A stretch of DNA of 64,000 nucleotides, taken from positions 1 through 64,000 of the IMG/VR virus record IMGVR_UViG_3300044446_000019. One strand, written 5' to 3'. This DNA is from a virus. The number at the start of each line of letters is the position of its first letter. The first letter of the stretch is position 1. The notes under the pieces were generated by a model. The model made no database searches, had not been told where the DNA came from, and saw nothing but the letters and a program-made list of their open reading frames with translations. Shown one piece after another: positions 1 through 64,000 of this stretch. The position numbers and the translations under genes are program-made.

Positions 1-21
1 GCTGGTCAGGGGATCGGAGAT

Positions 22-81
22 ATCGATGAACCCCTTTAGTTTCCTGCCATTCCATCGATGAACCCCTTTAGTTTCCTGCCA
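22..81. promoter_or_regulatory. Tandem 28-bp direct repeats, operator-like
   Basis: Two exact 28-bp copies (22-49 and 54-81) separated by ttcc lie immediately upstream of the promoter at 83-111. Both contain atcgatgaaccc. Tandem sites abutting a -35 in front of regulator genes suggest repressor or activator binding. The same pair is present in the inverted copy at 57195-57254. Binding is inferred; the repeat is seen. Confidence 0.6.
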
Positions 82-82
82 C

Positions 83-111
83 TGGTACACGGGAGGGGGG
101 GGGTGTAAGGT
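83..111 (+). promoter_or_regulatory. Promoter with G-tract spacer, leaderless start
   Basis: A -35 TGGTAC (83-88), a 17-bp spacer made largely of G, and a -10 TAAGGT (106-111) end six bases before the ATG at 118, so transcription should start at or near the start codon. The same layout recurs at several other genes in the window. Confidence 0.6.
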
Positions 112-117
112 GGGAGG

Positions 118-315
118 ATGGAGATTCAAATACCAGGGGATGTACCTCTGGAAGATCACGACCGGTACGTCCAGGCCTTCTGGTTGGGCTACCGGTTCGT
201 CCGGCTGTACCCGGAGACCTTGAGCATGGATGTGGACACCATTCGCATCAAAAGGGACATCTGGCCCGAAGCGTATGACGCTGGAGTGTCAGCGGCGTGG
301 AAGAAGAAGAAGTAA
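118..315 (+). CDS. Small hypothetical protein, first gene of left operon
   Basis: 65 residues, not recognised. Acidic N-terminal half, aromatic-rich centre (QAFWLGYRFVRLYP), Lys-rich C-terminus (WKKKK). The start is the ATG six bases after the -10, and the next gene's ATG follows its TAA directly (TAAATG), indicating co-transcription with the Xre-type regulator. It occupies the position that the Xre-like gene at 57158 occupies at the other inverted-repeat copy. Confidence 0.6.
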   Translation: MEIQIPGDVPLEDHDRYVQAFWLGYRFVRLYPETLSMDVDTIRIKRDIWPEAYDAGVSAAWKKKK

Positions 316-579
316 ATGGACGAGCCCACCCCCGACTTCCGAGCTGCTCGTCTGGCCCGAGGGATGTCTCAGTCTGATCTTGCTGAACTGATCGGTGTCA
401 GTAAGCAGGCCGTCTCACAATATGAGAACAGGATCAACTTTCCATCAGTGTCCACATTGGAATTGATGGGGATTGCCCTCGGTCAGGACTACTTCGAATA
501 CGAGGAGAGGTGTTCAAGATCTACGGGAAACAGGCTCCGCACCCTATCCAATATGAGGTCATCCAGATCAACTGGTTGA
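316..579 (+). CDS. Xre/Cro-type helix-turn-helix regulator
   Basis: 87 residues with an HTH_3 domain at roughly 7-60: the segment from LARGMSQSDLAELIG through VSKQAVSQYENR is a canonical five-helix Cro/Xre fold. It probably binds DNA as a dimer and may control its own promoter, which carries tandem 28-bp repeats. The C-terminal 20 residues (Ser/Arg-rich) overlap the next gene and may be poorly conserved. Confidence 0.8.
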   Translation: MDEPTPDFRAARLARGMSQSDLAELIGVSKQAVSQYENRINFPSVSTLELMGIALGQDYFEYEERCSRSTGNRLRTLSNMRSSRSTG

Positions 580-788
580 TCTGCCTTGTTCAACGGGTTT
601 CACCGGTAGACGGCTATCGCGACACCCTGCGCTGGTTCACGAAGCTCAAACGAGCCGAAGCCTGCGCACAAGGTCTCGCCGCTGGAACTTGGACCCAGCG
701 AGGACCCATCATGGCAGTGTTTACCCAACCCACCCCTCTGGAGGTATCAAATGACACAACCCAGCACATCCCCGCAGTTTCCTATTGA
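510..788 (+). CDS. Hypothetical protein overlapping flanking genes
   Basis: 92 residues from a GTG preceded by gaggaga. Not recognised. The central segment (VDGYRDTLRWFTKLKRAEA) looks like a genuine amphipathic coding stretch. It overlaps the regulator's 3' end by 70 bases and the first DUF6197 gene by 38 bases; one of the overlapping ends may be mis-set. The alternative is a short read-through of no function. Confidence 0.5.
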   Translation: MFKIYGKQAPHPIQYEVIQINWLICLVQRVSPVDGYRDTLRWFTKLKRAEACAQGLAAGTWTQRGPIMAVFTQPTPLEVSNDTTQHIPAVSY

Positions 789-1065
789 TCCCGCCGACAT
801 CCTGGAAGCAGCAGCCGACCTCCTGGAGACCAAAGGTTGGATCCAGGGCAGGTCGAAAAACGAAAACGGCTACTGCGCTATGGGAGCCATCAGTGAAGCC
901 TCCGGTCACAACTATCATCGAATTCTTGCCACCCTCCCAGTTATCGAGATGTGGGCAGCGGCCCTGGTTCATTGGAACGACCAGGAGACCCGCACGGCTG
1001 ATCAAGTCATCGACCTAATGAAGCACGCCGCCAAGGACCTACGTAACCGGAAGGAACCAGTGTGA
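751..1065 (+). CDS. DUF6197 family protein, paralogue 1
   Basis: 104 residues with the DUF6197 pattern: PADILEAAADLLETKGWIQG at the N-terminus, YCAMGAI in the middle, then WND and TADQVIDLMKHAAKDLRN at the C-terminus. The family is common in actinobacteria and their phages and has no established biochemical role. First of four tandem paralogues, each overlapping the next by 4 bases, so translation is likely coupled. Confidence 0.85.
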   Translation: MTQPSTSPQFPIDPADILEAAADLLETKGWIQGRSKNENGYCAMGAISEASGHNYHRILATLPVIEMWAAALVHWNDQETRTADQVIDLMKHAAKDLRNRKEPV

Positions 1066-1448
1066 ATGAGCGTCTTACTGACCCCGCCGACATCCTGGAA
1101 GCGGCAGCTGACCTGCTGGTCAGTGAAGGTTGGTGCCAGGGTGCCTTTTACCGAGACGAGAAAGGTATGGCTCACGGCAATCTCAGTGAGGCGGTTTCAT
1201 TCTGTGCCATGGGCGCGATCCGCATGGTCTCCGGTGTGTACAACCTGGACGGGGAAATAGGTTTCGATGAATCCCGTGCAGCACGTGAAGCACGGGCCGT
1301 TCTCCATGCTGGCTTGAACCGGCCTGTTCCTGGCTTGAACCGGCCTGTTCCTGCCTGGAATGACGAGGCCGGTCGCACTGCCGACGAGGTTGTCGATGCC
1401 ATGAGGCATGCAGCCAAGGATTTCCGTAACCGAAGGGAAGCAGCGTGA
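1062..1448 (+). CDS. DUF6197 family protein, paralogue 2
   Basis: 128 residues from a GTG overlapping the previous TGA (GTGTGA). It carries ADILEAAADLLVSEGWCQG, FCAMGAI and ADEVVDAMRHAAKDFRN. It is longer than its neighbours partly because of an in-frame tandem duplication of seven codons (GLNRPVP twice), encoded at 1311-1352, just before the conserved WND. Confidence 0.85.
   Translation: MNERLTDPADILEAAADLLVSEGWCQGAFYRDEKGMAHGNLSEAVSFCAMGAIRMVSGVYNLDGEIGFDESRAAREARAVLHAGLNRPVPGLNRPVPAWNDEAGRTADEVVDAMRHAAKDFRNRREAA
1311..1352 (+). repeat. Tandem 21-bp in-frame duplication
   Basis: Two exact adjacent 21-bp copies (1311-1331, 1332-1352) inside the second DUF6197 gene add one heptapeptide repeat. 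Perfect identity suggests a recent slippage event. Confidence 0.95.
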
Positions 1449-1825
1449 ACAACTACCCCACCGACCTAGCTGACATCCTCGAAAAAGCTGTCGAAATCTT
1501 GGAAACGGATGGTTGGGTCCAGGACGCCTATCGCACGGATCCGGACCTCGACACCGGGCGCCGGGCGCATTGTGCCGTCGGAGCGATTCGACAGGCGACC
1601 GGTTTCTATCGGTGGATTGATGTTGCCGAGAATGGTGAGGAGCTGCCTTCTCGTTGGGTAGATGACCAACGGGATCGATCGTTGGTTACAGATTCCGCGA
1701 TCAACGTTATCGAGGTCGAAGATCTGATCAGCTACAACGATGACGTAGGCACCAAGGCTGAAGATGTCATCAACCTACTCAAGCATGCGGCCAAGGACCT
1801 GCGGAACCAAAAGGAAGTAGCGTGA
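1445..1825 (+). CDS. DUF6197 family protein, paralogue 3
   Basis: 126 residues from a GTG overlapping the previous stop. It contains LADILEKAVEILETDGWVQD, CAVGAIRQATGF and a C-terminal AEDVINLLKHAAKDLRN. It keeps the family's length and motif order but has a divergent middle. Function unknown; the array implies diversification after duplication. Confidence 0.82.
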   Translation: MNNYPTDLADILEKAVEILETDGWVQDAYRTDPDLDTGRRAHCAVGAIRQATGFYRWIDVAENGEELPSRWVDDQRDRSLVTDSAINVIEVEDLISYNDDVGTKAEDVINLLKHAAKDLRNQKEVA

Positions 1826-2187
1826 AGGATGACTTTGCGGGAGCAGCGGACATCCTGGAGGCAGCCGCCGGCCTCCTAGAGGCCGTGGGTCACTGTAAGC
1901 ATGCCTCCTGCGAGGTGGATGCCGACGAAAACGTTACTGCTTACTGTGCCCTGGGTTCAGTGAACGTGGCCGCTCTTGAAATCTGCGGACTCGGATTCTG
2001 GAACGTTTGGCTACCTCTCAGGATCGTCTTTGATTCGGTGAAGGTGGAGCTGTGGGGCAATCCGTTGCTAGACGATATGGAGATAGCCGACTGGAACGAT
2101 GACCCCGAACGGGAGCCTTCCGACGTCATTGATCTGTTCAAGCAGGTAGCCAAAGATCTACGCAACGTGCAGAAACAACCTGAGTGA
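1822..2187 (+). CDS. DUF6197 family protein, paralogue 4
   Basis: 121 residues from a GTG overlapping the previous TGA. Most divergent of the four: GAADILEAAAGLLEAVGHCK, YCALGSVNVAAL, then DWNDDPEREPSDVIDLFKQ. The CAxG core and the C-terminal VIDL-KDLRN helix are kept. Last gene before an intrinsic terminator. Confidence 0.8.
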   Translation: MKDDFAGAADILEAAAGLLEAVGHCKHASCEVDADENVTAYCALGSVNVAALEICGLGFWNVWLPLRIVFDSVKVELWGNPLLDDMEIADWNDDPEREPSDVIDLFKQVAKDLRNVQKQPE

Positions 2188-2204
2188 CCGATTCGATTGA
2201 TGAG

Positions 2205-2237
2205 ACCCAGGATTTCCCCAGGGAGTCCTGGGTTTTT
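2205..2237 (+). terminator. Intrinsic terminator after DUF6197 array
   Basis: An 8-bp stem (acccagga / tcctgggt, 2205-2212 and 2226-2233) is followed by a run of T, closing the 118-2187 operon. Confidence 0.8.
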
Positions 2238-2353
2238 CTCGTCAGACGGGTCGATCATGACTCATACTTGATCAGCAGAGGGGGGGAGGTCTCCCTGGTA
2301 GACGCAACCACTCTCAAGTACTTGATTGGGAAACTATTGAAAGGTCAAACACC

Positions 2354-2659
2354 ATGAACCCTGACATGCCAACCTGGCAGAAGCTGCTCTGGGAAGAACT
2401 CGACACCCAGTCAGCAGACAAGCAGTTCGTCACTGCCGGCGAATGGATCAACAACATCACCCGGGTCCTACTGCCTGAGCTAGGAATCCGCCGCCGCGAA
2501 AACGTCCTCACGCTCCTCGCCCAAGACGGGGCCAACATCGCTACCGTCGCTGGTGAACTGGGCATGCGCCGCACCACCATCTCCAGACTGGTGGACGAGG
2601 GCCGCAGCTCCAGGAAGCAGGCCAGTCTTCGGCGACTCGAACCTGAACAAGCGGCTTAG
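2354..2659 (+). CDS. Helix-turn-helix DNA-binding protein
   Basis: 101 residues. The C-terminal half reads IATVAGELGMRRTTISRLVDEG, a recognisable HTH of the sigma-region-4 or resolvase type; the N-terminal half is helical and acidic, ending in LLPELGIRRREN. Start ATG preceded by gaaagg. Monocistronic, between a terminator and a promoter. Probably a small transcription factor; the target is unknown. Confidence 0.65.
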   Translation: MNPDMPTWQKLLWEELDTQSADKQFVTAGEWINNITRVLLPELGIRRRENVLTLLAQDGANIATVAGELGMRRTTISRLVDEGRSSRKQASLRRLEPEQAA

Positions 2660-2669
2660 AAAGAAGGGG

Positions 2670-2699
2670 TTGCCACTACCCCACCCCTCCCTGTAGTCT
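2670..2699 (+). promoter_or_regulatory. Predicted promoter with C-tract spacer
   Basis: TTGCCA (2670-2675), an 18-bp pyrimidine-rich spacer containing ccccacccctccc, and TAGTCT (2694-2699). The spacer is the strand complement of the G-tract spacers seen at other promoters here. Confidence 0.5.
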
Positions 2700-2725
2700 G
2701 GGGTCATTCAGGCCCAACAGACAGG

Positions 2726-2768
2726 CTGGACCCGGCAGGTCGACGCCCACAATCCCTGCCGGGTCCAG
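2726..2768 (+). other. Leader hairpin
   Basis: A perfect 14-bp stem (2726-2739 with 2755-2768) lies between the promoter and the gene at 2785, whose ribosome site gaggag follows within six bases. It could modulate translation or RNA stability; there is no T run, so it is not a classic terminator. Confidence 0.6.
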
Positions 2769-2784
2769 TGCACGAGGAGACATT

Positions 2785-2952
2785 ATGAAGCGTCCCCGCC
2801 TTCGTAGGGCGGACGAGTACGACGTTGTCTTGGCCCGCCACTGGTACTGCTATCTCCAGCGGGCTGGCGCCACGTCCAATATCAAGCGACGCATCCGTCG
2901 CCGTGAACGCCAGCAGGGGAAGGTAGAAACTCGTGAGAGAACCCTTGACTGA
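2785..2952 (+). CDS. Small arginine-rich hypothetical protein
   Basis: 55 residues, ATG six bases after gaggag. Strongly basic (RPRLRRADEY near the start, IKRRIRRRERQQGK in the second half) with aromatic residues WYCY in the centre. It could be a nucleic-acid-binding peptide. Overlaps the following gene by 20 bases. Confidence 0.6.
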   Translation: MKRPRLRRADEYDVVLARHWYCYLQRAGATSNIKRRIRRRERQQGKVETRERTLD

Positions 2953-3241
2953 GATCGCCTGGAAGGCGATCTCAGTGACCCAGACCCGTGCCACGCAGCA
3001 GGGTCTGGACTTTTTTGAGGAACTGAACCGGGTTGGGCTTCTGGCCACAGAACCCCGAATTCGAGAGATCCAAGTACTTGCATTAAGGAATATGTTGGAT
3101 TATCTGGAAACTGGGCTATCGGTCACAGACCTCAACAGAACGTACCAACGTGGAAATTCCAACCCTGCGACGCCGGCCGACACGTACAACGCTGTCCTCA
3201 GCTGGATCCGTACCTACGTCAATGCCATCAGCAACGACTGA
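2933..3241 (+). CDS. Hypothetical protein
   Basis: 102 residues from a GTG inside the preceding gene. Mostly helical, without cysteines or obvious motif; the C-terminus (TYNAVLSWIRTYVNAI) is amphipathic. Not recognised. Followed by a C-rich non-coding array. Confidence 0.6.
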   Translation: MREPLTEIAWKAISVTQTRATQQGLDFFEELNRVGLLATEPRIREIQVLALRNMLDYLETGLSVTDLNRTYQRGNSNPATPADTYNAVLSWIRTYVNAISND

Positions 3242-3242
3242 T

Positions 3243-3459
3243 CCTTTCTTCTCAGGTCCTTACTGCTCGACTTACCGAACCAGGTTCAGCTCTGCTCCAC
3301 CCGACATGCCACCGCAGCTCTAGTCGTATCTGCGCCATCCGGCTCCGACGAGCCAAATCTCCTCGGCACTTCCCTCCTCCGACGAGCCAAATCTTGTCCC
3401 CCCGACCCGACGTTCCAAATCGGGCCTTGAGCAACCCCAACCATTTCGAAGGAGGATCA
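3243..3459 (+). repeat. C-rich CCGAC array 1
   Basis: Non-coding, C-rich and G-poor on the + strand, with five CCGAC pentamers. An 18-bp unit, ctccgacgagccaaatct, occurs twice (3343-3360 and 3377-3394). It ends at the ribosome site of the gene at 3460. The same motif defines the arrays at 4018, 7205 and 44040. Confidence 0.75.
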
Positions 3460-4014
3460 GTGACCTCTGTTGAGCCCTACCAGCCACCGCCGAACCGAGA
3501 CTACGCAGCTGATATGCGCAAGTATCTCGACGAGGCGCGCACCGGAGGCGACAGCTACAACGCAGTAACCGCTGCCAGAGAAATTGCTCAGAAGCTACTT
3601 CAGGACGATCGGGAGCTGTATTACGGGTGGCTCGAAGCGCACGCAGAGAGCACTATCCGTACTGCCCTCGCTGCTGCTGATGCAGCCACCCGGGCTCACG
3701 CCCGCAAGAGTCCGGCCTCTGTGTTCGCTGCCGCAGCTGTTGCTGCTGAGGCAGGTGACCCACGGCCACTACGGCAGGGATTCCTGCAAGCCGTCTACAC
3801 GGTAGACGCTGACCACAACAGAAAAGCGTTGAAGGACATGAAGGCCGAGGATCTGAACTTCGTGGCCGCGTTCTATGAGGACCGGGCCCGGAGCCATATG
3901 TTCGAGGCTGCCTTCTTCCGGGCTTTGGCCAAAAAGGTGGAAGATGGCCGGGTCGCTGACAAATTCGACAACATGACACTTTCTGAACTACATAACCAAG
4001 TCACCGGTAAATAG
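3460..4014 (+). CDS. Hypothetical helical protein
   Basis: 184 residues from a GTG six bases after gaaggagg; an in-frame ATG at 3394 lacks a ribosome site and lies in the CCGAC array, so the GTG is preferred. Alanine-rich helices dominate (SVFAAAAVAAEAGDPRPLRQ). No recognisable family. It sits alone between two CCGAC arrays, suggesting shared control with the gene at 4475. Confidence 0.7.
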   Translation: MTSVEPYQPPPNRDYAADMRKYLDEARTGGDSYNAVTAAREIAQKLLQDDRELYYGWLEAHAESTIRTALAAADAATRAHARKSPASVFAAAAVAAEAGDPRPLRQGFLQAVYTVDADHNRKALKDMKAEDLNFVAAFYEDRARSHMFEAAFFRALAKKVEDGRVADKFDNMTLSELHNQVTGK

Positions 4015-4017
4015 TCG

Positions 4018-4470
4018 ACATCTCAGGACGGCACACACCTCTACAACCCCGACCCGACAACACATGTCAACCCGGATCCAACCCGACGAGTCATAACCAA
4101 CCCACGCGCACCCGATCCGACGGGTCTACACATCCCAGGTCCTCTCTGTCCTGTACCGACGAGCCTTTTCACTTCCGTCCATCTCCAACGAGTCCATACG
4201 CCCCTAATCCGACAAGCCGTGTCAACTCCCCACAAGTCTCGACGGGTCTTCCCGAGACTCCACCATTCCGCTCTCGTCCGACCATCCACCACCCGCCAAA
4301 GCCACAACCGACAAGTCTCCACCCTCCCTTTCCGAGCCGACATCTCAGAACTCACCGCCCCCCGTCATTTCCGACAAGCCGGGTCTCCTACTTGTCGTTT
4401 CCTAACAGCTCCGACAACACACACCTGCCCCCTGCAATCCCACCCTCTCGACCACCCCATGAGGAGAAAA
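4018..4470 (+). repeat. C-rich CCGAC array 2 (largest)
   Basis: About 450 bases without a credible gene. Eleven CCGAC pentamers occur, many in the context CCGAC-R-A/G-G-Y-C (for example ccgacgagtc, ccgacaagcc, ccgacgggtc), plus TCGAC variants, at irregular spacing. The + strand is very C-rich and poor in G. It leads directly to the ribosome site of the RAMP-like gene. It could be a rut-like RNA tract, a protein-binding array, or both. Confidence 0.75.
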
Positions 4471-4474
4471 CAAA

Positions 4475-5215
4475 ATGTCCGATCGCGTATTCAGTAAATG
4501 GGACAACGAGTCCTACCCGTACCGTTTCAGGGGTCGTCTCGAACTAGGAACCCTGGTTGGTGGTGTACCCAGTGACCCGAAGGTCGCCGAGGGATGGCTG
4601 CGTTCCAAGCTACAAGACACCGACGACCGGATCCGGGAGATGGTTGCTCAGATCATGGTGGAGCGTTCCACCTCCATGGAGGAGGCCACCGAGATCGTCA
4701 ACAGTCTCAAGAACCTGAACGGTTTCAAGCACACGCCCGAGGGTGTCCTCTTCATTGAGGGGCGACAGCTCAAGGCGGCCATCAAGGAGGCCGTATCGAT
4801 TGCGGTCGCGGCAAAGAAACTGGAGATGACCGGCTGGGGTGCCACTCGTAAATGGCTCACCAACTTCCTCCCCGAGCATGTGTTCATCCTTGAAGAGACG
4901 TTGGAGATTAGCCAGTGGGCCGCGAACGGCAAAGATAAGGGGGGTGACCTGGTCAAGGTCACCAAGCCGTCGGGGATCTTCCAGCAGTTCGTGCACACTC
5001 ATCGGGGTTCCAGTATCCAGTACCAGGAATATGTGACGGGTGCGGTGGTCGAGTTCAATCTGATCTCCGACCACCCGTTCACCACCAAGGACTGGGGCAT
5101 GATCTGGACGACCGGCGAGAAGAATGGTCTGGGTGCTTCGCGTTCCCAGGGTTACGGCACCTATGGCGTGACCCTGTGGGAGAACACGGAGCCGGCAGCA
5201 AAGAAGGCTAAGTGA
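4475..5215 (+). CDS. Putative RAMP-superfamily-like protein
   Basis: 246 residues, ATG after gaggag. Two segments resemble RAMP (Cas5/6/7-type RRM-like) proteins: FIEGRQLKAAIKEA at 93-106, like the 'GxxLKGxxREA' helix of Csm3/Cmr-type subunits, and NGLGASRSQGYG at 218-229, like the glycine-rich loop. The N-terminal RFRGRLELGTL could be beta-1 of a ferredoxin-like fold. If correct, RNA binding is likely. No other cas gene is nearby. The resemblance is by motif only and could be coincidental. Confidence 0.4.
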   Translation: MSDRVFSKWDNESYPYRFRGRLELGTLVGGVPSDPKVAEGWLRSKLQDTDDRIREMVAQIMVERSTSMEEATEIVNSLKNLNGFKHTPEGVLFIEGRQLKAAIKEAVSIAVAAKKLEMTGWGATRKWLTNFLPEHVFILEETLEISQWAANGKDKGGDLVKVTKPSGIFQQFVHTHRGSSIQYQEYVTGAVVEFNLISDHPFTTKDWGMIWTTGEKNGLGASRSQGYGTYGVTLWENTEPAAKKAK

Positions 5216-5478
5216 CGACTCGCCCCGGGTCCAAATATGGGCCCGGGGCCCCTTATCGTTCCGAAAGCATCCGTGACCTGGTCACCTATAGCCGGGGCTA
5301 CATCTTGGCTCTGGAAGACGTTTTGCAGGACAACACCATGATTTCCGAGACCCAGCCTGGGTATCGGCCACCATGGCAGCTCATTCAGAAGATTGAGAAG
5401 ACTCTCAGGGATGCGAGGCGCACGTTGGAAATCCTGCTCCACGATCAGGAAGCTGGGGGCTACCCTGATGAACCCTAA
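5212..5478 (+). CDS. Hypothetical protein
   Basis: 88 residues from a GTG overlapping the previous stop (GTGA), so translationally coupled to the RAMP-like gene. The C-terminal half is a long charged helix (IQKIEKTLRDARRTLEILL). Not recognised. Confidence 0.65.
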   Translation: MTTRPGSKYGPGAPYRSESIRDLVTYSRGYILALEDVLQDNTMISETQPGYRPPWQLIQKIEKTLRDARRTLEILLHDQEAGGYPDEP

Positions 5479-5761
5479 ACGCTTCTGGTACTACAGCCCC
5501 TTGAGCTACCGCCCACGTTGGTGGAACATGCTCGGAGTTCCTCATCTAGGTGAGGACGAGTACGGTCGCCGGACCCTCGTTGAAGGATCTTTCCTCACTG
5601 GCTATCTGGTGTGGGCGTTCAAGACCTGTCAGTGTGAAGACTGCGTTGACATCAGGTACGAGACCCAACTGGATGAGCAGTACGAGGTACTGAAGGAGAA
5701 ATATGGCCAGGAGTTGGCTGATGAGGTTCGTCTGCGAGAGTTGCAGAAACGGCGAGCATGA
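5468..5761 (+). CDS. Hypothetical protein with CxCxxC motif
   Basis: 97 residues from the ATG at 5468, overlapping the preceding stop by 11 bases. N-terminus is aromatic-rich (FWYYSPLSYRPRWWN); the middle has CQCEDC, a possible metal site; the C-terminus is a charged helix (DEQYEVLKEKYGQELADEV). Not recognised. Confidence 0.65.
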   Translation: MNPKRFWYYSPLSYRPRWWNMLGVPHLGEDEYGRRTLVEGSFLTGYLVWAFKTCQCEDCVDIRYETQLDEQYEVLKEKYGQELADEVRLRELQKRRA

Positions 5762-6033
5762 CCCGTGCCGTGGCGGCAGCTGGTGCGATTGCCACCACCG
5801 TGCTCCCCGGTAACCTCCGCTGCGACAACTTCCCCGAGTGTAGATCTGAGCTGTTTGGTCAAGGCAATGTGACCTTGACCGACGACCGGGCCCGCGCTCG
5901 GGGTTGGCATATCTATCCGTGGTCGGCTAAGTCCACTGAGGCCCGTCATGTGCTGTGCAAGGACTGCGTTGGCCGACGCATGCGACTGGCCCCAGCGCCG
6001 GAAACCCTGTCCGGACAAGAGGAGCTGTTCTGA
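5758..6033 (+). CDS. Small zinc-ribbon-like protein
   Basis: 91 residues; ATG overlaps the previous TGA. Four cysteines arranged as CDNFPEC and CKDC, separated by about 40 residues, suggest a zinc knuckle. Such small Cys4 proteins are common in actinophages, usually without known function. Confidence 0.65.
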   Translation: MTRAVAAAGAIATTVLPGNLRCDNFPECRSELFGQGNVTLTDDRARARGWHIYPWSAKSTEARHVLCKDCVGRRMRLAPAPETLSGQEELF

Positions 6034-6104
6034 TGCCGGGGCCACGTTCATGTCGCTGATCATGGGTTTCTTCCTGGTCACCTGTGGTTGACTCCTCTTC
6101 GATG

Positions 6105-6133
6105 TTGTCACCTACCCCTCCCTGGGGTAACAA
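6105..6133 (+). promoter_or_regulatory. Promoter with C-tract spacer
   Basis: TTGTCA (6105-6110), 17-bp spacer cctacccctccctgggg, TAACAA (6128-6133). The gene at 6159 has a proper aaggag ribosome site, so this transcript has a short leader. Confidence 0.65.
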
Positions 6134-6158
6134 TGGGAGGTACCTAGAAGGAGACAAC

Positions 6159-6482
6159 ATGTCACTGAACGATCTGGCCCTCCAGAACCTGCAACAGCCC
6201 TTCGGCCAGGAAGATCTCGCTGAACTGGGTGCCTCGCTGGCGATGGAGGGCTTCACTCGTGAGCAGGCCCGCAACCTGATCAATTTGGCTCAGCACATCG
6301 CGATGCAGACCACCCTGAACCTGGCCCCGCAGATGCTGGAGCAGGTCCGGGCGATCAATGCGGCGCGGTTGCAGAACATTTACACCCAGATCCGGATGTT
6401 GCCCAATATGGCTGGTTACGTCTCCCGTGACCGGGTTTTGCAGATTGTTCAGGGCATAACCAACACGCCACCCCGAACCTAA
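6159..6482 (+). CDS. Hypothetical helical protein
   Basis: 107 residues, ATG after aaggag. All-helical, rich in Gln and Leu (LALQNLQQPFGQEDLAELG). Not recognised; first gene of a three-gene unit ending at 7140. Confidence 0.65.
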   Translation: MSLNDLALQNLQQPFGQEDLAELGASLAMEGFTREQARNLINLAQHIAMQTTLNLAPQMLEQVRAINAARLQNIYTQIRMLPNMAGYVSRDRVLQIVQGITNTPPRT

Positions 6483-6490
6483 GGAAACCT

Positions 6491-6937
6491 ATGCAGTTCT
6501 CTCGAATGAACACCAAGCTTCTGACCGATGGCGATGAGGTGGAGATGCTCTCCATGCTTCGGGCACTTAAGCAGGTAGTCGCCGAAGCCGGCCCTGACTA
6601 CGTTTACCAGAGAAAGGTTGTGGATGGCTTCAACGCCAACCAACCTGCCTGTGTCTATGTGTTCCAGGGTGAGCCCGACTGTCTCGCCGGCCGCGTCCTC
6701 GCCAGAATGGGGGTCAGTACCGAGACCCTTGCAATCTGGGAAGGCAAGCGTTGCACCCAGATGAGTCCGGTCATCTCGACACCACCGGGACTGGGGGTGC
6801 TGCCAATCCATCTGTCCTATCCCACTCTGAACGTCCTGAGTGTGGCTCAGGACGCCCAGGATGCTGGTAAAACCTGGGCCAATGCCCTTGGAACCGCCCG
6901 TGAATTTGCCAGTATCCATTACGGAGTAAAGGTCTAA
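6491..6937 (+). CDS. Hypothetical protein
   Basis: 148 residues following the previous gene after eight bases. Alternating strands and helices, no recognised motif. Its stop overlaps the next start (TAATG). Confidence 0.65.
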   Translation: MQFSRMNTKLLTDGDEVEMLSMLRALKQVVAEAGPDYVYQRKVVDGFNANQPACVYVFQGEPDCLAGRVLARMGVSTETLAIWEGKRCTQMSPVISTPPGLGVLPIHLSYPTLNVLSVAQDAQDAGKTWANALGTAREFASIHYGVKV

Positions 6938-7140
6938 TGAACAAGAAGCTTGTACTACTCGCCGTCGCGGGTGTGGGTGTTGCGGGGTATGTGTTCCGCA
7001 ACGAAATCAGGACCAAGGTTCAGGAAGCTATGGAAGGTCTCAGTGAGACTGACATCGTCCAGAGTGCCCTGCTAGCCAGGTTGAACGAGAACGGGAACAT
7101 CAATCTGTTGATCGATGACCCTGATCCTGGGGAACGATAG
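6937..7140 (+). CDS. Small membrane-anchored protein
   Basis: 67 residues. One predicted transmembrane segment at about 4-20 (LVLLAVAGVGVAGYVF) preceded by MNKK, then a soluble acidic tail ending DDPDPGER. Last gene before a very strong hairpin. Role unknown. Confidence 0.65.
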   Translation: MNKKLVLLAVAGVGVAGYVFRNEIRTKVQEAMEGLSETDIVQSALLARLNENGNINLLIDDPDPGER

Positions 7141-7146
7141 TTAGAC

Positions 7147-7204
7147 ACGGAGGTCCAGTGTGTCGGGGAGACACGTCCCCGGGAAGACCACACTGGGCCT
7201 CCGT
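7147..7204 (+). terminator. Long nested hairpin, probable terminator
   Basis: A 16-bp stem with a single G-T pair (7147-7162 with 7189-7204) encloses a second stem, cgggg/ccccg. There is no T run, so this may be an RNA-stabilising or Rho-associated 3' end rather than an intrinsic terminator. Array 3 follows. Confidence 0.6.
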
Positions 7205-7345
7205 CCTTACCTGGCACAGACTCGACTAGACATCTCCGATCCTCCCATTTCCAACGACTCACCTCAGCACGCCGGCTCCACTCACACCGACTACTCGATG
7301 CTGCACTTCCCCAATCCACCCGGCTCCGACTATCCACAGAGGAGT
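7205..7345 (+). repeat. C-rich CCGAC array 3 (short)
   Basis: About 140 non-coding, C-rich, G-poor bases with two CCGAC pentamers and related TCGAC/ACGAC words, ending at the leader of the gene at 7350. Weaker than arrays 1, 2 and 4. Confidence 0.55.
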
Positions 7346-7349
7346 ACCG

Positions 7350-7718
7350 ATGCCACTACCAGATCCGTACGTCAACGAACCCACCGCTGATCTGGATCCG
7401 CACACCTTCGGTCTGTATATGGAGGCCATGGATGCAATCGCCCAGTGGGACAAGGAAGCCAAGCGTCTGAAAGACCTCCTGATCAAGGAGATCGGTGATG
7501 CTCACGCTGGCCTCATCAACGGCCGCAAGGTGATCTACTACCGGCCAGCCGATCGGTGGGCCGAGGCTCGAATGATCAAGGACTACCCGGATCTGACCGG
7601 ACACTACATCAAGCCGAAAGTGACCCAGGTATTTGACCTGGACTCGTTCTCTTCCGCGCACCCCGACATCACCGAACAGTACCGGGTACGGAGTTTCCGG
7701 AGCGTGGGCGATGTCTGA
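7350..7718 (+). CDS. YqaJ/exonuclease C-terminal-like stand-alone protein
   Basis: 122 residues. An acidic helical N-terminus (EAMDAIAQWDKEAKRLKDLL) is followed by a segment (GRKVIYYRPADRW, then IKDYPDLTGHYIKP and a terminal YRVRSF) resembling the C-terminal extension of YqaJ-type phage exonucleases, which usually reads G-x-V-x-W-x-R followed by a Lys/His-Pro helix. Here it stands alone without a nuclease core. Weak similarity from memory. Confidence 0.5.
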   Translation: MPLPDPYVNEPTADLDPHTFGLYMEAMDAIAQWDKEAKRLKDLLIKEIGDAHAGLINGRKVIYYRPADRWAEARMIKDYPDLTGHYIKPKVTQVFDLDSFSSAHPDITEQYRVRSFRSVGDV

Positions 7719-8001
7719 TCTTGCTGCCCCCAAGGACTGGTTCTACTACCGTCAGCAGGCCATCGGTCTCCAGCAACAACTGGCAGTAGTCGAGAAGAAA
7801 ATCCAGCTGATCTGGGACCAGGCCATCAGGGCTGCCGCCAACAAGAAGCGCGCCGCCTGGTACGTCATCCTCAAGAATGAGACCACGGAGCACGGGTACG
7901 AGTTCAGTACCTTGAAAGGTGAGCGGACCCTACTCCTGGAACAGATCACCGCCGCCGCGACCATGAGCATCATGTTGTATCAGCAGGGAGAGAACGCATG
8001 A
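7711..8001 (+). CDS. Hypothetical coiled-coil protein
   Basis: 96 residues from the ATG at 7711, overlapping the previous gene by 8 bases. Long helix (QQAIGLQQQLAVVEKKIQLI) followed by a short strand region and a second helix. Not recognised. Confidence 0.65.
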   Translation: MSDLAAPKDWFYYRQQAIGLQQQLAVVEKKIQLIWDQAIRAAANKKRAAWYVILKNETTEHGYEFSTLKGERTLLLEQITAAATMSIMLYQQGENA

Positions 8002-8321
8002 GGACACCTCCTAAAGAATTCTGGGGTCTCGTGGCCTCGTCGGCTCTCATGATTCTCCTGATGGTTCTGCTGCTGGGATGCGCGCCCGAGGAAGGCAACA
8101 TCACGGACAAGAACTACATCCCTGCCTGGACCTCGTACGGCAGCACCTGTGTCAGTTACAACCAGAACGGAACCTGCAACTTTTCGGTGCCACGGACCTA
8201 TCACCACTCGGAGGAGTTCTGCTTCGAGCTGGACGGTGGCACTTGGGACCGTTGCGTACCACAGGACATATGGAACAAGTACAAGGTCGGTGACTATTTC
8301 CCAGGGGTAGGTAAGGGTTAG
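7998..8321 (+). CDS. Putative lipoprotein
   Basis: 107 residues, ATG overlapping the previous stop (ATGA). Signal sequence with hydrophobic core (SSALMILLMVLLLG) and lipobox LLLGC, so Cys at about 28 would be lipidated. The mature part contains four cysteines, probably two disulfides. Phage lipoproteins often mediate superinfection exclusion; that role is only a possibility here. Confidence 0.7.
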   Translation: MRTPPKEFWGLVASSALMILLMVLLLGCAPEEGNITDKNYIPAWTSYGSTCVSYNQNGTCNFSVPRTYHHSEEFCFELDGGTWDRCVPQDIWNKYKVGDYFPGVGKG

Positions 8322-8340
8322 CCCCCCGTACTCTTGATCT

Positions 8341-8565
8341 ATGACAGGTGGGGATGTTGCATTGGTGATCGGGGCCGCGACCGCGTTGATAACAACGGTC
8401 ACGGCTTCTTTCATCGCACTGCGGCGTGAAGTAAGGATTGTCCACAGCATCGTGAACCAGGCCAGCACGGACGCGAGGGCATATAACCTGAAGCTATCCG
8501 ACACGCTACGTGAGCACGGGATCGTGGTACCAGTGGACCCTTCCGTGGTGCCGCCAGGGGACTAG
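8341..8565 (+). CDS. Small membrane protein
   Basis: 74 residues. One N-terminal transmembrane helix (ALVIGAATALITTVTASFIAL) followed by a basic helical segment. TACTCT ends six bases before the ATG, consistent with the leaderless layout used elsewhere. A holin-like role is possible but not supported by context. Confidence 0.65.
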   Translation: MTGGDVALVIGAATALITTVTASFIALRREVRIVHSIVNQASTDARAYNLKLSDTLREHGIVVPVDPSVVPPGD

Positions 8566-8574
8566 CCTCCCGGC

Positions 8575-9063
8575 ATGGACATCACCGTGTACGGCATGCC
8601 CGGACCCCAGGGCAGCAAGAAGTTCGTGGGCAGGAACAGCCAGGGCAAAGGGATCATCTTGGAAAACTCTGAGAAAGTCATCCCGTGGCGCAACGAGGTT
8701 AGTGAGGCTGCAACAAGGGAGCTGGATCGCATTGGGCGGCCAGCTCCCTTCGACGGTCCACTGTCTGTGCTGATGGTGTTTACGTTCCTGCGGCCCAAAT
8801 CCGTCAAGCCATCGAAACGTCTACATCCATCAGTGTATCCAGATTTGTCCAAAATTGTACGGGCCACGGAAGACGCGCTCACGGATGCTGGCGTTTGGCG
8901 AGATGATGCCTTGGTGGTGGACCTGGTGACGAGGAAGAGGTACGCGAACGAGGACGCCTGGGCCCTGGACCGTTCTGGCTGCTTCATCAGAATCGCCTCG
9001 GTGGTACCATTGGAACTACCCCCAGGGAGGGGGTACTTGGAACTGGAGGCTTCACATGAGTAA
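8575..9063 (+). CDS. rusA: RusA-family Holliday junction resolvase
   Basis: 162 residues. The diagnostic RusA segment is present: PDLSKIVRATEDALTDAGVW at 89-108 and DDALVVDLVTRK at 110-121, giving the catalytic acidic residues D90, D100 and D110/D111 and the conserved K93 and K121. RusA enzymes resolve four-way junctions formed during phage recombination and replication. Start ATG nine bases after the previous stop. Length is slightly above the 120-150 usual for the family. Confidence 0.88.
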   Translation: MDITVYGMPGPQGSKKFVGRNSQGKGIILENSEKVIPWRNEVSEAATRELDRIGRPAPFDGPLSVLMVFTFLRPKSVKPSKRLHPSVYPDLSKIVRATEDALTDAGVWRDDALVVDLVTRKRYANEDAWALDRSGCFIRIASVVPLELPPGRGYLELEASHE

Positions 9064-9310
9064 TAGAGATGGATACATACCCTGTTGGATAACGTTCTTG
9101 GTGGTGTTTGCGTTGTTCTGCGGCGCCATCACGGCGTTCTTTGTCTTGCCCAATCATGGCGATCACGTCGACTGCCTCCGTCTGCACGAACAGACCGGCC
9201 TTGCCACCAAGTACGCCCGGTCAGGGCCGAGCGGCGAATGTTACGTCCAGGTCGAAGACGGGCGCTGGGTTCCTGAGGACCGGTGGATGAACATGAGGGA
9301 CGGGTCGTGA
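9056..9310 (+). CDS. Small membrane-anchored protein
   Basis: 84 residues, overlapping RusA by 8 bases. Transmembrane helix at about 8-29 (IPCWITFLVVFALFCGAITA), then a soluble domain with Cys residues and repeated Trp. Unknown function. Confidence 0.65.
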   Translation: MSNRDGYIPCWITFLVVFALFCGAITAFFVLPNHGDHVDCLRLHEQTGLATKYARSGPSGECYVQVEDGRWVPEDRWMNMRDGS

Positions 9311-9504
9311 CCATCAAAAAAGACGTCCTTGTGCCGCTGGAGATTATTCTCCAGCGGCACAAGGATGAAGTGGTCCTGGAAGCTCTCGAATTGGCCGTAC
9401 TCCTGTGGCCGGCTGGCGAAGAGGCAGTAACTGTACTGGAACCTGAGGTATGGGTGAGATTGCGCAGGTTCCTGCTAGATATCCCCGAAATCCTAGGAGT
9501 TTGA
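9307..9504 (+). CDS. Hypothetical protein containing a palindromic coding segment
   Basis: 65 residues from a GTG overlapping the previous TGA (GTGA). Acidic, Leu/Val-rich. Its codons 7-20 are encoded by a perfect 17-bp inverted repeat (9326-9365). An alternative upstream ATG at 9283 would overlap the previous gene further. Not recognised. Confidence 0.6.
   Translation: MTIKKDVLVPLEIILQRHKDEVVLEALELAVLLWPAGEEAVTVLEPEVWVRLRRFLLDIPEILGV
9326..9365. repeat. Perfect 17-bp inverted repeat inside a gene
   Basis: Arms 9326-9342 and 9349-9365 are exact reverse complements around a 6-base attatt loop. Such a stem near the 5' end of a coding sequence would strongly impede translation or act as a terminator or processing site. 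Confidence 0.95.
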
Positions 9505-9505
9505 A

Positions 9506-9877
9506 GTGCTGCAAGATGTCGCCCCGGCTGCGTTCTCGGCTGGGATTGTCTTCGGGATCCTTCTCCGCTTCTACGAGGGACGCCCCCTGGTAGCCAAGAT
9601 CAAGAGTAGACAGGTGAAGGAACCGGTCGTTGATCCCGAGGTAGTCGAACTAGAGAAGACCGAAACCTTCCTGGCTGTGATGCACGACGACACCCAGGAT
9701 GACATCAGATTGAAGAACTACAAGCCGGTGAAGATCCGCAACCGGGCACCGCTCGCCATCACTGCCAGGCCCTCGAACACGTTGACGCACATGGCCAGCA
9801 TCCGGTCCTACATGCAGGAACATGGACCTAACGCCCAACACACCAAGGTGATGGCCAAAGAAGTACGCAAGGACTGA
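9506..9877 (+). CDS. Membrane-anchored hypothetical protein
   Basis: 123 residues from a GTG one base after the previous stop. N-terminal hydrophobic helix (APAAFSAGIVFGILLRF), then a charged cytosolic region. Not recognised. Confidence 0.6.
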   Translation: MLQDVAPAAFSAGIVFGILLRFYEGRPLVAKIKSRQVKEPVVDPEVVELEKTETFLAVMHDDTQDDIRLKNYKPVKIRNRAPLAITARPSNTLTHMASIRSYMQEHGPNAQHTKVMAKEVRKD

Positions 9878-9879
9878 CG

Positions 9880-10104
9880 ATGAAGAACAAGAATTTCCGC
9901 TCGGTGGGTTACTGCGAGGTCTGCGACAAGCAGCTCTACGCAGACCGGGCATCCGCGAAGGCGGTGTGTCGGCTGTTCCCAGCTGAGCACAAGACGCCCT
10001 ACCGGTGCCCGGACCAGGAGCAGTACTTCCACACCGGCGGACTTTCTAAGGAGGTCATTCGGGGCAACTTCAGCCGAGATGACATCTACGGGAGGGCCTC
10101 GTAG
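9880..10104 (+). CDS. Small zinc-binding protein
   Basis: 74 residues. CEVC and YRC with downstream His (EQYFHTGG) form a C2-CH type pattern often seen in small actinophage proteins. Probably a structural zinc site; role unknown. Confidence 0.65.
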   Translation: MKNKNFRSVGYCEVCDKQLYADRASAKAVCRLFPAEHKTPYRCPDQEQYFHTGGLSKEVIRGNFSRDDIYGRAS

Positions 10105-10116
10105 GCTAGAGGTCTA

Positions 10117-10188
<72 letters not shown>

Positions 10189-10206
10189 CTTAACGGAAAG
10201 ACTTTG

Positions 10207-10437
10207 ATGAAAGCTGTCATCAGTTACAGCGTGGCCAACACAGTTCACGAGCTGAGCGTTGAAGCGCCGTTCGTGAGCACTCAACTGTTCTCCGATGGCC
10301 AGGCCATGATCATGCTCAGAGACGAGGACTACGGAATGCCCACAGAGGTGATCCAACTCCGAAGTGTCTGGGTCATCAGAAAAACCGGCATCAGCCCAGC
10401 CCCTGTAGCTCAACAGGACAGAGCAGTTCCTTCCTAA
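10207..10437 (+). CDS. Hypothetical protein overlapping tRNA-Arg
   Basis: 76 residues from ATG 10207, with a TTG directly upstream as an alternative. The first 60 residues look coding (VHELSVEAPFVSTQLFSDGQ); the last dozen codons run into tRNA-Arg, and the stop lies in its anticodon loop. Not recognised. Confidence 0.5.
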   Translation: MKAVISYSVANTVHELSVEAPFVSTQLFSDGQAMIMLRDEDYGMPTEVIQLRSVWVIRKTGISPAPVAQQDRAVPS

Positions 10438-10471
10438 GGAACAGGTCCGGGTTCAACTCCTGGCAGGGGCT
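10399..10471 (+). tRNA. tRNA-Arg(CCU)
   Basis: A complete cloverleaf: acceptor gcccctg/caggggc, anticodon stem gttcc/ggaac with loop ttcctaa (anticodon CCT), T arm with ttcaact loop. It reads AGG, a rare Arg codon in GC-rich actinobacteria. No encoded CCA. Confidence 0.88.
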
Positions 10472-10493
10472 CTCCCCAAGGAAGTAGGTAGCC

Positions 10494-11567
10494 ATGACCC
10501 GAGAACAGAAGATGGCCAGGATTGGTTGGTCATTACTCCTAGCCATCATCCTGGTAATCGGTGCGATCTACTGGACACAGCCAGCATCTGCCTCAGTGGC
10601 AACGCAGCTACAAACGGCACGGGATAACCTGAGCAACTGTCAGCTCCTAGAACGCAACAGCACCGGGGCTCAACGAACCAGAGCCCAGGTCTGCATCGCG
10701 GACCAACAGCGCATCGTCACGTTGCTCACGTCGACTATTCCACCCACCAACACCGCGTCACCGACGAGCCCTGTCACCTCCACCTCTGCCCCACCGACTA
10801 CACCTGCCACGACTGGTCCCGTTCAAAACAACAACAACTGCGCACCGAGCCCCAGTGCCTGCGGGTTCCCCGATGCTTCCAACACCGGGGTTCCTGCGGG
10901 CACTGTGCTGTCTGCGGCCGGTACCGCCACCATCACTACGCCCAACACGACCATCGTCGGCAAGGATTTGGGCTGTCTGACGGTGGAGGCAGCCAACGTG
11001 ACTATCCGTAACAGCCGCATCGGTGGTCAGTGCTTCTTCGTGGTTCGAGCTAACTCCTCCGGTCTGGTGATCCAGGACTCGGAGATCAGCTGTGAGAACT
11101 CCACCGGTACCGGCATCGGTGGACGGGGGTTTGTAGCCCAGCGGGTCGAGTTCACCGGCTGCGAGAACGGTCTCAGCATGGACGCTGATGCCACCGTGTC
11201 GGACTCCTACATCCACGCCATGTACATCGCCAACGGTGGCCACACGGACGGCATCCAGATCTACAGCGGCGCCGATAACATCTGGGTTTTACACAACACC
11301 ATCTTCAACGAGAACAACGGTGGCACGTCGGCGATCATCGGCGACAACAACAACATGACCAACATCAACATTCAGGGCAACCTGTTGGCCGGCGGCGCTT
11401 ACACGCTCTACTGCCCCACCAGGACCAGTGGTCCTGTCACCAACAACCGGATCAGCAAACTCTTCAAGGCCCAGGGTGGCCAGTACGGTCCCTGGATCCA
11501 CTGTGAACTGGCCCAGCCTCGTACTGGAAACGTATGGGACGGCGACGGTTCTCCGTTACCCTTCTAG
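10494..11567 (+). CDS. Membrane-anchored right-handed beta-helix protein
   Basis: 357 residues. A signal-anchor lies at about 11-29 (WSLLLAIILVIGAIYW), a helical stretch at 35-75, a Thr/Pro/Ser linker at 80-112, then a Cys-containing parallel beta-helix domain from about 115 to 350 with repeated N-x-T/I-I turns (NTTIVGKDLGCLTVEAANVT and similar). Such domains occur in pectate-lyase-like enzymes and phage depolymerases. It is encoded away from the tail genes, so a secreted or surface role during infection is more likely than a tailspike. Confidence 0.7.
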   Translation: MTREQKMARIGWSLLLAIILVIGAIYWTQPASASVATQLQTARDNLSNCQLLERNSTGAQRTRAQVCIADQQRIVTLLTSTIPPTNTASPTSPVTSTSAPPTTPATTGPVQNNNNCAPSPSACGFPDASNTGVPAGTVLSAAGTATITTPNTTIVGKDLGCLTVEAANVTIRNSRIGGQCFFVVRANSSGLVIQDSEISCENSTGTGIGGRGFVAQRVEFTGCENGLSMDADATVSDSYIHAMYIANGGHTDGIQIYSGADNIWVLHNTIFNENNGGTSAIIGDNNNMTNINIQGNLLAGGAYTLYCPTRTSGPVTNNRISKLFKAQGGQYGPWIHCELAQPRTGNVWDGDGSPLPF

Positions 11568-11576
11568 TTCGCGTGA

Positions 11577-11617
11577 AACAGAGGCCGTTATCGGGATACC
11601 CGGTGGCGGCCTCTGTT
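11577..11617. terminator. Hairpin between convergent genes
   Basis: An 11-bp perfect stem (11577-11587 with 11607-11617) just past the beta-helix gene and overlapping the 3' end of the opposing gene. Probably a bidirectional terminator at the convergence of the early and late units. Confidence 0.65.
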
Positions 11618-11899
11618 CGTGTGCGGGGTCAACGTCTCCCAGTCAGGGGTCGGGATCGGGAGGTCAACACCGAGGCCGTGGATGGCGTTCTCCATCAGGT
11701 TCATGGCCCGTTTGTGTGCCCACCACTGATCCCGAGCGGCCACGTTAAATCTGACCTGGAGGACACCGAGACCGTTACCTAGGGTCTGCGGGTCGCTGTA
11801 CCACCAGTACTCCTCGCATGCCTGCCGTAATCGACGCAGGATGTAGCCATGGCCCACCTCTATTGGATAGGTGAAGGTGTAGCGGCGATGACAGGTCAC
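11588..11899 (-). CDS. Hypothetical protein
   Basis: 103 residues, rich in Trp, Tyr and Arg (YILRRLRQACEEYWWYSD). Last gene of the long minus-strand operon, next to the lysin. Not recognised. Confidence 0.55.
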   Translation of the reverse strand: MTCHRRYTFTYPIEVGHGYILRRLRQACEEYWWYSDPQTLGNGLGVLQVRFNVAARDQWWAHKRAMNLMENAIHGLGVDLPIPTPDWETLTPHTNRGRHRVSR

Positions 11900-11923
11900 T
11901 TCTTTAGTAAACCAGGCAGTGGA

Positions 11924-12676
11924 TCAGTCCGACAGATGAGTCTTGTCCAGCTCCTCGCGGACAATCACGCGAACGGCATCTAGGTCCACGGGAGCTGGCT
12001 CGGGAACTGACAGTGCATTCAGTTTGGCGAGGATCTCGTTCATCTTGACGGTCAGTTGGTTGGGCACGACCAAATTTGAGACCGAGACATTGCTAATTCC
12101 GGTGGCCTCGGTAGTCATCCCCAGCACGGATTGCAGGTAGTGCTCGGAGTTGTTGACTTGCGCATGTTCGAGCGGGTCGAGTGGCACTTCGGGTTCCTCT
12201 TCTCCTCCTGGTAGCAGGCTCCACGTACCCAGGCTGGTGTTCTGAAAGTCAGTCCGAACGGAAATATGAATGTGATCAAAGTGGTCACTGTTCGTTTGTG
12301 CTACCCAACCATGACGAACGTCGTAAATCTTCGCCTGCCAGATCAGATACTTCAACCACGGCATCCGGCCGGCCCGAGCTTCAACGATCCAGTAGTTGAA
12401 CATCGCCTGGCACACCACACCCTTGGAGGGCTGGTTCATGATGTCCGTGGCGAATACGACCGGGTACGGGGAGGGCTTGATCTTGTACCCATCGGCGCTG
12501 AAGGGTGTGTGATCAAGAGGGGGGTTGGCCTGGTAGTGCGCGTCGTTGGCGAACCAACTGAACGGTCCGGCCCCAGGGAACGCAGCCTTCATCCGCTCGA
12601 CAATCTCGCGGACAGGTCTCGCTGGCGTCAGGGGCTTGCCCTGAGCCAGCCAGGTGTAGTACATGGCGACGGCCAT
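11924..12676 (-). CDS. Putative endolysin, M15-like peptidase domain
   Basis: 250 residues. The N-terminal domain to about 150 contains DHTPFS, VVFATDIMN and DHFDHIHISV, matching the H...D...HxH zinc pattern of M15-type and related peptidoglycan peptidases. After an acidic-proline linker (GGEEEPEVPLDP) the C-terminal 90 residues form a coiled coil (LTVKMNEILAKLNAL). Likely cleaves host cell-wall peptides. No second catalytic domain and no obvious holin neighbour are seen. Confidence 0.7.
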   Translation of the reverse strand: MAVAMYYTWLAQGKPLTPARPVREIVERMKAAFPGAGPFSWFANDAHYQANPPLDHTPFSADGYKIKPSPYPVVFATDIMNQPSKGVVCQAMFNYWIVEARAGRMPWLKYLIWQAKIYDVRHGWVAQTNSDHFDHIHISVRTDFQNTSLGTWSLLPGGEEEPEVPLDPLEHAQVNNSEHYLQSVLGMTTEATGISNVSVSNLVVPNQLTVKMNEILAKLNALSVPEPAPVDLDAVRVIVREELDKTHLSD

Positions 12677-12690
12677 GAGGGCAGTATGCC

Positions 12691-13284
12691 CTAAGCTGCG
12701 TCACCCTGTCCTGGTTGCCCGGAACTGTTCTGTCCGTGCGCGTGATAGGTCCAGGTCCGCTCGGCCAGGTGAACCATGTTCAGGCCACGCTCGCAGGCCA
12801 GCTTGGACACGCCCGTGATGAACGCCCAGTCCTCATTGGAGAACGGCCCTGGCGCTGAGTCAGGGAATCCGACCTCTTTCGCGATGTCGGTACGTACCAG
12901 GTGTCCCATGGTGGTGTGATGAGGAGTGCACGGATTGAAGGGGAGACCGAAGTGACCGAGGGGATCGTGGCCGTGGAACCAGGGGAACACGAACACAGCG
13001 TCTGTCTCGACTGCTACTCGCAAGAGCTTTTCGAGGTGTTCGGGGTCCCATTCATCATCGGAATCAAGCCATGCTATCCACTTTGTATCCACGTTGCGCA
13101 ACAAGGTTTGCCGTGTCCAGCCGGCTCCCCGGCGGCCACTATCATTAACCACGCTGATCGCTTCTGGTGGATTAGTCTGTGCAATCACGGAAGCCAGTGC
13201 TCGTGCGAGCAGCCCCCCACGAATTCGAGCTGGGTGCGCAGCGATCGCTACCGTGACACCGGGGCGTAGTGGCTGATGGGTCAT
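12691..13284 (-). CDS. Glycosyltransferase family 2 (GT-A)
   Basis: 197 residues. VTVAIAAHPARI at the N-terminus, ALASVIAQTNPP and the DxD-type motif LDSDDEWDPEH identify a GT2 nucleotide-sugar-binding core; HHTTMGHLVRTDIAKEVG and SNEDW follow in the usual order. Slightly short for the family. It would transfer a sugar to a virion or host polymer. First of several sugar-modifying proteins in this cluster. Confidence 0.85.
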   Translation of the reverse strand: MTHQPLRPGVTVAIAAHPARIRGGLLARALASVIAQTNPPEAISVVNDSGRRGAGWTRQTLLRNVDTKWIAWLDSDDEWDPEHLEKLLRVAVETDAVFVFPWFHGHDPLGHFGLPFNPCTPHHTTMGHLVRTDIAKEVGFPDSAPGPFSNEDWAFITGVSKLACERGLNMVHLAERTWTYHAHGQNSSGQPGQGDAA

Positions 13285-13309
13285 TGGATCTTCTCCATGA
13301 AGACTTCCA

Positions 13310-13474
13310 TCACTGTCGCTCCTTCATGAGCTTGTAGCAGTTGTCGCATAGATACACCCCGAACGGGAGCAGGAACTCCATCCGCAAGATGGCAGACTTC
13401 CCGCACTTGAGAACCACCGGTTTACCGGAGACCTTCTCATGGCTGACACTGGCTTCACAGGGATCCGTGCTCAT
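13310..13474 (-). CDS. Small cysteine-containing protein
   Basis: 54 residues, ATG inside the 3' end of the upstream gene (20-base overlap). Three cysteines plus His (C6, H13, C24, then CDNC near the C-terminus) suggest a zinc-knuckle fold. It lies between two glycosyltransferase genes. Function unknown. Confidence 0.55.
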   Translation of the reverse strand: MSTDPCEASVSHEKVSGKPVVLKCGKSAILRMEFLLPFGVYLCDNCYKLMKERQ

Positions 13475-14126
13475 GAAGATGCCACCAGGTGAACCACGGC
13501 AGGTTCATGTTCCACTTGTACCCCTCATGTAATTGGAACAAAACGGGCAGGGACAGCTGGTCCTGGTGTGACCAGTTGATGCACTCCTGCCACCACTGTT
13601 CCCCGATCTCGATAGTCTCAGGCGTATGACGTCTAACGTTTGCGCCTGTTGCGATGAGTCCCAGGCCCGCACCGTGGCCTATGGACCGGTAGAAGGCTGC
13701 CTGCTTCAAGATGGATTCAGCGTCGTAACGCCATGTGAGTGTGGCGGAGAAGTCTGCTTCTGGGTAGATGCACGAGCGGGCTGGGTGGGGCACACAGGAC
13801 CACTCGTCATCCTGGAGAGCTTCGAGGCACCGGGAGACGTAGTCATCGACCACTATCTCCATACTCCCATCAATCCACATAGTGACATCAGTGTCTGGGA
13901 CGGCAAGAGCAGGGTGACACTTCCAGAACTTGTGAGCCAGCATTGGTGCAGTGATGGAGGGGGCACCCTTGAGGGTGACGATGCCATGATTTACGACCCT
14001 GACCTCCCAACCGGGAGCATCTCGGGGACGGTCTGAGTACATGATGGCCGGCACCCCTAGGTTGGCGGGTACCGGCTTCACCCAGTCGGAGTTACCGTAG
14101 ATTGCGGTATACAGGGCCAGCTTCAC
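13455..14126 (-). CDS. Glycosyltransferase-like protein (DUF616 type)
   Basis: 223 residues. LYTAIYGNSDWVKPVP, MWIDGSMEI, the FPHP-like VPHPARSCIYPEA and the C-terminal GLIATGANVRRHTPET follow the order seen in DUF616 (TOD1/MUCI70-like) putative glycosyltransferases. The acceptor is unknown; context suggests virion or wall glycan modification. Confidence 0.75.
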   Translation of the reverse strand: MKLALYTAIYGNSDWVKPVPANLGVPAIMYSDRPRDAPGWEVRVVNHGIVTLKGAPSITAPMLAHKFWKCHPALAVPDTDVTMWIDGSMEIVVDDYVSRCLEALQDDEWSCVPHPARSCIYPEADFSATLTWRYDAESILKQAAFYRSIGHGAGLGLIATGANVRRHTPETIEIGEQWWQECINWSHQDQLSLPVLFQLHEGYKWNMNLPWFTWWHLHEHGSL

Positions 14127-15005
14127 TCAAGAACCCGTTGACGTATGTCCGCCGGTGGCCACGTAATGGGAAGTGATCGCCACCTCCTCCGGCTTGTACG
14201 AGTCGATCACCGGATCCAGATAGTGCCAACGGAACGTTGGCTGCCACCCCAGCAGTTCCCAGCCTTCACCTTGAGCGCAGATGTTGGCGCCTGCTTCCTC
14301 GCCCAGACGCATCGGAAGCATGAGGACACCGGCGTCCTGGTTATTGGTGTAATTCTGGACGTACTCGATCACGTCCATGACGTGTTGCGGGTTACCGGTG
14401 CCGGCGTCAAACACCTCATCGTCACCGAACCCGGTCGCCTCCACCAGCATCCGTGCCACGTCCTCAGACCGGACCATATCCACGGTCTGTGAACCGTTGC
14501 CCCACATGGGAAGCGGCTTACCCTCCCAGGCAAGGGTGGCCCAGGTCGGCAGGAACTTTTGCGGATGACCGGGGCCGTGTTTCTGGCCAGTACCAAAAGC
14601 ATTGAAGGCTCGGACATGCGAAACAGGTACCGAGAAGTTCCGGTTCCAGGCTGTGGCCAATCTCTTCGCACACAGTTTCGTAGCCTGGTACACGTTCGCC
14701 CAGTTGCTGTCCGGCATCGTGATCCCAACGAAGCCGGCACTGTTCTTCTTGCACCATTCCAGGATCCTGATGGTCCCGATCACGTTGGCTTCCACGGCTT
14801 CCTCGGGAGTGTCGAACAGCTCCGCCGTCCCCAACATCCCTGCCATGTGGATCACGCATTCGGCATCCTTCAGATCTTTCAGGTCTCCGAGCACATCGTT
14901 TCCGTCAGACCGGTCAAACCTCCATGCCGTGTGTCCGTTGGCTTCCGCGTACGCAATGGTGGCGGAGCCCAGGAAGCCCCCGCCACCGGTAACTGCAATC
15001 CTCAT
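14127..15005 (-). CDS. NAD-dependent sugar epimerase/dehydratase (extended SDR)
   Basis: 292 residues. N-terminal Rossmann motif GGGGFLGS at 8-15, catalytic YQATK (Tyr and Lys of the SDR triad), and typical downstream AFNAFGTGQ and GNGSQTVDMV segments of NDP-sugar epimerases. It would generate an activated sugar for the adjacent glycosyltransferases. Confidence 0.88.
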   Translation of the reverse strand: MRIAVTGGGGFLGSATIAYAEANGHTAWRFDRSDGNDVLGDLKDLKDAECVIHMAGMLGTAELFDTPEEAVEANVIGTIRILEWCKKNSAGFVGITMPDSNWANVYQATKLCAKRLATAWNRNFSVPVSHVRAFNAFGTGQKHGPGHPQKFLPTWATLAWEGKPLPMWGNGSQTVDMVRSEDVARMLVEATGFGDDEVFDAGTGNPQHVMDVIEYVQNYTNNQDAGVLMLPMRLGEEAGANICAQGEGWELLGWQPTFRWHYLDPVIDSYKPEEVAITSHYVATGGHTSTGS

Positions 15006-15008
15006 CCG

Positions 15009-15683
15009 CTACTCCTCGTCCACACCGCTCAGGAAATTCTTCAGCTCTTCCAGTGCGAACACTGGATCAACAGCGTAAGCCCTGTTGATCACGTTATCTG
15101 GTACCACGTCCAGCTTGACGTAGTCCTCGGTGATGATGTGCAACAACTCGGGCATCCCGTATCTGGCGGCGCTGAGCTTCTGTTCGCGGCCGAAGCCGTA
15201 CACCAGCAGCGTCCCCGTGGGCTGGGTGTTGACTTCCAGCACGGTCAGGTCTGGCCGGAAGCGCATCAGGACGTGCGTCACCTTCCATACGTCACCGGTC
15301 CAGTCACCGGGGCACTGCACCCGGTTGGCCTCTTCCTGGTTGCGTGGAAGGACATCATCGAGCACGACCACGGAATCCTTGCCCGTGTACTTCTCGATGT
15401 TCAGGAAGTCCTGGAGGGCTTGCTCGCAATGGTGCAGACCGTCAATGAAACCAAAGTCGATGGAGAAAATGGGAGGGTACGGGTTAGCGAAGTATTCGTC
15501 AGATGACATCGGGTAAACGAGCCGGTTGCCGCTGGACTGGACGAACGGTTGCGGGTCAACGCCGATGGCTACCTCGGCAGCATGGGCCAGATTCAGGCTG
15601 GCTCCATGTTGGACACCCACCTCCAGGTATACCCGAGGCTTCACTACATTGTGTACGTGAGACAAAAACTCATGCAGGTGCAT
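15009..15683 (-). CDS. Class I SAM-dependent methyltransferase
   Basis: 224 residues. YLEVGVQHGASLNLA is the SAM-binding motif I, followed by VDPQPF, FIDGLHHCEQALQD and VVLDDVLPRN, the pattern of the Methyltransf_24 family often found with sugar-modifying enzymes. Probably methylates a sugar or related small substrate. Confidence 0.82.
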   Translation of the reverse strand: MHLHEFLSHVHNVVKPRVYLEVGVQHGASLNLAHAAEVAIGVDPQPFVQSSGNRLVYPMSSDEYFANPYPPIFSIDFGFIDGLHHCEQALQDFLNIEKYTGKDSVVVLDDVLPRNQEEANRVQCPGDWTGDVWKVTHVLMRFRPDLTVLEVNTQPTGTLLVYGFGREQKLSAARYGMPELLHIITEDYVKLDVVPDNVINRAYAVDPVFALEELKNFLSGVDEE

Positions 15684-15705
15684 ACGATCACCGTGTCGTC
15701 TGTAG

Positions 15706-15729
15706 GGTTACCATCTCCTGATGGTAACC
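15706..15729. repeat. Palindrome over HNH start codon
   Basis: Ten-base arms (ggttaccatc / gatggtaacc) around tc-ct. The ATG of the HNH gene lies in the right arm. It could be an operator, a translational lock, or the footprint of insertion. Confidence 0.9.
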
Positions 15730-16149
15730 GCTGAGGATAGATTCTGGGGAAAAGTCGAGAAAGGTCACCATTGGATATGGCAGGGGAGACCGAACGGTCA
15801 TGGATACGGACGTATCAGTGTCAACGGGAAACTTCGGTACGCTCACGTTTTCTCGTACCAGCTGAACGTGGGTGAGATTCCTCAGGGCCTTCAGATTGAC
15901 CACCTGTGCCGGGTCCGTATATGTGTCCGACCTGATCATCTGGAGGCAGTGACGCAGGGGACCAACCTCCTGAGAGGAATCGGGATCGCTGCGATCAACG
16001 CCAAGAAGACCCATTGCCCTCAGGGTCATCCACTGGCATATCCCAACGTCTATATATGGAGAGGATGTCGCCGCTGTATCCGCTGCAACAATGAAGCGCA
16101 GGCATGCAGGCGTCACCAAGGACGTCTCCCCCATTTATCCACAAAGTAG
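15721..16149 (+). CDS. HNH endonuclease, probable homing enzyme
   Basis: 142 residues. HHWIWQGRPNGHGYGRI, then LQIDHLCRVRICVRPDHLEAVT, the HNH core with DH, N/C and H residues, and a C-terminal zinc-like CPQGH / CRRCIRCN. It is on the strand opposite to its neighbours, and its 3' end overlaps the following glycosyltransferase by 37 bases, as expected of an inserted selfish gene. Confidence 0.88.
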   Translation: MVTAEDRFWGKVEKGHHWIWQGRPNGHGYGRISVNGKLRYAHVFSYQLNVGEIPQGLQIDHLCRVRICVRPDHLEAVTQGTNLLRGIGIAAINAKKTHCPQGHPLAYPNVYIWRGCRRCIRCNNEAQACRRHQGRLPHLSTK

Positions 16150-16778
16150 GCCATGTCTCTGGCGATACATTCCTGGAGTTCGGGAGTCACTTGTCCATTG
16201 GGGTACAGGTGTTCAACGGGGTACCCACCCACCATATTCATGCCGCCAGCCTCACGGGAACGCCAGTCCAGGTCATCGTCACCGGCCCACCATTGGAATC
16301 TCTCATCTGCCCGGAGCCTTTTCTCACCGGCCAGCATGAAAGCGAACCCCTGCATTCGTACTTCCAGCGGTACGGCTACTGGAGTCAGTAGGACCGAGTC
16401 ACTGACGCCAGGATGTCCACCGGAACAGGCAGCAGCGCAGTCGAACTTCCGTAGACCTATTGCTACAGCTTCGAACCAGCCCGATGGAACAATGACGTCG
16501 TCATTGATGACGGCCACGTCCCAGGTTTCTTTCTTCTCTATCTCCGCCAACATGGCCACTGTCTCAAGGCCCTGGTTCCACCAGCAGGAAATGTTGACGG
16601 CATCGCAGTACGTGTACGCCCAACCTATTTTCCTGCCGGCCAGGTGTTTGTGTACGAAATCTGGGAACACATCTGGAGAGGTTCGGATCAGGTATACGAA
16701 ATCAACCTGGGGCACGATCGCATCCAGACACTGTTCCAGGCAGTCACGCCCGTTCGTCGGGATCACGGCGAACTTCAC
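16113..16778 (-). CDS. GT-A glycosyltransferase
   Basis: 221 residues. FAVIPTNGRDCLEQCLDAI, the INDDVIVPSGWF acidic motif, then a WWAGDDDLDWRSREAGG segment typical of GT2-like enzymes. Third glycosyltransferase of the cassette; donor and acceptor are unknown. Confidence 0.82.
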   Translation of the reverse strand: MKFAVIPTNGRDCLEQCLDAIVPQVDFVYLIRTSPDVFPDFVHKHLAGRKIGWAYTYCDAVNISCWWNQGLETVAMLAEIEKKETWDVAVINDDVIVPSGWFEAVAIGLRKFDCAAACSGGHPGVSDSVLLTPVAVPLEVRMQGFAFMLAGEKRLRADERFQWWAGDDDLDWRSREAGGMNMVGGYPVEHLYPNGQVTPELQECIARDMAYFVDKWGRRPW

Positions 16779-16938
16779 CCGTCACCTCCAGGTTGAACAT
16801 GTAGTTCAGTGCGGCGGCTAGACCTGCCCGCCTCCGGTCACCTGGTGCGTCCGGAGGTGTCGACGCCCATGCCTGGTGGAAGACTTCAAGGGTTGTTTCA
16901 TCGAAGTCTTCCGGCGAGAACCATATTTTCGTCTCCAT
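16744..16938 (-). CDS. Hypothetical protein
   Basis: 64 residues overlapping the start of the next glycosyltransferase by 35 bases. Acidic and aromatic N-terminal half (DETTLEVFHQAWAS). Not recognised; the overlap leaves its 3' end doubtful. Confidence 0.5.
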   Translation of the reverse strand: METKIWFSPEDFDETTLEVFHQAWASTPPDAPGDRRRAGLAAALNYMFNLEVTGEVRRDPDERA

Positions 16939-17159
16939 CAGAACGCCGGCAATCCGTAGTGCTTCCGCCCGCAGGTGGAGCAGCGAGCAGACACAGTGGA
17001 CGTGTCTTCTTCCAAGCCACCGGCACCGATGCGACCAGTGGGCTGGACCGAGTAGACCCCGGCTCCACAGTCAACACAGACGTCAGCTATCAGAGGGCCG
17101 TGGATGGTTTCCCGGAAGCTGTAGCCATCCTTGAAACGGTGCCAGGCTCCAGCGATCAT
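16938..17159 (-). CDS. Zinc-ribbon protein
   Basis: 73 residues. CVDCGAG and CSTCGRKHYG form two CxxC knuckles about 30 residues apart. Start overlaps the downstream gene's start by one base. A small structural or regulatory protein. Confidence 0.65.
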   Translation of the reverse strand: MIAGAWHRFKDGYSFRETIHGPLIADVCVDCGAGVYSVQPTGRIGAGGLEEDTSTVSARCSTCGRKHYGLPAF

Positions 17160-17165
17160 GTGCGC

Positions 17166-17513
17166 TCACTCATAGGTAGTTACCGTGATCTGCTTCGCGA
17201 ATGTCTGAGTCAACGTGATCGTATCGTCGTACTCGCCCCAGAAATCAACGTTGGATTCACCCGCCGCGATCTCGTACATGAACGAGAACAGCTCGGTGGA
17301 GTCATCCTGCCGGATGACTAACTGGTACATGATGGTCCACCGGGTCTTTCCGTCGATCCCATTGTGCTCCACGTGCCAAAGGACCCCATGTTCATCGGAC
17401 TGGGTCTCACCCACCCTGGAGAAACTCAGTTCTGTCAGAGTGTCCTTGTCGATGGTGGCCCCTAGGCGCGTTCCATGAGCATTGCCGCTGTCCATGCTTC
17501 GTGCCACCTCCAA
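17166..17513 (-). CDS. Hypothetical beta-rich protein
   Basis: 115 residues. Alternating strands (TRWTIMYQLVIRQDD, DTITLTQTF), no motif recognised. Its first 17 codons overlap the end of the glycosyltransferase at 17462; an internal ATG (MDSGNAHG) is an alternative start. Confidence 0.6.
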   Translation of the reverse strand: MEVARSMDSGNAHGTRLGATIDKDTLTELSFSRVGETQSDEHGVLWHVEHNGIDGKTRWTIMYQLVIRQDDSTELFSFMYEIAAGESNVDFWGEYDDTITLTQTFAKQITVTTYE

Positions 17514-18523
17514 GCATTTGCCTGGATTGTCTGATCTGCCATGTATTGCCTCCCCATTTCAGCCTGCTCCTTGCGGAGCACGTCATCAGTGAGCAGGCGC
17601 TTGAGCTGGGCGTACCACTCTTTCGGGGTGGCAGCGAGAAGCCCGCAACCTGACTCACGGTTGAGCTTACGGTACTCCTCCCGTGGTGAAGCAATCCACG
17701 GAACACCCACTGCCATGTGCTCGATCCCCTTGAGCCTGGACTTCGAGGCGTTGAACGCAGTGGGCTCCAAGGGGACCATGGCTACGCTGTACGTCTCCGA
17801 CAGCGCCTTGTTCCAGTCGGTCAGGGGCACGGAGCCGGTACACGGTGGCGCCTCCTTGAGCCTGAGGACGTCCTTCACCTTGCTCTCGGGCCCAACGACC
17901 CTGAACGGGAAACCTTCCTCTATGAGCTGCTGAGCGGCCTTGCCTACCTCTTGTAGGTCCCCTGGGTGGGAGATAGTGGTACCACCCCACCCAAACCCAT
18001 CCGTATCCACTGCCGGGTAGCCCAACACAGCGGCCGGGACGTAGTTGTCGATGACAACTCCTCGCCCGTGCTTCGCGTAGACCTTCTGCAACCTGGCCGT
18101 GCTGGTGGTGACCAAGGTGGCACGCTTGCAGCATTCCATTGCCCATTTCCAGGACAGCGGGGAGCGCTTGTTGCTATGGCGGTACGTCTGGTACGCGATG
18201 TTATTCGGATGGATGCTGGACATGTCATCGTCCATATCGATGATGACAGCTACCTTGTTCTGACGCAGGATCTCGATCATTTGAGCTTGGAGTGGGTGAG
18301 CGGGGCGCTGCACTACGAGGACATCGGCGTCAGCTGGAACCTGAATCGAGACAACCTTCTGACTGCCGTCCGGGAGGTCCTCTGTCTTACAGGCGATGCC
18401 AGACTCTTTGCTGGGTGGCATGATCGTGATATCCATGCCCTGATCGTGAAGTGCTTGCGCGGGCCAGATGAGGCGGTAGTGCCCGCATCCATGGAGATCA
18501 GCCGGTAGCACATACACCTTCAT
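17462..18523 (-). CDS. GT4-like (GT-B) glycosyltransferase
   Basis: 353 residues. An N-terminal GYGHYR-like segment (LHGCGHYRLIWPAQAL), DADVLVVQRP and VIIDMDDDM, and a C-terminal region with VAMVPLEPTAFNASKSRLKG and GVPWIASPREEY, the nucleotide-sugar-binding part of GT-B enzymes. Often encoded by phages and in exopolysaccharide loci. Confidence 0.82.
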   Translation of the reverse strand: MKVYVLPADLHGCGHYRLIWPAQALHDQGMDITIMPPSKESGIACKTEDLPDGSQKVVSIQVPADADVLVVQRPAHPLQAQMIEILRQNKVAVIIDMDDDMSSIHPNNIAYQTYRHSNKRSPLSWKWAMECCKRATLVTTSTARLQKVYAKHGRGVVIDNYVPAAVLGYPAVDTDGFGWGGTTISHPGDLQEVGKAAQQLIEEGFPFRVVGPESKVKDVLRLKEAPPCTGSVPLTDWNKALSETYSVAMVPLEPTAFNASKSRLKGIEHMAVGVPWIASPREEYRKLNRESGCGLLAATPKEWYAQLKRLLTDDVLRKEQAEMGRQYMADQTIQANAWRWHEAWTAAMLMERA

Positions 18524-18531
18524 GTGATCTC

Positions 18532-19122
18532 CTACGTGTCGATAGGAAGTATGGTGGCGTAGTAGGTGGTACCGGAGGTTGCTCCCCAGATAACCAGGTT
18601 CCCGTTAATCTTCAGCTGCATCAATGGACCTACGACACCTACTGCCGGTGACGGATTACAGGCAACGGGATACGTGATAGTCGTCAGGGGTCGATAGCCC
18701 ACGGGGAGGTTAGTGACCACGGTGTCATTGGCGGTGGTACCGGATGCCATCTCCCCTACGATCTGAATACAGTTCGGCAGTGCTGACAGTCGGCGATATT
18801 GACAGGGGACTTCTGCGGCAACCGAGTTGTGCCAGCCGTTCTGGAACACGAACGGATGCCAGGGGTCGGGGTCTGCTCCTGGTCCAATGATGAAATTGCC
18901 GGCCGGTGGCACCTGGATGGCCATGACCCGTAGACCGGAGATCAGAGACATGTTGCTGACGTTGACTGCACCAATAGCCACGCTGTCACCGTCGTAGGTG
19001 ATGCTCACTCTGTCAGGTGCCACGGTGGCAGGGCGCATGGTCCACGTGAGACCCAGAGACTTCGCTCGGTCCACAATGGACTGGGCGCCTACGCCAACAA
19101 GGGCCGGTGCTTCGTCAGTCAC
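18532..19122 (-). CDS. Minor tail or receptor-binding-associated protein
   Basis: 196 residues. The C-terminal half resembles the tip domain of phage fibres (GYRPLTTITYPVACNPSP, then LMQLKINGNLVIWGA), the pattern of short beta-rich host-binding domains. Encoded just downstream of the long minor tail genes, overlapping the neighbour by 8 bases. Confidence 0.65.
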   Translation of the reverse strand: MTDEAPALVGVGAQSIVDRAKSLGLTWTMRPATVAPDRVSITYDGDSVAIGAVNVSNMSLISGLRVMAIQVPPAGNFIIGPGADPDPWHPFVFQNGWHNSVAAEVPCQYRRLSALPNCIQIVGEMASGTTANDTVVTNLPVGYRPLTTITYPVACNPSPAVGVVGPLMQLKINGNLVIWGATSGTTYYATILPIDT

Positions 19123-20194
19123 TGGCGTACGCCTTACGCAGTAGATGATTCATCTGACCTCCCTCGGTCAGCGCCATGGACCATGCCAACTCCAGCCACA
19201 GATCTCCCTGCCATCGGATGACCTGGTAAGAATCGTGGCGTGGATCCGGGGCAGTTGTCAGCGTCACCCGTTCGAAGATCGTCTGTCGGTTCGCCAAGTT
19301 TTGTGCCACCAATGTGGCCTGTGAGATGGTGGCAATCTGTAGATCCTGTGTCTCTAGGATCTGAAACCCCCGGTTCGCCTCCGAGTGGGGTGCAGTGGGG
19401 GGGACTGTGGCAATACCCACCACCGGCACACTGGAATCAGTGGCCGCGTTAGAAATGACCACGAACGTATTAGGTGCCATCAAGAGGTCATCGGTCTCGA
19501 CGATGTCTGATCGGGTGACCTGATTGCCGGCATCGTAGTCAAACTCCGGAATCCTGGTGGCCGGGTTAAAGGACCTGATGAACCTCAGGACCCCATTGTT
19601 ATCGAACCAAGGACTGAAATAGTCACCTGTCGTGGCCAGAGCCTCCAGCATCACGCCGCGACTGGTACCGATAGACCAGGAGTCCACGGACTGTAGCGGT
19701 GAAGGCTCCATGGAGAAGTCGATCGGCAATCCCTCCAGGACCAGGGCCACCACAATAGGGACCGTGCGCGGAGTTGCGCCCGTCAAACCAGAGACACCGT
19801 TCGGGGACTGCTGGTCAACCAGGAACATCTCGTCATTGAGCGCCATCTGACCGAGCTTGCCGCTAGTGTACTTCTGCCTGGAAGCGTCGGTGAACATGTA
19901 CTTCCCTAACGGGTACTGCTGCCCGTTAGGGAACACCATTGTCACCGTGATCCGGTCCGTGATGGAGTTGATGGCAGCGGTGTCTTCCTTGCCCAGGGCC
20001 AAAGTCAACTGACGCTTGATGGTCCTGGTGGTGTCATGGGTTAGTGCAGCACCGCGCAGTGGATGGATCTCTCCCAGGTTCTCACCCGTCACACCGTTGA
20101 TGCGGTGGAACCTGAACGTGGCCTGACGCTGACCCACCCATGGAGCCAGGTCCAGAAGTGGGTCATAGGGGAGGAGAGTGAGACCAGCCATCAT
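19115..20194 (-). CDS. Minor tail protein (baseplate-like)
   Basis: 359 residues. ATFRFHRINGVTGENLGEIHPL at the N-terminus and an N-to-C pattern of beta segments typical of actinophage minor tail proteins encoded after the tape measure. Overlaps the 1067-residue tail protein by 4 bases. Probably part of the tail tip. Confidence 0.7.
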   Translation of the reverse strand: MMAGLTLLPYDPLLDLAPWVGQRQATFRFHRINGVTGENLGEIHPLRGAALTHDTTRTIKRQLTLALGKEDTAAINSITDRITVTMVFPNGQQYPLGKYMFTDASRQKYTSGKLGQMALNDEMFLVDQQSPNGVSGLTGATPRTVPIVVALVLEGLPIDFSMEPSPLQSVDSWSIGTSRGVMLEALATTGDYFSPWFDNNGVLRFIRSFNPATRIPEFDYDAGNQVTRSDIVETDDLLMAPNTFVVISNAATDSSVPVVGIATVPPTAPHSEANRGFQILETQDLQIATISQATLVAQNLANRQTIFERVTLTTAPDPRHDSYQVIRWQGDLWLELAWSMALTEGGQMNHLLRKAYASD

Positions 20195-23100
20195 GGACTC
20201 ACGGGGGTAGGTGTGTCAGTAACCTCGACGATGGTCACCGGGGCCATGTATAAACGACGACTGTTCAGGACAGTGCCACCGGGCACCGACACGTTGGCAA
20301 ACCATCTGTTGCCGGCCTCATCTCGCAGGCAAATGAACGGCACGTCCACCCATGCCATGTTGCGTAGAGAAGTGAAGTCTTCCAAGGTTTCCGGGGAGAT
20401 GGCAGCAGCCTGGACGAGGAGGTTCCGGCTGAAGTTGGTGCCACCTCGTTCCGATGGCCGGAAGGCAACAACGAAGTCTCGGTCATACATGACCTGGAAC
20501 ACCTGGCCGGCAGCTTCGGGGAAGTTGAAGTCTTCCGACACCTCCCCATCCCAGCCGAGACAATAGGCCAGGTTGCTACTGCCGTTCTGGATCGAGTTGG
20601 TGGTAAAGATCCATACGTGACTGGTGGCATTGGTAGATGTGGCAGTGACACCGGGGGCCGGGATTGTCGCCGTGATAGTGGACGACCAGGACCCAGCGAA
20701 CTCATACAGGTTGACCTTCCGGACCCTGTAGCTGGCCAGGATCCCCACTCTGGCCTCGTAGTCATTGAACGACATCTGGGCCTGATTGGTGGCCTTCATG
20801 ATCGTTTTCCAGGTGGCGTCCACTGTATCCATACGCTGGATCTCGGTGTACCCCAGGTCATAGTTACTGACCAACAGATTGTCATAGGAAACGGTGATGG
20901 TGGTGGGGGACCCGGGACCAGCGATCGACCGGGTACCCACAAGACCAGCGACACCGTTGGCGGTGGTGGCTACCTGGATCAACCAGTCAGCCGGTTCTAC
21001 ATCCCCATCCAACCAAGCTTTGCCCTTGAAAGCGGAACCGAAGGCCAGGAGTCGGAGTTTCACCTTAGTGCCGGGGATGTAGCGACCAGCGAAGGTCACT
21101 GTTCCCAGGACGGTGTGCACCGCAGAAACCACACTGGTGAGAATCAGCTTCACTGAACCATCGATGGCAAAGTTGATCTCCCCGTATAGTTGATCACCAC
21201 TGCCGTTGTCCCGTAAGAACAGAGAACCCCAGTGATCAGCGCCAGAGGCAGCTGTGTCCGACGAGATCTCCACGTAACCGTTCACGTCACGAACAGAAAA
21301 GGTAGCTGCCCGGGTGAGTCGGTACACGTTGGTGGTGGACAACAAGATGTTGCCCGTGCTGCCGTTGACCGAATAGTCCGAGGCTGACCCACCCGAGGCG
21401 GTCCAGGCCTGTCCACTGGTAGCAGTACCCCAGCCGCTGGCCACCACCCGAGTGAACAGGTCCGACATCTGGTTGACCTGGTCGAGTGTCCATGCCAACT
21501 GGTTGTAGCTCAGGGCCGTGGGGATGAACTCCGGCGGCAGTCCACAATCGAGCCCGATCCCTGTGAGCGCCTGACTCAGGACCGTGACCCCAAAACCAGA
21601 CACAGGTGCTGGGTCGGTACTGAAGATCAACGTGGCGTCGGTAGTTTGATCATCCGTCGTCGCGGTAACCGGTGGAGCGTAGCCAGGAACCCAACCCATG
21701 TTGACAGTGGCGCCAACAGTTGGCTGACCATAGGTGGCACTGGACAACTGTTGAGGCGGCGGCACTAATGTATACAACCCGGCAGGGGTACCCGATAGCG
21801 CTGGTGCTATTGCACCCAACACTTCCCATCTGTTACCGGCGACCTCGGTCGCTGCGCTCCATACCCACTGAGGATTGGTGCCGGCGCCCATGGAAGGTGC
21901 AGTTGGGAACCGGAGAGTGATCTCCTTCCAACCATCAACGATCTCATCCAACCCGTCGAAATCATCAGGTGTGATGGATACATTCTGACCACTGCCGCTG
22001 AGGGTAGGCGAGGACAAGGTCAGGGGGACAGTCGTGTTACCGAACCGGCGAGCGTAGTAACGCACCTGTGGATACGACAGTGCCGATAGACCGGTATCGA
22101 AGATCTCCTGTGTGGCCGTGATTGTTCCGTAGACCTGAGCCCGAGCCTGCCGACCGTACACGTGAACCTCAGGAACCGGGCCACCGGAAGTATGCAAGGT
22201 CAACTGGGTCAAGACATGGGTATCAAGCTTCTCGAAGGTGCTGCCCACGGCAGTCAGATCCATGGGGGACGGGATATCCAGCTGCGTACCAGGGTGATCT
22301 GGCAGTGCATACAACTCTCGAACCGCGTTGAGATTTGAGAAGTCGGAGGTAGTAACAGTCGTGTTGCCGTTCAGTGCACCCACGTCGGCTGACGACAGGG
22401 TCACCGTGTATTCACCTACAGCCAGGCTTGGCTGAGCGTTGCTACCAGCAGCGAACTGGGCGACATCCAACAGGGGGATGGTGTTGGCACCCAAGATGGT
22501 GTCTTTACCAAAGGACGAAGAGGAGAACGTGGTACCAAACTGTTCGGCACCATATGCAATGCGTTGCTCCTCGCAGTAGAAGATCTCCAGAGCTACATAG
22601 AAGATGTAACAACTGGATGATCCGGCAATGGTGCCCGTGTTGACCGAGGTGCCCGTAGTGATGATGGTGTAAATGATAGGAGCGAGGATGTCCAGTCGCA
22701 GCAGGTTCAGGTAATTCCACGGCATCCGGGTAGAACTGGACGTGGGTGTGGTGGGACTGTTCCAGAACTGGTTGATCTCGCCGGTTTTGTTTCGATCAAT
22801 TTCCAGGTTATCGCCGAGTCGACCGAACAAGGCGAACGGAGTTACCGGGATGACGGCAGCGTTCTGGGCCATGTAAACGGCACTGGCCGAGCTGGAACCG
22901 GCACCGAAGATGTCACTGGTGCCAGACCCACCGATGAGGATGTTTACCCCCAAGATCCTCTTGGCGGTCAGGTTCGGGTACTGGCCAACGGCGAAGTTGA
23001 TGACGAGACCAGCATTAGCCAACGAGGTGTTCAGGGAGATACCCGAAGAGGTGCTCTGAGTCAGGAGAGCCTGGACTGCGGTAGCAGCACCGGACACAGT

Positions 23101-23394
23101 GCCACCGGTCATAGCTACAAGGTTGGCCGGGATAACCTCACGGCGCACTGGTCCACTGAGACCCTCTGTCCCGCGTCGATAGACAGCAGCCAGGTAGGTC
23201 TGTCCACGATCAGTCAACGGCGGCATCTCGTTGACATAGAACCGTGCGTCCTGGAGACGACGACTGGCGGTGACTGTCAACCCATGGCCTAGCTCCACCG
23301 CGTTCACACTGGGAGAGAAGACCGTGTTCTCATCCCGAATCGGCGCCCACTCCTGGCCAAGGATGAACGGGATATGCGGATTGTAGTTGCCCAT
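20191..23394 (-). CDS. Large minor tail protein with lectin-like domain
   Basis: 1067 residues. The N-terminal half is a beta-rich tail scaffold. A segment near 720-840 (SLFLRDNGSGDQLYGEI, KLILTSVVS, KVKLRLLAFGSAFKGKAWLD) looks like a concanavalin/LamG-type carbohydrate-binding fold, followed by a fibronectin-III-like region. A candidate for binding the host envelope. Start overlaps the tape measure stop by one base. Confidence 0.75.
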   Translation of the reverse strand: MGNYNPHIPFILGQEWAPIRDENTVFSPSVNAVELGHGLTVTASRRLQDARFYVNEMPPLTDRGQTYLAAVYRRGTEGLSGPVRREVIPANLVAMTGGTVSGAATAVQALLTQSTSSGISLNTSLANAGLVINFAVGQYPNLTAKRILGVNILIGGSGTSDIFGAGSSSASAVYMAQNAAVIPVTPFALFGRLGDNLEIDRNKTGEINQFWNSPTTPTSSSTRMPWNYLNLLRLDILAPIIYTIITTGTSVNTGTIAGSSSCYIFYVALEIFYCEEQRIAYGAEQFGTTFSSSSFGKDTILGANTIPLLDVAQFAAGSNAQPSLAVGEYTVTLSSADVGALNGNTTVTTSDFSNLNAVRELYALPDHPGTQLDIPSPMDLTAVGSTFEKLDTHVLTQLTLHTSGGPVPEVHVYGRQARAQVYGTITATQEIFDTGLSALSYPQVRYYARRFGNTTVPLTLSSPTLSGSGQNVSITPDDFDGLDEIVDGWKEITLRFPTAPSMGAGTNPQWVWSAATEVAGNRWEVLGAIAPALSGTPAGLYTLVPPPQQLSSATYGQPTVGATVNMGWVPGYAPPVTATTDDQTTDATLIFSTDPAPVSGFGVTVLSQALTGIGLDCGLPPEFIPTALSYNQLAWTLDQVNQMSDLFTRVVASGWGTATSGQAWTASGGSASDYSVNGSTGNILLSTTNVYRLTRAATFSVRDVNGYVEISSDTAASGADHWGSLFLRDNGSGDQLYGEINFAIDGSVKLILTSVVSAVHTVLGTVTFAGRYIPGTKVKLRLLAFGSAFKGKAWLDGDVEPADWLIQVATTANGVAGLVGTRSIAGPGSPTTITVSYDNLLVSNYDLGYTEIQRMDTVDATWKTIMKATNQAQMSFNDYEARVGILASYRVRKVNLYEFAGSWSSTITATIPAPGVTATSTNATSHVWIFTTNSIQNGSSNLAYCLGWDGEVSEDFNFPEAAGQVFQVMYDRDFVVAFRPSERGGTNFSRNLLVQAAAISPETLEDFTSLRNMAWVDVPFICLRDEAGNRWFANVSVPGGTVLNSRRLYMAPVTIVEVTDTPTPVSP

Positions 23395-25475
23395 TACAGA
23401 GTCCTCACCGCGAGCCGCGTGTTCCGGGCAGCCAACTGACTGCTGATACCAGCCCCCACGGCTACGCCTGTTGCCGTGGCTTCGTTCTGTGTCGGCAGCG
23501 CTCCCCGGAAGTTCACTTGGAGTGCATTGGCGCCGAAGAGAACATGGGTGGTGTTCTGGTTGATTCCGATACCCCCTAGGCCGGCAGTGAAATCCCCCAA
23601 CATGGCTTGGATATCCTGGGCCCCGGCTGCAATCCCTGCCCCAAACCCCTCCATGACCGCCCTACCCGTTGGCTCCAGGACCTTTTTGTCGGTTTCCTCG
23701 GGGCCCTTCCAGTCCGGCAACATGTTGGTGACCCAATTCAAGGTGGACCTCAGGCCGGGGATGGCGTTCTGGATACCGTTGATCAAGCCGTTGATCAGGT
23801 TCTTGCCGGCATTCAGAAGCAGGCCACCGAGGTCACCTAGTGCCTGCGTGACCTCATGTGGAATACCGGAGACCTTATCCTTCAGCTTCTGAGTGTTCTC
23901 CTGGAAGCCAAGCCAAAGCTTCAGGAAGAACCCGACGATGTTGTCCCAGATATCTGTCGCTGCGTGCGCGATGCCGTGTCCAATGACGGAGAAGAAGTCA
24001 CCAAGGAAGGCGACGATCTTGCCCAGTTCCAGGCCGAACCAGACGATGGCGTCAACGACAGCTGGGATGGCGGTGGACCCGAACCAGTCCACGAAAGCCT
24101 GAACGGACGCGAACAGGAACAGGACAGCTATCGTTACGCTCGCCAGTAGATAGAACGAAGCAATCGCTAACCCGATCGCCTCGTTCATTGCCCGCAGACC
24201 TGCCTCCGAGGCGAGGAAGGCGGTGAGCATCCCGAGCACCGTGGTCAGGTTGGTGATAAGGGCGTCACCACCGGCCTCATTCAGAGTGTCCAGGAACTGG
24301 ACGATGAACGCGAACGCAGTAACGAGCAGCGGCCCCAGGAGTTGCAGCGTCGTGAACATCTCATCGAGCCACACTTGGAACTTTTTGGACTCAGAGAGCT
24401 TAATGAGGTTCTCGCCCAATTTGGTCAGGCCAGAGTTCAGGAGACCGCCCAACTTGGACAGCAACGGGATAGCCGCATCACCGAGGCGTACCAGACCCAG
24501 TAGGAAGGTCCCGAAAGCGGGGCCGAACTCACGTAGCCACGCCGTGGTAGCTGGAATGACATTGGCGATGAGGCTATGAAACTCGGGGCCCGAGAACGCG
24601 GCCAAGATGTCGTGCAAGGCACGACCGAGCACGGTGGACAGTTCGCCGATGTTACGTCGCAACAATGGGGCAACGTTGTTGACGATGTCCATGACTGAAT
24701 TGCCGAAAGCCTTGAAGAAGTTCTGCTGCGCGACGGCCTGTAGGTCGGAGAACAGGCCCTTCAGTGGTAACAGACTCTTCACAAAGTTCTTAGCGGCCGG
24801 CTGGAGGCCAACCAGCGCCTCGTTCAGTTCCTTGGCATTCTTCGCCGCGAACGCACCCTGAACGGCTGTCCCGATGCCCTTGAAAGCCAGGAACAGGACG
24901 CCTGCCTGGAGACCGATGGCAGCAATCAAGGCAGGGATGGTGGTCAGGGTGGCCGCGACCGCATTCAGTGCCTGAAGTAGTGCACCGACCAGGCCGACGA
25001 TGGCACCAATGACTGGGATTAGGGCAATGATCAGCGGGGACCGGCCGGAGATGTTGAACGCGGAACCCAACGCGTCCTGGATAGCTTGAGTGAACTTGGT
25101 GAGGAATCCACCATCCGAGGTGGCCTTAGTAAAGGCGTCTTCTACCTCGTTGGCGATACCGGCGGCGGCTCGGGAGATGAACCGACCGTCTTTCCCGCGC
25201 ACGTTGTAGCGGAACTTCGGGGAGACCGGGATGTCTTCCTTCTCGACCGCGTCACCGATGGCCCTACCAATGGTGGGTCCGTGCCTACCGACCTCTTTCT
25301 CGATGCCTTTACCGAGATGGTCACCGATGTCGGCACCGATCTTGTCGGCGTCCTTCTCCCCGCTCTTCCCGGCCTCGTCCAGTCCTTTACGGACGTCGGG
25401 TTCCACGTCGTCGGTGCGAGCGTGGACGTTAATCCACGCATCGCCGAGGCTTCCGCCGCCGAGGGGTCCGGTCAC
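23394..25475 (-). CDS. Tape measure protein
   Basis: 693 residues from a GTG. Starts MTGPLGGGSLGDAWINV, then charged helices, with two hydrophobic blocks (LIIALIPVIGAIVGLVGAL and SFYLLASVTIAVLFLF) and Ala/Leu-rich helices throughout. Position directly after the tail chaperones is diagnostic. By the usual 1.5 A per residue it predicts a tail of about 100 nm. Confidence 0.88.
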   Translation of the reverse strand: MTGPLGGGSLGDAWINVHARTDDVEPDVRKGLDEAGKSGEKDADKIGADIGDHLGKGIEKEVGRHGPTIGRAIGDAVEKEDIPVSPKFRYNVRGKDGRFISRAAAGIANEVEDAFTKATSDGGFLTKFTQAIQDALGSAFNISGRSPLIIALIPVIGAIVGLVGALLQALNAVAATLTTIPALIAAIGLQAGVLFLAFKGIGTAVQGAFAAKNAKELNEALVGLQPAAKNFVKSLLPLKGLFSDLQAVAQQNFFKAFGNSVMDIVNNVAPLLRRNIGELSTVLGRALHDILAAFSGPEFHSLIANVIPATTAWLREFGPAFGTFLLGLVRLGDAAIPLLSKLGGLLNSGLTKLGENLIKLSESKKFQVWLDEMFTTLQLLGPLLVTAFAFIVQFLDTLNEAGGDALITNLTTVLGMLTAFLASEAGLRAMNEAIGLAIASFYLLASVTIAVLFLFASVQAFVDWFGSTAIPAVVDAIVWFGLELGKIVAFLGDFFSVIGHGIAHAATDIWDNIVGFFLKLWLGFQENTQKLKDKVSGIPHEVTQALGDLGGLLLNAGKNLINGLINGIQNAIPGLRSTLNWVTNMLPDWKGPEETDKKVLEPTGRAVMEGFGAGIAAGAQDIQAMLGDFTAGLGGIGINQNTTHVLFGANALQVNFRGALPTQNEATATGVAVGAGISSQLAARNTRLAVRTL

Positions 25476-25517
25476 AGCCTCATGGTACGGATCAAAGTGG
25501 GCAAGATGGTACTACTA

Positions 25518-26171
25518 CTACCCAGCCATGGCCATGAAGGCATCTGCTGACATACCGGCTGTCTCTTCAGGCGCTGGACCCCAGCCCTCGGGTGCCAACT
25601 CCAGTTTCATCAGGAACATGTTGCGTTTCGAGTCGTCAATGTTGCGCACGATCAGTAGAAACAGGGAATCCAGCCATGCGGCCAAAGGCACAACAGCGGC
25701 GTCCGCTCTCTTCACCATGTCGCCACCAAGGGCATCCCAGCTCTGTCGAGCGATGGTAATGAGGCGCAGGGACACCCACCAGGGTCGACCGGAGACCTGA
25801 CTGATGATCTCCAGAGCGAGCTCCTGGGAGTCACCCAAATCCAGGATCCCTGAGTGCAGTTGATCTTCGACGAACTGTCGCTCGTCCTCGTCCAGTAGCC
25901 CCGGGAACACGTCATCAGCCTGGAGCTGAGCGTTCATGAGGACATGCAACCAGTCAGCCGCACACATGGCAGGGATGGTCAGCTCCCTGCCAGCAACATC
26001 CATCACTATCGGCCATTGCTTCAGAGACCAGACCGGATCCAGCACCAGGTGCGGCAGAGTGATCTGCCCACCGGATGGCGCCTCAGGGCTACTTGGCGGA
26101 CTTGCGCGGCGGCCGACCACGGCGCACCACCGGCTTCTCTGGTTCCTCGCCAAACGCAGACAGGAACCCAA
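25518..26171 (-). CDS. Tail assembly chaperone, frameshift extension
   Basis: The 217-codon open frame overlaps the 3' end of the upstream chaperone (26089-26430) and continues for about 190 residues (WPIVMDVAGRELTIPAMCAA and on to DAFMAMAG). In tailed phages the second chaperone is made by programmed frameshift from the first; here the two frames differ by +1 (or -2), not -1. No plain slippery heptamer is obvious. Boundaries given are of the open frame; the true product starts within the first chaperone. Confidence 0.65.
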   Translation of the reverse strand: MGSCLRLARNQRSRWCAVVGRRASPPSSPEAPSGGQITLPHLVLDPVWSLKQWPIVMDVAGRELTIPAMCAADWLHVLMNAQLQADDVFPGLLDEDERQFVEDQLHSGILDLGDSQELALEIISQVSGRPWWVSLRLITIARQSWDALGGDMVKRADAAVVPLAAWLDSLFLLIVRNIDDSKRNMFLMKLELAPEGWGPAPEETAGMSADAFMAMAG

Positions 26172-26430
26172 TGAAGTCAGTCAGGGTCAGGTCCCCGGTG
26201 CGCATGAGCAGGGTGACGTACGCTTTGTCGTCCTCGGAGAGGATCACCGACTCGAAGGCGTCCAGAATCCAGGCACCAGCCTGAAGCTTCACCGCGTTCT
26301 CGATACCCTCCTTCTGGAGCAGGGCTGCGTCCCGGCTCATGAGCAGAAGCTGGGCGTCGGTGAGGCGTTTAATCGAGACATTGCGGCCTTTAACGTCGAC
26401 GAGACGGATATTTGCTTCGGGGTCGGTCAT
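26089..26430 (-). CDS. Tail assembly chaperone 1
   Basis: 113 residues. IRLVDVKGRNVSIKRLTDAQ and acidic helices ending in a basic tail (VVRRGRPPRKSAK). Short gene two positions before the tape measure, overlapped by the second open frame; both facts fit gpG-like chaperones that coat the tape measure during tail assembly. Confidence 0.72.
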   Translation of the reverse strand: MTDPEANIRLVDVKGRNVSIKRLTDAQLLLMSRDAALLQKEGIENAVKLQAGAWILDAFESVILSEDDKAYVTLLMRTGDLTLTDFIGFLSAFGEEPEKPVVRRGRPPRKSAK

Positions 26431-26434
26431 GTGG

Positions 26435-26884
26435 CTAATCGTAGGTGAATACCCTCATGTTGTGCTTGGGGGCTACGACCAGAAGCGGGATCCGCAGGTA
26501 CGCCTTACCGGTCTGACCAGGATGGTTGACCTGTTTGAGGTATACGACGTGACCAACCTTGCGCCAGAAGAACACAAGCCACTTACCCTTACCTTTCGGA
26601 ATAAGTGGGATTTTATGGCGGCGAGCGCCACCCTCTACTGAGGCTGCATAAGGGAACCGGCGGCCGGAGATACCCACTTTCCCCTCTACGATGTGGGGGC
26701 CGTAGCGGATCTGGGTCTCCAGGCCCTTCACTAGGTTGCCTTGGGTATAGGGACCGAAGGAGAGGATGGCGGTGGCGCCTTCCTTGATCTCCCGGACCAC
26801 CTGAGTTACAAGTCGTCGACCGGCTTCAATGGACTGGACTTGAATTTGGAATCGATCGACGCGAACGGTGTAACCAGCGGCCAC
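26435..26884 (-). CDS. Neck/tail-completion protein (HK97 gp10-like)
   Basis: 149 residues. FPYAASVEGGARRHKIP, KWLVFFWRKVGHVVYLKQV and HPGQTGKAYL match the order 'AxxVExGT...I.P...V....HPGTKGxxxL' of HK97 gp10-type proteins, which close the head-tail interface. Located between connectors and tail chaperones. Confidence 0.75.
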   Translation of the reverse strand: MAAGYTVRVDRFQIQVQSIEAGRRLVTQVVREIKEGATAILSFGPYTQGNLVKGLETQIRYGPHIVEGKVGISGRRFPYAASVEGGARRHKIPLIPKGKGKWLVFFWRKVGHVVYLKQVNHPGQTGKAYLRIPLLVVAPKHNMRVFTYD

Positions 26885-27012
26885 TTGTTCACCACCCTCA
26901 CGTAGTCGCTGGCGATCAGGTGTGCCCAGCGTTCATCCAGCACAACACGGATCGTGTCGTGCTCCAGCCAATTCTCGAACGATTTCAGGATAACTAGGTT
27001 GGCGACCCACAT
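26806..27012 (-). CDS. Hypothetical neck-region protein
   Basis: 68 residues from the ATG at 27012, which overlaps the stop of the gene at 27012-27566. Mixed helix/strand, ILKSFENWLEHDTIRVVLDE. Overlaps the gp10-like gene by 79 bases, an unusually long overlap. Possibly a minor connector. Confidence 0.5.
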   Translation of the reverse strand: MWVANLVILKSFENWLEHDTIRVVLDERWAHLIASDYVRVVNKWPLVTPFASIDSKFKSSPLKPVDDL

Positions 27013-27566
27013 CAGCACACGCAGTCGAGGTTGGGGAACTGGACGGTGACAGTCAGGTACCGCTCGGTGCAACCACCGTTGGGGGTGACCTGGGTCTGTC
27101 GGTTGATGACCACGGACATGCCCAGATATAGGGCCTGGTTGGTGGTTACCCAGTCACGGATACAGCACGCCACCTGACGCAGAGCCTGAGCATCATAGAG
27201 GTTTTGGAGCGCGGCAGCCGTCCAGTCGGCATCAGTGGGCGGCTCGCCTTCGGCGTTACCCACCGGGGCACACCTGATAATTCCTAGCTTGAGATCGGCG
27301 GCCCAGAACGCTGGGGGACAGTTACCTCGGACCTGACGAATGATGTCCTGATCGGGGAACGAGTTGTCCGATACCCAGATGTCGCCCAGTGTCAGGTAGG
27401 CCAGACCCTCACAGCAGTAGTCGGCGTACTGGCCCATGTCGTAGGCGATCTCGGGCCCGATACGCGGGGCACAGTGCTGTGGTGCCCCGACCATCTCACT
27501 GGTGATGCTGCACAGGCAGGCCAACGCTGCATCGTACAGCTGACCTAATGGATCAAGGAGGGCCAT
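27012..27566 (-). CDS. Hypothetical head-tail connector protein
   Basis: 184 residues with ten or more cysteines (ALACLCSIT, DYCCEGLAYL, VACCIRDW, DCVC at the C-terminus). Position between adaptor and neck genes suggests a connector or stopper. The high Cys content is shared with the neighbouring adaptor and major tail genes, hinting at disulfide or metal stabilisation of the virion. Confidence 0.6.
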   Translation of the reverse strand: MALLDPLGQLYDAALACLCSITSEMVGAPQHCAPRIGPEIAYDMGQYADYCCEGLAYLTLGDIWVSDNSFPDQDIIRQVRGNCPPAFWAADLKLGIIRCAPVGNAEGEPPTDADWTAAALQNLYDAQALRQVACCIRDWVTTNQALYLGMSVVINRQTQVTPNGGCTERYLTVTVQFPNLDCVC

Positions 27567-28426
27567 TAGAACGTCCAGGTGGTCTCGCGGATCACCGGCA
27601 GATCGGGGGACGAGATCTGCATATGCGATGGTAGTCGGCCAGGATTAAAACGTTGAATGATCGAATCGACCGTGACCAGGCCAGTTAAACCGTTCTGCAA
27701 GAGCTGATCCACATCCGCAAGGCTGACCGAAACTCCCTGCCTGGCTATGCTTGTCACCCTCTGCGGGAGTCGACACTCCCCTCCCATGCAGTTCTTGATC
27801 CACTCGCAGGCTAGCTCGCCTGCTGCCCTCTGAAGTACGGCAGGGACAGGGATTCCCCATAGGTAAGTGACCTCCCACGCAGTTTTGTCACTGGGCGCCA
27901 GCGCACCAGTGACGGGAAAATCGTAGTCGTTGTGGTTGGGCCAGCACCCGTTGTCAGTGTCGAGGTCGGGACCCTGACGGACCAACCATTGCCAGTCATC
28001 AACGCGGTAGGTTGCCGGGTCAACAACAGTGCCGTCACTGAACCGAACCTCGACGATGCCAGACACTGGCGGGGTAAGCCATACCTGACATTGCGCACGG
28101 CAGCGGCATCCCGAACCCATCCCACACCAGCAGTTTCGCCAGACTCCGTCGAGGATGTACGGGAACCATGTTCCTTCAGACCAGTAGTATCCGGAACCCC
28201 ATCCAAGGTTGTCCAGGCAGTCCCGGCCACATGGCCGGACGGTTCTAGTACAAGCACCGAACCGGCGGCCGGTAGCCGCCCAAACGGAAAACGCACCGTA
28301 TTCGGCGGCAGCTGTCTGGGTGGCAAGGTCAGCCCCCGTCCACGTCTCTGTGCAGCAACCTACGTCGACAGTCCAGTTGCAGGGTAGTCCGGGAGCCGAG
28401 TTGGTGAACACGTTAATGCTGGGCAA
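27566..28426 (-). CDS. Head-to-tail adaptor-like protein
   Basis: 286 residues from a TTG. Cys-rich N-terminal half (VGCCTETW, GACTRTVRPCGRDCLDN, NCWCGMGSGCRCRAQC), then a helical domain with WEVTYLWGIPVPAVLQRAA and RLPQRVTSIARQGVSV, as in actinophage head-to-tail adaptors. Start codon and ribosome site lie in a 13-bp hairpin. First residues MPSINVFTNSAPG support this start. Confidence 0.68.
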   Translation of the reverse strand: MPSINVFTNSAPGLPCNWTVDVGCCTETWTGADLATQTAAAEYGAFSVWAATGRRFGACTRTVRPCGRDCLDNLGWGSGYYWSEGTWFPYILDGVWRNCWCGMGSGCRCRAQCQVWLTPPVSGIVEVRFSDGTVVDPATYRVDDWQWLVRQGPDLDTDNGCWPNHNDYDFPVTGALAPSDKTAWEVTYLWGIPVPAVLQRAAGELACEWIKNCMGGECRLPQRVTSIARQGVSVSLADVDQLLQNGLTGLVTVDSIIQRFNPGRLPSHMQISSPDLPVIRETTWTF

Positions 28427-28436
28427 CTCGGCTCCC
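28391..28436 (-). promoter_or_regulatory. Hairpin enclosing the adaptor start
   Basis: A perfect 13-bp stem (28391-28403 with 28424-28436). On the minus-strand RNA the 5' arm holds the ribosome site and TTG start of the adaptor gene, and the 3' arm codes for its residues 9-13, so translation initiation would be occluded until unfolded. Confidence 0.7.
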
Positions 28437-28479
28437 TTCCTGGCTGGTACTGGGGTCCGTCGAACTCAGACTAGCTGGA

Positions 28480-29199
28480 TTAGGCAGGGATCAGGCTGGA
28501 GAGGGTAGTGCAACCACACGCGGACACTGGCGGGGCCAGTCGGGTCAGGAACATCCGATGATGCTGGTTGCTCAGGATCGGAGTCAGTAGCGGGATTGGA
28601 GTATTGAGGTTCGCGGTCGCATCGGACAGGTCCACGTTGTACGGGCCAGTGCCCCACAGCGAGGTGGACCGAGTACGCGCATTGACGACGAAGCTGGCAT
28701 TACCGTTCTCGTAGGTGAGATCACCAACGGTGCCCTCGATAACCCACGGGTACAGGACGTAGCCGTATTCCACGCCACCCGTGCACGCTGCACCACCCGT
28801 GAGCCCCGACAATCGGGTCCAGCCTTCCAGGGCAAAAGACGCGGAGGCCGCAGAACCTTCCTGGGTACTGAAGCCGGTAGCCCGGGGGGCTGGTGCGTTG
28901 TCCAGGACCAGTGGCTCGGAGGTCATGATGTTGACGAGTTCCGGGTCCACGTTGCACAGGGTGACAACCAGGTTGATCCACTTCAGGATTGGTGGGTTGG
29001 TCTCCTTGACGCAGAAGACACCGTCACCGTTCTTGACGAAGAACTCTTCCCGGTCCTCATACTCCTTCGTCATCTCGATAGAGATGATGCCGTCGGACAC
29101 CACGGTGGAACAGCCGGTCACCGGCTGTCCACAGTTCACGTCGACCTTGGTAGCCCGGATCCGTGGAATCTTGAATGGGGTATAGCAAACAGACGTCAT
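28480..29199 (-). CDS. Major tail protein (probable)
   Basis: 239 residues. KEYEDREEFFVKNGDGVFCV, ILKWINLVVTLCNVDPEL and SEPLVLDN are typical of actinophage major tail tube subunits, followed by an Ig-like or insertion domain. It lies upstream of the adaptor genes, whereas connectors usually precede the tail tube gene; that order is noted as unusual. Confidence 0.7.
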   Translation of the reverse strand: MTSVCYTPFKIPRIRATKVDVNCGQPVTGCSTVVSDGIISIEMTKEYEDREEFFVKNGDGVFCVKETNPPILKWINLVVTLCNVDPELVNIMTSEPLVLDNAPAPRATGFSTQEGSAASASFALEGWTRLSGLTGGAACTGGVEYGYVLYPWVIEGTVGDLTYENGNASFVVNARTRSTSLWGTGPYNVDLSDATANLNTPIPLLTPILSNQHHRMFLTRLAPPVSACGCTTLSSLIPA

Positions 29200-29411
29200 T
29201 TCCTGCTCCGCTTCTTCGGCTCTATAGGCGGCGAAGACTCGAATCCAAGTTCCTGGTACCGGCGGTACCGGGCATACAAGTAGTCAGGGACCACTAGACC
29301 CAAGGAGGGTGTATCGGTGGTGGTGGCCACGTCGTAGACGGAATCGGCCAGGTCGACGAGAACTCGAACCACGTCCGAGAACTCGTCAACGGTTGGCGTC
29401 AAGGTGATCAT
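29196..29411 (-). CDS. Hypothetical protein
   Basis: 71 residues from the ATG at 29411, overlapping both neighbours by 4 bases. N-terminal acidic helix (VDEFSDVVRVLVDLADSV), basic C-terminus (EPKKRSRK). Between capsid and tail genes; unknown function. Confidence 0.6.
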   Translation of the reverse strand: MITLTPTVDEFSDVVRVLVDLADSVYDVATTTDTPSLGLVVPDYLYARYRRYQELGFESSPPIEPKKRSRK

Positions 29412-30250
29412 GTAGTGGTGCAATCCCGAGTGACGGCGACGGAGAACTTCCCGCACTCGATCCCCATGGCGTAAACCTGCTCAGCCAGGAGAGTCAGTAC
29501 GTTGGTGGACTGATTGAAGCCACCTTCGATCGGGTTGACGAAAATCTCTGGGTCCTGCCAAATGATCGGCCGGCCGGTGGCGTACATGTACTCGATCGTG
29601 GACGAGACAGCTTCCCCGTTGGGTCCGGTGCCGTCGTAGCCCTGACCGAAAACAACAGGAGTACCGAGGTAGGTCTGCCATCCGCGCCCACGGGGCACCA
29701 GTAGGTGGTTGTTGGCGAGGAACGGCATCATGTACGGGCGGGCGTGGATCACGCCACCGACGATGTTGTTGTCGGCCAAACCCTGCTCCAATGTGGCTAC
29801 CGCTACCGTCGGACACGAGGCAGCGGTCAGGGCAGTGGATCCACGAAGTAGGCCGGTGAGACCTGGTGCACCGGGTGCGGCAGGAGTACCTCCCCAGAAC
29901 ACCTCCTCCACGCCCCGCTGGAACCGAAGGTCCGCACGGATCAGTGTCCGTTGCCGGGCCTCCTCGTATGACATGCCGACGATGTTGCAGGTGTAAGAGG
30001 TGTAAACCGCGAACGGGAAACCCGACACCGGAGCAGGTAGTGCCTGAAACGTCTTGGCACCCGACACCGGTGGACAGTTCATGCCCCAGAAGTACACATC
30101 CCCGCACGAGTCAGGGATGTAGGTGACACCGCCACCGACCGCATTGGGACTGGGGAACGGTATCGGTCCAACGGCAGCCTCAAATAGCCCTGCCTGACGG
30201 ACCGGCGGTGGCGGGGGCTCCGCGTAATACAGTGCGTTAAATACGGCCAC
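29408..30250 (-). CDS. Capsid-associated structural protein
   Basis: 280 residues. PPPPPV near the N-terminus, CGDVYFWGMNCPPVSG, then beta-rich segments with ARPYMMPFLANNHLLV and GQGYDGTGPNGEAVSS. Encoded directly after the major capsid gene in late-operon order, suggesting a decoration or minor capsid protein. Family not recognised. Confidence 0.6.
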   Translation of the reverse strand: MAVFNALYYAEPPPPPVRQAGLFEAAVGPIPFPSPNAVGGGVTYIPDSCGDVYFWGMNCPPVSGAKTFQALPAPVSGFPFAVYTSYTCNIVGMSYEEARQRTLIRADLRFQRGVEEVFWGGTPAAPGAPGLTGLLRGSTALTAASCPTVAVATLEQGLADNNIVGGVIHARPYMMPFLANNHLLVPRGRGWQTYLGTPVVFGQGYDGTGPNGEAVSSTIEYMYATGRPIIWQDPEIFVNPIEGGFNQSTNVLTLLAEQVYAMGIECGKFSVAVTRDCTTT

Positions 30251-30280
30251 AGCTACTCCTTCCAGTAGGGCTGAAGCGAA

Positions 30281-30302
30281 GGGGGCCAGTTCCCTGGCCC
30301 CC
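30281..30302 (-). terminator. GC-rich hairpin after the major capsid gene
   Basis: An 8-bp stem gggggcca/tggccccc with a 6-base loop, enclosed by an outer stem agtagggc/gccctact (30265-30272 with 30305-30312). Probably attenuates transcription downstream of the highly expressed capsid gene. Confidence 0.6.
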
Positions 30303-30310
30303 GTGCCCTA

Positions 30311-32026
30311 CTAGCAGGTCACCGCTCGCTGAACACCGGTAGAACCGTTGGGGCAGATAGCGATGGTGTAGACCCGCGACAGCGGACACATTCGCACCAT
30401 CTTCCAGCCGGTTTCCGTGAACAGGTGGGTCACCTGGTTCGTGGCCAACTTGGTGGAGTCGTAGACCGAGTTCAGGGTGATGACGTCGGAAACTGCCCGC
30501 ACCCACGTACCGGCCGGGTAGATCAGGAACTGCAAGGAGATTGGCAGCTCACCGATAGCGGTGGCGGAGCCCGGTGCGGTACCAGACGCGGCCAGCGACG
30601 TGGAGAATGAGTCCTGCCAGTCGTAGACGTACTGGGCCCGGACGCCGCGAGTGGCCATGGCCGAACTGATCGCCGAGTCAGCCAGCGACAACGTGTTGGA
30701 GTAGTCGCCACCGTTACGACGGATCCAGTCCGCCCGCATCTGGGCGAGGATCCAGAACGGCAGCACAACTTCCAGGGTGGCGGAACGCTGAAGGCGTAGC
30801 CGGTACTTGATGTCGACGGCCGCCATCTCCAGAGCCGACAGCACCTGAGAAACCACGGAACCATCAGAGGTCCACGGCTGGCCACCCAGGGTGACAGCGG
30901 TGGACCCGGCGACCACAGCTGCGATCTGCTCACGGTTGACCTGGTGCGCGGACGCAGCCATGGCACCACGGGTGAACGTGGCCGTGAACTCCGGGTAGCC
31001 CCGGATGCTCAGGATGTTGCCAGTGAGGCAGAGGCCCGTGACACCGAGACGATCGTCCACGAAATCGGGGCACGGGATTTCCAGGCACGTCTTGACGGTG
31101 CCGGAGGCAACCTGGGCCTCAGTGAGGTTGAAGAAGCCGGTGCCGCTACCGAAGATATAGCTGAAGTCGATACCAGTGTTGTGCCGGATGCCGCCACGTC
31201 GAGCCTGGACTTCAGGTGCGTCGTACAGACCATCAGTGGTGATCTGGAGACAGATGTCGTAGTCGGTTTCCGACGGGGCACACCAGCCGGCCGCTGCGAC
31301 CAGGGAGTCGCGGGTAGGGTCGATGGCCGCGAGTTCCTTGCGACGCAGTTCCGACGACGCGATCAGGGAACCACCCGGGAGACGCTTCTCGTCCGCTGCG
31401 GCCATGATCTTGGCGTAGTCGTTGTCGTCCATGTTGACGCTGTACTCGTCCGGGTAGTCACGAATCATCTTCGCGACCGGGTAGTGGATCGGACCATTAC
31501 CCGTCGGACCAGACATGCCACCGTGACCGGCCGAGCGGGCGATGAATGCCTTCGCTACGTCCAGCATGGAGTCGAACTTGTGACCGGCCTCGTAGTCCGG
31601 TACGCCAGCGGCTGCAACCAGGGTGGCGTAGCCCTGGCGATTGGTGGGGATGACCGTGGTGCCATCACGGTTGATGATGTCGGCAACAGTCACCTTGACC
31701 ACGTTGCTGTCGTCAACAACAGCAGTGGCCGTAGCGGATGCGGTGACCGGCTCCGGCTCAACGGTCTCTTCGACCTCAGGCTCAGCGTCAGGCTCGGTGA
31801 GTGCGGCGAACTGGGTGGCACGATCCTTGCGGCCTTGAATTTCAGCGGCCACATCGTACTTGTAGAACTGCTTGAGCGCAGTCAGCTCTTCGAGCTGCTC
31901 ATCGGTGACCGTAGAGGCGTCAACCTCGGAAAGCGCAGAGGTGTACTCAGTCTCCGCCTCGACACGCTTCGCCTCCAGGGCACTGAGCGTGAAGACGGTC
32001 AGGTCTTCGGGGATTTCAAAAAGCAT
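30311..32026 (-). CDS. HK97-type major capsid protein
   Basis: 571 residues. The first ~130 residues are acidic and helical (EAKRVEAETEYTSALSEVD, EPDAEPEVEETVEPEPV), like the scaffolding delta domain of HK97-fold capsids. The shell part follows (DYEAGHKFDSMLDVAKAF, RGYPEFTATFTRGA, QVNREQIAAVVAG, then VEVLPF-like LEVVLPFWILAQMRADWIRRN). The gene order supports it. The delta domain would be removed by the protease at 38711. Confidence 0.85.
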   Translation of the reverse strand: MLFEIPEDLTVFTLSALEAKRVEAETEYTSALSEVDASTVTDEQLEELTALKQFYKYDVAAEIQGRKDRATQFAALTEPDAEPEVEETVEPEPVTASATATAVVDDSNVVKVTVADIINRDGTTVIPTNRQGYATLVAAAGVPDYEAGHKFDSMLDVAKAFIARSAGHGGMSGPTGNGPIHYPVAKMIRDYPDEYSVNMDDNDYAKIMAAADEKRLPGGSLIASSELRRKELAAIDPTRDSLVAAAGWCAPSETDYDICLQITTDGLYDAPEVQARRGGIRHNTGIDFSYIFGSGTGFFNLTEAQVASGTVKTCLEIPCPDFVDDRLGVTGLCLTGNILSIRGYPEFTATFTRGAMAASAHQVNREQIAAVVAGSTAVTLGGQPWTSDGSVVSQVLSALEMAAVDIKYRLRLQRSATLEVVLPFWILAQMRADWIRRNGGDYSNTLSLADSAISSAMATRGVRAQYVYDWQDSFSTSLAASGTAPGSATAIGELPISLQFLIYPAGTWVRAVSDVITLNSVYDSTKLATNQVTHLFTETGWKMVRMCPLSRVYTIAICPNGSTGVQRAVTC

Positions 32027-32071
32027 TGTGGGCCTCTCAACGGAAGAGTTTTCTTCCGGTGCAGGCCCACA
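32027..32071 (-). promoter_or_regulatory. Hairpin in the major capsid gene leader
   Basis: Outer 9-bp stem (32027-32035 with 32063-32071) and inner 7-bp stem cggaaga/tcttccg, immediately before the capsid start codon. Likely an RNA-stability or translation-control element for the capsid mRNA. Confidence 0.65.
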
Positions 32072-32105
32072 GCTACAGCCACCGATCTAAGGGGATGGTA
32101 ACACC

Positions 32106-32258
32106 CTATGCCCTAGAATAGGTCGTTCCTGCCGGGCCCAGGGTTTGTGCAACCTTGGCGGCATGCTCCCCAGTTACGACCTTTTTCTCCCCGTTTGGGT
32201 ACTTCACCTCGAACTGTGGTTCAACCACAGCAACCTTGTCCCCATTGCATCCACACAT
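32106..32258 (-). CDS. Small cysteine-containing protein
   Basis: 50 residues: begins MCGCNGDKVA and continues FEVKYPNGEKKVVTG. ATG preceded by gggaggcgaag. Short proteins of this type (M-C-x-C start, 'V.YPDG....TG..AA..A') sit just upstream of actinophage capsid genes. Role unknown. Confidence 0.7.
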   Translation of the reverse strand: MCGCNGDKVAVVEPQFEVKYPNGEKKVVTGEHAAKVAQTLGPAGTTYSRA

Positions 32259-32260
32259 CT

Positions 32261-35200
32261 TTACTTCGCCTCCCTCTTCTTCCTCGCTTCAAGCATCATC
32301 CGCTTGAGCCACGCCTGAACCTCAGGATCACTTGTAGCCTTTTGCATAATGTCCCACATCGTTGTGGCGGCGTCAGTGCCCTCGTGGAAGTCCCTCTGGT
32401 TCAGTTCACGCTCTGCTGCACCTAGCCGTAGAAGTTCCTGTTCATCACCCGCGAGAAGTCTGCGGATGATGTCTTCCTTCTTTTCGATGAGGGAGGGTTT
32501 GCCGGGTTCGAAGCTACCGGTCCCCACTCTCCGCATGAAGCTTCCCTTCGGCACCTTAATCCGGGCCGTGGGGATGGCAGCAAGTTTCTCGAACGCATCA
32601 CGAAGAGCCTTGGGCGCATCGGCAGGGAGGTCTACCTTGCGTCCAAGCGGTGGTGCGTCGATAGCATCGATGGCTCTCTGGATTCGGTCAGCGACACCCT
32701 GATCGGCGGCGGTCTTCTTCATCTCCCTCAAGCGGTCGATGAATTTACTCAGCTCAAGCTTGTCTCGACCCATTTGATCACCCATACGAGCGATCTCGTT
32801 GATGAAGGAGTTCGGTTCCCGGTCATCCATGTACAGATCAGCCCACAGGGCTCCTAGTTCGGAGTCCAGGTGCATCAGACCCTGATCATTGCCACCGTTG
32901 GGTAGGTAGATGGGTTCGTCAGCGTTGGGACGTTCGCGCTTGATGATGCGACCATCGCCACCGGTTGCTTTGTATTTGAGGGATTCCACCGGCGGCCCGG
33001 GAGCAGCAGGCGAACTGCCGGTGGCAGCAGTCTTCTTTGCAGCAGCCTTCTTTACTGGGGCAGCCTTAGATCGGGCGGCAAGGATGGCGTCAACCCGGGC
33101 CGACTTGAGCAGAGTCGGACGCTCCAGGTTCAGCTCGTCCTCGATATCCTTCAGCTCACCGGGCGACATGTCCATGAGTTCTTCACGGGTCTGTGTACCG
33201 CCGGTGGATGGTGCCGCCGTCTTCGTGACCTTCTTGGCCGCCGCTACCTCGCGCTTGACCTCCGCTTTTGTCTCCGTGCTGGATGCAGCCTTCTTCGCTG
33301 GTGTCCCCCGAAGCTCCGCGATGATGCCTTCGTCTCGGGAAATGTCAGCACGGATTTGGTTACTCTGTGCAGATTCTGTGCCACCGCTGGATCCCGCTGG
33401 GATCTTGCGGTGAGCAAGGCGATCGGTGCGCTCCCTGTTATGCAGTTCAAGCTCCTGGATGGCGCGTGTCTTAGTGACACGACCGCCAGCCACTGCCTTC
33501 GTGAAGTCATCGCCAGTCATGGCAGCGATCTCACGGGGTGTTGCCTTCGCTTCCGTAGTGGGACCAGTCGACTCATTGCGCATCCCACCACGGGTCAGGA
33601 CAGCCATGTTCCTGTTCATCTGTTCCTGCGCGGCGGCCGCAGCTGCGGCCTTCTTCGTTACCTTCCTCGCAGGCGGCGCGGACTTGGCGGCACGGGCCAA
33701 TGTCTCCTTGACCGGGGTACGACTGGACTCCACAATCCTTGCCACGGCAGCAGCGTCTCCAGTAAATCCCCTGGAAGAGATGGGTCCCGGTGCCTTCTTC
33801 GCTGCCGTACGCCGGGCCAATTCAGCGGCAACGGTGGCCTTCTGATCGTCACCGAACTGTGGACTCTCGGTGATCTTCTTCAGGTCATCATCAGCGAGCG
33901 GAGACAGGTTGCTCTGAACTGTCTTCGAGACCTTCTTGGCCGGCGGCAGGTCAGCGGCAACGTCAGCCTTGGCGGCAGGGGTAGCCCTGGAACGTTTGGT
34001 CTTCTTCAACGCCTCCGCGAGTGCTTTCCATCGTGCACTCTGGGCGCGGTACATCTGCGTATTGGCTTCAGCATCCGCCAACTCTGCGCGTGCAATGGCG
34101 ATGTCTTCGGGGGTGACTGAGTTCTTCAGCCGCCTCTTCGCCCCATCAACAAGAATGGTGTTGGTTGCTGCGGCGTAGCCAGGACTGCCAGCTCCCCCGC
34201 TCCAGTTGTCCAACCACCGTCCGATGGCGGCAGGTGTTGCATTCTTGGGTAGCCCGCTGTCACGGAGAGCTTCAGTGTCACCATCAAGGAGACGTTGAAT
34301 CCGGTCCAGCATGTTCTTGTCATTGCCGACGGAGCCTGGTGCTTCGGCATACGCCTGGTCTGGTACCAGGGTGCGGGCATCGATCTTGGCAGCTGGTGGT
34401 TTGGGTGCAGCCTTCTTCTTCGGCAGTGGCGCTGGTGGTGTGAGGTCGATCGGGTCGCCGGCCTGCTGGCGCCGGATCATTTCCCGGGCAAGCTCAGTCA
34501 GTACCTCATCCTTCGTGGTGGCAGCCTCAGGCAGCTTGATGCCGGCAGCCTTGGCGTCCGCCTTAATCTGAGCGACGCTGATTTTTCCTAGCTCCGGGTC
34601 CACTACCCGGATGACTTCCTTCTTGGTCACCAGTTCCGGGGAGTCTCCAGTATGGAGCGCTGCGGCTGCACTCTGGATCCACTGTGCTCGTTCCAGTTCC
34701 TCAGTGATCCGCTTACCGAGGAACTCCTTGTTGGCTTGGGTTTGACCTGGTGCTTCTAACCCTGCCCGGTAGGATTTGAGGCTGTCGTCGGAGCGGCTAA
34801 GTAGACGCTTCAGCTCCGCCTTGGCGTCGTCAACCTTGCCCTTACCTAGGAGGTTCTCCACGGTGGCGTAGTCCAGGGCGGCGGGGCCACCGGCAGGACG
34901 CTTGATCCCAGCGTCTGCCATGATCTTGTCGAGATCATGACCGCCCTTCTTGACCCGCTTGTCCTCCAGGGCTACCCGTTCGCTGATATCCAGGAGATGT
35001 TTGCGATCCTTCTCCGACATCTCAGCCAGGACGCCGTCGCGGTACTCCGGTTTGATACGAGCCAGCATCCGGACAGCTACTCGGTCCTCCACGCTGACCT
35101 TGGAGGGACCGCTGGTGGTCTCAACTTCGTCGCGGATCTCCTTGGCCATCTTGACCAGGTCGTGGCCAGTCTGTCCGGGCATCTGTTTGGCCAGCTCATC

Positions 35201-38200
35201 AAACGGGTCGCCCTGTTGGGCCTGCATATCAGCCAGAACTTCGCGGGCACGCTGTTGTAAACGTGCTCGTTCGGCGGTATCAATGCCGGGGATTTTCCTT
35301 GGTTCCGGTGCGGTAGCAGGGGCCTCCGGAGTCCTTTCGAGCAGGTCGATCAAGTCCTGCTTCTTGGCCCGCTGCGGTGGGTTCAGGCCACGGTCAGTGG
35401 CCATCTCCCGCAACTGGCGCACCGTGTTGCCCTTGAGCGGGGAACCGAGGTCTACCTCAGGAGCTGGTCCCTCTGGCGCTACACCGAGACGGCCACGGAT
35501 GTCGTTGATGACGTCCCCGGCGGCCTCCCCCGCAAGGACCCGGTTGGACAGTTCCGGAAGGTTGTCGTCGCGTTCCTTCTTCGTCAGCTCAGTCCGAGCA
35601 GCCTTCTTGGCTGGCGCACTGAGGGCACGGTGGACAACGTTCTGGCCGGCGATCGACTGGAGGGTGATCTCGTTACCGTCTTCATCGGTACCGCTGATCT
35701 TGTACCCGGTCTGCCGACCAACCTGTGCCCGGTCGATCTTGGAAACCGTGAGCGTCTTGGCCCCGGTCTTGCGGGCACTACTGCTCCAGTTGCCCTTAGT
35801 GTCCTGCTGAACGCGAAGCTTCTCGCCCACCTTGAGCCGAGAGGCAGACACCGTCGGCTTGTTCGGGTCAGACAGCTGATCCTGGTGCGCCTTGAAAGCT
35901 GCCTCGATCTCCGCTTCCCGGGCAGCAGCCTTCGCTGCCTTGGCCAGGACCGGTGGAGTGTCCGGGGCTACTTCGATCGCCTTCAGTGCCTTGACCTCAG
36001 GCGTGGCCTTCTTGCCCAGATTGGCGATGGTCTTCTCAGCCTTGGCCAGCGCGGCATCGTCGGCTGCGGTAGCCGGACCCAGCTTACTCGGGGTCAGCCT
36101 CTTGATCGGGGCGCCGCTGCCCATGCGGTCAAGGGTCTTCTGTGCCTTGGCAATCGTCTCTTCGTCAGTGAGAACCTTAGGCGCGGCAACCTTCTTGGCA
36201 GGTGCGGCCAGCTTCGCAGGCGCAGCCTGCTTCATGTCAGCGGCTACGTCTTCCTTCGCCGCACCACCCTTGCGCTGTAGCTCCGGTGTGGCCTTCCACT
36301 TGGCCGCCAGTTCCTTGGACAGGGCTGCCTTCAGCTTGAGCTTCTTGTCCTCGCCACGGGTCTCCACGCCCCACTTCTCAGCGAGAGCGCGGAGGTCCCC
36401 GACCGTGAGTCCATTAAGGCCGGTGAGAATGTTCTTCTCTGTGCGACCTTCCAGCTTCTTCTGGGCAGCTTCAACGTCCGGTGCAGCCTTGGGGGCACGC
36501 TTCTTCAGCGGTACACGCTTGGCTGGCTTAGACTCGTCGGCTTCGATAACGTCAGCAATCTTGCGCAGGTAGTTGGCTTCGGGGGTGTCATCCTCCTTGG
36601 CCTGATCCCGTAGCCGCTGCACCGCCTTCGGTCGAGTGACCCTGCCATTACGCAACAGGTCAGCGGTTTCGTCTAGCAGGATATTGCCGGCGGTGTCGCC
36701 GGAGCGCATGCTAGCCGGTTCCGCGCCCACCGCATCCGACCACCGGGACCGCTGCTCCGCGTTCAGGCGGTCGTCTTCAATGTCCTTCTCTTGCTGAGTA
36801 CCCAGACCCTTGGCACGAGACTCGGGCGTACCGTCGGTCCGTTTCGGAGCCACCTTCGCCAATGGGCCAGGGCGGGCGGCCTCAGTGGCAGTCTTCTTCG
36901 CCCCCGGCACCCTGTCTGTTCCACCGCCGGGACGAGTCAGCGCCTTCTTCGCGGCAGCCGCTGCTTTCTGGTCCAGCTCGTTACGAACGTCAGCCTTGGC
37001 CTGACGCTGTTGCGGCGTACCCAAGGTGAAGTGGGAACGGATAAGGTCCGCGAGTTTCTCCTGCTTACTGATGTCGTCAGCCAGCAAGGAGTCGCCACGG
37101 CCCACCTCCGTCGCCTGGAGCTTCTTGTTGGTAGCAATGTCTGCTTCCAACTCCCGCAACATGTCGGCGGGGTGCTGCTTGCCAGAGGTAATGCCGGTGT
37201 AGGCGCTGTTCCATTCCTTACGACGTGGGCCAGCCGACGGTGCCTCCAGACTGGCAGCCGAGGCCGCGTCCCGGAAGCTGGTGGCAGGTTCCCCGGTGAC
37301 CACGGAGGTGGCACCATTGGGGGTCTCCGGCGCCGGTGGGGTCTGGGGAGTTTCTACCGGCGCCGGAGCTGGTACGTTCGGGGCCTCACGAGGTGCCGGC
37401 TGCGTGACCGCCGGAGCCGGTGTCGGTGAGAGGCCCGCCGCCGTTGACTCTGCCGGTTGTACGGCGGCGGGTCCTCTACCGAGTACGGCAGCCCGTCGTT
37501 GAGCCCGAACCTGCTCTGGGGTCATTCCTTCAGGTGGGTTTTCGAGAGCTTCTCCGGGAAGTGCACCGAGAGGTTGACTGCCAGTTTCGCGAGCGGAGGC
37601 AGCGTCCTCCAGTTTCTTGATGTTGCCCTCGCGGTCCTGGGGCATACCGGAACCCTGGTGACCGGACTCAGGTAGCGGGGTCTCACCAGGAGTCTTCGGG
37701 GTCGCTACCACCGACATGATGTAGCCGCCACGACCGTCAGGCTTGACCTTGGTGATGGTCATTTCCTGGTCGCGGTCCATGAAGATGGCCCGGTCTGTGC
37801 CACTCCTGGCCGGGATGGCGACCCGCGTTCCCTTGGGTGCGGCAATCCTCATCTGGATCATGCCCTGACCACCAGCGGCCGGGGTGCCCAGGTTGGTGGC
37901 CAGGTAGCCACGGTCGGCGATGACGTCGCCGGTCAGTTCTTCCAGCTCGGGTAGCCGGTCAGCGGTGAGACCGAAGGCGTCCGGCGTGGCAACGTGGTTG
38001 ATGATCAGGTCTTCGGGCGTCTCCTCCATGGAGGCGTCCATCATGTCGACGAACTTCTTCGTGGACGGCTCGTCAATCTTGCCGTCACGAAGATCCTGGT
38101 TGGCGTTATCGAAATCGGCCTGCAACCGGGCGAAGCCCTTGCCTCCACCGAAACGACCAGGCTTCTTATGACCCAGGTTGTTGGTGTACTGGGTCGCCTG

Positions 38201-38362
38201 AGAGTCGCTCTGGAAGAAGCGAGGGTGATAGGCGCCAAGCACCTTCTCCACCGCTGCGAGGACAGAAGGGGACATTTTCCACTTGCTACGGAAACGCCCG
38301 TGACTGTCGCGAGGATGGAGCAATTCCTCGCGAGTGCCCCAGCTGTCACCAATTCCGGCCAT
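32261..38362 (-). CDS. Giant virion protein with ADP-ribosyltransferase domain
   Basis: 2033 residues. N-terminal ART-like domain at about 45-220: RGYLATNLG stands for the STS strand, and GTDRAIFMDRDQEMTITKV carries the (E/Q)xE-type site as D-Q-E. The remainder is Lys/Ala-rich and low complexity with at least three SAP/HeH-like helices (LRALAEKWGV near 650, VRQLREMATDRGLNPP near 975, MSPGELKDIEDELNLERP near 1730) that could bind DNA. Location between protease and capsid genes suggests it is packaged and ejected to modify host proteins. Confidence 0.75.
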   Translation of the reverse strand: MAGIGDSWGTREELLHPRDSHGRFRSKWKMSPSVLAAVEKVLGAYHPRFFQSDSQATQYTNNLGHKKPGRFGGGKGFARLQADFDNANQDLRDGKIDEPSTKKFVDMMDASMEETPEDLIINHVATPDAFGLTADRLPELEELTGDVIADRGYLATNLGTPAAGGQGMIQMRIAAPKGTRVAIPARSGTDRAIFMDRDQEMTITKVKPDGRGGYIMSVVATPKTPGETPLPESGHQGSGMPQDREGNIKKLEDAASARETGSQPLGALPGEALENPPEGMTPEQVRAQRRAAVLGRGPAAVQPAESTAAGLSPTPAPAVTQPAPREAPNVPAPAPVETPQTPPAPETPNGATSVVTGEPATSFRDAASAASLEAPSAGPRRKEWNSAYTGITSGKQHPADMLRELEADIATNKKLQATEVGRGDSLLADDISKQEKLADLIRSHFTLGTPQQRQAKADVRNELDQKAAAAAKKALTRPGGGTDRVPGAKKTATEAARPGPLAKVAPKRTDGTPESRAKGLGTQQEKDIEDDRLNAEQRSRWSDAVGAEPASMRSGDTAGNILLDETADLLRNGRVTRPKAVQRLRDQAKEDDTPEANYLRKIADVIEADESKPAKRVPLKKRAPKAAPDVEAAQKKLEGRTEKNILTGLNGLTVGDLRALAEKWGVETRGEDKKLKLKAALSKELAAKWKATPELQRKGGAAKEDVAADMKQAAPAKLAAPAKKVAAPKVLTDEETIAKAQKTLDRMGSGAPIKRLTPSKLGPATAADDAALAKAEKTIANLGKKATPEVKALKAIEVAPDTPPVLAKAAKAAAREAEIEAAFKAHQDQLSDPNKPTVSASRLKVGEKLRVQQDTKGNWSSSARKTGAKTLTVSKIDRAQVGRQTGYKISGTDEDGNEITLQSIAGQNVVHRALSAPAKKAARTELTKKERDDNLPELSNRVLAGEAAGDVINDIRGRLGVAPEGPAPEVDLGSPLKGNTVRQLREMATDRGLNPPQRAKKQDLIDLLERTPEAPATAPEPRKIPGIDTAERARLQQRAREVLADMQAQQGDPFDELAKQMPGQTGHDLVKMAKEIRDEVETTSGPSKVSVEDRVAVRMLARIKPEYRDGVLAEMSEKDRKHLLDISERVALEDKRVKKGGHDLDKIMADAGIKRPAGGPAALDYATVENLLGKGKVDDAKAELKRLLSRSDDSLKSYRAGLEAPGQTQANKEFLGKRITEELERAQWIQSAAAALHTGDSPELVTKKEVIRVVDPELGKISVAQIKADAKAAGIKLPEAATTKDEVLTELAREMIRRQQAGDPIDLTPPAPLPKKKAAPKPPAAKIDARTLVPDQAYAEAPGSVGNDKNMLDRIQRLLDGDTEALRDSGLPKNATPAAIGRWLDNWSGGAGSPGYAAATNTILVDGAKRRLKNSVTPEDIAIARAELADAEANTQMYRAQSARWKALAEALKKTKRSRATPAAKADVAADLPPAKKVSKTVQSNLSPLADDDLKKITESPQFGDDQKATVAAELARRTAAKKAPGPISSRGFTGDAAAVARIVESSRTPVKETLARAAKSAPPARKVTKKAAAAAAAQEQMNRNMAVLTRGGMRNESTGPTTEAKATPREIAAMTGDDFTKAVAGGRVTKTRAIQELELHNRERTDRLAHRKIPAGSSGGTESAQSNQIRADISRDEGIIAELRGTPAKKAASSTETKAEVKREVAAAKKVTKTAAPSTGGTQTREELMDMSPGELKDIEDELNLERPTLLKSARVDAILAARSKAAPVKKAAAKKTAATGSSPAAPGPPVESLKYKATGGDGRIIKRERPNADEPIYLPNGGNDQGLMHLDSELGALWADLYMDDREPNSFINEIARMGDQMGRDKLELSKFIDRLREMKKTAADQGVADRIQRAIDAIDAPPLGRKVDLPADAPKALRDAFEKLAAIPTARIKVPKGSFMRRVGTGSFEPGKPSLIEKKEDIIRRLLAGDEQELLRLGAAERELNQRDFHEGTDAATTMWDIMQKATSDPEVQAWLKRMMLEARKKREAK

Positions 38363-38367
38363 GTTGC

Positions 38368-38718
38368 CTATCCAGTCGTCGGAGGTAGGGTCGCTGGTGC
38401 AGGTGCTGCTGCCGGCTGGGGGGGTCCAGCTGGCGCCTCTGCTGAGGGAGCCGGGGCTTGGTCCCCCGCAGTGCTGGCCCCGGCTTCCTCACCACCCGTC
38501 TTCTTGACGATCGAAAACCGGGAGTTCAGTTGCATAGCCAGAAGCTCTTGCTCCTCGCGCGCTGCGTCGTCCCCACCCTCAGCCACTGGAGCAGCGACCG
38601 GGTCTACTGGCGCCGCTGGAGTCACAGCAGCGTCGGGTGCGGCCGCAGGCGTAGCCCCTGCCCCCGGAACTACTGCTGGTACGGGTGCCACGGCTGGCTG
38701 CGGTACCGGGTTAGTCAT
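38368..38718 (-). CDS. Pro/Ala-rich protein
   Basis: 116 residues, almost entirely Pro, Ala, Val and Gly, with one charged helix (AAREEQELLAMQLNSRFSIV). Overlaps the protease gene's end by 8 bases. It could be an internal scaffold or a flexible linker; unrecognised. Confidence 0.6.
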   Translation of the reverse strand: MTNPVPQPAVAPVPAVVPGAGATPAAAPDAAVTPAAPVDPVAAPVAEGGDDAAREEQELLAMQLNSRFSIVKKTGGEEAGASTAGDQAPAPSAEAPAGPPQPAAAPAPATLPPTTG

Positions 38719-41017
38719 CGACGTCCTCCAGCATCTGCTTCAGGCGCTCGGCCCGGTCTTCCTGGGCCTGCATCTCCCTCAGCTTCGCGATGACCCCGTA
38801 CGCCAGTGCGTCCATGTCCACAATGGGAGTGTCCGGTTGGATGCCGAAGTTCGGAAGCTCGTAGCCGGTCGGCGCGATGTCGTCTTCCGGGTACACGACC
38901 CCGGCTGCGACGAGACTGAACTGCTCGTCTCCGTCCATGGCGTACACCGGGAAAGCAGGGACATTAACCGCGAGGGCAGCAGTAAGTTCCAGGTGCCCAT
39001 CCACGCCTCGCCAGTCTCCGGAGATCGGCGAACGACGCAGCTTCGCAACCTTGCGTGGAGTGGCGTCAGGAACGACGGCGCCAGCAACCCAGATGCCGTA
39101 ATCATCTTCACCAGCTCGGACGACAGCCACCTCATCACCGGTGTCGTCATAGTGAATCGCCGCAGCGGCGTACCCCAGACGTACGTCAGCGTGGCGCGTG
39201 TCCTGGACAATCTTTCCCACCTTCACAGTTTCGCCTTCGGCTGTTACTACGGAGCCTAGGTGGAAGGGGGCGTACTCCTTGAACGACTTTGGGGCTAGGA
39301 CACACGAACGATTGGAGACGTCACGGTGGCATTCATTCCACGCAGCAAGGTGGCCATACACCTGGCCAGCTGCGGTAATTGTGAGTGGTGTCTTCTCGGT
39401 GAGAACCGGGTCGGAGAACCAAGCCCGTGGTGGAGCGAGCGGGAAAAGACTTTCGTCCGCCGAGTAAGTCTGATCTGCCGAGTGACTGGCATCAGCATTG
39501 ACGCCCACGCCGAACTTCTTCAAGGCTGCCTGAATCTTTCCCTTGATGACTGACAACTGCTCGGGGGTGTACTCCTCGGCGTTCTTTGGAACATTGATGT
39601 ATGCCCATGCAGCCTTGGCGTGCTCCATGGTGTCGATCGGGTAGCGCTTCTTGTTGTCCCGGTAGCCAGGGTCGGCGTACTTCACATCCCCATACGGCTC
39701 CTGCTTATCTGCCATGGCAAACTGCTGCCCTTCATTTTCTGGACGATCCCACGGTGCACGGAGACTGCTGTCATTGAACTCGTCCGCCATCACCCGGTAG
39801 ATGTCGGTGATGACGTTACGGATGGCGTTCTTGTCCTGTTCGGACACAGACGGAAGACCGCCATGGGCGCCGGAGATCAGCGCGGCGGCGGCATAGATGG
39901 CGTGGAATACCATCGTCAGCTCGCCGTTGAGCACGTCACCTATCGGCATCCGGTACGAGGTGGTCTGCGTTTCCGGGAGTCGAGGGTCCCGCCAGAGGAA
40001 CGCTCGGTGGAGCTTAGCGACGTCAACACCCTCTGGCGTGGTATTGGCCCAGGCTGCGATCCGCTTGACCGCGTCGTCGTTGTCAAAGGGGATATCACGA
40101 GGTGCCAGGGCGAGTCCCTCCCAGCCGGACGGGTTGATCGCGTAGGCGTCACCTTTCGCACCCAGATCCGCACTGTGCCCGCACCCGCAATCGCCACCAC
40201 CGTTGATGGACTCGGGGTCCCCGATGGTGATGGACATGTCGGGGTCATCGTCATCCCAATCGTCGTGTCCCATGGACCGCAGACGCATGTCGTCGAACGC
40301 GGCAGTGGACACCAGGGTCGCATCCCCGATGACGTACTGGGAGGTGTACTCCCCGCCGTTGGCCGGGTTGACGGAGGTAATGACCTTGCCACCGGGTCCG
40401 ACGCTGGCCCCAGCTACTCCCTGCTCCACCATGTACTGGGCAACCTTGGACTCGGGCACCATATCCGAATCGAGCCAGTCACCCCAGCCCCACAGATACT
40501 CGTCTCCCTTGTGGTCAGGTCCACTCGTCAAACCCATGATTCGGCCGACGGTGACCGCCCCCTCGTGGCCAGGACCGTCCGCCTTCCTCCACTTCAACGG
40601 GAGTGGCAATGTCCGGTGCGAGAACGCTCCCGGCTCGAACACCCTCATCCGACGGGGTTCCGCAGTCGGGACACCAATAGGTGCAAGTGGCCCCATCCAT
40701 AGACGTGGACCAAGAGAGGGTTGCCTGTCCAGTAAGCCCGCAGCCGCAGTCAAACTGAACTCGTCGTCGGGCTCGGCGTACACGGAATGCTTGTGCGGTT
40801 CGGCGGACCCATGTCCGGGGGGACCACCAGTGGCCTTGGTATGAAGGATGTTGCATAGCCCCTCCGGGTTCTTGGGGAAGTACTTGGTCAGTGCCCGGAC
40901 GCAACGCTTGAAGTCACCGGGTACGTTCCACCGGATCTTGATAGCTCCCTTGCCTGCCAACCAGTAGCGCTGAAGTGCGGCCGGCATCCCACGAGCCGGG
41001 TTGGGGTCCACCATCAC
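38711..41017 (-). CDS. Capsid maturation protease-like fusion protein
   Basis: 768 residues. After an N-terminal helical segment (RWNVPGDFKRCVRALTKYFP), a protease-like domain (LPLPLKWRKADG, AVTVGRIMGL, DEYLWGWGDWLDSDMV, GASVGPGG) matches actinophage prohead proteases. A central DUF6582-like segment (YPIDTMEHAKAAWAYIN) and a C-terminal beta domain (PLTITAAGQVYGHLAAWNEC) follow. The order of three modules in one chain is notable. Confidence 0.75.
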   Translation of the reverse strand: MMVDPNPARGMPAALQRYWLAGKGAIKIRWNVPGDFKRCVRALTKYFPKNPEGLCNILHTKATGGPPGHGSAEPHKHSVYAEPDDEFSLTAAAGLLDRQPSLGPRLWMGPLAPIGVPTAEPRRMRVFEPGAFSHRTLPLPLKWRKADGPGHEGAVTVGRIMGLTSGPDHKGDEYLWGWGDWLDSDMVPESKVAQYMVEQGVAGASVGPGGKVITSVNPANGGEYTSQYVIGDATLVSTAAFDDMRLRSMGHDDWDDDDPDMSITIGDPESINGGGDCGCGHSADLGAKGDAYAINPSGWEGLALAPRDIPFDNDDAVKRIAAWANTTPEGVDVAKLHRAFLWRDPRLPETQTTSYRMPIGDVLNGELTMVFHAIYAAAALISGAHGGLPSVSEQDKNAIRNVITDIYRVMADEFNDSSLRAPWDRPENEGQQFAMADKQEPYGDVKYADPGYRDNKKRYPIDTMEHAKAAWAYINVPKNAEEYTPEQLSVIKGKIQAALKKFGVGVNADASHSADQTYSADESLFPLAPPRAWFSDPVLTEKTPLTITAAGQVYGHLAAWNECHRDVSNRSCVLAPKSFKEYAPFHLGSVVTAEGETVKVGKIVQDTRHADVRLGYAAAAIHYDDTGDEVAVVRAGEDDYGIWVAGAVVPDATPRKVAKLRRSPISGDWRGVDGHLELTAALAVNVPAFPVYAMDGDEQFSLVAAGVVYPEDDIAPTGYELPNFGIQPDTPIVDMDALAYGVIAKLREMQAQEDRAERLKQMLEDVDD

Positions 41018-41736
41018 CGGCCTCCTTCGTTAACGATTACTAAGTCGCATCTACAGCCAACCACTTCATCAGCTGGTCCTTGCGGATCTCCGGGAAACAA
41101 CATCGGATAGCCGCCAACGTTGAACGGTTGATACAGCGGGAGGGTGACTCCGTCTATCGCAGAATGAGTCGGTCGTACCCGGGAGTCATGTTCGGTACGC
41201 CAGCGCTTCTGCAAGAGACGCCCGGTAACACGTGACTGCTCCAGACCTGCTGCCGTCGTTCCAGCTCCGTAGGCACGGGTGACTTCAGTAATAGCGATGA
41301 CTCGGGCTCGGTTGGCCCACCGTTCTGACCCCGTTGTTTCAAGGACTGCATCGACCATCCGCGCAATGTCGTCGGTACTGCCACCGGCGTTGACCCCATC
41401 GACGATCTCCCCAAAGACAAGGTTGTAAACCTCGTCCGGGATGCGGACGAGGAAGTTCTGGGTCTGCGCCAGTTGAGCAACGACGAAAGCGTGACGGGAC
41501 ACTGGTGGCACATCGGTGGCCTCCACCCAGGCGTGCATGGAAATCTGACCCAACACGGTCAGGATGGTGTCGGTGCTCCACTGGTCCTGGGCTTGGAAGA
41601 CGCCGCTGGGGTCGGGCATCCCTTTCCAGCCACGGAACGGGGCCATCACCTTGGTCCGGGCAGCGTTAATGAACCGATCCAGCGCTGACTTGACTACACC
41701 GAAGACCTTGTTCTCATCTGCGTCACGATTCGCCAT
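41014..41736 (-). CDS. MuF-like minor capsid protein
   Basis: 240 residues from the ATG at 41736, within the portal's 3' end. Its C-terminal half carries the MuF signature: TEHDSRVRPTHSAIDGVTLP, a G-G-Y-P-M-L-F-P-G-D-P stretch, and CRCDLVIV. MuF proteins attach to portal and help head morphogenesis. An upstream in-frame ATG at 41928 would overlap the portal by 200 bases and is less likely. Confidence 0.85.
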   Translation of the reverse strand: MANRDADENKVFGVVKSALDRFINAARTKVMAPFRGWKGMPDPSGVFQAQDQWSTDTILTVLGQISMHAWVEATDVPPVSRHAFVVAQLAQTQNFLVRIPDEVYNLVFGEIVDGVNAGGSTDDIARMVDAVLETTGSERWANRARVIAITEVTRAYGAGTTAAGLEQSRVTGRLLQKRWRTEHDSRVRPTHSAIDGVTLPLYQPFNVGGYPMLFPGDPQGPADEVVGCRCDLVIVNEGGR

Positions 41737-43651
41737 GGAGGAAGCCCTGTCGCGACAGCATTTCCCAGAGGAGACCGGCTTCGTGTGGACGCTCAGCTTC
41801 CAGCAGCGTGGAGCAGTAGCGGTGCAGAGTGACGGCCAGCTCGGGGTCCTGGAGTTGTGGCATCTCCAGGAACTCGGCGAGCGCGGGCATCTGGTCCCAC
41901 GCCCCGGTGAGTAGCTTGGAAGCACCACCAGCCTGCACTTTGACCTTGGTGTGCAGCGAATAGGCGGGAGTGTCCTGCATTGTCCGATGATGATTACCGA
42001 CTAGTCGCTTTCCGGCGACTTCGAGCGCACGCAAAACCGCCATATTCGCGACAGCAAACACGGCTTGCGTTCCGGGGACCACGGAGGCGGAAGCAGTTAT
42101 CCCAGGTGGCTGACTGGAGTTTGGTGCAGTTGGTCCACCTGGTGTGGACAGGGCCGACGAGTCTTGCGGCATCGGCGATGGTCCGGTGGGCTGGATTCCG
42201 GTAGGTGGAGCAGGGGGCGGTGGAGGACCCGCCCCCTGCTGACCGGGTACCTGTGGCGTCACGACGGTATTCGGGGGAAGAATTTCGTCGGTGTACCCGG
42301 CGATCTTGCGTACCGCTGGGATCTGGAACAGCGTCGGGTCGCGTTCCATCAGGGTGCGGGTGAAGTACATCAGGTCTTCCTCGCGACTGGGCTTGTCGCT
42401 CAGCTTGAAGTCACCAGCAAGGATGACCGCTTCGTCCGAGATGATGTGTTTTTCGTTCAGATTCAGGGCGTCCTTCAGTCGCTCCGGGCGTACGGTCAGC
42501 GGAGCGGTGTCGAACCAGAAGACGAACCGGTCCGGGTCTTCCTTGATCGCCTTCAGAGCCGGGGTCAGGTACGCCGTGGTCAGGGCGTCACAAATCCGAG
42601 TCATCAGGGGTTCAATGTGGATCTTTATATTCGCTTCTTCGACGTGCCAGGCGCTCCAGTGGTTTGCATCGCCAGTGCCTGTGAGGATCTCCGGAGCGAT
42701 ATCCATAGCCAGGGCGAAACGACGGATGGCCTCTGCGCGGAGGTCCAGCGCCTGTTTGCTGAGATCCGAACCGAAGGTGACCATCTCGATCTTGCCGAGG
42801 GCATCCATCGGTACCTCGACGAACATGGGCACGACACCTGCTGCGGTCCCCTCACCCTTCAGCGACCGGGACCCAGCTTTCATCATCGCCTGGGTGAGAC
42901 CCTCAGCCCCAGGGACAGTGACGTCGTTACTGTCGTCCGGGAAGGACGCCTCTTTCGGGATGGGAACCATGCCCGCTGAGATCAGCCGAGAATCGATCTG
43001 GGCGAAGACGTACCGGGTTAGTCGCTCGATCTCCCAGAGCATCGGCATAGCCGCACGGGTAGGCGAGTCCGCCCACAGAGAACGACGCGGATGGGGCGTC
43101 CAGACCCGGATGACAATGTCCTTGTCCAGGTCCAGTGATTCTTTAGTGCCGTCCGGATACAGCTGCTGAACGTTGCCGTTCCAACGCTTGAGCTCGGAAC
43201 AACTGACGATGTACCACTCGTCAGCTTCGTTGTCACGGACCGCGCCCCGGCCCACGATGTAGCAATCACCCGCAACAGTGAGATTGATACCCAACATCCG
43301 CAGGGCTTCCGACTGTGCCGCTGGGGAACCGAACATGTTCTCTGCAACGGCGGCGACCTTCGGCTTCTTCGTCTCCTGCTGGACGCGACCGTTCTTGTCA
43401 ACCTCAGCCACATAGATGCGGACCCTGGAGCACGCGGACCCGATCCAGTTCGCCGCGAACCTCAGCTCACCGATGATGTCGTACAGGCGCCAGACTTCCT
43501 GCTGCCACGAGTCATCACCGAAGCGATAGGTCCGCCATCCCTGCCCGTCAATGTTCCTAATCCGGGCGGCGGAGGCAATCAGTGAAGTGAGTTCCGAAGG
43601 GTGTTCCGGTTCCGGTGCGGCAACTGGGGCCTTGGGCCGGCGGATTCCCAT
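41723..43651 (-). CDS. Portal protein
   Basis: 642 residues. ELRFAANWIGSACSRVRIYV, YIVGRGAVRDNEADEWYIVS, WTPHPRRSLWADSPTRAAMP and DLRAEAIRRFALAMDIAPEILTG are hallmarks of the SPP1/HK97-like portal family in actinophages. A Pro/Gly-rich linker separates a short C-terminal helical domain. It overlaps the MuF gene by 14 bases. Confidence 0.9.
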   Translation of the reverse strand: MGIRRPKAPVAAPEPEHPSELTSLIASAARIRNIDGQGWRTYRFGDDSWQQEVWRLYDIIGELRFAANWIGSACSRVRIYVAEVDKNGRVQQETKKPKVAAVAENMFGSPAAQSEALRMLGINLTVAGDCYIVGRGAVRDNEADEWYIVSCSELKRWNGNVQQLYPDGTKESLDLDKDIVIRVWTPHPRRSLWADSPTRAAMPMLWEIERLTRYVFAQIDSRLISAGMVPIPKEASFPDDSNDVTVPGAEGLTQAMMKAGSRSLKGEGTAAGVVPMFVEVPMDALGKIEMVTFGSDLSKQALDLRAEAIRRFALAMDIAPEILTGTGDANHWSAWHVEEANIKIHIEPLMTRICDALTTAYLTPALKAIKEDPDRFVFWFDTAPLTVRPERLKDALNLNEKHIISDEAVILAGDFKLSDKPSREEDLMYFTRTLMERDPTLFQIPAVRKIAGYTDEILPPNTVVTPQVPGQQGAGPPPPPAPPTGIQPTGPSPMPQDSSALSTPGGPTAPNSSQPPGITASASVVPGTQAVFAVANMAVLRALEVAGKRLVGNHHRTMQDTPAYSLHTKVKVQAGGASKLLTGAWDQMPALAEFLEMPQLQDPELAVTLHRYCSTLLEAERPHEAGLLWEMLSRQGFLHGES

Positions 43652-43653
43652 TG

Positions 43654-43989
43654 CTACTCCCTGTCAGCCATACGAAGGAAAATGGCTGCCGCCATGGACC
43701 CGGCAGGGATAGAGAAAGCCGCGAGGACCCACTGGTTGGGCCAGAAAACGGCCACCGGCAGTAGGACCGAAAACCACATGGACATACACCAGGGTGCGCA
43801 GTGGACCAGCTTAGTGATCAAGGTATCGGTGCCGAAACGGTTGATGATGGCCCTGCGAAACCCGACGGTGAGGTCATCCTCGGCAATGAGCCGAGCGAGC
43901 CGGGCTGCGGCGAAGGCGGCCACGATCAGGGTAAGGACCAGCACGTCTACTACTCTAACGGGATCAAGACCACAAGAGGTAGATAGCAC
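43654..43989 (-). CDS. DUF1360-like membrane protein
   Basis: Up to 111 residues with two or three transmembrane segments. RLARLIAEDDLTVGFRRAI and CAPWCMSMWFSV match the DUF1360 pattern common in actinophages between terminase and portal. A GTG at 43944 is an alternative start giving 96 residues. Role unknown. Confidence 0.7.
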   Translation of the reverse strand: MLSTSCGLDPVRVVDVLVLTLIVAAFAAARLARLIAEDDLTVGFRRAIINRFGTDTLITKLVHCAPWCMSMWFSVLLPVAVFWPNQWVLAAFSIPAGSMAAAIFLRMADRE

Positions 43990-44003
43990 ACGGCTCTAAC
44001 ATT

Positions 44004-44031
44004 TTGGACATTGCCTGGGGAGGGGTAGGGT
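44004..44031 (+). promoter_or_regulatory. Plus-strand promoter reading into array 4
   Basis: TTGGAC (44004-44009), a 16-bp spacer with ggggagggg, TAGGGT (44026-44031). It fires opposite to the flanking late genes, into the CCGAC array and then across the 3' end of the terminase gene. Confidence 0.55.
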
Positions 44032-44039
44032 GATGGAGA

Positions 44040-44430
44040 CAATTCGACGCGCTTCATGTTCTTACTGTTCTCCTCCGACTCGCCGGATCGCCCCAATATC
44101 ATCCGACTTCCCTCGACAGCTCTTTCCATCCCGACCCTCTCGACGAATCTCCACTGCGCCGGTCGGACCCGACGAATCTCCACTTCTCACTCCCGTGTCG
44201 ACTACCCGTCTCGTCTCCGACATGCCTAACCAAGTCGCCCCAACCCATCCGACACGTCTATATCTCTCCGGATTCCGGTCTGGTGCTGGCTCGTTCCGAG
44301 CTGACATATCGCGTCCTCTTACTTCCACCTCCGACATGTCAAACCTCCCCGAATCCGTTCCGACTGCCCCTATCCGCCCGGGTCAGGTCTCCCTCGACAA
44401 GCCGGGCCATTCCGACCCGAGTCTCATACG
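44040..44430 (+). repeat. C-rich CCGAC array 4
   Basis: About 390 bases between minus-strand genes. Nine CCGAC and several TCGAC words, C-rich and G-poor on the + strand only, like arrays 1-3 although it is not in a + strand operon. Preceded by a + strand promoter. A 162-codon frame from 44030 exists but has an S/P/R-biased composition and is not considered a gene. Confidence 0.7.
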
Positions 44431-44432
44431 AC

Positions 44433-45869
44433 TTACCACTGCGGTTGGAGCTGGGACAGGTCGTAAAACTCCTGGCCCAGGTTCCACTCCTGCGCGGAGG
44501 GTTGAGCGATCTTCATGACGCGACGCTCTCCGCGCATCAGGTGGAGGCAGCCATGAACAAGGGCATCCATCCGGTCGGGAGATTCCCTTGTGGACTCGGG
44601 ATCGAACATGGTCATCTCGGTTTCGAGGTCGTCCCACTCACCGACCATGTGTAGCCGGCCCTGTTCGCAGCGCATGGCTACCGGCTCAGCTCTTGTACGT
44701 TTGCCATGTTTCGCGTGCACAGGATACATAGATGGAGAGCTATGTTCAGGGAAAAGACCGAGAGTTATCGACTCTTTGAAGGCATCCTGCAATACTTCCG
44801 CGAGATACCTTTTGCCGAGGTTCTCCTCGTAGACGAGGGTATCGGCGCCCCACTTAGACATTGCTCGCCAGGCTGCCAAAGCTGCTGTGCGACCACTCTG
44901 TTCGACACTGGCGTCCTCAAGCACATAGAGATCGTTGTTCACGGTCCGCGCAACGACCACGATCCCGAACAGGTCGTCCTCACCGGTCAGGTTTGGGTCC
45001 ACTCCAACAATGGTGCTGACGATGTCAGTCGGGATTTCAGTCACGCGACCCTTGACTATGTCCATCCGTTTGAATAGGCCACCGGCCCCCAGTTCCAGTA
45101 GCTTCCCGTACAGCTCCTGTTGACCCAGATCTGAGTCCGCGTACCGGATCTTCAACTCCCGCAGCACATGCGCGGACAAGTTGGTCGCGTTGTCGAAAGT
45201 AGAACCCCCCATAATGTGGATGGTCCCGTCATCACGCTTCACCCACTCCTGAAGCAGCTTGATTGGCTTCGGCGTAGTGGTGGCGAAGCAGCGAGGATGG
45301 TCGTCCATCAAGTCAGTACGTAAAGACGGGAGGATCCCCTCATACCAGCTCTCATACGACTTCGGCCATTTACAGATCTCATCTACCCAGGCGCCGGCCG
45401 CGTTATAACCTCGGCCCACGTCCTCATCGTCCGCCCCTTCGGCGTAGATCCGAGACCCGTCTGGGAACAGAACCATCGGCCGTGGGCTCTGCTTATACCG
45501 AAAGTCAATGCCCCGACGTGTGAGTACGCGCAGCAGACCTGCTGGACCCTCCATACAGATCGTTCGAGTGTCAGCCAGGGTCTCACCGATCAGCAACCAC
45601 TCAGTTGGTTGCCCGTTACGGTCGAATGGATGTTGCAGAACCTTTTCCACGAGCCACTCTGCCCCTGCTCGGGATTTCCCCCAGCCGCGCCCCGCGAGTG
45701 CCAGTGCTACCAGCCAATTCCCCGGTGGTGGCACCTGCTCCGGGCGGGCTGTCCACCACCACTCCCCGCGATTGATCTCCAGCAGCATGTTCAGGGGTAG
45801 CGACCTGATCCAGCTGTCCCGCTCATGGGCAGGGAGCTTAGCCACCCGTTGTGCCAGAGATAAACCCAT
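44433..45869 (-). CDS. terL: Terminase large subunit
   Basis: 478 residues. Walker A as AGRGWGKSRAG at 59-69, Walker B with VDE at 162-164 (GAWVDEI), the C motif FATTTPKP, and the nuclease domain starting at VGVDPNLTG with later acidic residues (YEENLG, SPDRMDALVHG). It pumps DNA into the prohead with a nuclease that cuts concatemers. First gene of the late minus operon. Confidence 0.93.
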   Translation of the reverse strand: MGLSLAQRVAKLPAHERDSWIRSLPLNMLLEINRGEWWWTARPEQVPPPGNWLVALALAGRGWGKSRAGAEWLVEKVLQHPFDRNGQPTEWLLIGETLADTRTICMEGPAGLLRVLTRRGIDFRYKQSPRPMVLFPDGSRIYAEGADDEDVGRGYNAAGAWVDEICKWPKSYESWYEGILPSLRTDLMDDHPRCFATTTPKPIKLLQEWVKRDDGTIHIMGGSTFDNATNLSAHVLRELKIRYADSDLGQQELYGKLLELGAGGLFKRMDIVKGRVTEIPTDIVSTIVGVDPNLTGEDDLFGIVVVARTVNNDLYVLEDASVEQSGRTAALAAWRAMSKWGADTLVYEENLGKRYLAEVLQDAFKESITLGLFPEHSSPSMYPVHAKHGKRTRAEPVAMRCEQGRLHMVGEWDDLETEMTMFDPESTRESPDRMDALVHGCLHLMRGERRVMKIAQPSAQEWNLGQEFYDLSQLQPQW

Positions 45870-45912
45870 GTGTCCACATTAGGCGCTTTCGCTCACGGTG
45901 AATAAGAACCAG

Positions 45913-45941
45913 TTGCATCCCCAGGGGAGGGGAGCTACGGT
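45913..45941 (+). promoter_or_regulatory. Promoter with G-tract spacer, leaderless start
   Basis: TTGCAT (45913-45918), a 17-bp spacer containing ggggagggg, TACGGT (45936-45941). The ATG at 45948 follows six bases later. Confidence 0.7.
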
Positions 45942-45947
45942 TGCAAC

Positions 45948-46205
45948 ATGAGCAACGATCACCTGGAAGATCACGAACTCATTGCCATGACTCAGCAATA
46001 CGACCAGACACCAGACGGTGAGTACGTCACCCACCTGGCCTACGCTGAGATCAACCGGCAAGGGGCAGCCGGTCGTCAGTGGGCGAAGTGTCCCAACTGC
46101 GGCGACCCTTACCCACTAGACAGGGAAGGGGCAGGTGACACAGTCTGTAGTACGAAATGCTTCGATGAGTATTTGATCTACGTGACAAATGAATCGGGCT
46201 TCTAG
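45948..46205 (+). CDS. Small zinc-binding protein
   Basis: 85 residues. CPNCGDPYPLD and CSTKC make a four-Cys knuckle near the C-terminus; the N-terminus is acidic. First gene of the + strand unit opposite the terminase, with a leaderless promoter, immediately before the tRNA array. Confidence 0.7.
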   Translation: MSNDHLEDHELIAMTQQYDQTPDGEYVTHLAYAEINRQGAAGRQWAKCPNCGDPYPLDREGAGDTVCSTKCFDEYLIYVTNESGF

Positions 46206-46307
46206 CTTGGCAAAGCAACACCGACCGGTCAAAAAGGAAATTGACCTTAAACCGGGACGGCCAGATTCGGAGGGGAGTTGTCTGGTTGCCAAAAAACCCC
46301 TTCGCCC

Positions 46308-46380
46308 GGATCCATAGCTCAGAGGTGAGAGCAGTGGTCTTATATACCACCGGTCGCAGGTTCGAATCCTGCTGGATCTA
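46308..46380 (+). tRNA. tRNA-Ile(UAU)
   Basis: Acceptor ggatcca/tggatct (G1-U72), D stem gctc/gagc, anticodon stem gtggt/accac with loop cttatat (anticodon TAT), T arm gcagg ttcgaat cctgc. UAU reads AUA directly and is rare in bacteria, which normally use a CAU tRNA modified to lysidine. No encoded CCA. Confidence 0.85.
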
Positions 46381-46381
46381 C

Positions 46382-46456
46382 GTGGCGGCAGGTCCGATAA
46401 CTAGCCTAGTGCCGTTAGCATGACGCATCCAGGATGGAAACTCACCCTGCCGCCAC
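46382..46456 (+). ncRNA. Hairpin between tRNA-Ile and tRNA-Tyr
   Basis: Perfect 11-bp stem gtggcggcagg/cctgccgccac encloses 53 bases with no T arm or anticodon arm. It may be a processing element or a decayed tRNA; it shares the 11-bp stem length of the element at 46653. Confidence 0.5.
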
Positions 46457-46470
46457 CCGCAACTTCATAT

Positions 46471-46552
46471 GTAGGTACGCCACAGATGGTGAGGTGGGCC
46501 TGGCTGTAAACCAGGTGCTTCGGCTGAGGGAGTTCGAATCTCTCTACCTGCA
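46471..46552 (+). tRNA. tRNA-Tyr(GUA)
   Basis: 82 nt. Acceptor gtaggta/tacctgc (one wobble), anticodon stem cctgg/ccagg with loop ctgtaaa (GTA), a long variable arm as expected for bacterial tRNA-Tyr, and T arm gggag ttcgaat ctctc. No encoded CCA. Confidence 0.88.
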
Positions 46553-46553
46553 C

Positions 46554-46627
46554 GGACCCGTAGCTCAGCCTGGCAGAGCAGTGGCCTCTTAAGCCGACGG
46601 TCGCAGGTTCAAATCCTGCTGGGTCCA
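46554..46627 (+). tRNA. tRNA-Lys(CUU)
   Basis: Acceptor ggacccg/tgggtcc, D stem gctc/gagc, anticodon loop ctcttaa (CTT), T arm gcagg ttcaaat cctgc. The anticodon stem has only three Watson-Crick pairs plus a wobble and a G-A mismatch at its base. No encoded CCA. Confidence 0.8.
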
Positions 46628-46652
46628 CGCCCTACGCAAGGTTCGCAAGGGT

Positions 46653-46710
46653 GTAGCGGGGGCTCGTCTATTGGTGGAGCCCATCAAGCGCAACGACTGG
46701 CCCCCGCTAC
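46653..46710 (+). ncRNA. Bistable hairpin before the array gene
   Basis: An 11-bp stem gtagcgggggc/gcccccgctac (46653-46663 with 46700-46710) competes with an internal gggctc/gagccc stem (46660-46665 with 46677-46682). The internal part resembles a tRNA D arm (gctc..ttggt..gagc). It sits 25 bases upstream of the gene at 46736 and could be a leader switch, a processing site or a reduced tRNA. Confidence 0.45.
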
Positions 46711-46735
46711 TTTCAACTTCAATCTGAGGAGCAAC

Positions 46736-47464
46736 ATGACTGAGCTACATCAGATCCTCGCCATCGAGAAGGGCACCAAGGCACGCAGCTACCGTGCTCT
46801 GACCGATGCGCACCACCTGCTACAGAACCAGACGAAGCTGTCGGGTCTGTCGCGTACCTACCGGCCGAAGGATGACGACGGTGACCGTCTGCCGTCGGAG
46901 ACCACCCGGCTGCAGGTCCACGCGAGTGATGTCCTGCAGACGGTTCGGACTGCACTGACTGAGCTGTTCGACGTCGAGCTGACGAAGGACGCGGCGAACC
47001 AGGTGGCGATGGCTGACATTGTGGTCGACGGCATCATCATCGCCAGCAACGTTCCGGTGTCCTATCTCCTGTTCCTGGAGAAGCAGCTCACCGACCTGAA
47101 CACGTTCGTGGACAAGCTTCCGGTGCTGGACCCGGCTGAGTCGTGGGAGTTTGACTCGGGCAGCGATGCCTACGTCACCTCCGTGGAGACGACCCGGACG
47201 AAGAAGATCCCGCGCAACCACGTGAAGGCTGAGGCCACTGACCGCCACCCGGCGCAGGTGGAGCTGTACTTCGAAGATGTGACGGTCGGCTACTGGACCA
47301 CGATCAAGTTCTCTGGGGCACTGCCGCAGTCGGACGTGAACGAATTCAAGACCCGGATCGTGAAGCTGTCCAACGCGGTCAAGGAAGCCCGCGAGGAGGC
47401 GAACAGCTTCAGTGTGGAGCGTCGCACCATCGGCCAGGATGTGTTCAACTACCTGTTCGACTAG
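46736..47464 (+). CDS. Conserved actinobacterial protein embedded in the tRNA array
   Basis: 242 residues, ATG after gaggag. LAIEKGTKARSYRALTDAHH, LSGLSRTYRPKDDDGDRLPS, VPVSYLLFLEKQLTDLNTF and KIPRNHVKAEATDRHPAQVE belong to a highly conserved family present in many actinobacteria and their phages. I do not know its biochemical function. Its place inside a tRNA array, just before tRNA genes of abnormal order, suggests a role in tRNA or translation biology; that is inference only. Confidence 0.75.
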   Translation: MTELHQILAIEKGTKARSYRALTDAHHLLQNQTKLSGLSRTYRPKDDDGDRLPSETTRLQVHASDVLQTVRTALTELFDVELTKDAANQVAMADIVVDGIIIASNVPVSYLLFLEKQLTDLNTFVDKLPVLDPAESWEFDSGSDAYVTSVETTRTKKIPRNHVKAEATDRHPAQVELYFEDVTVGYWTTIKFSGALPQSDVNEFKTRIVKLSNAVKEAREEANSFSVERRTIGQDVFNYLFD

Positions 47465-47471
47465 CTACACC

Positions 47472-47540
47472 GGGTCAGGCATGAGCAAGCCCCAGGACAC
47501 TGTCTACACCCTGGTCCAGGTTCGATTCCTGGATGACCCA
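47472..47540 (+). tRNA. Degenerate tRNA-like element
   Basis: 69 nt in normal order: six-pair acceptor gggtca/tgaccc, a minimal ggc/gcc D arm without the GG loop, anticodon stem ccagg/cctgg with a 13-nt loop (acactgtctacac), one-base variable region and a perfect T arm ccagg ttcgatt cctgg. Positions 8-9 are missing. Probably a decayed tRNA or tRNA mimic rather than a normal decoder. Confidence 0.45.
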
Positions 47541-47599
47541 CTGCCCTTCGGGGCTGGCACAAGTTCAACTTCAAACTCAAGCGCAAGATAAATGGACGC

Positions 47600-47672
47600 C
47601 TCGTCCAGTGCAGGTTCGAAGCCTGCCCCCGGCTCCACATGCCGGGGTAGCCCAATCGGTAGAGGCAGCGAG
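47600..47672 (+). tRNA. Candidate circularly permuted tRNA A
   Basis: The 3' half comes first: ctcgt (anticodon stem 3' strand, 47600-47604), ccagt, T arm gcagg ttcgaag cctgc, acceptor ccccggc, T73 and CCA to 47637. After a 3-base linker the 5' half follows: acceptor gccgggg (47641-47647), ta, a D arm with cggta, A26, then gcgag (47668-47672). The acceptor pairs 7/7 and the anticodon stem 5/5 (one G-U). The anticodon loop cannot be assembled unambiguously, so the amino acid is unassigned. Confidence 0.65.
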
Positions 47673-47730
47673 GACCAAATTCAACTTATGCCTCAATCTC
47701 AAGCTAAGCCGTCAGTGCACCGGCTCGACC

Positions 47731-47837
47731 GGTTCCGATCTGTTCTTCCAGTCGCGGGTTCGATCCCCGCCCCGGCCTCCAACGTGGCCGGGTAGCTCAG
47801 TGGTAGAGCGGGAAGATTGAAACTCTAAGACGGAACC
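47731..47837 (+). tRNA. Candidate circularly permuted tRNA B
   Basis: The same permuted order: 3' half cttcc (47745-47749), agtc, T arm gcggg ttcgatc cccgc, acceptor cccggcc, T73, CCA to 47781; 4-base linker acgt; 5' half ggccggg (47786-47792), ta, D arm gctc..ggta..gagc, G26, ggaag (47811-47815). Acceptor pairs 7/7 and anticodon stem 5/5. The flanks pair as ggttccg (47731-47737) with cggaacc (47831-47837), extending the anticodon helix outwards as expected for a pre-tRNA whose ends meet in the anticodon loop. Confidence 0.7.
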
Positions 47838-47877
47838 TTAAACGCCATCGGTGCGCCTAGGTAACACAAACATAAAC

Positions 47878-47908
47878 GGGGCCGGTCGTCGGATATGCGA
47901 CCGGCCCC
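47878..47908 (+). terminator. Hairpin closing the tRNA array
   Basis: An 11-bp GC-rich stem ggggccggtcg/cgaccggcccc with a 9-base loop, 21 bases before the next gene. No T run; likely a 3' end or processing signal of the tRNA transcript. Confidence 0.6.
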
Positions 47909-47928
47909 ACCTAAACTCTGGAGTTGAG

Positions 47929-48219
47929 ATGGAGACGTATGTCCTTGTAGGTGGACGCGAAAGACTCATTGTCCATTCTCGTGACACCTGTGACGGTGGG
48001 CGATGTTTGGTGCACAACCCCAGCAACCATCACATGAGGAAGTGGAGGCAGAACTGGCGCCAGGATCGTGGGATCATGGAACGTCTATGTGAACACGGGA
48101 CCGGTCACCCCGACCCTGATGACCGCAAGGTTCGGATGGGTTCGTGGGCTGAAGGAGTTCACGGTTGTGACGGTTGTTGTTTCGTGCCTGATCACGTTGC
48201 GCAGACGGTTCCAGACTGA
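47929..48219 (+). CDS. Conserved actinophage Cys/His-rich protein
   Basis: 96 residues from ATG 47929, preferred over an upstream in-frame start because it begins METYVLV after ggagttgag. CLVHNPSNHHMRKWRQNWR, RLCEHGTGHPDPDD and HGCDGCC are characteristic of a family widespread in actinophages, probably zinc-binding. Function unknown. Confidence 0.8.
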   Translation: METYVLVGGRERLIVHSRDTCDGGRCLVHNPSNHHMRKWRQNWRQDRGIMERLCEHGTGHPDPDDRKVRMGSWAEGVHGCDGCCFVPDHVAQTVPD

Positions 48220-48241
48220 TTTGTCTGGGTAAAGTTAGGCC

Positions 48242-48580
48242 ATGACAACCACCGAGGTACACGTTCACGTGCACGTAGACGGTGGCGGTGCCGAGAACCT
48301 GTCGGTGCACGTCTACCTACCCACGGACACTGAAGAATTGGAAGGATTGCTCATGGCCACCAAGGAAGAGCTGCTCGCGAGCGTTGCCGATGTCAAGGCA
48401 CTGGTCGTGGAGCTTCAGAAGGATGTCACCCGAATCATCACTGATCTAGAGGCTGCACTCGCGGCTCAGGATCTGACTGCCGTTGCTGCTGCGGTCGAGG
48501 ATCTGAAGTCGAGTGTCACCACCATCGACGACGCGGTCGAGGCCGCGTCCCCAGAGCCGCCGACCGAGCCCACCCCGTAA
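48242..48580 (+). CDS. Coiled-coil protein
   Basis: 112 residues. A beta-rich N-terminus with repeated V-H (EVHVHVHVDGGG), then a long coiled coil (SVADVKALVVELQKDVTRI) and a Pro-rich end. TAAAGT ends six bases before the ATG, consistent with a leaderless start. Unknown function. Confidence 0.65.
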   Translation: MTTTEVHVHVHVDGGGAENLSVHVYLPTDTEELEGLLMATKEELLASVADVKALVVELQKDVTRIITDLEAALAAQDLTAVAAAVEDLKSSVTTIDDAVEAASPEPPTEPTP

Positions 48581-48626
48581 CGTTTCTACAGATCCGAGCC
48601 GGTTTTCCAGATCCCGGTGACGGGTC

Positions 48627-48679
48627 CGCCCCCCGTATCAGGTTGCCTGTCGTCTCCCTGATGCGGGGGGCGTTTTTTT
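48627..48679 (+). terminator. Strong intrinsic terminator
   Basis: Stem cgccccccg/cggggggcg extended by tatcagg/cctgatg-type pairing, followed directly by seven T. Confidence 0.9.
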
Positions 48680-48728
48680 GTCACACCCCCTCGGTAAGGT
48701 GTTCCTGCTACCTGGGAGGGGAGGGTTT

Positions 48729-49163
48729 ATGATCTGCTGTATGCCGAGCGTAGAAGATCATGTTGATGCTGGCCGTTCACTGGTTCGGAGCGGCGACCTG
48801 GTCAAACTACGTCACCGCATCGGGCTCACTCGGTCTGCTATGGCGCACATGCTGCATATGTCCCCACTGACGTACAACAAGCTGGAGGACACCGACGAAG
48901 CCTCGGAACGGATGTGGTCCAGCACCGCTGAGCGCCTTGGCCGCTTCGAGTATCTTGCCGAAATCACGCTCGAAGAACTGAGGTCGGAAGGTGTGAGATT
49001 GGATGACTTGTCGCCTTTACATGTGATAGCCACCCATCACGGCCTGCCACAGGAGTTGATGTTGAAGTGGTACCGCGAGGGGAAGCTTCCTGCGTGGGAC
49101 CTCGGCATCCTGGGACTATGGATCCACAAGGATGACGTGCACTACCTTCGGGATGCGGCATGA
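48729..49163 (+). CDS. Helix-turn-helix regulator
   Basis: 144 residues from ATG 48729; ATG 48741 is an alternative. LRHRIGLTRSAMAHMLHMS followed by TYNKLEDTDEASERMW forms an Xre-like HTH, then a C-terminal MerR/excisionase-like helix pair (HHGLPQELMLKWYREGKLPA, then LGLWIHKDDVHYL). First gene of the replication unit, so a likely activator or repressor of it. Confidence 0.7.
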   Translation: MICCMPSVEDHVDAGRSLVRSGDLVKLRHRIGLTRSAMAHMLHMSPLTYNKLEDTDEASERMWSSTAERLGRFEYLAEITLEELRSEGVRLDDLSPLHVIATHHGLPQELMLKWYREGKLPAWDLGILGLWIHKDDVHYLRDAA

Positions 49164-49327
49164 CACCCGAGGAAAAGCTGCTGTGGTACGAGCGCCGGTG
49201 CAAGGCGCTGGAGGATCTCTTGGTCAAGTTCCGGGTCGGCGGCTACCCGTCTGAGCGGTTACACAAAGAGCTGGAGCGCACCAGGAGATACATCGACAGC
49301 TTTGGCAAATGGAAGGAGGGTGCATGA
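49160..49327 (+). CDS. Small hypothetical protein
   Basis: 55 residues, ATG overlapping the previous TGA and its own TGA overlapping the next ATG. Charged helical sequence (MTPEEKLLWYERRCKALEDL). Tight coupling argues that it is real. Confidence 0.6.
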   Translation: MTPEEKLLWYERRCKALEDLLVKFRVGGYPSERLHKELERTRRYIDSFGKWKEGA

Positions 49328-50166
49328 AGCAACGCACCTGCCTCGTGTGCCAGCAGCCGCTGCACAACTTCCTGAAAGAGAACACCCATCCGTCCTGCAT
49401 TCTCTTCGACACCGACGACGAAGACCCGTTGGCGAGGAAACTAAAGAAGCAGCTCATCGAGATCATCAAGTGGAAGGAGTTCAACAGTCCCCGCACCCTA
49501 CAGAAACGCATTGGGCCGAGCGAGATCGGGGACCCATGTGACCGTCGTATTGGTTACCGAGTGGCCGAGGTACCGGAGGTCAATACGGGATTTGATCCTT
49601 GGGCCGCCATCGTGGGCACGTCGATCCATGCCTGGCTCGACGAGGCCATCAGTGATTGGGTTGTGGCTCATGGTTCCAAGTCCTGGCTTACCGAGACCCC
49701 CGTTACGTTGGACAACTTCATCAAGGGCCGAAGTGATCTGTTCAATGTGGACGAGGCGTGCGTCATCGACCACAAGGGAGCTGGGCCCTCGGTAATGCAG
49801 AAGGTGGTGAAAGATGGCCCGGGTCCGGGTTATGTTGTTCAGGTCCATCTCTATGGCTATGGATATGAACAGCTCGACTACGAAGTCAAGAAAGTTGCTC
49901 TGGCTTTTTACCCCAGGGCCGGGCGCCTCAAGGATATGTACGTCTGGACAGCAGACTACGACAGAGATGTGGCGCTCGCGGCGTTGGATCGACTATCACG
50001 TATCGCATCAGAGGTAATGAATCTTGAGATATTGAAGGAGGGTCATGGACACCGATGGGAACAGATCGACGCAACTCCCAGCGACTACTGCGGGTTCTGC
50101 CCTTGGTACCAGACAGGAAGAGATCCAGAGGTTGGAGCAAATGAGTACGGCTGCCCAGGAAGATGA
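49324..50166 (+). CDS. Cas4/RecB-like PD-(D/E)XK nuclease
   Basis: 280 residues. Catalytic motifs: H102 in GTSIHAWLDEA, D138 in GRSDLF, D149/K151 in VIDHKG, Q173 in VVQVHLYGYG. Cysteines C72, C256, C259 and C277 are placed like the iron-sulfur ligands of Cas4/AddB nucleases. An extra N-terminal zinc-like CLVC is present. Probably a recombination exonuclease working with SSB and the RusA-type resolvase. Confidence 0.85.
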   Translation: MKQRTCLVCQQPLHNFLKENTHPSCILFDTDDEDPLARKLKKQLIEIIKWKEFNSPRTLQKRIGPSEIGDPCDRRIGYRVAEVPEVNTGFDPWAAIVGTSIHAWLDEAISDWVVAHGSKSWLTETPVTLDNFIKGRSDLFNVDEACVIDHKGAGPSVMQKVVKDGPGPGYVVQVHLYGYGYEQLDYEVKKVALAFYPRAGRLKDMYVWTADYDRDVALAALDRLSRIASEVMNLEILKEGHGHRWEQIDATPSDYCGFCPWYQTGRDPEVGANEYGCPGR

Positions 50167-50320
50167 GCTACTGGAAGAGATCGGACAAAAGATGAAAGAT
50201 CTGGCCCGATCCTTCGACATACTGGCCAAGCGCCAGACAATGTTGTTTCAACAGGTTCAGGAACTACGTGAGACAACTGAAAAATGGTTTCAGGAACACG
50301 ACTCCAAGCATCCCGTTTAA
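50141..50320 (+). CDS. Small coiled-coil protein
   Basis: 59 residues from ATG 50141, overlapping the nuclease by 26 bases; a longer frame from 50045 would overlap more. LLEEIGQKMKDLARSFDILA is a predicted coiled coil. It sits between nuclease and SSB. Confidence 0.6.
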   Translation: MSTAAQEDELLEEIGQKMKDLARSFDILAKRQTMLFQQVQELRETTEKWFQEHDSKHPV

Positions 50321-50329
50321 GGAGTGAGC

Positions 50330-50983
50330 ATGTTTGACAGCGAACCAGCGCGTAGCAACGAAACAGAATCGCTCTACCCAACCCACTGCGTCGGTCACCT
50401 GTTGATGGTGTGGTTCACCGGCTATATCGAGAATTCCCCGACCAGGTTCACGGTGCCGGGGAAGAAGTCCGATGCGGTGGTGGTGGACATCGTCGACCTG
50501 GATCAGGCCGGCGAAGACGGTTATCAGGGCAGGGTGTACCGCCAGACCTGGTGGCGTCCGGGTCGCCTGATCGGGTTCGGCCGCCCACGCATCGGGCGCG
50601 CGCAGCCGGTGATCGCCCGCATGATCAAGGGGGAGATGGTCATGGGCAACTACCCGTACGAGCTGGAATTAATGGATCATGATTCGGACTGCGTGAGTCG
50701 GGGGGCAGCCTGGTTCCAGGCCAATCCGGGTTTCCGGCCCACGGTGGCCCTCGGACATGGCAGCGATGTCCAGACGGAGCCACCACCGAACCAGGCCCCA
50801 GTGCAACGGCAGATGAGTCAACTGGAGCAGTTGGCCGCGTCCCGGATGCCGGTGACGCCGACTCAGCACACCAACGGTCTGCGGGAGGCTACGGGCCGGC
50901 CGCCGGTTACGCCACCGCCCCCTCCACCTCCACCGCCTCAGCGTCCAGCGGACACTATTGCGGACTCAGAGATTCCGTTCTAG
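50330..50983 (+). CDS. ssb: Single-stranded DNA-binding protein
   Basis: 217 residues, ATG six bases after aaggag. Beta-rich N-terminal domain (MVWFTGYIENSPTRFTVPG, then VVVDIVDLD and a TWWRPGRLIGFG segment), Pro-rich linker (PPPPPPPPPQRP), and the acidic tip DSEIPF, which matches the protein-interaction tail of SSBs. Protects ssDNA and recruits nuclease and helicase. Confidence 0.85.
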   Translation: MFDSEPARSNETESLYPTHCVGHLLMVWFTGYIENSPTRFTVPGKKSDAVVVDIVDLDQAGEDGYQGRVYRQTWWRPGRLIGFGRPRIGRAQPVIARMIKGEMVMGNYPYELELMDHDSDCVSRGAAWFQANPGFRPTVALGHGSDVQTEPPPNQAPVQRQMSQLEQLAASRMPVTPTQHTNGLREATGRPPVTPPPPPPPPPQRPADTIADSEIPF

Positions 50984-50991
50984 ATCAACAG

Positions 50992-51020
50992 AAACCCCCG
51001 GTCTATGAGACCGGGGGTTT
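50992..51020 (+). terminator. Intrinsic terminator after ssb
   Basis: Perfect 12-bp stem aaacccccggtc/gaccgggggttt followed by cttattt. Confidence 0.9.
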
Positions 51021-51160
51021 CTTATTTGGTCGCGCGTCCTGGCCTACCAGCACCCCGATTGTGGTGGCATGATCAGTGCACCCCGACAGCGACCAACGAG
51101 TTGGGGCCCCTGGAGCTGTTTCCCAACTCCCCCAGGGACCCCATGTGAAAGGACTCGACA

Positions 51161-53719
51161 TTGAGGTTATCAGATGTAGCTAAGATGTGGCAGTCCAATG
51201 GGGTGTCGATTGTCCCAATCGTTGCCAAAAATCAGCCTGCTGTTCGCTGGAAGCAATATCAGGCCAGGATTCCCGACCTCGGAGAGATCAACGACTGGTG
51301 GGGTAACGGGCACCCATGGGGCATTGCCCTGATCTGCGGTGCCGTCTCCGGTAACCTCGAAATGACCGAAATCGAGGGACGTGCCCTCTCTGCTGCCGGT
51401 TTGACCAAGGTGGCAAATAGTGCAGACACTCTCGGTTGCGGGGAGCTGTGGGACCGACTCAGTACCGGGTTCACGCAGGCGTCGCCCTCAGGCGGATTGC
51501 ACCTTGTGTACCGGATCTCTGATCACGAAGTGCCCGGAAACGAGAAGATTGCTCACGCCGAACCGAGCCTGGACGAGAAGTCCGGCCGGATGGTGCAGCT
51601 GGTCCTCGCCGAGACCCGTGGAGAGGGAGGATATTTCGTCGGGGCCCCGTCGCCAGGTTCGTGTCACCCAAGTGGCGAAGGCTGGTTGTTAGCATCGGGT
51701 GTCTACGGCGAAGTGCCCACGATCACCTGGGATGAACGCCAGCAACTACACGAAGCAATAAGACAAGCACTCGACATCCCCCGCCCGTCCGTGTCTCCTC
51801 CGTTCGACGAATCCACTCGGGACCAGCTGACCCAAGCCCTATCCGACGTGCCAGATCTGCACAACCCCAGCTCGATCTCTCCTCACTCTGCTACCCTCCA
51901 CGAAGCAGCCCTCCAGGCGACCGCCTCCCCAGGTGTTTTGGACCGGAGGGCTGCTTCTATTTCCCCTGGTGACCATTGGTCCGCGTCCACGGACTGGGCT
52001 GACATTCTGGAACCAGAAGGATGGACCTTACTGCGGGGGCAGCACAACGTCAGCCTCGGTGAACGATTGTGGGTACGTCCAGGCAAGAACGCCCGAGAAG
52101 GACACAGCGCCAGCACTGACTATCAGGGCAAACCGGGACTGTATGTCTGGTCCACGTCGGCTGGCCTGGAGTCGGAGACTCCACTGTCCAAACTATTTGT
52201 CCTGGCGCACTACCAGTTCCACGGTGACATGAAGCTGGCCGCACAGGACTTGAAACGTCGCGGCTTCGGCACGGTGGCTCAGCCTGATCTGACGCTGGGG
52301 GAACTGGATCTCAACAGCACCAACGAAGAGCCGGCGCCGGATCCACATTTCAGTCACGACGACACCGGTAACGCGATGCGGCTCTGGCACACGGTGGGCA
52401 GGGCTCGGTTCCGCTGGGTGTACGAACAAAAAGAGGTGTATGCCTGGACCGGGAAGGAATGGGCACCGGATTACAAGGGTGCCCTGGACCGTGAGTGGAT
52501 CAAGCTCACCGAGAGCATGGAGCGGGAGGGACTTGATCAGGAGAACGCTGCCCTGATCAAGTGGGCACGCCGCAGCCGTAGCCGCGACCGGCACAACGCA
52601 GCCTTGTCGATGATGCGAGTCATGGAGGGCGCAACCATCAGCGCCTCTGAGATGAACACTGCGCCGGATCACCTGAACTTGTACAACGGTACGTACAACA
52701 TGAAGACCGGGGTCCTGGAGCCACATAACCCCGAACACCTGATGACCCGCACCATGGTGGCCAGTTACAACCCCGAGGCCACCTGTCCAAAATTTGAGCA
52801 GTTCATGGAGCAGGTGCTGCCCGATCCTGAAGTCCGCGCCTACGTGCAGCGAGCGGTCGGATACAGCTTGCTCGGAAAAGCGGACCACCGAGCGTTCTTC
52901 CTGATCCATGGTCCCAGTGGTACTGGGAAGTCGCAGTTCCTGTCCACTATGGAGTATGTATTTGGTGGGTATGGTGCCACTGCTGCGGAAGGCACCTTCC
53001 GGGTGCACGAAGGTAGTGGACCCAACAACGACTTACATGGTCTACGGGGCAAGCGGTTCGTGTCCACATCGGAGACGGCGGAGAACGCTACCTTCAACGA
53101 GAACCTGCTGAAGCGTTTGACCGGCACGGATCAGGTAGTTTCCCGCGAGATGTACCAGACCAACGTGACCTGGCGCCCCGAGTGTGCACTGTGGCTGGCC
53201 ACGAACCACCCACCACGATTCAACAGTGACGACGACGCGATCTGGAAGCGGGCCAAACTGGTCCCGTTCGTTACTCGCTTTGGCACGGACGTGCCAGAGA
53301 TTCCCAACTTCGCCCGGGACTATCTGTACGCCGAGGCCGATGGCATCTTCAACTGGGTCTTGGCAGGGTTGCACGACTTCCTGGCCAACGGGTTGCAGGA
53401 GCCAGAGGGTGTCCTGGAGGCGGCAAACAAGCACCGCCAGCAGAGCGACACGGTGGCCCGGTTCCTGGATGACCAGATCGCTGACGGCAACCTGCAAGAG
53501 GTCCCGGAGGCCACCATCCGGACGTCGGAGCTGTTCGCCATGTACGAGCAGTGGGGTAAGTCCTCCGGTGAGCGTGGGCTTGGGTCCCGCAGGTTCATCA
53601 ACCGTCTGGAATCCACTGGCCGGGCAACATACACCCGGACCAACGCCCACAGTGTCTGGAAGGGGCTCCATCGATCAGGAGTCCTGGGTGCATACCAGAC
53701 ATCTGTGGATGAAACCTGA
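51161..53719 (+). CDS. Bifunctional primase-helicase (PrimPol + D5/P4-type)
   Basis: 852 residues from a TTG after aaagga. The N-terminal PrimPol-like domain has SPSGGLHLVYR with H114, but the usual D-x-D is E70-x-E72 (MTEIEG). The C-terminal SF3/D5 helicase has Walker A IHGPSGTGKSQF near 582-593, GKRFVSTSETAENATF and ALWLATNHPPRF. It would initiate phage replication with host polymerase, as no DNA polymerase is encoded here. Confidence 0.85.
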   Translation: MRLSDVAKMWQSNGVSIVPIVAKNQPAVRWKQYQARIPDLGEINDWWGNGHPWGIALICGAVSGNLEMTEIEGRALSAAGLTKVANSADTLGCGELWDRLSTGFTQASPSGGLHLVYRISDHEVPGNEKIAHAEPSLDEKSGRMVQLVLAETRGEGGYFVGAPSPGSCHPSGEGWLLASGVYGEVPTITWDERQQLHEAIRQALDIPRPSVSPPFDESTRDQLTQALSDVPDLHNPSSISPHSATLHEAALQATASPGVLDRRAASISPGDHWSASTDWADILEPEGWTLLRGQHNVSLGERLWVRPGKNAREGHSASTDYQGKPGLYVWSTSAGLESETPLSKLFVLAHYQFHGDMKLAAQDLKRRGFGTVAQPDLTLGELDLNSTNEEPAPDPHFSHDDTGNAMRLWHTVGRARFRWVYEQKEVYAWTGKEWAPDYKGALDREWIKLTESMEREGLDQENAALIKWARRSRSRDRHNAALSMMRVMEGATISASEMNTAPDHLNLYNGTYNMKTGVLEPHNPEHLMTRTMVASYNPEATCPKFEQFMEQVLPDPEVRAYVQRAVGYSLLGKADHRAFFLIHGPSGTGKSQFLSTMEYVFGGYGATAAEGTFRVHEGSGPNNDLHGLRGKRFVSTSETAENATFNENLLKRLTGTDQVVSREMYQTNVTWRPECALWLATNHPPRFNSDDDAIWKRAKLVPFVTRFGTDVPEIPNFARDYLYAEADGIFNWVLAGLHDFLANGLQEPEGVLEAANKHRQQSDTVARFLDDQIADGNLQEVPEATIRTSELFAMYEQWGKSSGERGLGSRRFINRLESTGRATYTRTNAHSVWKGLHRSGVLGAYQTSVDET

Positions 53720-53743
53720 CTTTCTTCATAGTTTGTCGGGGAC

Positions 53744-53773
53744 TTGCGGATGTTGAGTTTCTCGTAGTACCGT
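53744..53773 (+). promoter_or_regulatory. Promoter for the ParB unit, leaderless
   Basis: TTGCGG (53744-53749), 18-bp spacer, TACCGT (53768-53773); the ATG at 53781 starts eight bases after the -10 ends, so the mRNA is probably leaderless. The G-tract spacer is absent. Confidence 0.5.
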
Positions 53774-53780
53774 TCAGCGC

Positions 53781-53969
53781 ATGGAGCAGTTCCCCGAGAT
53801 GCTCACCACCCGCGAGGTCGCTTTCCTGTTCAGGGTCTCGCGCAACACCATCCTCCGGTGGGTGGCACGGGGTTATCTGGAGGCCATCCGTCCCATGGAC
53901 GGGAAGTACCTATATCCATCCGGCCAACGAGCCATCCTTAATCAAAGGAGACTTATGAACAATGTCTAA
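53781..53969 (+). CDS. MerR/excisionase-like HTH protein
   Basis: 62 residues: MLTTREVAFLFRVSRNTILR followed by WVARGYLEAIRP and a short wing. Classic small winged-HTH of the excisionase/MerR type. Overlaps the first ParB-like gene by 8 bases. Could control partition genes or DNA architecture. Confidence 0.8.
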   Translation: MEQFPEMLTTREVAFLFRVSRNTILRWVARGYLEAIRPMDGKYLYPSGQRAILNQRRLMNNV

Positions 53970-54804
53970 GCGAAAGCAAGCTACTGCTACAGAACTCAAT
54001 ATCCACCGAGGGTCCACCCACGAAGAGGCTGACCGTTTGGGAGAATTGACAAAAGACATCCATGAAAATGGATTGAAAATGCCGATTCTTGTTGACGAGG
54101 AAATGAATATCATCGACGGAGTCCGTCGGTTCTACGCCTTCTACGTCAATCACTCAATGACAGATCCGATTCAGGTAGTTGTCTGCTCAAGGTTCGAGGA
54201 CACCTGTTCATGGCTGTCTAAAACCGTCAAGCATGGGGTGGCCGCCGTACCGGTCACGGCTCTACGAGCCTGGCAGCTGTTCAACGACACTTATCCACAG
54301 CAGAAGGAACGAGGTACTCGACTCCGTAAGCGCCGTACCGGGCTGAAGCGGAGCGAGATACTCGGCGAGGAAACGCGCTCGCGCACCATGCTGAACGAAG
54401 CGTTGGGTTTCAAGGGAGAATCCTTCCTGGCTACCGCGACGTGGATCTACAAAATGTTTGACACCTACCAAGAGGACCCGATCAAGGTCGAGAAGTTGGC
54501 CCGTATCCGACGGCAATTGGAGATCGATGAAGTAACGATCTACGAGGCCAAGGGCATGGTCAGCAAGGTCCTCAGAGGTGGCGATCTGAATGGTGACATC
54601 GTTGGGCTGAATGAGCAGCGCGGCGCTCTAGCCACTCTGTTGTCGCAACTGACCGGCATGACGAAGGGAACAGCTCGCCTCGGTGAACTGGATCCAGGAC
54701 TCACGCAGATCGAACTGCAAATGTACATAAAAGGGTTTGAGACCGCACGACGCGATCTCAATATCTTCGTTGCCAGTCTCAAGAAAAGAGTAACCACCCC
54801 ATGA
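53962..54804 (+). CDS. ParB-like protein 1
   Basis: 280 residues. Segment 37-60 (GLKMPILVDEEMNIIDGVRR) is the ParB/Srx-fold core with a GVRR box, and the following helices (SEILGEETRSRTMLNEALGF) look like an HTH region. Locally more AT-rich than its neighbours. Could bind DNA or hydrolyse CTP, but a canonical GERR(F/W) box is not preserved. Overlaps the second ParB-like gene by 4 bases. Confidence 0.7.
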   Translation: MSKRKQATATELNIHRGSTHEEADRLGELTKDIHENGLKMPILVDEEMNIIDGVRRFYAFYVNHSMTDPIQVVVCSRFEDTCSWLSKTVKHGVAAVPVTALRAWQLFNDTYPQQKERGTRLRKRRTGLKRSEILGEETRSRTMLNEALGFKGESFLATATWIYKMFDTYQEDPIKVEKLARIRRQLEIDEVTIYEAKGMVSKVLRGGDLNGDIVGLNEQRGALATLLSQLTGMTKGTARLGELDPGLTQIELQMYIKGFETARRDLNIFVASLKKRVTTP

Positions 54805-55619
54805 CCTATCCCAGCTCGAAGTACACCGAAAAGCGTCTCAATGTTGGCGACCTGGAGATTGACCGCAGGGTTCAGCGACAGGGACTCAACATCGCAAAAG
54901 TGGACAAGATCGTCGCGAAGTACAACTCGGACGCGCTGGGCATCATCACCGTGTCACACCGCAAGGATCGCTCCTTCGTGGTCGTGGACGGCCAGCACCG
55001 AGTCGAGGCCACCCGACGAGTGACCGACAACCAGGGCAACCTGCCTTGCCGGATCTTCGAGGATCTGACCCTCGCGGACGAGGCGCAGATGTTCCTGGAT
55101 CTGAACTACACCACGCTGCCTACGATGATCGACAAGTACAAGGTTCGACTCAACGTGGAGAGCGAGGATGGTGACGCCGCTCGCAGCATCGGTGAACTGG
55201 TCGGTGCGTACGGCTGGACCGTCAGCCGTACGGCGGCGGATAGCCACATCAACGCGGTGAGCGTGCTGGAGCGCCTGTATGGCCTCAGTCGCAAGATCGA
55301 GGCGGACCCGAACCTGATCCAGGTCACCATCCTGGTCATCACCCGGGCCTGGGGCATCAACCGCTACGGCGTGCAAGCTCCCATCCTGGAGGGTATCGGG
55401 CGGATGTTCGCTGAGTACGGTTCCCTCTTGGACGTGGATCACCTCATCGAGGTGATGAAGAAGTACCAGGGCGGACCCGGGACCCTGGTTGGGGAGGCGT
55501 CCCAGCTGGCCAACCTACGGCGCTGGAAGAAGTCCATGGCCGTAGCTGACATCCTGGTCAACGAGTACAACAAGGGTCGACGTACCAAGACCCTGACGAC
55601 CTGGGCCAAGCGGGCGTAA
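54801..55619 (+). CDS. ParB-like protein 2 (DUF6551-type)
   Basis: 272 residues. LNVGDLEIDRRVQRQGLNI, GIITVSHRKDRSFVVVDGQH and DGQHRVEATRRV form a ParB-N domain in the variant typical of DUF6551-like actinobacterial proteins. A C-terminal helical domain (YGVQAPILEGIGRMFAEYG) follows. No ParA is nearby. May bind parS or act as a nuclease regulator. Confidence 0.75.
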   Translation: MTYPSSKYTEKRLNVGDLEIDRRVQRQGLNIAKVDKIVAKYNSDALGIITVSHRKDRSFVVVDGQHRVEATRRVTDNQGNLPCRIFEDLTLADEAQMFLDLNYTTLPTMIDKYKVRLNVESEDGDAARSIGELVGAYGWTVSRTAADSHINAVSVLERLYGLSRKIEADPNLIQVTILVITRAWGINRYGVQAPILEGIGRMFAEYGSLLDVDHLIEVMKKYQGGPGTLVGEASQLANLRRWKKSMAVADILVNEYNKGRRTKTLTTWAKRA

Positions 55620-55625
55620 GGCAAG

Positions 55626-55662
55626 AAGAAGCCCCGGTAGCCATCCGCTACCGGGGCTTCTT
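55626..55662. terminator. Bidirectional terminator between converging units
   Basis: Perfect 15-bp stem aagaagccccggtag/ctaccggggcttctt between the ParB gene and the opposing DUF2637 gene. Confidence 0.88.
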
Positions 55663-55710
55663 CGTTTGCCAGCTCAAGGACCACCCCTGGTTCCTATGCT
55701 GGTGCATAGG

Positions 55711-56400
55711 TTACACGGTGATCGCTGCCACGTCATCATTCAGGGCAACCTTGGCCTCAGCCTCAGCCTTCAATGCCTTCATCACTCCGTAGACGTAGCT
55801 CGGAGTGGCGTCGACCCTGGCCGCGATCGCCGCCGGCTTCAGTTCAGGGAACCTGGCGTACACGTCGGCAATCAGCTGCTTCTTACTGGGCTCCACGTCC
55901 TTCACCTTCGTGATAATGGCGAGATCCGGGTCCCTGGGCTTGTAGGTGGTGACCTTGTCACCTTCCTGGTGGGCCAGGAGCCGGGTTATGAAGAGGTTCA
56001 AGTCCAGCACCGCGACCGAGGCCATCACCATCAGGCCATCGATCGCGAACGGCAGCAACATCGCTGTCGTCGCATCCTTGCTGTACGTGAAGAAGGCCGC
56101 CTTCTGATGGAAGTACGACAGCCAGGCACCGATACAGGTGATCGCGAGCATGGACAACGGCCGAGCCCACCGTACTGGTGAATACCAGGGACCCTCCCGC
56201 AGAGGGATCCGCGATGAAAGCTCGAAGCCTCCCAGGATGATGACGGGTGGCAGGCAGTTAATGACGATAGGCCACAGCGTCTGCTCCGCGTGGAGCCAGT
56301 TGGCCCAGATGCTGGTGAGCGTAGACAGGAAGACAACTCCTCGGCACGCCCAACGGGTGCGCTTGTAAGAATCAATCTTCTTCTGAATCTGGATGTTCAT
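55711..56400 (-). CDS. DUF2637 membrane protein with C-terminal HTH
   Basis: 229 residues. Four transmembrane segments (CRGVVFLSTLTSIWANWL, WPIVINCLPPVIILGGF, LSMLAITCIGAWLSYF, MLLPFAIDGLMVMASVAVL), then a cytosolic HTH-like end (KPAAIAARVDATPSYVYGVM). DUF2637 proteins are typical of actinobacterial plasmids, integrative elements and phages (spread or regulation roles). Supports a plasmid-like lifestyle. Confidence 0.8.
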   Translation of the reverse strand: MNIQIQKKIDSYKRTRWACRGVVFLSTLTSIWANWLHAEQTLWPIVINCLPPVIILGGFELSSRIPLREGPWYSPVRWARPLSMLAITCIGAWLSYFHQKAAFFTYSKDATTAMLLPFAIDGLMVMASVAVLDLNLFITRLLAHQEGDKVTTYKPRDPDLAIITKVKDVEPSKKQLIADVYARFPELKPAAIAARVDATPSYVYGVMKALKAEAEAKVALNDDVAAITV

Positions 56401-56420
56401 AACAAAAACTCCCTATGTAT

Positions 56421-56455
56421 AAGAAAAGAGGTTGCCGGCGAAAACCGGTAACCTC
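56421..56455 (-). terminator. Intrinsic terminator in the DUF2637 leader
   Basis: Eleven-pair stem (56428-56438 with 56445-56455, one G-U) followed on the minus strand by ttttctt. It probably ends transcripts of the 57158 operon; it overlaps the start region of the promoter at 56458. Confidence 0.7.
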
Positions 56456-56457
56456 AT

Positions 56458-56485
56458 CCTATACATAGGGAGGGGTAAGGTGCAA
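56458..56485 (-). promoter_or_regulatory. Minus-strand promoter for DUF2637 gene
   Basis: Reading the minus strand: TTGCAC (56480-56485), 16-bp spacer with cccctccc, TATAGG (56458-56463). An 11-bp inverted repeat ccctatgtata/tatacataggg (56411-56421, 56460-56470) covers the -10 and part of the spacer. Confidence 0.6.
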
Positions 56486-56507
56486 CTATTCTCGATCAAA
56501 TTCTATA

Positions 56508-56819
56508 TCAATCCACCCGTCCAGGTGGACCATTGCCTCCCAAGTTATAGCGAGGACGGTAGATCTGCTCTCTGAGCTGTCTCTCCATCTCCTCAGGCAG
56601 CTCGATGTCCCTCAGATCTGTCAGGTGGTGCTTGCTCAAGTCCACCAGAAGGAGCTGGCACTCTTCCTCTGAAGTAGCTGACACAGGTGTCAGTATCACG
56701 TACCCGGTCGTATCCGAGGGCCCGGAGTTGAGCGGGGCAGACGCAACCTGGTTCGCCGACCTTTTCCTGGCTGTACCAGCAGAAGACGTTGAACCGCGTC
56801 CCGGGACCAAGATCCTCAA
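56508..56819 (-). CDS. Hypothetical protein
   Basis: Up to 103 residues from a TTG that overlaps the end of the Xre-like gene. The C-terminal half looks coding (ECQLLLVDLSKHHLTDLRDI, LPEEMERQLREQIYRPRY); the N-terminal third is low complexity, and a competing frame from 56829 exists. Start and exact extent uncertain. Confidence 0.45.
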   Translation of the reverse strand: MRILVPGRGSTSSAGTARKRSANQVASAPLNSGPSDTTGYVILTPVSATSEEECQLLLVDLSKHHLTDLRDIELPEEMERQLREQIYRPRYNLGGNGPPGRVD

Positions 56820-56825
56820 GCATCC

Positions 56826-57158
56826 TCAAGCATCCTCAGAGATCATTTCCTTTGTGGAGTGATCATCTCCGTTGCCGAGTTTGATCTCCGGGAAGGCCTC
56901 CTTCTCCGGCTGGTGGAACTCGGTGGCCCGCAGCCGCAGAAGTCGCTCTTCCATCGACAAGGGCAACTTCATCCCCTTGCAGAAGGATCGGATTATCCGT
57001 TCAGTGGGTCTCCAGCGGCCGATCTCGATGAGCCCCCAGCAGCCGTTGCTGATACCGGTGAGGTCTGCGACCTCCCGCTGCGTCAGGTCTGCTGTGTGTC
57101 GGAGCTGACGCATCACCCTGCCCTCGGGGCTGGGTTCGTACTTCGGTCTATATACCAT
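56826..57158 (-). CDS. Xre-type phage repressor-like protein
   Basis: 110 residues. RQLRHTADLTQREVADLTGI, SNGCWGLIEIGRWRPTERI is a full Xre HTH, followed by a C-terminal helical tail. Transcribed from the right copy of IR1, whose 28-bp tandem repeats could be its operators. It and the 316 regulator sit behind identical promoters, an arrangement suited to a switch. Confidence 0.82.
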   Translation of the reverse strand: MVYRPKYEPSPEGRVMRQLRHTADLTQREVADLTGISNGCWGLIEIGRWRPTERIIRSFCKGMKLPLSMEERLLRLRATEFHQPEKEAFPEIKLGNGDDHSTKEMISEDA

Positions 57159-57275
57159 CCTCCCACCTTACACCCCCCCCCTCCCGTGTACCAGTGGCAG
57201 GAAACTAAAGGGGTTCATCGATGGAATGGCAGGAAACTAAAGGGGTTCATCGATATCTCCGATCCCCTGACCAGC
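57155..57275. repeat. Inverted repeat IR1, right copy
   Basis: Exact inverted copy of bases 1-121, carrying the same promoter and tandem 28-bp repeats on the minus strand. Beyond 57275 the sequence continues into the unique-looking spacer to 58268. Confidence 0.95.
57165..57193 (-). promoter_or_regulatory. Promoter of the Xre-like gene (IR1 copy)
   Basis: Mirror image of the promoter at 83-111: -35 at 57188-57193, -10 at 57165-57170, ATG at 57158, giving a leaderless transcript. Confidence 0.6.
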
Positions 57276-57289
57276 AGAAACAGGAACCG

Positions 57290-57410
57290 AGTGGCACGAG
57301 TGGCAGTTGTGTAAGTTCGATCTGGAAAAGTGTTTATATAACCGCCTAGTTGATCTAGGTAGCGCGTATATAGAAAGTCTTTCCGGAAACGAACTGCCAC
57401 TCGTGCCACT
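57290..57410. repeat. Extended imperfect palindrome
   Basis: Perfect 19-bp arms (57290-57308 with 57392-57410) enclose nested pairings: tctggaaa/tttccgga, tatata/tatata and cctag/ctagg. The whole 121-base block could fold into one long hairpin or cruciform. Candidate replication, recombination or terminus-related site. Confidence 0.8.
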
Positions 57411-57484
57411 GTCGAGGAAGATTTCATCCGTTACGTCACCAAAATGGACACTGACTTTCCTGGCCTGGTTCGGCGACCGTGGCC

Positions 57485-57865
57485 TCAGACCCCGTCTGAG
57501 GCCATCCGAGCCTCCAGTTCGGCTACCTGCGCCACCGCAGCTTCCCGCTGAGTCAGGATCGGGTCCAGATCAGGCGAATCGGACTTCGTCAGTGGTGCTT
57601 CCAGGCGATACAGCTTCGCCAACCTGTCCAGCACCCTGATCCCAGCCTCGATGAAGCGCGGATCAGGTTTCGCGAAGCTGCCGTCGACGTGTGGCTGGCA
57701 CACGGACCAGATCTGCTCCAGGCGTTGCACCAGCAGGGCCCGGACCATGGGTGCGCTGCCGGTTACTTCTTCCTCGCCGATGCCGTATTCGGTGGTTTCC
57801 AGGTCTCCCATACAGGCAGCATGTGCCTGGCAATGATGCATATCAACATGCAGTCGTAGTGCCAC
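57485..57865 (-). CDS. Putative small terminase subunit or related protein
   Basis: 126 residues. LLVQRLEQIWSVCQPHVDGS and PDPRFIEAGIRVLDRLAKLY resemble actinophage TerS-like proteins, where 'PRYLEIALRIxDRxAxLxGL' is typical. Located far from terL, in the region inferred to be duplicated. A DNA-recognition partner of packaging is possible; the match is weak. Confidence 0.5.
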   Translation of the reverse strand: MALRLHVDMHHCQAHAACMGDLETTEYGIGEEEVTGSAPMVRALLVQRLEQIWSVCQPHVDGSFAKPDPRFIEAGIRVLDRLAKLYRLEAPLTKSDSPDLDPILTQREAAVAQVAELEARMASDGV

Positions 57866-58268
57866 CAGGTATCCTGTATCCGAACACCTGTATCAGGGCT
57901 CAAGAGTAAGGGCAACGTTCTTAACAGATCGAAGAGGAGCACTGCAACAGGTGAGCTTCCGTATCAGGAACCAGTGCTATGCGGGCCCCTTAAACCGGAC
58001 AAAACCGGTTTGCCTGTTGCCTGCCCTTACATGACACATATCCCCTGTGTCCGGTTTGGGTGGTGTGCCCTGTATCAGGTTGTGGATCATGGGGGTGAGG
58101 GGATGAGTCATGATCGTTGATCTTGGTTAGTTGATCAATCGAGCGCTTGCTCTTGATCATGGATAGTGGATCATGGGGGTGATGGATCATGACTCAGGGT
58201 GACCTGAGCCCCAGCTGCCGCCCAGGAGGACTGGCCGCGCGGGTCCCTGCCCCAGCTGGGGAGTAGCA
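57866..58268. other. Repeat-rich intergenic region, possible origin or packaging site
   Basis: No gene seen. The word TGTATC followed by A/C-GG recurs (57879, 57891, 58072 and similar), aaaccggac/gtccggttt form an inverted pair (57992-58000, 58048-58056), and tggatcatgggggtga occurs twice with gagtcatgatc/gatcatgactc inverted copies. Iteron-like density suggests an origin or cos/pac site; none is proven. Confidence 0.45.
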
Positions 58269-58326
58269 GCGTCGTCAGCTGGGGCAGGGGAGGGAGGTTA
58301 GGGGAGGGAGGTTAGGGGATCGAGGG
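58269..58326. repeat. Inverted repeat IR2, left copy
   Basis: Exact reverse complement of 63943-64000 over 58 bases, reaching the end of the window, so the true length may be greater. It contains a direct repeat of a 14-base unit (ggggagggaggtta). It covers the 3' ends of the genes at 58275 and, in the other copy, 63774. Confidence 0.95.
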
Positions 58327-58559
58327 TAGGCGCCACCATCCTCCAGTCCGAGGGCGTACGCACGGTTCACGAGGTCACGGCTGTCTGCCACCTGATCTTC
58401 TCTACCGTTCTGGTACGCCTTATTCAGCGCGGCAGCCACACGGTCAGCTACCTTGCGCGTCAGCCCGGTAATTGTGTCGCTGACGCCGGAGCCCTGGTCG
58501 TTGTGCTCGTCAACAGCATGATACCCATTACGGCCATTGACCAGATATGTACGCTTCAT
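58275..58559 (-). CDS. Small hypothetical protein
   Basis: 94 residues. YLVNGRNGYHAVDEHNDQGS and a helical ADRVAAALNKAYQNGRED are typical of small actinophage proteins of unknown function. The last 17 codons lie in IR2, so its C-terminus (PPLTSLPCPS) depends on the repeat. Confidence 0.65.
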   Translation of the reverse strand: MKRTYLVNGRNGYHAVDEHNDQGSGVSDTITGLTRKVADRVAAALNKAYQNGREDQVADSRDLVNRAYALGLEDGGAYPRSPNLPPLTSLPCPS

Positions 58560-58688
58560 CGGTTATGTCCCTTTCTATGGTCAGAGTGGTCCCCGTATCG
58601 TCAACTGTAACCCCTACCCCGGAGGGGGGGGGTGTGATATAGTTGGCGCTCCGGCCGGGAATACCGGCCCATGAACATGGGAGACACC

Positions 58689-58937
58689 ATGGACTATCAG
58701 ATCTATGCCGAAACGATCGCGGCTCGCACCGGCACTAGCGTGGAAGCGCTACAGACCTACGCAGAGGCGTTGATCGGATTGGAGGTAGTCGGTGACGTCG
58801 GGTACGCGCTGGACACGGCGCTCCTGGTGCTGCGCAACGGCGACAATGACAAGCTCATCGACACCGTGCTCAACATGGAGGCGACTGAGCAGACCCAGCA
58901 GGCCAGTCGACGTTACCGAGGCCGACACATCGGCTAG
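58689..58937 (+). CDS. Small hypothetical protein
   Basis: 82 residues from the ATG after gggagacacc; an upstream ATG lacks spacing. Acidic helical (EALQTYAEALIGLEVVGDVG). First gene of the parS arm; unknown. Confidence 0.65.
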   Translation: MDYQIYAETIAARTGTSVEALQTYAEALIGLEVVGDVGYALDTALLVLRNGDNDKLIDTVLNMEATEQTQQASRRYRGRHIG

Positions 58938-59022
58938 CGATCACCGTGATGGGTCAGGGCAACCTGGCCCATCCGCGCGGTGAGTACCGGGCATCGGCCC
59001 GGTATCAAGCTAGGGAGACAGC

Positions 59023-59172
59023 ATGCGGATTGATCTCACCGGGTACGGCGCCCGGTACCGCGCATTCCTGCTGGCTGCTATAGGTCAGCTATTCAGTTCC
59101 TACCTGCTACCGGGTAGCCCTGCCTACCGCACGATGACTGCGCTACGGCGCAACGTGCCGATGGCATCATGA
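59023..59172 (+). CDS. Small hypothetical protein
   Basis: 49 residues, ATG after agggagacagc. Amphipathic with a short hydrophobic run (FLLAAIGQLFSSYLLPG). Stop overlaps the next start (ATGA). Confidence 0.55.
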   Translation: MRIDLTGYGARYRAFLLAAIGQLFSSYLLPGSPAYRTMTALRRNVPMAS

Positions 59173-59273
59173 GAGACCCATGGACCATGGGTGCGATCCT
59201 GGCCGTGGTGTTCCTGGTATCGAGCCTGGTCACGACGGCCGTGATCAGGGAGCTTGAGAAACCCCCCCGCTAG
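59169..59273 (+). CDS. Tiny membrane protein
   Basis: 34 residues with one transmembrane segment (GAILAVVFLVSSLVTTAVI) and a basic, proline-ended tail. Coupled to the previous gene. Confidence 0.5.
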   Translation: MRDPWTMGAILAVVFLVSSLVTTAVIRELEKPPR

Positions 59274-59431
59274 ACTTGACACCCCAGCCCTACTGAGCTA
59301 CTGTTTGACGTGTTCGGCGGGTACCGGCCCGATGCGCGATGCAGAGGTCGGCCCTTCGGAACCTGGCACCACTTTCCCGTGATCAACGGGCATCCTCCAT
59401 AGTGATCCACACATATAGATCTCCCGTAAAC

Positions 59432-59536
59432 ATGGCGGGCGACGCGCATTTGGCCACCGCTGTCAAAGCCGCGTCCGACCGTGTGGAGTGTTGGTTTCAC
59501 GTGAAACCAACCCTGACCATGGGAGAAAGCACATGA
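59432..59536 (+). CDS. Doubtful short reading frame over parS-1
   Basis: 34 codons from ATG 59432, overlapping the next ATG. It spans the first parS site (residues FHVKP). No ribosome site stands out. The surrounding 59274-59431 shows no other gene. Confidence 0.25.
   Translation: MAGDAHLATAVKAASDRVECWFHVKPTLTMGEST
59493..59508. promoter_or_regulatory. parS site 1
   Basis: Core GTTTCACGTGAAAC within a 20-base palindrome ttgg...ccaa. The core equals the chromosomal actinobacterial/Bacillus parS core; outer bases are G/C instead of T/A. Confidence 0.8.
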
Positions 59537-59700
59537 CACAGCCAGTTGCCACCGCGACCACGACTATCTATCAATCGCGGTTCGCTACGGCGCAGCGACG
59601 TATCGCTACCGCTATCGCCCTCGGGCTGGGGCCGGACCGGCATGACGTCCGGCAGGCGGAGCGATATCGGGGACTGCTTGCGCACGTCCCTGCCGCGTGA
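59533..59700 (+). CDS. Small basic hypothetical protein
   Basis: 55 residues, ATG after gggagaaagcac. YQSRFATAQRRIATAIALGL suggests a DNA- or RNA-binding helix. Unknown. Confidence 0.6.
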   Translation: MTQPVATATTTIYQSRFATAQRRIATAIALGLGPDRHDVRQAERYRGLLAHVPAA

Positions 59701-59722
59701 TCGTCTGATCGGTCCGCGCGGT

Positions 59723-59751
59723 CCCTGCCGGAGCCACGGACTCCGGCAGGG
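59723..59751 (+). terminator. Hairpin between small genes
   Basis: 11-bp stem ccctgccggag/ctccggcaggg with a 7-base loop; no T tract. Probably an mRNA end or stabiliser. Confidence 0.55.
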
Positions 59752-59804
59752 AGCCACGGGCGCCCGTCCACAAGGGACGGACGCGCGACCGAAGGGCAAG
59801 AACC

Positions 59805-60206
59805 ATGGATGAAGCAATGCGTACGGCACTGCTCACCGGTGACCTCGGCACGCTGCTAGAAAGTGCCGAGCCGGATGAGAGCTGGACGATTGACATCACC
59901 AACCCCGGGACGGGTGCCATGTCCGGCACTCGTAACTACCGGTTCGACAACGCCATATGGGGACTCTTCCACGATGGTGACGACAACACGCGCAAAGTTT
60001 CCTTCGTGCGGTGTCTCGACGCTGCCGACGCTGCCGCGTCGGTCACGCTGGCCATTGAGCAAGCCACGATGGCCTACGGCATCGGCGTCAAGCTGGGGGC
60101 ATTGCCTCCGGACGGTTTGATCATCAGTCACCGTCTCAAGAGTGACTCAGACATGGGCGTCTTTACGGACACCATTATCCCGACAGGGATGGACGGAACC
60201 ATCTGA
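59805..60206 (+). CDS. Hypothetical protein
   Basis: 133 residues. Mixed alpha/beta (SWTIDITNPGTGAMSGTRNY, then VTLAIEQATMAYGIGVKLGA), no recognised family. Followed by parS-2. Confidence 0.65.
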   Translation: MDEAMRTALLTGDLGTLLESAEPDESWTIDITNPGTGAMSGTRNYRFDNAIWGLFHDGDDNTRKVSFVRCLDAADAAASVTLAIEQATMAYGIGVKLGALPPDGLIISHRLKSDSDMGVFTDTIIPTGMDGTI

Positions 60207-60261
60207 CCTACGGGTCGGGCCAGCTGGACTATCAAGCGTCCAGCTGGCCACGAGGGCTACA

Positions 60262-60277
60262 TGTTTCACGTGAAACA
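60262..60277. promoter_or_regulatory. parS site 2
   Basis: Exact 16-mer TGTTTCACGTGAAACA, flanked catg/catg to make a 20-base palindrome. Lies between genes. Confidence 0.85.
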
Positions 60278-60300
60278 TGGCCCGTACCAAGGGAGACAAC

Positions 60301-60513
60301 ATGAACGACACCACGAACACTGACGCCGTGGCCGTCCACACGCTGAATCTGGCCGTGGATTTCAGCGGTGAGGACATCGGCCCCCAGGATGCGGAATTGC
60401 TCGTGTCTGTGCTGAATGACCTTCTCGCCGGTATCGGCGGCGTAGTCCGCGTGACTCCGGGTACATACGTGGCCGGCAAGACGACCACGGTCAGTAACGT
60501 TCGGGTCGCGTAG
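60301..60513 (+). CDS. Small hypothetical protein
   Basis: 70 residues, ATG after gggagacaac. AVHTLNLAVDFSGEDIGPQD and a strand-rich end. Unknown. Confidence 0.6.
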   Translation: MNDTTNTDAVAVHTLNLAVDFSGEDIGPQDAELLVSVLNDLLAGIGGVVRVTPGTYVAGKTTTVSNVRVA

Positions 60514-60543
60514 CACCACCACTCCACATGGAGGCATGGGCCA

Positions 60544-60559
60544 TGTTTCACGTGAAACA
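60544..60559. promoter_or_regulatory. parS site 3
   Basis: Exact 16-mer TGTTTCACGTGAAACA in a 28-base perfect palindrome (60538-60565) starting gggcc and ending ggccc. Confidence 0.85.
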
Positions 60560-60602
60560 TGGCCCTGTGCCACCCGATGGACGGGTGGGATTGGGGCCAG
60601 TG

Positions 60603-60773
60603 ATGGCTAAGCATGAAGCAGGCGGTAAGGACGCTGGCGGGAAGATCGGCAATCAAAACCCTAATAAGCGGGGGCGTGACGCCGATCCAACTCAGCGAGA
60701 GATTGTCCCGCATACCGGGCAACCGATTGATGACGGGAAGCACAGCGACACCAACCCGAACCGTAACAAGTAG
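60603..60773 (+). CDS. Small hydrophilic protein
   Basis: 56 residues, basic and disordered-looking (GGKDAGGKIGNQNPNKRGRD). The immediately preceding ribosome site is weak. Unknown. Confidence 0.45.
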   Translation: MAKHEAGGKDAGGKIGNQNPNKRGRDADPTQREIVPHTGQPIDDGKHSDTNPNRNK

Positions 60774-60859
60774 GTAAGGGTGGTCCGGCTGGCTATCAAG
60801 CGCCAGCCGGACACGATCCTTTGGCCAGTGTCCAAGGGACAAGATGAAGGGACCGAAGC

Positions 60860-61609
60860 ATGGTCACAAGAGATGCCCTTGTCGAGGTGTTGAGCGCCGA
60901 TCAGATGGTCACGCTCGACGCGCTCACACAGCGGGTGAAAGACTCCGCGCAGCTCATCGCGCGGGAACGACTCACGGACATAGCCGTGCGTACCGCACGC
61001 GCGGCTAGCTGGTGCGACGACTTCAGGGCCTACGCACTGAAGGTCATTGGCCGGCCGGCTGGCCCGAAGGTCAATTGGCGTATTTCTGCCCGCAACCGTA
61101 CCGAAAGGGACATGCGGGTCGAATTCCGCGACACGGACGGGCTCGACTGCTGGGGCTATGACGTCAATGGCTGGAAAGACGGGATAGGTCCTGACGGGTT
61201 CAACGCTGACGGTTGGAACGTCGACGGCTATAACCGTGAAGGGTTCGATACCGAGGGCCGCAATATGTTCCGATTCAACTCAAAGGGCCGGGATATCGAA
61301 GGTTACGACGCCAACGGCCGTAACCATGATGGACGCGACCGTGAGGGTTGGGATCAACTTGGCTTCCGCGATGGACGCGACCGTGATGGGTTCGACCACA
61401 ACGGGCGCGACATGGACGGGTATGACCGCGAGGGCGTAGATCTTCACGGTCTTCGTCGTGACGGTACGGACCAATTCGGCCGACCACGGCTAGGGTTCGA
61501 CCTCTGGGGGCGGGATGAGAATGGGTATGACCGCTACGGATACAACCGTGATAACGGTCGATACCTTACGCCCGTGCCGTTGGCCGAGCCTGTGTCGGCC
61601 GTGAGCTAG
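60860..61609 (+). CDS. Protein with a pentapeptide-like DGY-repeat domain
   Basis: 249 residues. The N-terminal ~85 are helical and basic; the rest is about 27 tandem five-residue units of the form x-G-[FYWR]-[DN]-x (for example DGFNADGWNVDGYNREGFDT). This differs from classical A(D/N)LXX pentapeptide repeats and may form a distinct solenoid or a low-complexity coat. Function unknown. Confidence 0.7.
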   Translation: MVTRDALVEVLSADQMVTLDALTQRVKDSAQLIARERLTDIAVRTARAASWCDDFRAYALKVIGRPAGPKVNWRISARNRTERDMRVEFRDTDGLDCWGYDVNGWKDGIGPDGFNADGWNVDGYNREGFDTEGRNMFRFNSKGRDIEGYDANGRNHDGRDREGWDQLGFRDGRDRDGFDHNGRDMDGYDREGVDLHGLRRDGTDQFGRPRLGFDLWGRDENGYDRYGYNRDNGRYLTPVPLAEPVSAVS

Positions 61610-61669
61610 GAAACCCCCATCGGGGGCGGGTCAGGGATTAAACCTCACAGCGGACCCTGGCCCGGCGAA

Positions 61670-61686
61670 CCGTCCACAGTGGACGG
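61670..61686. repeat. GTCCACAGTGGAC palindrome, copy 1
   Basis: CCGTCCACAGTGGACGG upstream of the gene at 61700. The same 13-base core occurs at 62618, 62664 and 63781. It contains overlapping GTCCACA/TGTGGAC halves resembling part of actinobacterial DnaA boxes. Confidence 0.8.
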
Positions 61687-61699
61687 GGAAGGGGAACAA

Positions 61700-62164
61700 A
61701 TGAACGACATCATCAGGGCTGCCGTAGTAGAGGCAGACTTCGCACCGGAGCACGTCGACGCTGTCGCGGCCTATCTGACAGCGGTGCGCAAAGAGGCAAC
61801 CGACGTGTCCGTCCAGATGTACGTGGACCGGTCCGTGTCCATTGTGGACCGTTCTAGTTATCTTGGCGCAGTGCTCTCAGCTGCCTTCGGCCAGCCGACC
61901 ACTACGGGCCGACATAACGAACCCATGTTCTTCACCACCGACGGTAGCAGGGTGGTGTATCAAACACTGGACACGGTCAGGTACAACGTGATTGGAACCG
62001 ACGTCAAGGGGGTCACGGTAGAAAACCCTGTGTATGACGGTGGTGACCCGATGCCGTTCCGCTTCGTGGAGCTGGCACCGGTGCCAGGGGAATTGACGCA
62101 GGATGATCTTGAAATGTTGTCAGAGTTCGAACCCTCGGACGACGACGACGACGACGACGACTAA
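61700..62164 (+). CDS. Protein with poly-Asp tail
   Basis: 154 residues from ATG 61700. Alpha/beta body (HVDAVAAYLTAVRKEATDVS, then MFFTTDGSRVVYQTLDTV) and a C-terminus ending in eight Asp. An acidic tail can mimic nucleic acid or occupy basic surfaces; no family recognised. Followed by parS-4. Confidence 0.65.
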   Translation: MNDIIRAAVVEADFAPEHVDAVAAYLTAVRKEATDVSVQMYVDRSVSIVDRSSYLGAVLSAAFGQPTTTGRHNEPMFFTTDGSRVVYQTLDTVRYNVIGTDVKGVTVENPVYDGGDPMPFRFVELAPVPGELTQDDLEMLSEFEPSDDDDDDDD

Positions 62165-62184
62165 CGCTCCTTGTGGGTGGGCCA

Positions 62185-62200
62185 TGTTTCACGTGAAACA
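62185..62200. promoter_or_regulatory. parS site 4
   Basis: Exact 16-mer TGTTTCACGTGAAACA inside a ggcca...tggcc palindrome. Confidence 0.85.
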
Positions 62201-62268
62201 TGGCCCGCTCACTCGACGCGTCAGCGTGTGAGTACCGTGCAACATCGTTTTGAGAGGTACCCGGACCA

Positions 62269-62499
62269 ATGGTAGTAGAAGCAGTGTTTGTTACTGCGCC
62301 GACGCTCATCCTGGCGCATGTGACCTACCAGGACGCCAACAAGGACAAGCCATCTGATGAGTGGCCTCACCGAATCGCCTACCGCGTGTGCGTATTCCTG
62401 GTCCGCCACCACGGCCGCTGGCTGTTGTGGACGGTATGTACGCCGTTGGTGCTCGTGCAACGTGCGATAAGGCGACGGAAGGGAGACAACGAGAATTGA
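62269..62499 (+). CDS. Small membrane protein
   Basis: 76 residues. Two hydrophobic stretches (VEAVFVTAPTLILAHV, WLLWTVCTPLVLVQ) around a charged hinge, basic end (RRRKGDNEN). Unknown. Confidence 0.6.
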   Translation: MVVEAVFVTAPTLILAHVTYQDANKDKPSDEWPHRIAYRVCVFLVRHHGRWLLWTVCTPLVLVQRAIRRRKGDNEN

Positions 62500-62542
62500 T
62501 CAAATGCTGGTGCCGCGTCCGGGAGCGCGGTGCCAGCCACAT

Positions 62543-62612
62543 GGGGTAGTGGTCTGTCCGCACTGGTGCGCACCAGTCAACGGGCGTGATGGTTCGATTC
62601 CATCCCACCCCA
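62543..62612 (+). tRNA. tRNA-like element with palindromic anticodon arm
   Basis: Acceptor ggggtag/ccacccc (one mismatch), a perfect T arm gatgg ttcgatt ccatc and A73. The D arm is poor. The anticodon region is a perfect 16-base palindrome actggtgc/gcaccagt, leaving only a six-base loop (tgcgca). Probably not a normal decoder. Confidence 0.5.
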
Positions 62613-62615
62613 CGA

Positions 62616-62632
62616 CCGTCCACAGTGGACGG
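62616..62632. repeat. GTCCACAGTGGAC palindrome, copies 2 and 3
   Basis: CCGTCCACAGTGGACGG just after the tRNA-like element; a further 13-base copy lies at 62664-62676 within the gene at 62640. Confidence 0.8.
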
Positions 62633-62639
62633 AGATAGG

Positions 62640-62981
62640 ATGTCCGATATGTGTATTATGGAAGTCCACAGTGGACAGCGTCAGTCGACCATGACGCAAG
62701 CTATGGCGCACAATGCTTCCACGCTCGACCGTGATCTTGACATGCTGATCGAGGTGTTGACGCGCCGTGGCGGCGTGCTCCTGGCGGCGCCCGTCCAGCA
62801 GGCACAGGACCACATTCACCGAGCCTATGCGGTCCTGCTGGACGCCTACGGTGAGGCCGTAGCGTCCGAGGTCACCGATCCCGAAGGACACGTGCACGAC
62901 CACGACCATGGCTCGGAGCGCAGCCTGGTGGACCAGGCCCACCACGACGCCAGCCTGGCGCGACGGTACGAGACACGATGA
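62640..62981 (+). CDS. Hypothetical protein with HDHDHG segment
   Basis: 113 residues, ATG after ggagatagg; an upstream frame runs through the tRNA-like element and is rejected. Helical body, then HVHDHDHG, a possible metal-binding patch. Unknown. Confidence 0.6.
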   Translation: MSDMCIMEVHSGQRQSTMTQAMAHNASTLDRDLDMLIEVLTRRGGVLLAAPVQQAQDHIHRAYAVLLDAYGEAVASEVTDPEGHVHDHDHGSERSLVDQAHHDASLARRYETR

Positions 62982-63100
62982 TTGACCGGCTGATCGAAAC
63001 GGCGTCACCGATCGCGTATCTGGTAGGAATGTTCGCCCTTGCCGTGTGGTGGGGCCGAGTGACCTTCAAACGTTGGGAGAAACGACAGGACGACGACTAG
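62978..63100 (+). CDS. Tiny membrane protein
   Basis: 40 residues, overlapping the previous stop. One transmembrane segment (PIAYLVGMFALAVWWG) with a basic then acidic tail (KRWEKRQDDD). Confidence 0.5.
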   Translation: MIDRLIETASPIAYLVGMFALAVWWGRVTFKRWEKRQDDD

Positions 63101-63107
63101 ATGAACT

Positions 63108-63176
63108 GGGCAGGGTGCCTGGCGTGCACCACGCGAACGTACGAGCGCGTGGGGGGTTCGAATCCCCTCCTGTCCA
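63108..63176 (+). tRNA. tRNA-like element with extended anticodon arm
   Basis: Acceptor gggcagg/cctgtcc (seven pairs, one G-U), short D arm, T arm ggggg ttcgaat cccct, A73. The anticodon arm is a seven-pair stem ccacgcg/cgcgtgg with a ten-base loop (aacgtacgag) rather than 5 + 7. Sits between two tiny genes. Confidence 0.5.
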
Positions 63177-63180
63177 CGTT

Positions 63181-63197
63181 CCCTCCACTGTGGAGGG
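63181..63197. repeat. CTCCACTGTGGAG palindrome (variant)
   Basis: CCCTCCACTGTGGAGGG before the gene at 63212; a variant of the GTCCACAGTGGAC family. Confidence 0.75.
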
Positions 63198-63211
63198 AAG
63201 TAGGGAGCATC

Positions 63212-63502
63212 ATGGAAAAACAGGATTGGTTTTGGGTCATATTCGGTTTGGTAGCTGCATTATGGGTCATTGCAACCGTGATCGGTACCGGGCTCGCAGA
63301 CGCACGTCAGCGCGACCGTGCCGAGGCTCAAGATGAGCGCGACATGGATGCAGCCTGGCATTGTTATGCGCTGACGGGCGAGCCTAGCCCGTCCGAGTTA
63401 CGCGCTAGTCAGGTGAATGTCGCAGAGGCACGTGACGAGAAAGAGGTGCAGACCATATTGCGCCGTGAGCTGCGCTCACCCACGCCGCCGGCTGGCACCT
63501 AA
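63212..63502 (+). CDS. Membrane-anchored hypothetical protein
   Basis: 96 residues, ATG after agggagcatc. One N-terminal transmembrane helix (FWVIFGLVAALWVIATVIG), then acidic and basic helical segments. Unknown. Confidence 0.65.
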   Translation: MEKQDWFWVIFGLVAALWVIATVIGTGLADARQRDRAEAQDERDMDAAWHCYALTGEPSPSELRASQVNVAEARDEKEVQTILRRELRSPTPPAGT

Positions 63503-63707
63503 GCCGACCACCGCACCACTGTCCCGTTCTGCCCGCGCTCGTGTGCTCGACAGAGCCGTGATCGCGTGGCGAGTCGGTAAGCCACATCGAGCGTGGGAGA
63601 TCCTTGCCGAGGCAGGGATGTCCGACTATTGGGCGCGGTTTCAGCGCACTGCCCTCCAGCACGCCCGGAGGGGTTACACCCGCGCGATGGATCGTTACGT
63701 CGCATGA
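63465..63707 (+). CDS. Hypothetical basic protein
   Basis: 80 residues if started at GTG 63465; a longer frame from 63417 overlaps the previous gene more. Basic with a helical core (DRAVIAWRVGKPHRAWEILA). Unknown; start uncertain. Confidence 0.45.
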   Translation: MSCAHPRRRLAPKPTTAPLSRSARARVLDRAVIAWRVGKPHRAWEILAEAGMSDYWARFQRTALQHARRGYTRAMDRYVA

Positions 63708-63708
63708 C

Positions 63709-63748
63709 CACAACTACCCCGGAGCCAGCAGGCTCCGGGGTAGTTGTG
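63709..63748. terminator. Perfect 18-bp terminator
   Basis: Arms 63709-63726 and 63731-63748 (cacaactacccc... and reverse) with a four-base loop, followed by ttg. Strong, possibly bidirectional. Confidence 0.85.
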
Positions 63749-63773
63749 TTGATCCGACGACACAGGAGGCACC

Positions 63774-63971
63774 ATGGCACGTCCACAGTGGACCGCAATA
63801 CAGGCGTACGATCCCGATGAGGGTAGGTGGTATGACCTTGCCGTGCTCCCTTCACAGCGAGCGGCACGCGGTCAGTTGGCTTTCTACCGTCTCACCGGTG
63901 GTAGTGGTCGACGTCATCGCCTGCTACGGACCGGTCCTACCGCCCTCGATCCCCTAACCTCCCTCCCCTAA
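63774..63971 (+). CDS. Small hypothetical protein entering IR2
   Basis: 65 residues, ATG after aggaggcacc. WTAIQAYDPDEGRWYDLAVL is the most protein-like part; the C-terminus runs into IR2 and would change if the repeat recombined. Contains a GTCCACAGTGGAC copy (63781-63793). Confidence 0.55.
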   Translation: MARPQWTAIQAYDPDEGRWYDLAVLPSQRAARGQLAFYRLTGGSGRRHRLLRTGPTALDPLTSLP

Positions 63972-64000
63972 CCTCCCTCCCCTGCCCCAGCTGACGACGC
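63943..64000. repeat. Inverted repeat IR2, right copy
   Basis: Exact reverse complement of 58269-58326, ending at the last base of the window; its true extent past 64000 is not visible. Confidence 0.95.

Follow-up and report, generated by a model that had tools for sequence, protein, structure and literature searches.

Four palindromes clustered in the small arm of an actinophage-like genome match the chromosomal parS consensus exactly, and the most plausible reading is that they are true loading sites for ParB and recruit the host protein (parS mimicry), probably so that the phage genome is inherited or positioned. The DNA analysed (the window) comprises 64,000 of the 64,011 bp of an IMG/VR viral record.

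Exact parS sites in the small arm

An exact search of the 64,011-bp record located the 14-mer GTTTCACGTGAAAC at 59494, 60263, 60545 and 62186 only, in agreement with the original prediction, and the reversed-pattern control gave no match. Three of the four copies extend to the 16-mer TGTTTCACGTGAAACA, as had also been predicted; the remaining copy, at 59493, reads GGTTTCACGTGAAACC. The bacterial chromosomal parS consensus is mainly TGTTNCACGTGAAACA (PMC7022226), and the window holds four exact 14-mer and three exact 16-mer matches to this consensus. In dinucleotide-preserving shuffled windows the mean number of matches, with mismatches allowed, was 0.16-0.25, and none of the shuffles reached the observed count. 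If the sites were randomly placed, the chance of all four falling inside the 5.6-kb arm would be ~(0.088)^4 = 6e-5.

The sites lie among short genes of the + strand, three being clearly intergenic and one overlapping a possible start codon (Table 1). The 14-bp core of site 1 ends ~25 nt 5′ of the ATG at 59533, immediately ahead of the Shine-Dalgarno sequence. Site 2 adjoins a preceding hairpin with a TATCAAGCG loop (60218-60249), and its core stops 24 nt short of the ATG at 60301. The palindrome of site 4 reaches ~40 bp when G-U pairs are allowed in the + strand transcript. The exact consensus, the excess over control palindromes and the retention of the sites in the nearest near-complete relative bear out their earlier assignment to chromosomal-type parS. 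By these sequence criteria the identity of the four palindromes as chromosomal-type parS is well supported.

Table 1. Coordinates of the parS sites and of the phage features discussed in the text.
Feature	Position	Strand	Remarks
Portal	41726-43651		
Terminase	44436-45869		
Primase/helicase	51161-53719		
Divergent ParB-family protein	53962-54804	+	280 aa; below TIGR00180 cut-off; possible phage-encoded reader of the sites
DUF6551 (PF20188)/DndB-like protein	54801-55619	+	272 aa; with GxxR; not canonical ParB
Repressor-like HTH	56829-57158		
Inverted repeat (inferred)	57155-58326	.	between large and small arms
Small single-copy arm	58327-63942	.	5,616 bp; short + strand genes; all four parS
parS site 1	59490-59511	.	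22-bp perfect palindrome GTTGGTTTCACGTGAAACCAAC
parS site 2	60260-60279	.	20-bp palindrome CATGTTTCACGTGAAACATG
parS site 3	60538-60565	.	28-bp perfect palindrome GGGCCATGTTTCACGTGAAACATGGCCC; overlaps possible ATG start at 60543
parS site 4	62179-62206	.	28-bp palindrome GGGCCATGTTTCACGTGAAACATGGCCC; intergenic, between 62164 and 62269

Genome form and relatives of the phage

Tape measure, major tail protein, exonuclease and tRNAs were found in the record, which is that of an actinophage-like tailed phage. Positions 1-121 of the contig are the exact reverse complement of 57155-57275, and positions 63943-64011 that of 58258-58326. These inverted copies at the contig ends suggest a chloroplast- or herpesvirus-like genome with a large arm of 57.0 kb, a small arm of 5.6 kb and two inverted repeats of ~1.17 kb. 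The "small arm" to which the sites had been ascribed is thus the segment between the inverted repeats (58327-63942). No integrase was detected in the scanned proteins, nor was a lysogen found, and the suggestion of an episomal prophage was not borne out.

The best portal relatives were mostly phages of Actinoplanes, Arthrobacter, Gordonia, Microbacterium and Curtobacterium, at ~27-35% identity, and no close DNA relatives were present among isolated phages. A portal search of GTDB genomes gave Dietzia and Streptomyces matches at 31-33% only and no prophage of this phage family. A count of parS in relatives had been proposed as a check on the sites, their absence from close relatives being taken to speak against them. 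Screening was carried out on 40 records found through the portal, most of which, besides G003, G007 and G020, are fragments. Only G003 (64,129 bp, portal 94% identical) carries parS, with exactly four sites at 2383, 2669, 3206 and 3964, all intergenic and confined to the small arm; the fetched ends of this genome and of the window align mostly at only ~65-83% nucleotide identity. In G007 (62,359 bp, portal 83% identical) no parS occurs in at least 5.3 kb of arm sequence up to the repeat, and the best degenerate candidate was rejected as it has three mismatches. The G020 sequence ends within the repeat and lacks the small arm. Thus the sites are not missing from close relatives, the nearest near-complete one having four as well, and their absence from the sequenced part of the G007 arm indicates that they are not essential to the lineage. 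The inverted ends match in G003 at both arms, and in G007 and G020 at the large-arm side. The orientation of the arms differs between the window and the G003 assembly, a difference that isomers, or the choice made by the assembler, would produce.

parS in other viruses and in plasmids

In IMG/VR, TGTTTCACGTGAAACA was found at at least 120 loci, as against one locus for TGTTTGACGTCAAACA and two for TGATTCACGTGAATCA, two control palindromes of equal length that form a small control set; IMG/VR contigs may be fragments, and some single parS matches in short contigs could be host DNA. Among the matches listed, at least 21 viral contigs carry 2-6 sites each, and several of these encode terminase, portal, tail protein or DNA polymerase near the sites. 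Neither ParB (TIGR00180) nor ParA (PF13614) was detected in any of the 21 multi-site contigs, most or all of the control genomes being positive. In the GenBank phage collection a site-holding 30-mer matched 327 records, led by phages of Listeria, Microbacterium, Arthrobacter and Gordonia, though related phages (e.g. 87 Listeria records) are not independent. The control 30-mer matched 78 records, all of Vibrio phages, with the left half alone matched among the matches listed.

Exact 14-mers were counted over whole INPHARED records: six in VroomVroom and in the inovirus bajarodino virus 3, four in vB_BcoS-136, three each in Ranunculus, DSS3P8 and Arian, two each in Woes, Orchid, Talia1610, Greenhouse and Bacchae, and one each in Wilde, B103, Ariadne, CMP1 and A511. 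Isolated phages with parS thus include those of Gordonia, Arthrobacter, Bacillus and Ruegeria and an inovirus. No match to the ParB_N domain was obtained in 13 of these 16 records; three matched, one of them over the cut-off. Plasmids gave 26 matching records in 7.3 Gb, ~3x more DNA, and several of these are chromosome-sized. Plasmids often bring their own partition systems.

The densest array seen was six exact parS in a filamentous phage genome of 6.2 kb (PQ006097.1). In Arthrobacter phage Ranunculus (PQ362686.1, 9786-12009) three sites fall within coding sequence, that of the portal and of the capsid maturation protease, showing that parS is not always intergenic.

Candidate phage-encoded readers of the sites

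The original prediction credited the phage with two ParB-like proteins and no ParA. No ParA (PF13614) was detected in the record or its relatives, with 14 of 14 control genomes positive. Actinobacteriophages with parABS-bearing extrachromosomal prophages encode their own ParA and ParB. Canonical ParB (TIGR00180) was likewise not detected in the record, the best score being 20.5 bits against a cut-off of 58.45. The protein at 53962 is nevertheless ParB-like: a profile search of solved structures (PDB) found ParB, Noc and Spo0J; the N-domain of its predicted fold (mean pLDDT 81.8) matches ParB/Noc at Z ~10-11, and the predicted helical middle matches the parS- or NBS-bound DNA-binding domains of ParB/Noc weakly (Z ~4.6-4.9). 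The ParA-binding motif LG(R/K)GL is absent from this protein. Orthologues were found in portal-reached records and persist in G007 and G020; a search of IMG/VR with back-translated patterns gave no confirmed relatives.

The second protein, at 54801, belongs to DUF6551, and to that extent the prediction did not hold. DUF6551 fusions in phages are reported to bind nucleotide (PMC12704722). The 54801 protein resembles the phage ParB-CTPase-fold proteins with DUF6551 described there in its PF20188 membership and in keeping GxxR; the difference is that this family has no known link to parS. Inspection of the nucleotide-binding residues, which had been proposed as a further check, showed GxxR (the P motif) to be kept in both proteins. 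In the 53962 protein it reads GVRR (residues 53-56, in the N-domain), with G53 and R56 invariant in six sequences.

Palindrome arms and possible transcript hairpins

At all sites the 14-bp core is constant, and the flanks vary between sites yet remain complementary. Perfect palindromes measure 22, 20, 28 and 28 bp in the window, 20, 20, 30 and 30 bp in G003, 36 and 30 bp in Gordonia phage Woes and 32 bp at one site in Orchid. The G-U pairs that lengthen the longest palindromes (62186 in the window, Woes, Orchid, and 17372 in VroomVroom) place the wobble on the transcribed strand. Intergenic stem-loops number 15 in the 5.6-kb small arm, compared with 1-5 per 5.6 kb of the large arm. In other viruses parS mostly lies within 14-20-bp palindromes without long arms, and such arms therefore do not explain the core. 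Perfect palindromes of 20-36 bp here and in some Gordonia phages suggest an added transcript hairpin; beyond the core, the long palindromes are probably under a second constraint, acting on the transcript.

No T run follows any of the four sites, although a G+C hairpin is present, and a reading of the sites as intrinsic terminators was ruled out.

Proposed recruitment of host ParB and its alternatives

ParB-CTP loads at parS, after which it spreads and makes contact with ParA (PMC12704722); SMC loading is also assisted by ParB in several bacteria (PMC7022226). The cell should treat a phage bearing parS as it does an origin region. Once the phage has infected, clamps of host ParB-CTP would be loaded onto the parS cluster and spread over the small arm. 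The loaded ParB would tie the phage genome to the ParA- and SMC-based segregation or positioning machinery of the host, and the genome could then be inherited or placed with the nucleoid in a carrier, episomal or developmental (e.g. sporulating) state. The exactness and clustering of the sites, their conservation in G003, the enrichment of parS in viruses and the absence of ParA and canonical ParB from the phage were observed; binding of the sites by host ParB and a benefit to the phage are the presumed parts of the model. Against it stand the absence of sites from the sequenced part of the G007 arm, a host known only through distant actinobacterial relatives, and the ParB-family protein that the phage itself encodes. 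The second constraint on the long palindromes, probably at the RNA level, is also unexplained by partition alone.

Two uses of the sites had been proposed, a hitch-hike on host ParB and a centromere of the phage itself, and the former fits the data better. The 53962 protein could recognise the sites, which would then serve as a private centromere or, in the manner of KorB or Noc, as operators, with host ParB uninvolved. Its conservation in the phage family, the intact GxxR nucleotide motif and the structural matches to ParB/Noc, in the N-domain and, weakly, in the middle, keep it a live rival, and what remains of the centromere proposal rests on these structural matches. Host ParB is the likeliest reader since G007, with no parS in its sequenced arm, retains the 53962 orthologue, and since such proteins are rare elsewhere: almost all viral contigs with parS lack ParB, and most other parS-bearing viruses lack such a protein. 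The protein falls below the curated ParB cut-off and has no ParA to work with, and an exact chromosomal consensus would be a coincidence for so divergent a protein. The private-reader explanation is accordingly weakened and is considered unlikely. Host ParB might instead be bound as a decoy or regulator, through titration, disturbance of segregation or SMC loading, or silencing of the small arm by spreading. Several sites per genome, multiplied through replication, would suit this role, as would the position of two sites just 5′ of the Shine-Dalgarno sequences of small genes; small phage genes are often used for host takeover. Many phages, however, have one to a few sites per genome. The present data do not tell a decoy or regulator from partition, and such a role is given a small but appreciable probability.

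That the palindromes are mainly transcript hairpins, serving as punctuation or leader stem-loops between small genes with the parS likeness secondary, would account for the richness of the small arm in intergenic stem-loops, for flanks that differ but stay complementary and for G-U extensions on the transcribed strand. It is nonetheless improbable, as the core is invariant while the stems vary, the parS palindromes of other viruses are mostly short, and the two control palindromes, equally capable of forming hairpins, are almost absent from viruses; the lack of T runs 3′ of the sites also rules out classical terminators. Chance, or contaminating DNA from a host chromosome, a reading to which single matches in short IMG/VR contigs lend some weight, was rejected for the window and has a negligible probability: no shuffle reaches the count, the sites lie between phage genes and recur in G003, and parS is present in isolated, fully sequenced phages.

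Relation to known systems

Recruitment of host ParB by phages is, to our knowledge, represented by one case, phi29. Host Spo0J/ParB assists the entrapment of phi29 DNA in spores (Meijer et al. 2005, as cited in PMC9437464). The likeness to this family is a phage without ParAB that uses host ParB, as the present phage would. B103 of the phi29 family has one exact parS. The difference is that there a single site occurs in an unrelated small phage, whereas here four are clustered in an actinophage. The mobile element SGI1 carries mimics of the parS of its helper IncC plasmid, which bind the plasmid ParB, stabilise SGI1 and destabilise the helper (PMC10954446). Both are mobile elements with the parS of another replicon, using its ParABS (putatively so in the present phage); SGI1 mimics plasmid parS, whereas the virus carries the chromosomal type. 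Resident-type parS copies on an element without ParAB, the feature of mimicry, are found in the phage, with the identity of the host deduced from relatives.

The palindrome is identical over 14-16 bp to bacterial chromosomal parS, which also occurs in several copies within a few kb (PMC7022226); the phage differs in lacking parA and canonical parB and in holding several copies within longer perfect palindromes. A centromere-type site on an actinophage is shared with the parABS systems of extrachromosomal actinobacteriophage prophages (Dedrick et al. 2016, listed in PMC12704722; PMC7157519), but no ParA is present in this phage. The Gordonia phage comparison PMC5559632 does not mention parS sites in Woes or Orchid. 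No description of clustered chromosomal parS in an actinophage, or of its recurrence in unrelated viruses without ParAB, was found in the open-access papers searched. Mimicry of parS is thus already known in kind; the apparently new elements are the clustered chromosomal array in an actinophage and the recurrence in unrelated viruses.

The presence of parS in many unrelated viruses suggests wide viral borrowing of the host chromosome-sorting protein. There is an even chance that parS mimicry has evolved repeatedly as a general strategy of viruses, in which tailed and filamentous phages of ParB-bearing hosts enlist host ParB through centromere clusters, as a partition system, a developmental entrapment signal or a decoy, and that some actinophages use the site additionally as the core of a transcript hairpin. 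If chromosomal parS is common to many unrelated viruses without ParAB, chromosome segregation would be a widely exploited host system, and "lytic" phages would have a route to persist in dividing or sporulating cells.

Other features of the small arm and the repeat

A 126-aa ORF in the inverted repeat (57485-57865) is kept at ~74-78% nucleotide identity in G003, G007 and G020 and has no PHROG match. The 249-aa protein encoded at 60860-61609 consists largely of repeated short units of the GRDxDGYDxxG kind; no family match was obtained for it. Two sequences of the small arm, at 62542-62612 and 63107-63176, are tRNA-like in having a T-arm (GGTTCGA) and acceptor pairing. They were not called by ARAGORN and gave weak tRNA-Sec matches well below the Rfam threshold; the Rfam search over 57000-64000 yielded sub-threshold matches only.

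Hairpins with the identical loop TATCAAGCG on differing stems occur in the window and in G003 (60218-60249 and 60783-60812 in the window; 2410-2439 in L182); all are intergenic, and two lie directly beside parS. A second repeated intergenic palindrome, GTCCACAGTGGAC, is present in four copies near gene starts, at 61672, 62618, 62664 and 63781, with CTCCACTGTGGAG in addition at 63182 in the same region (61671-63800).
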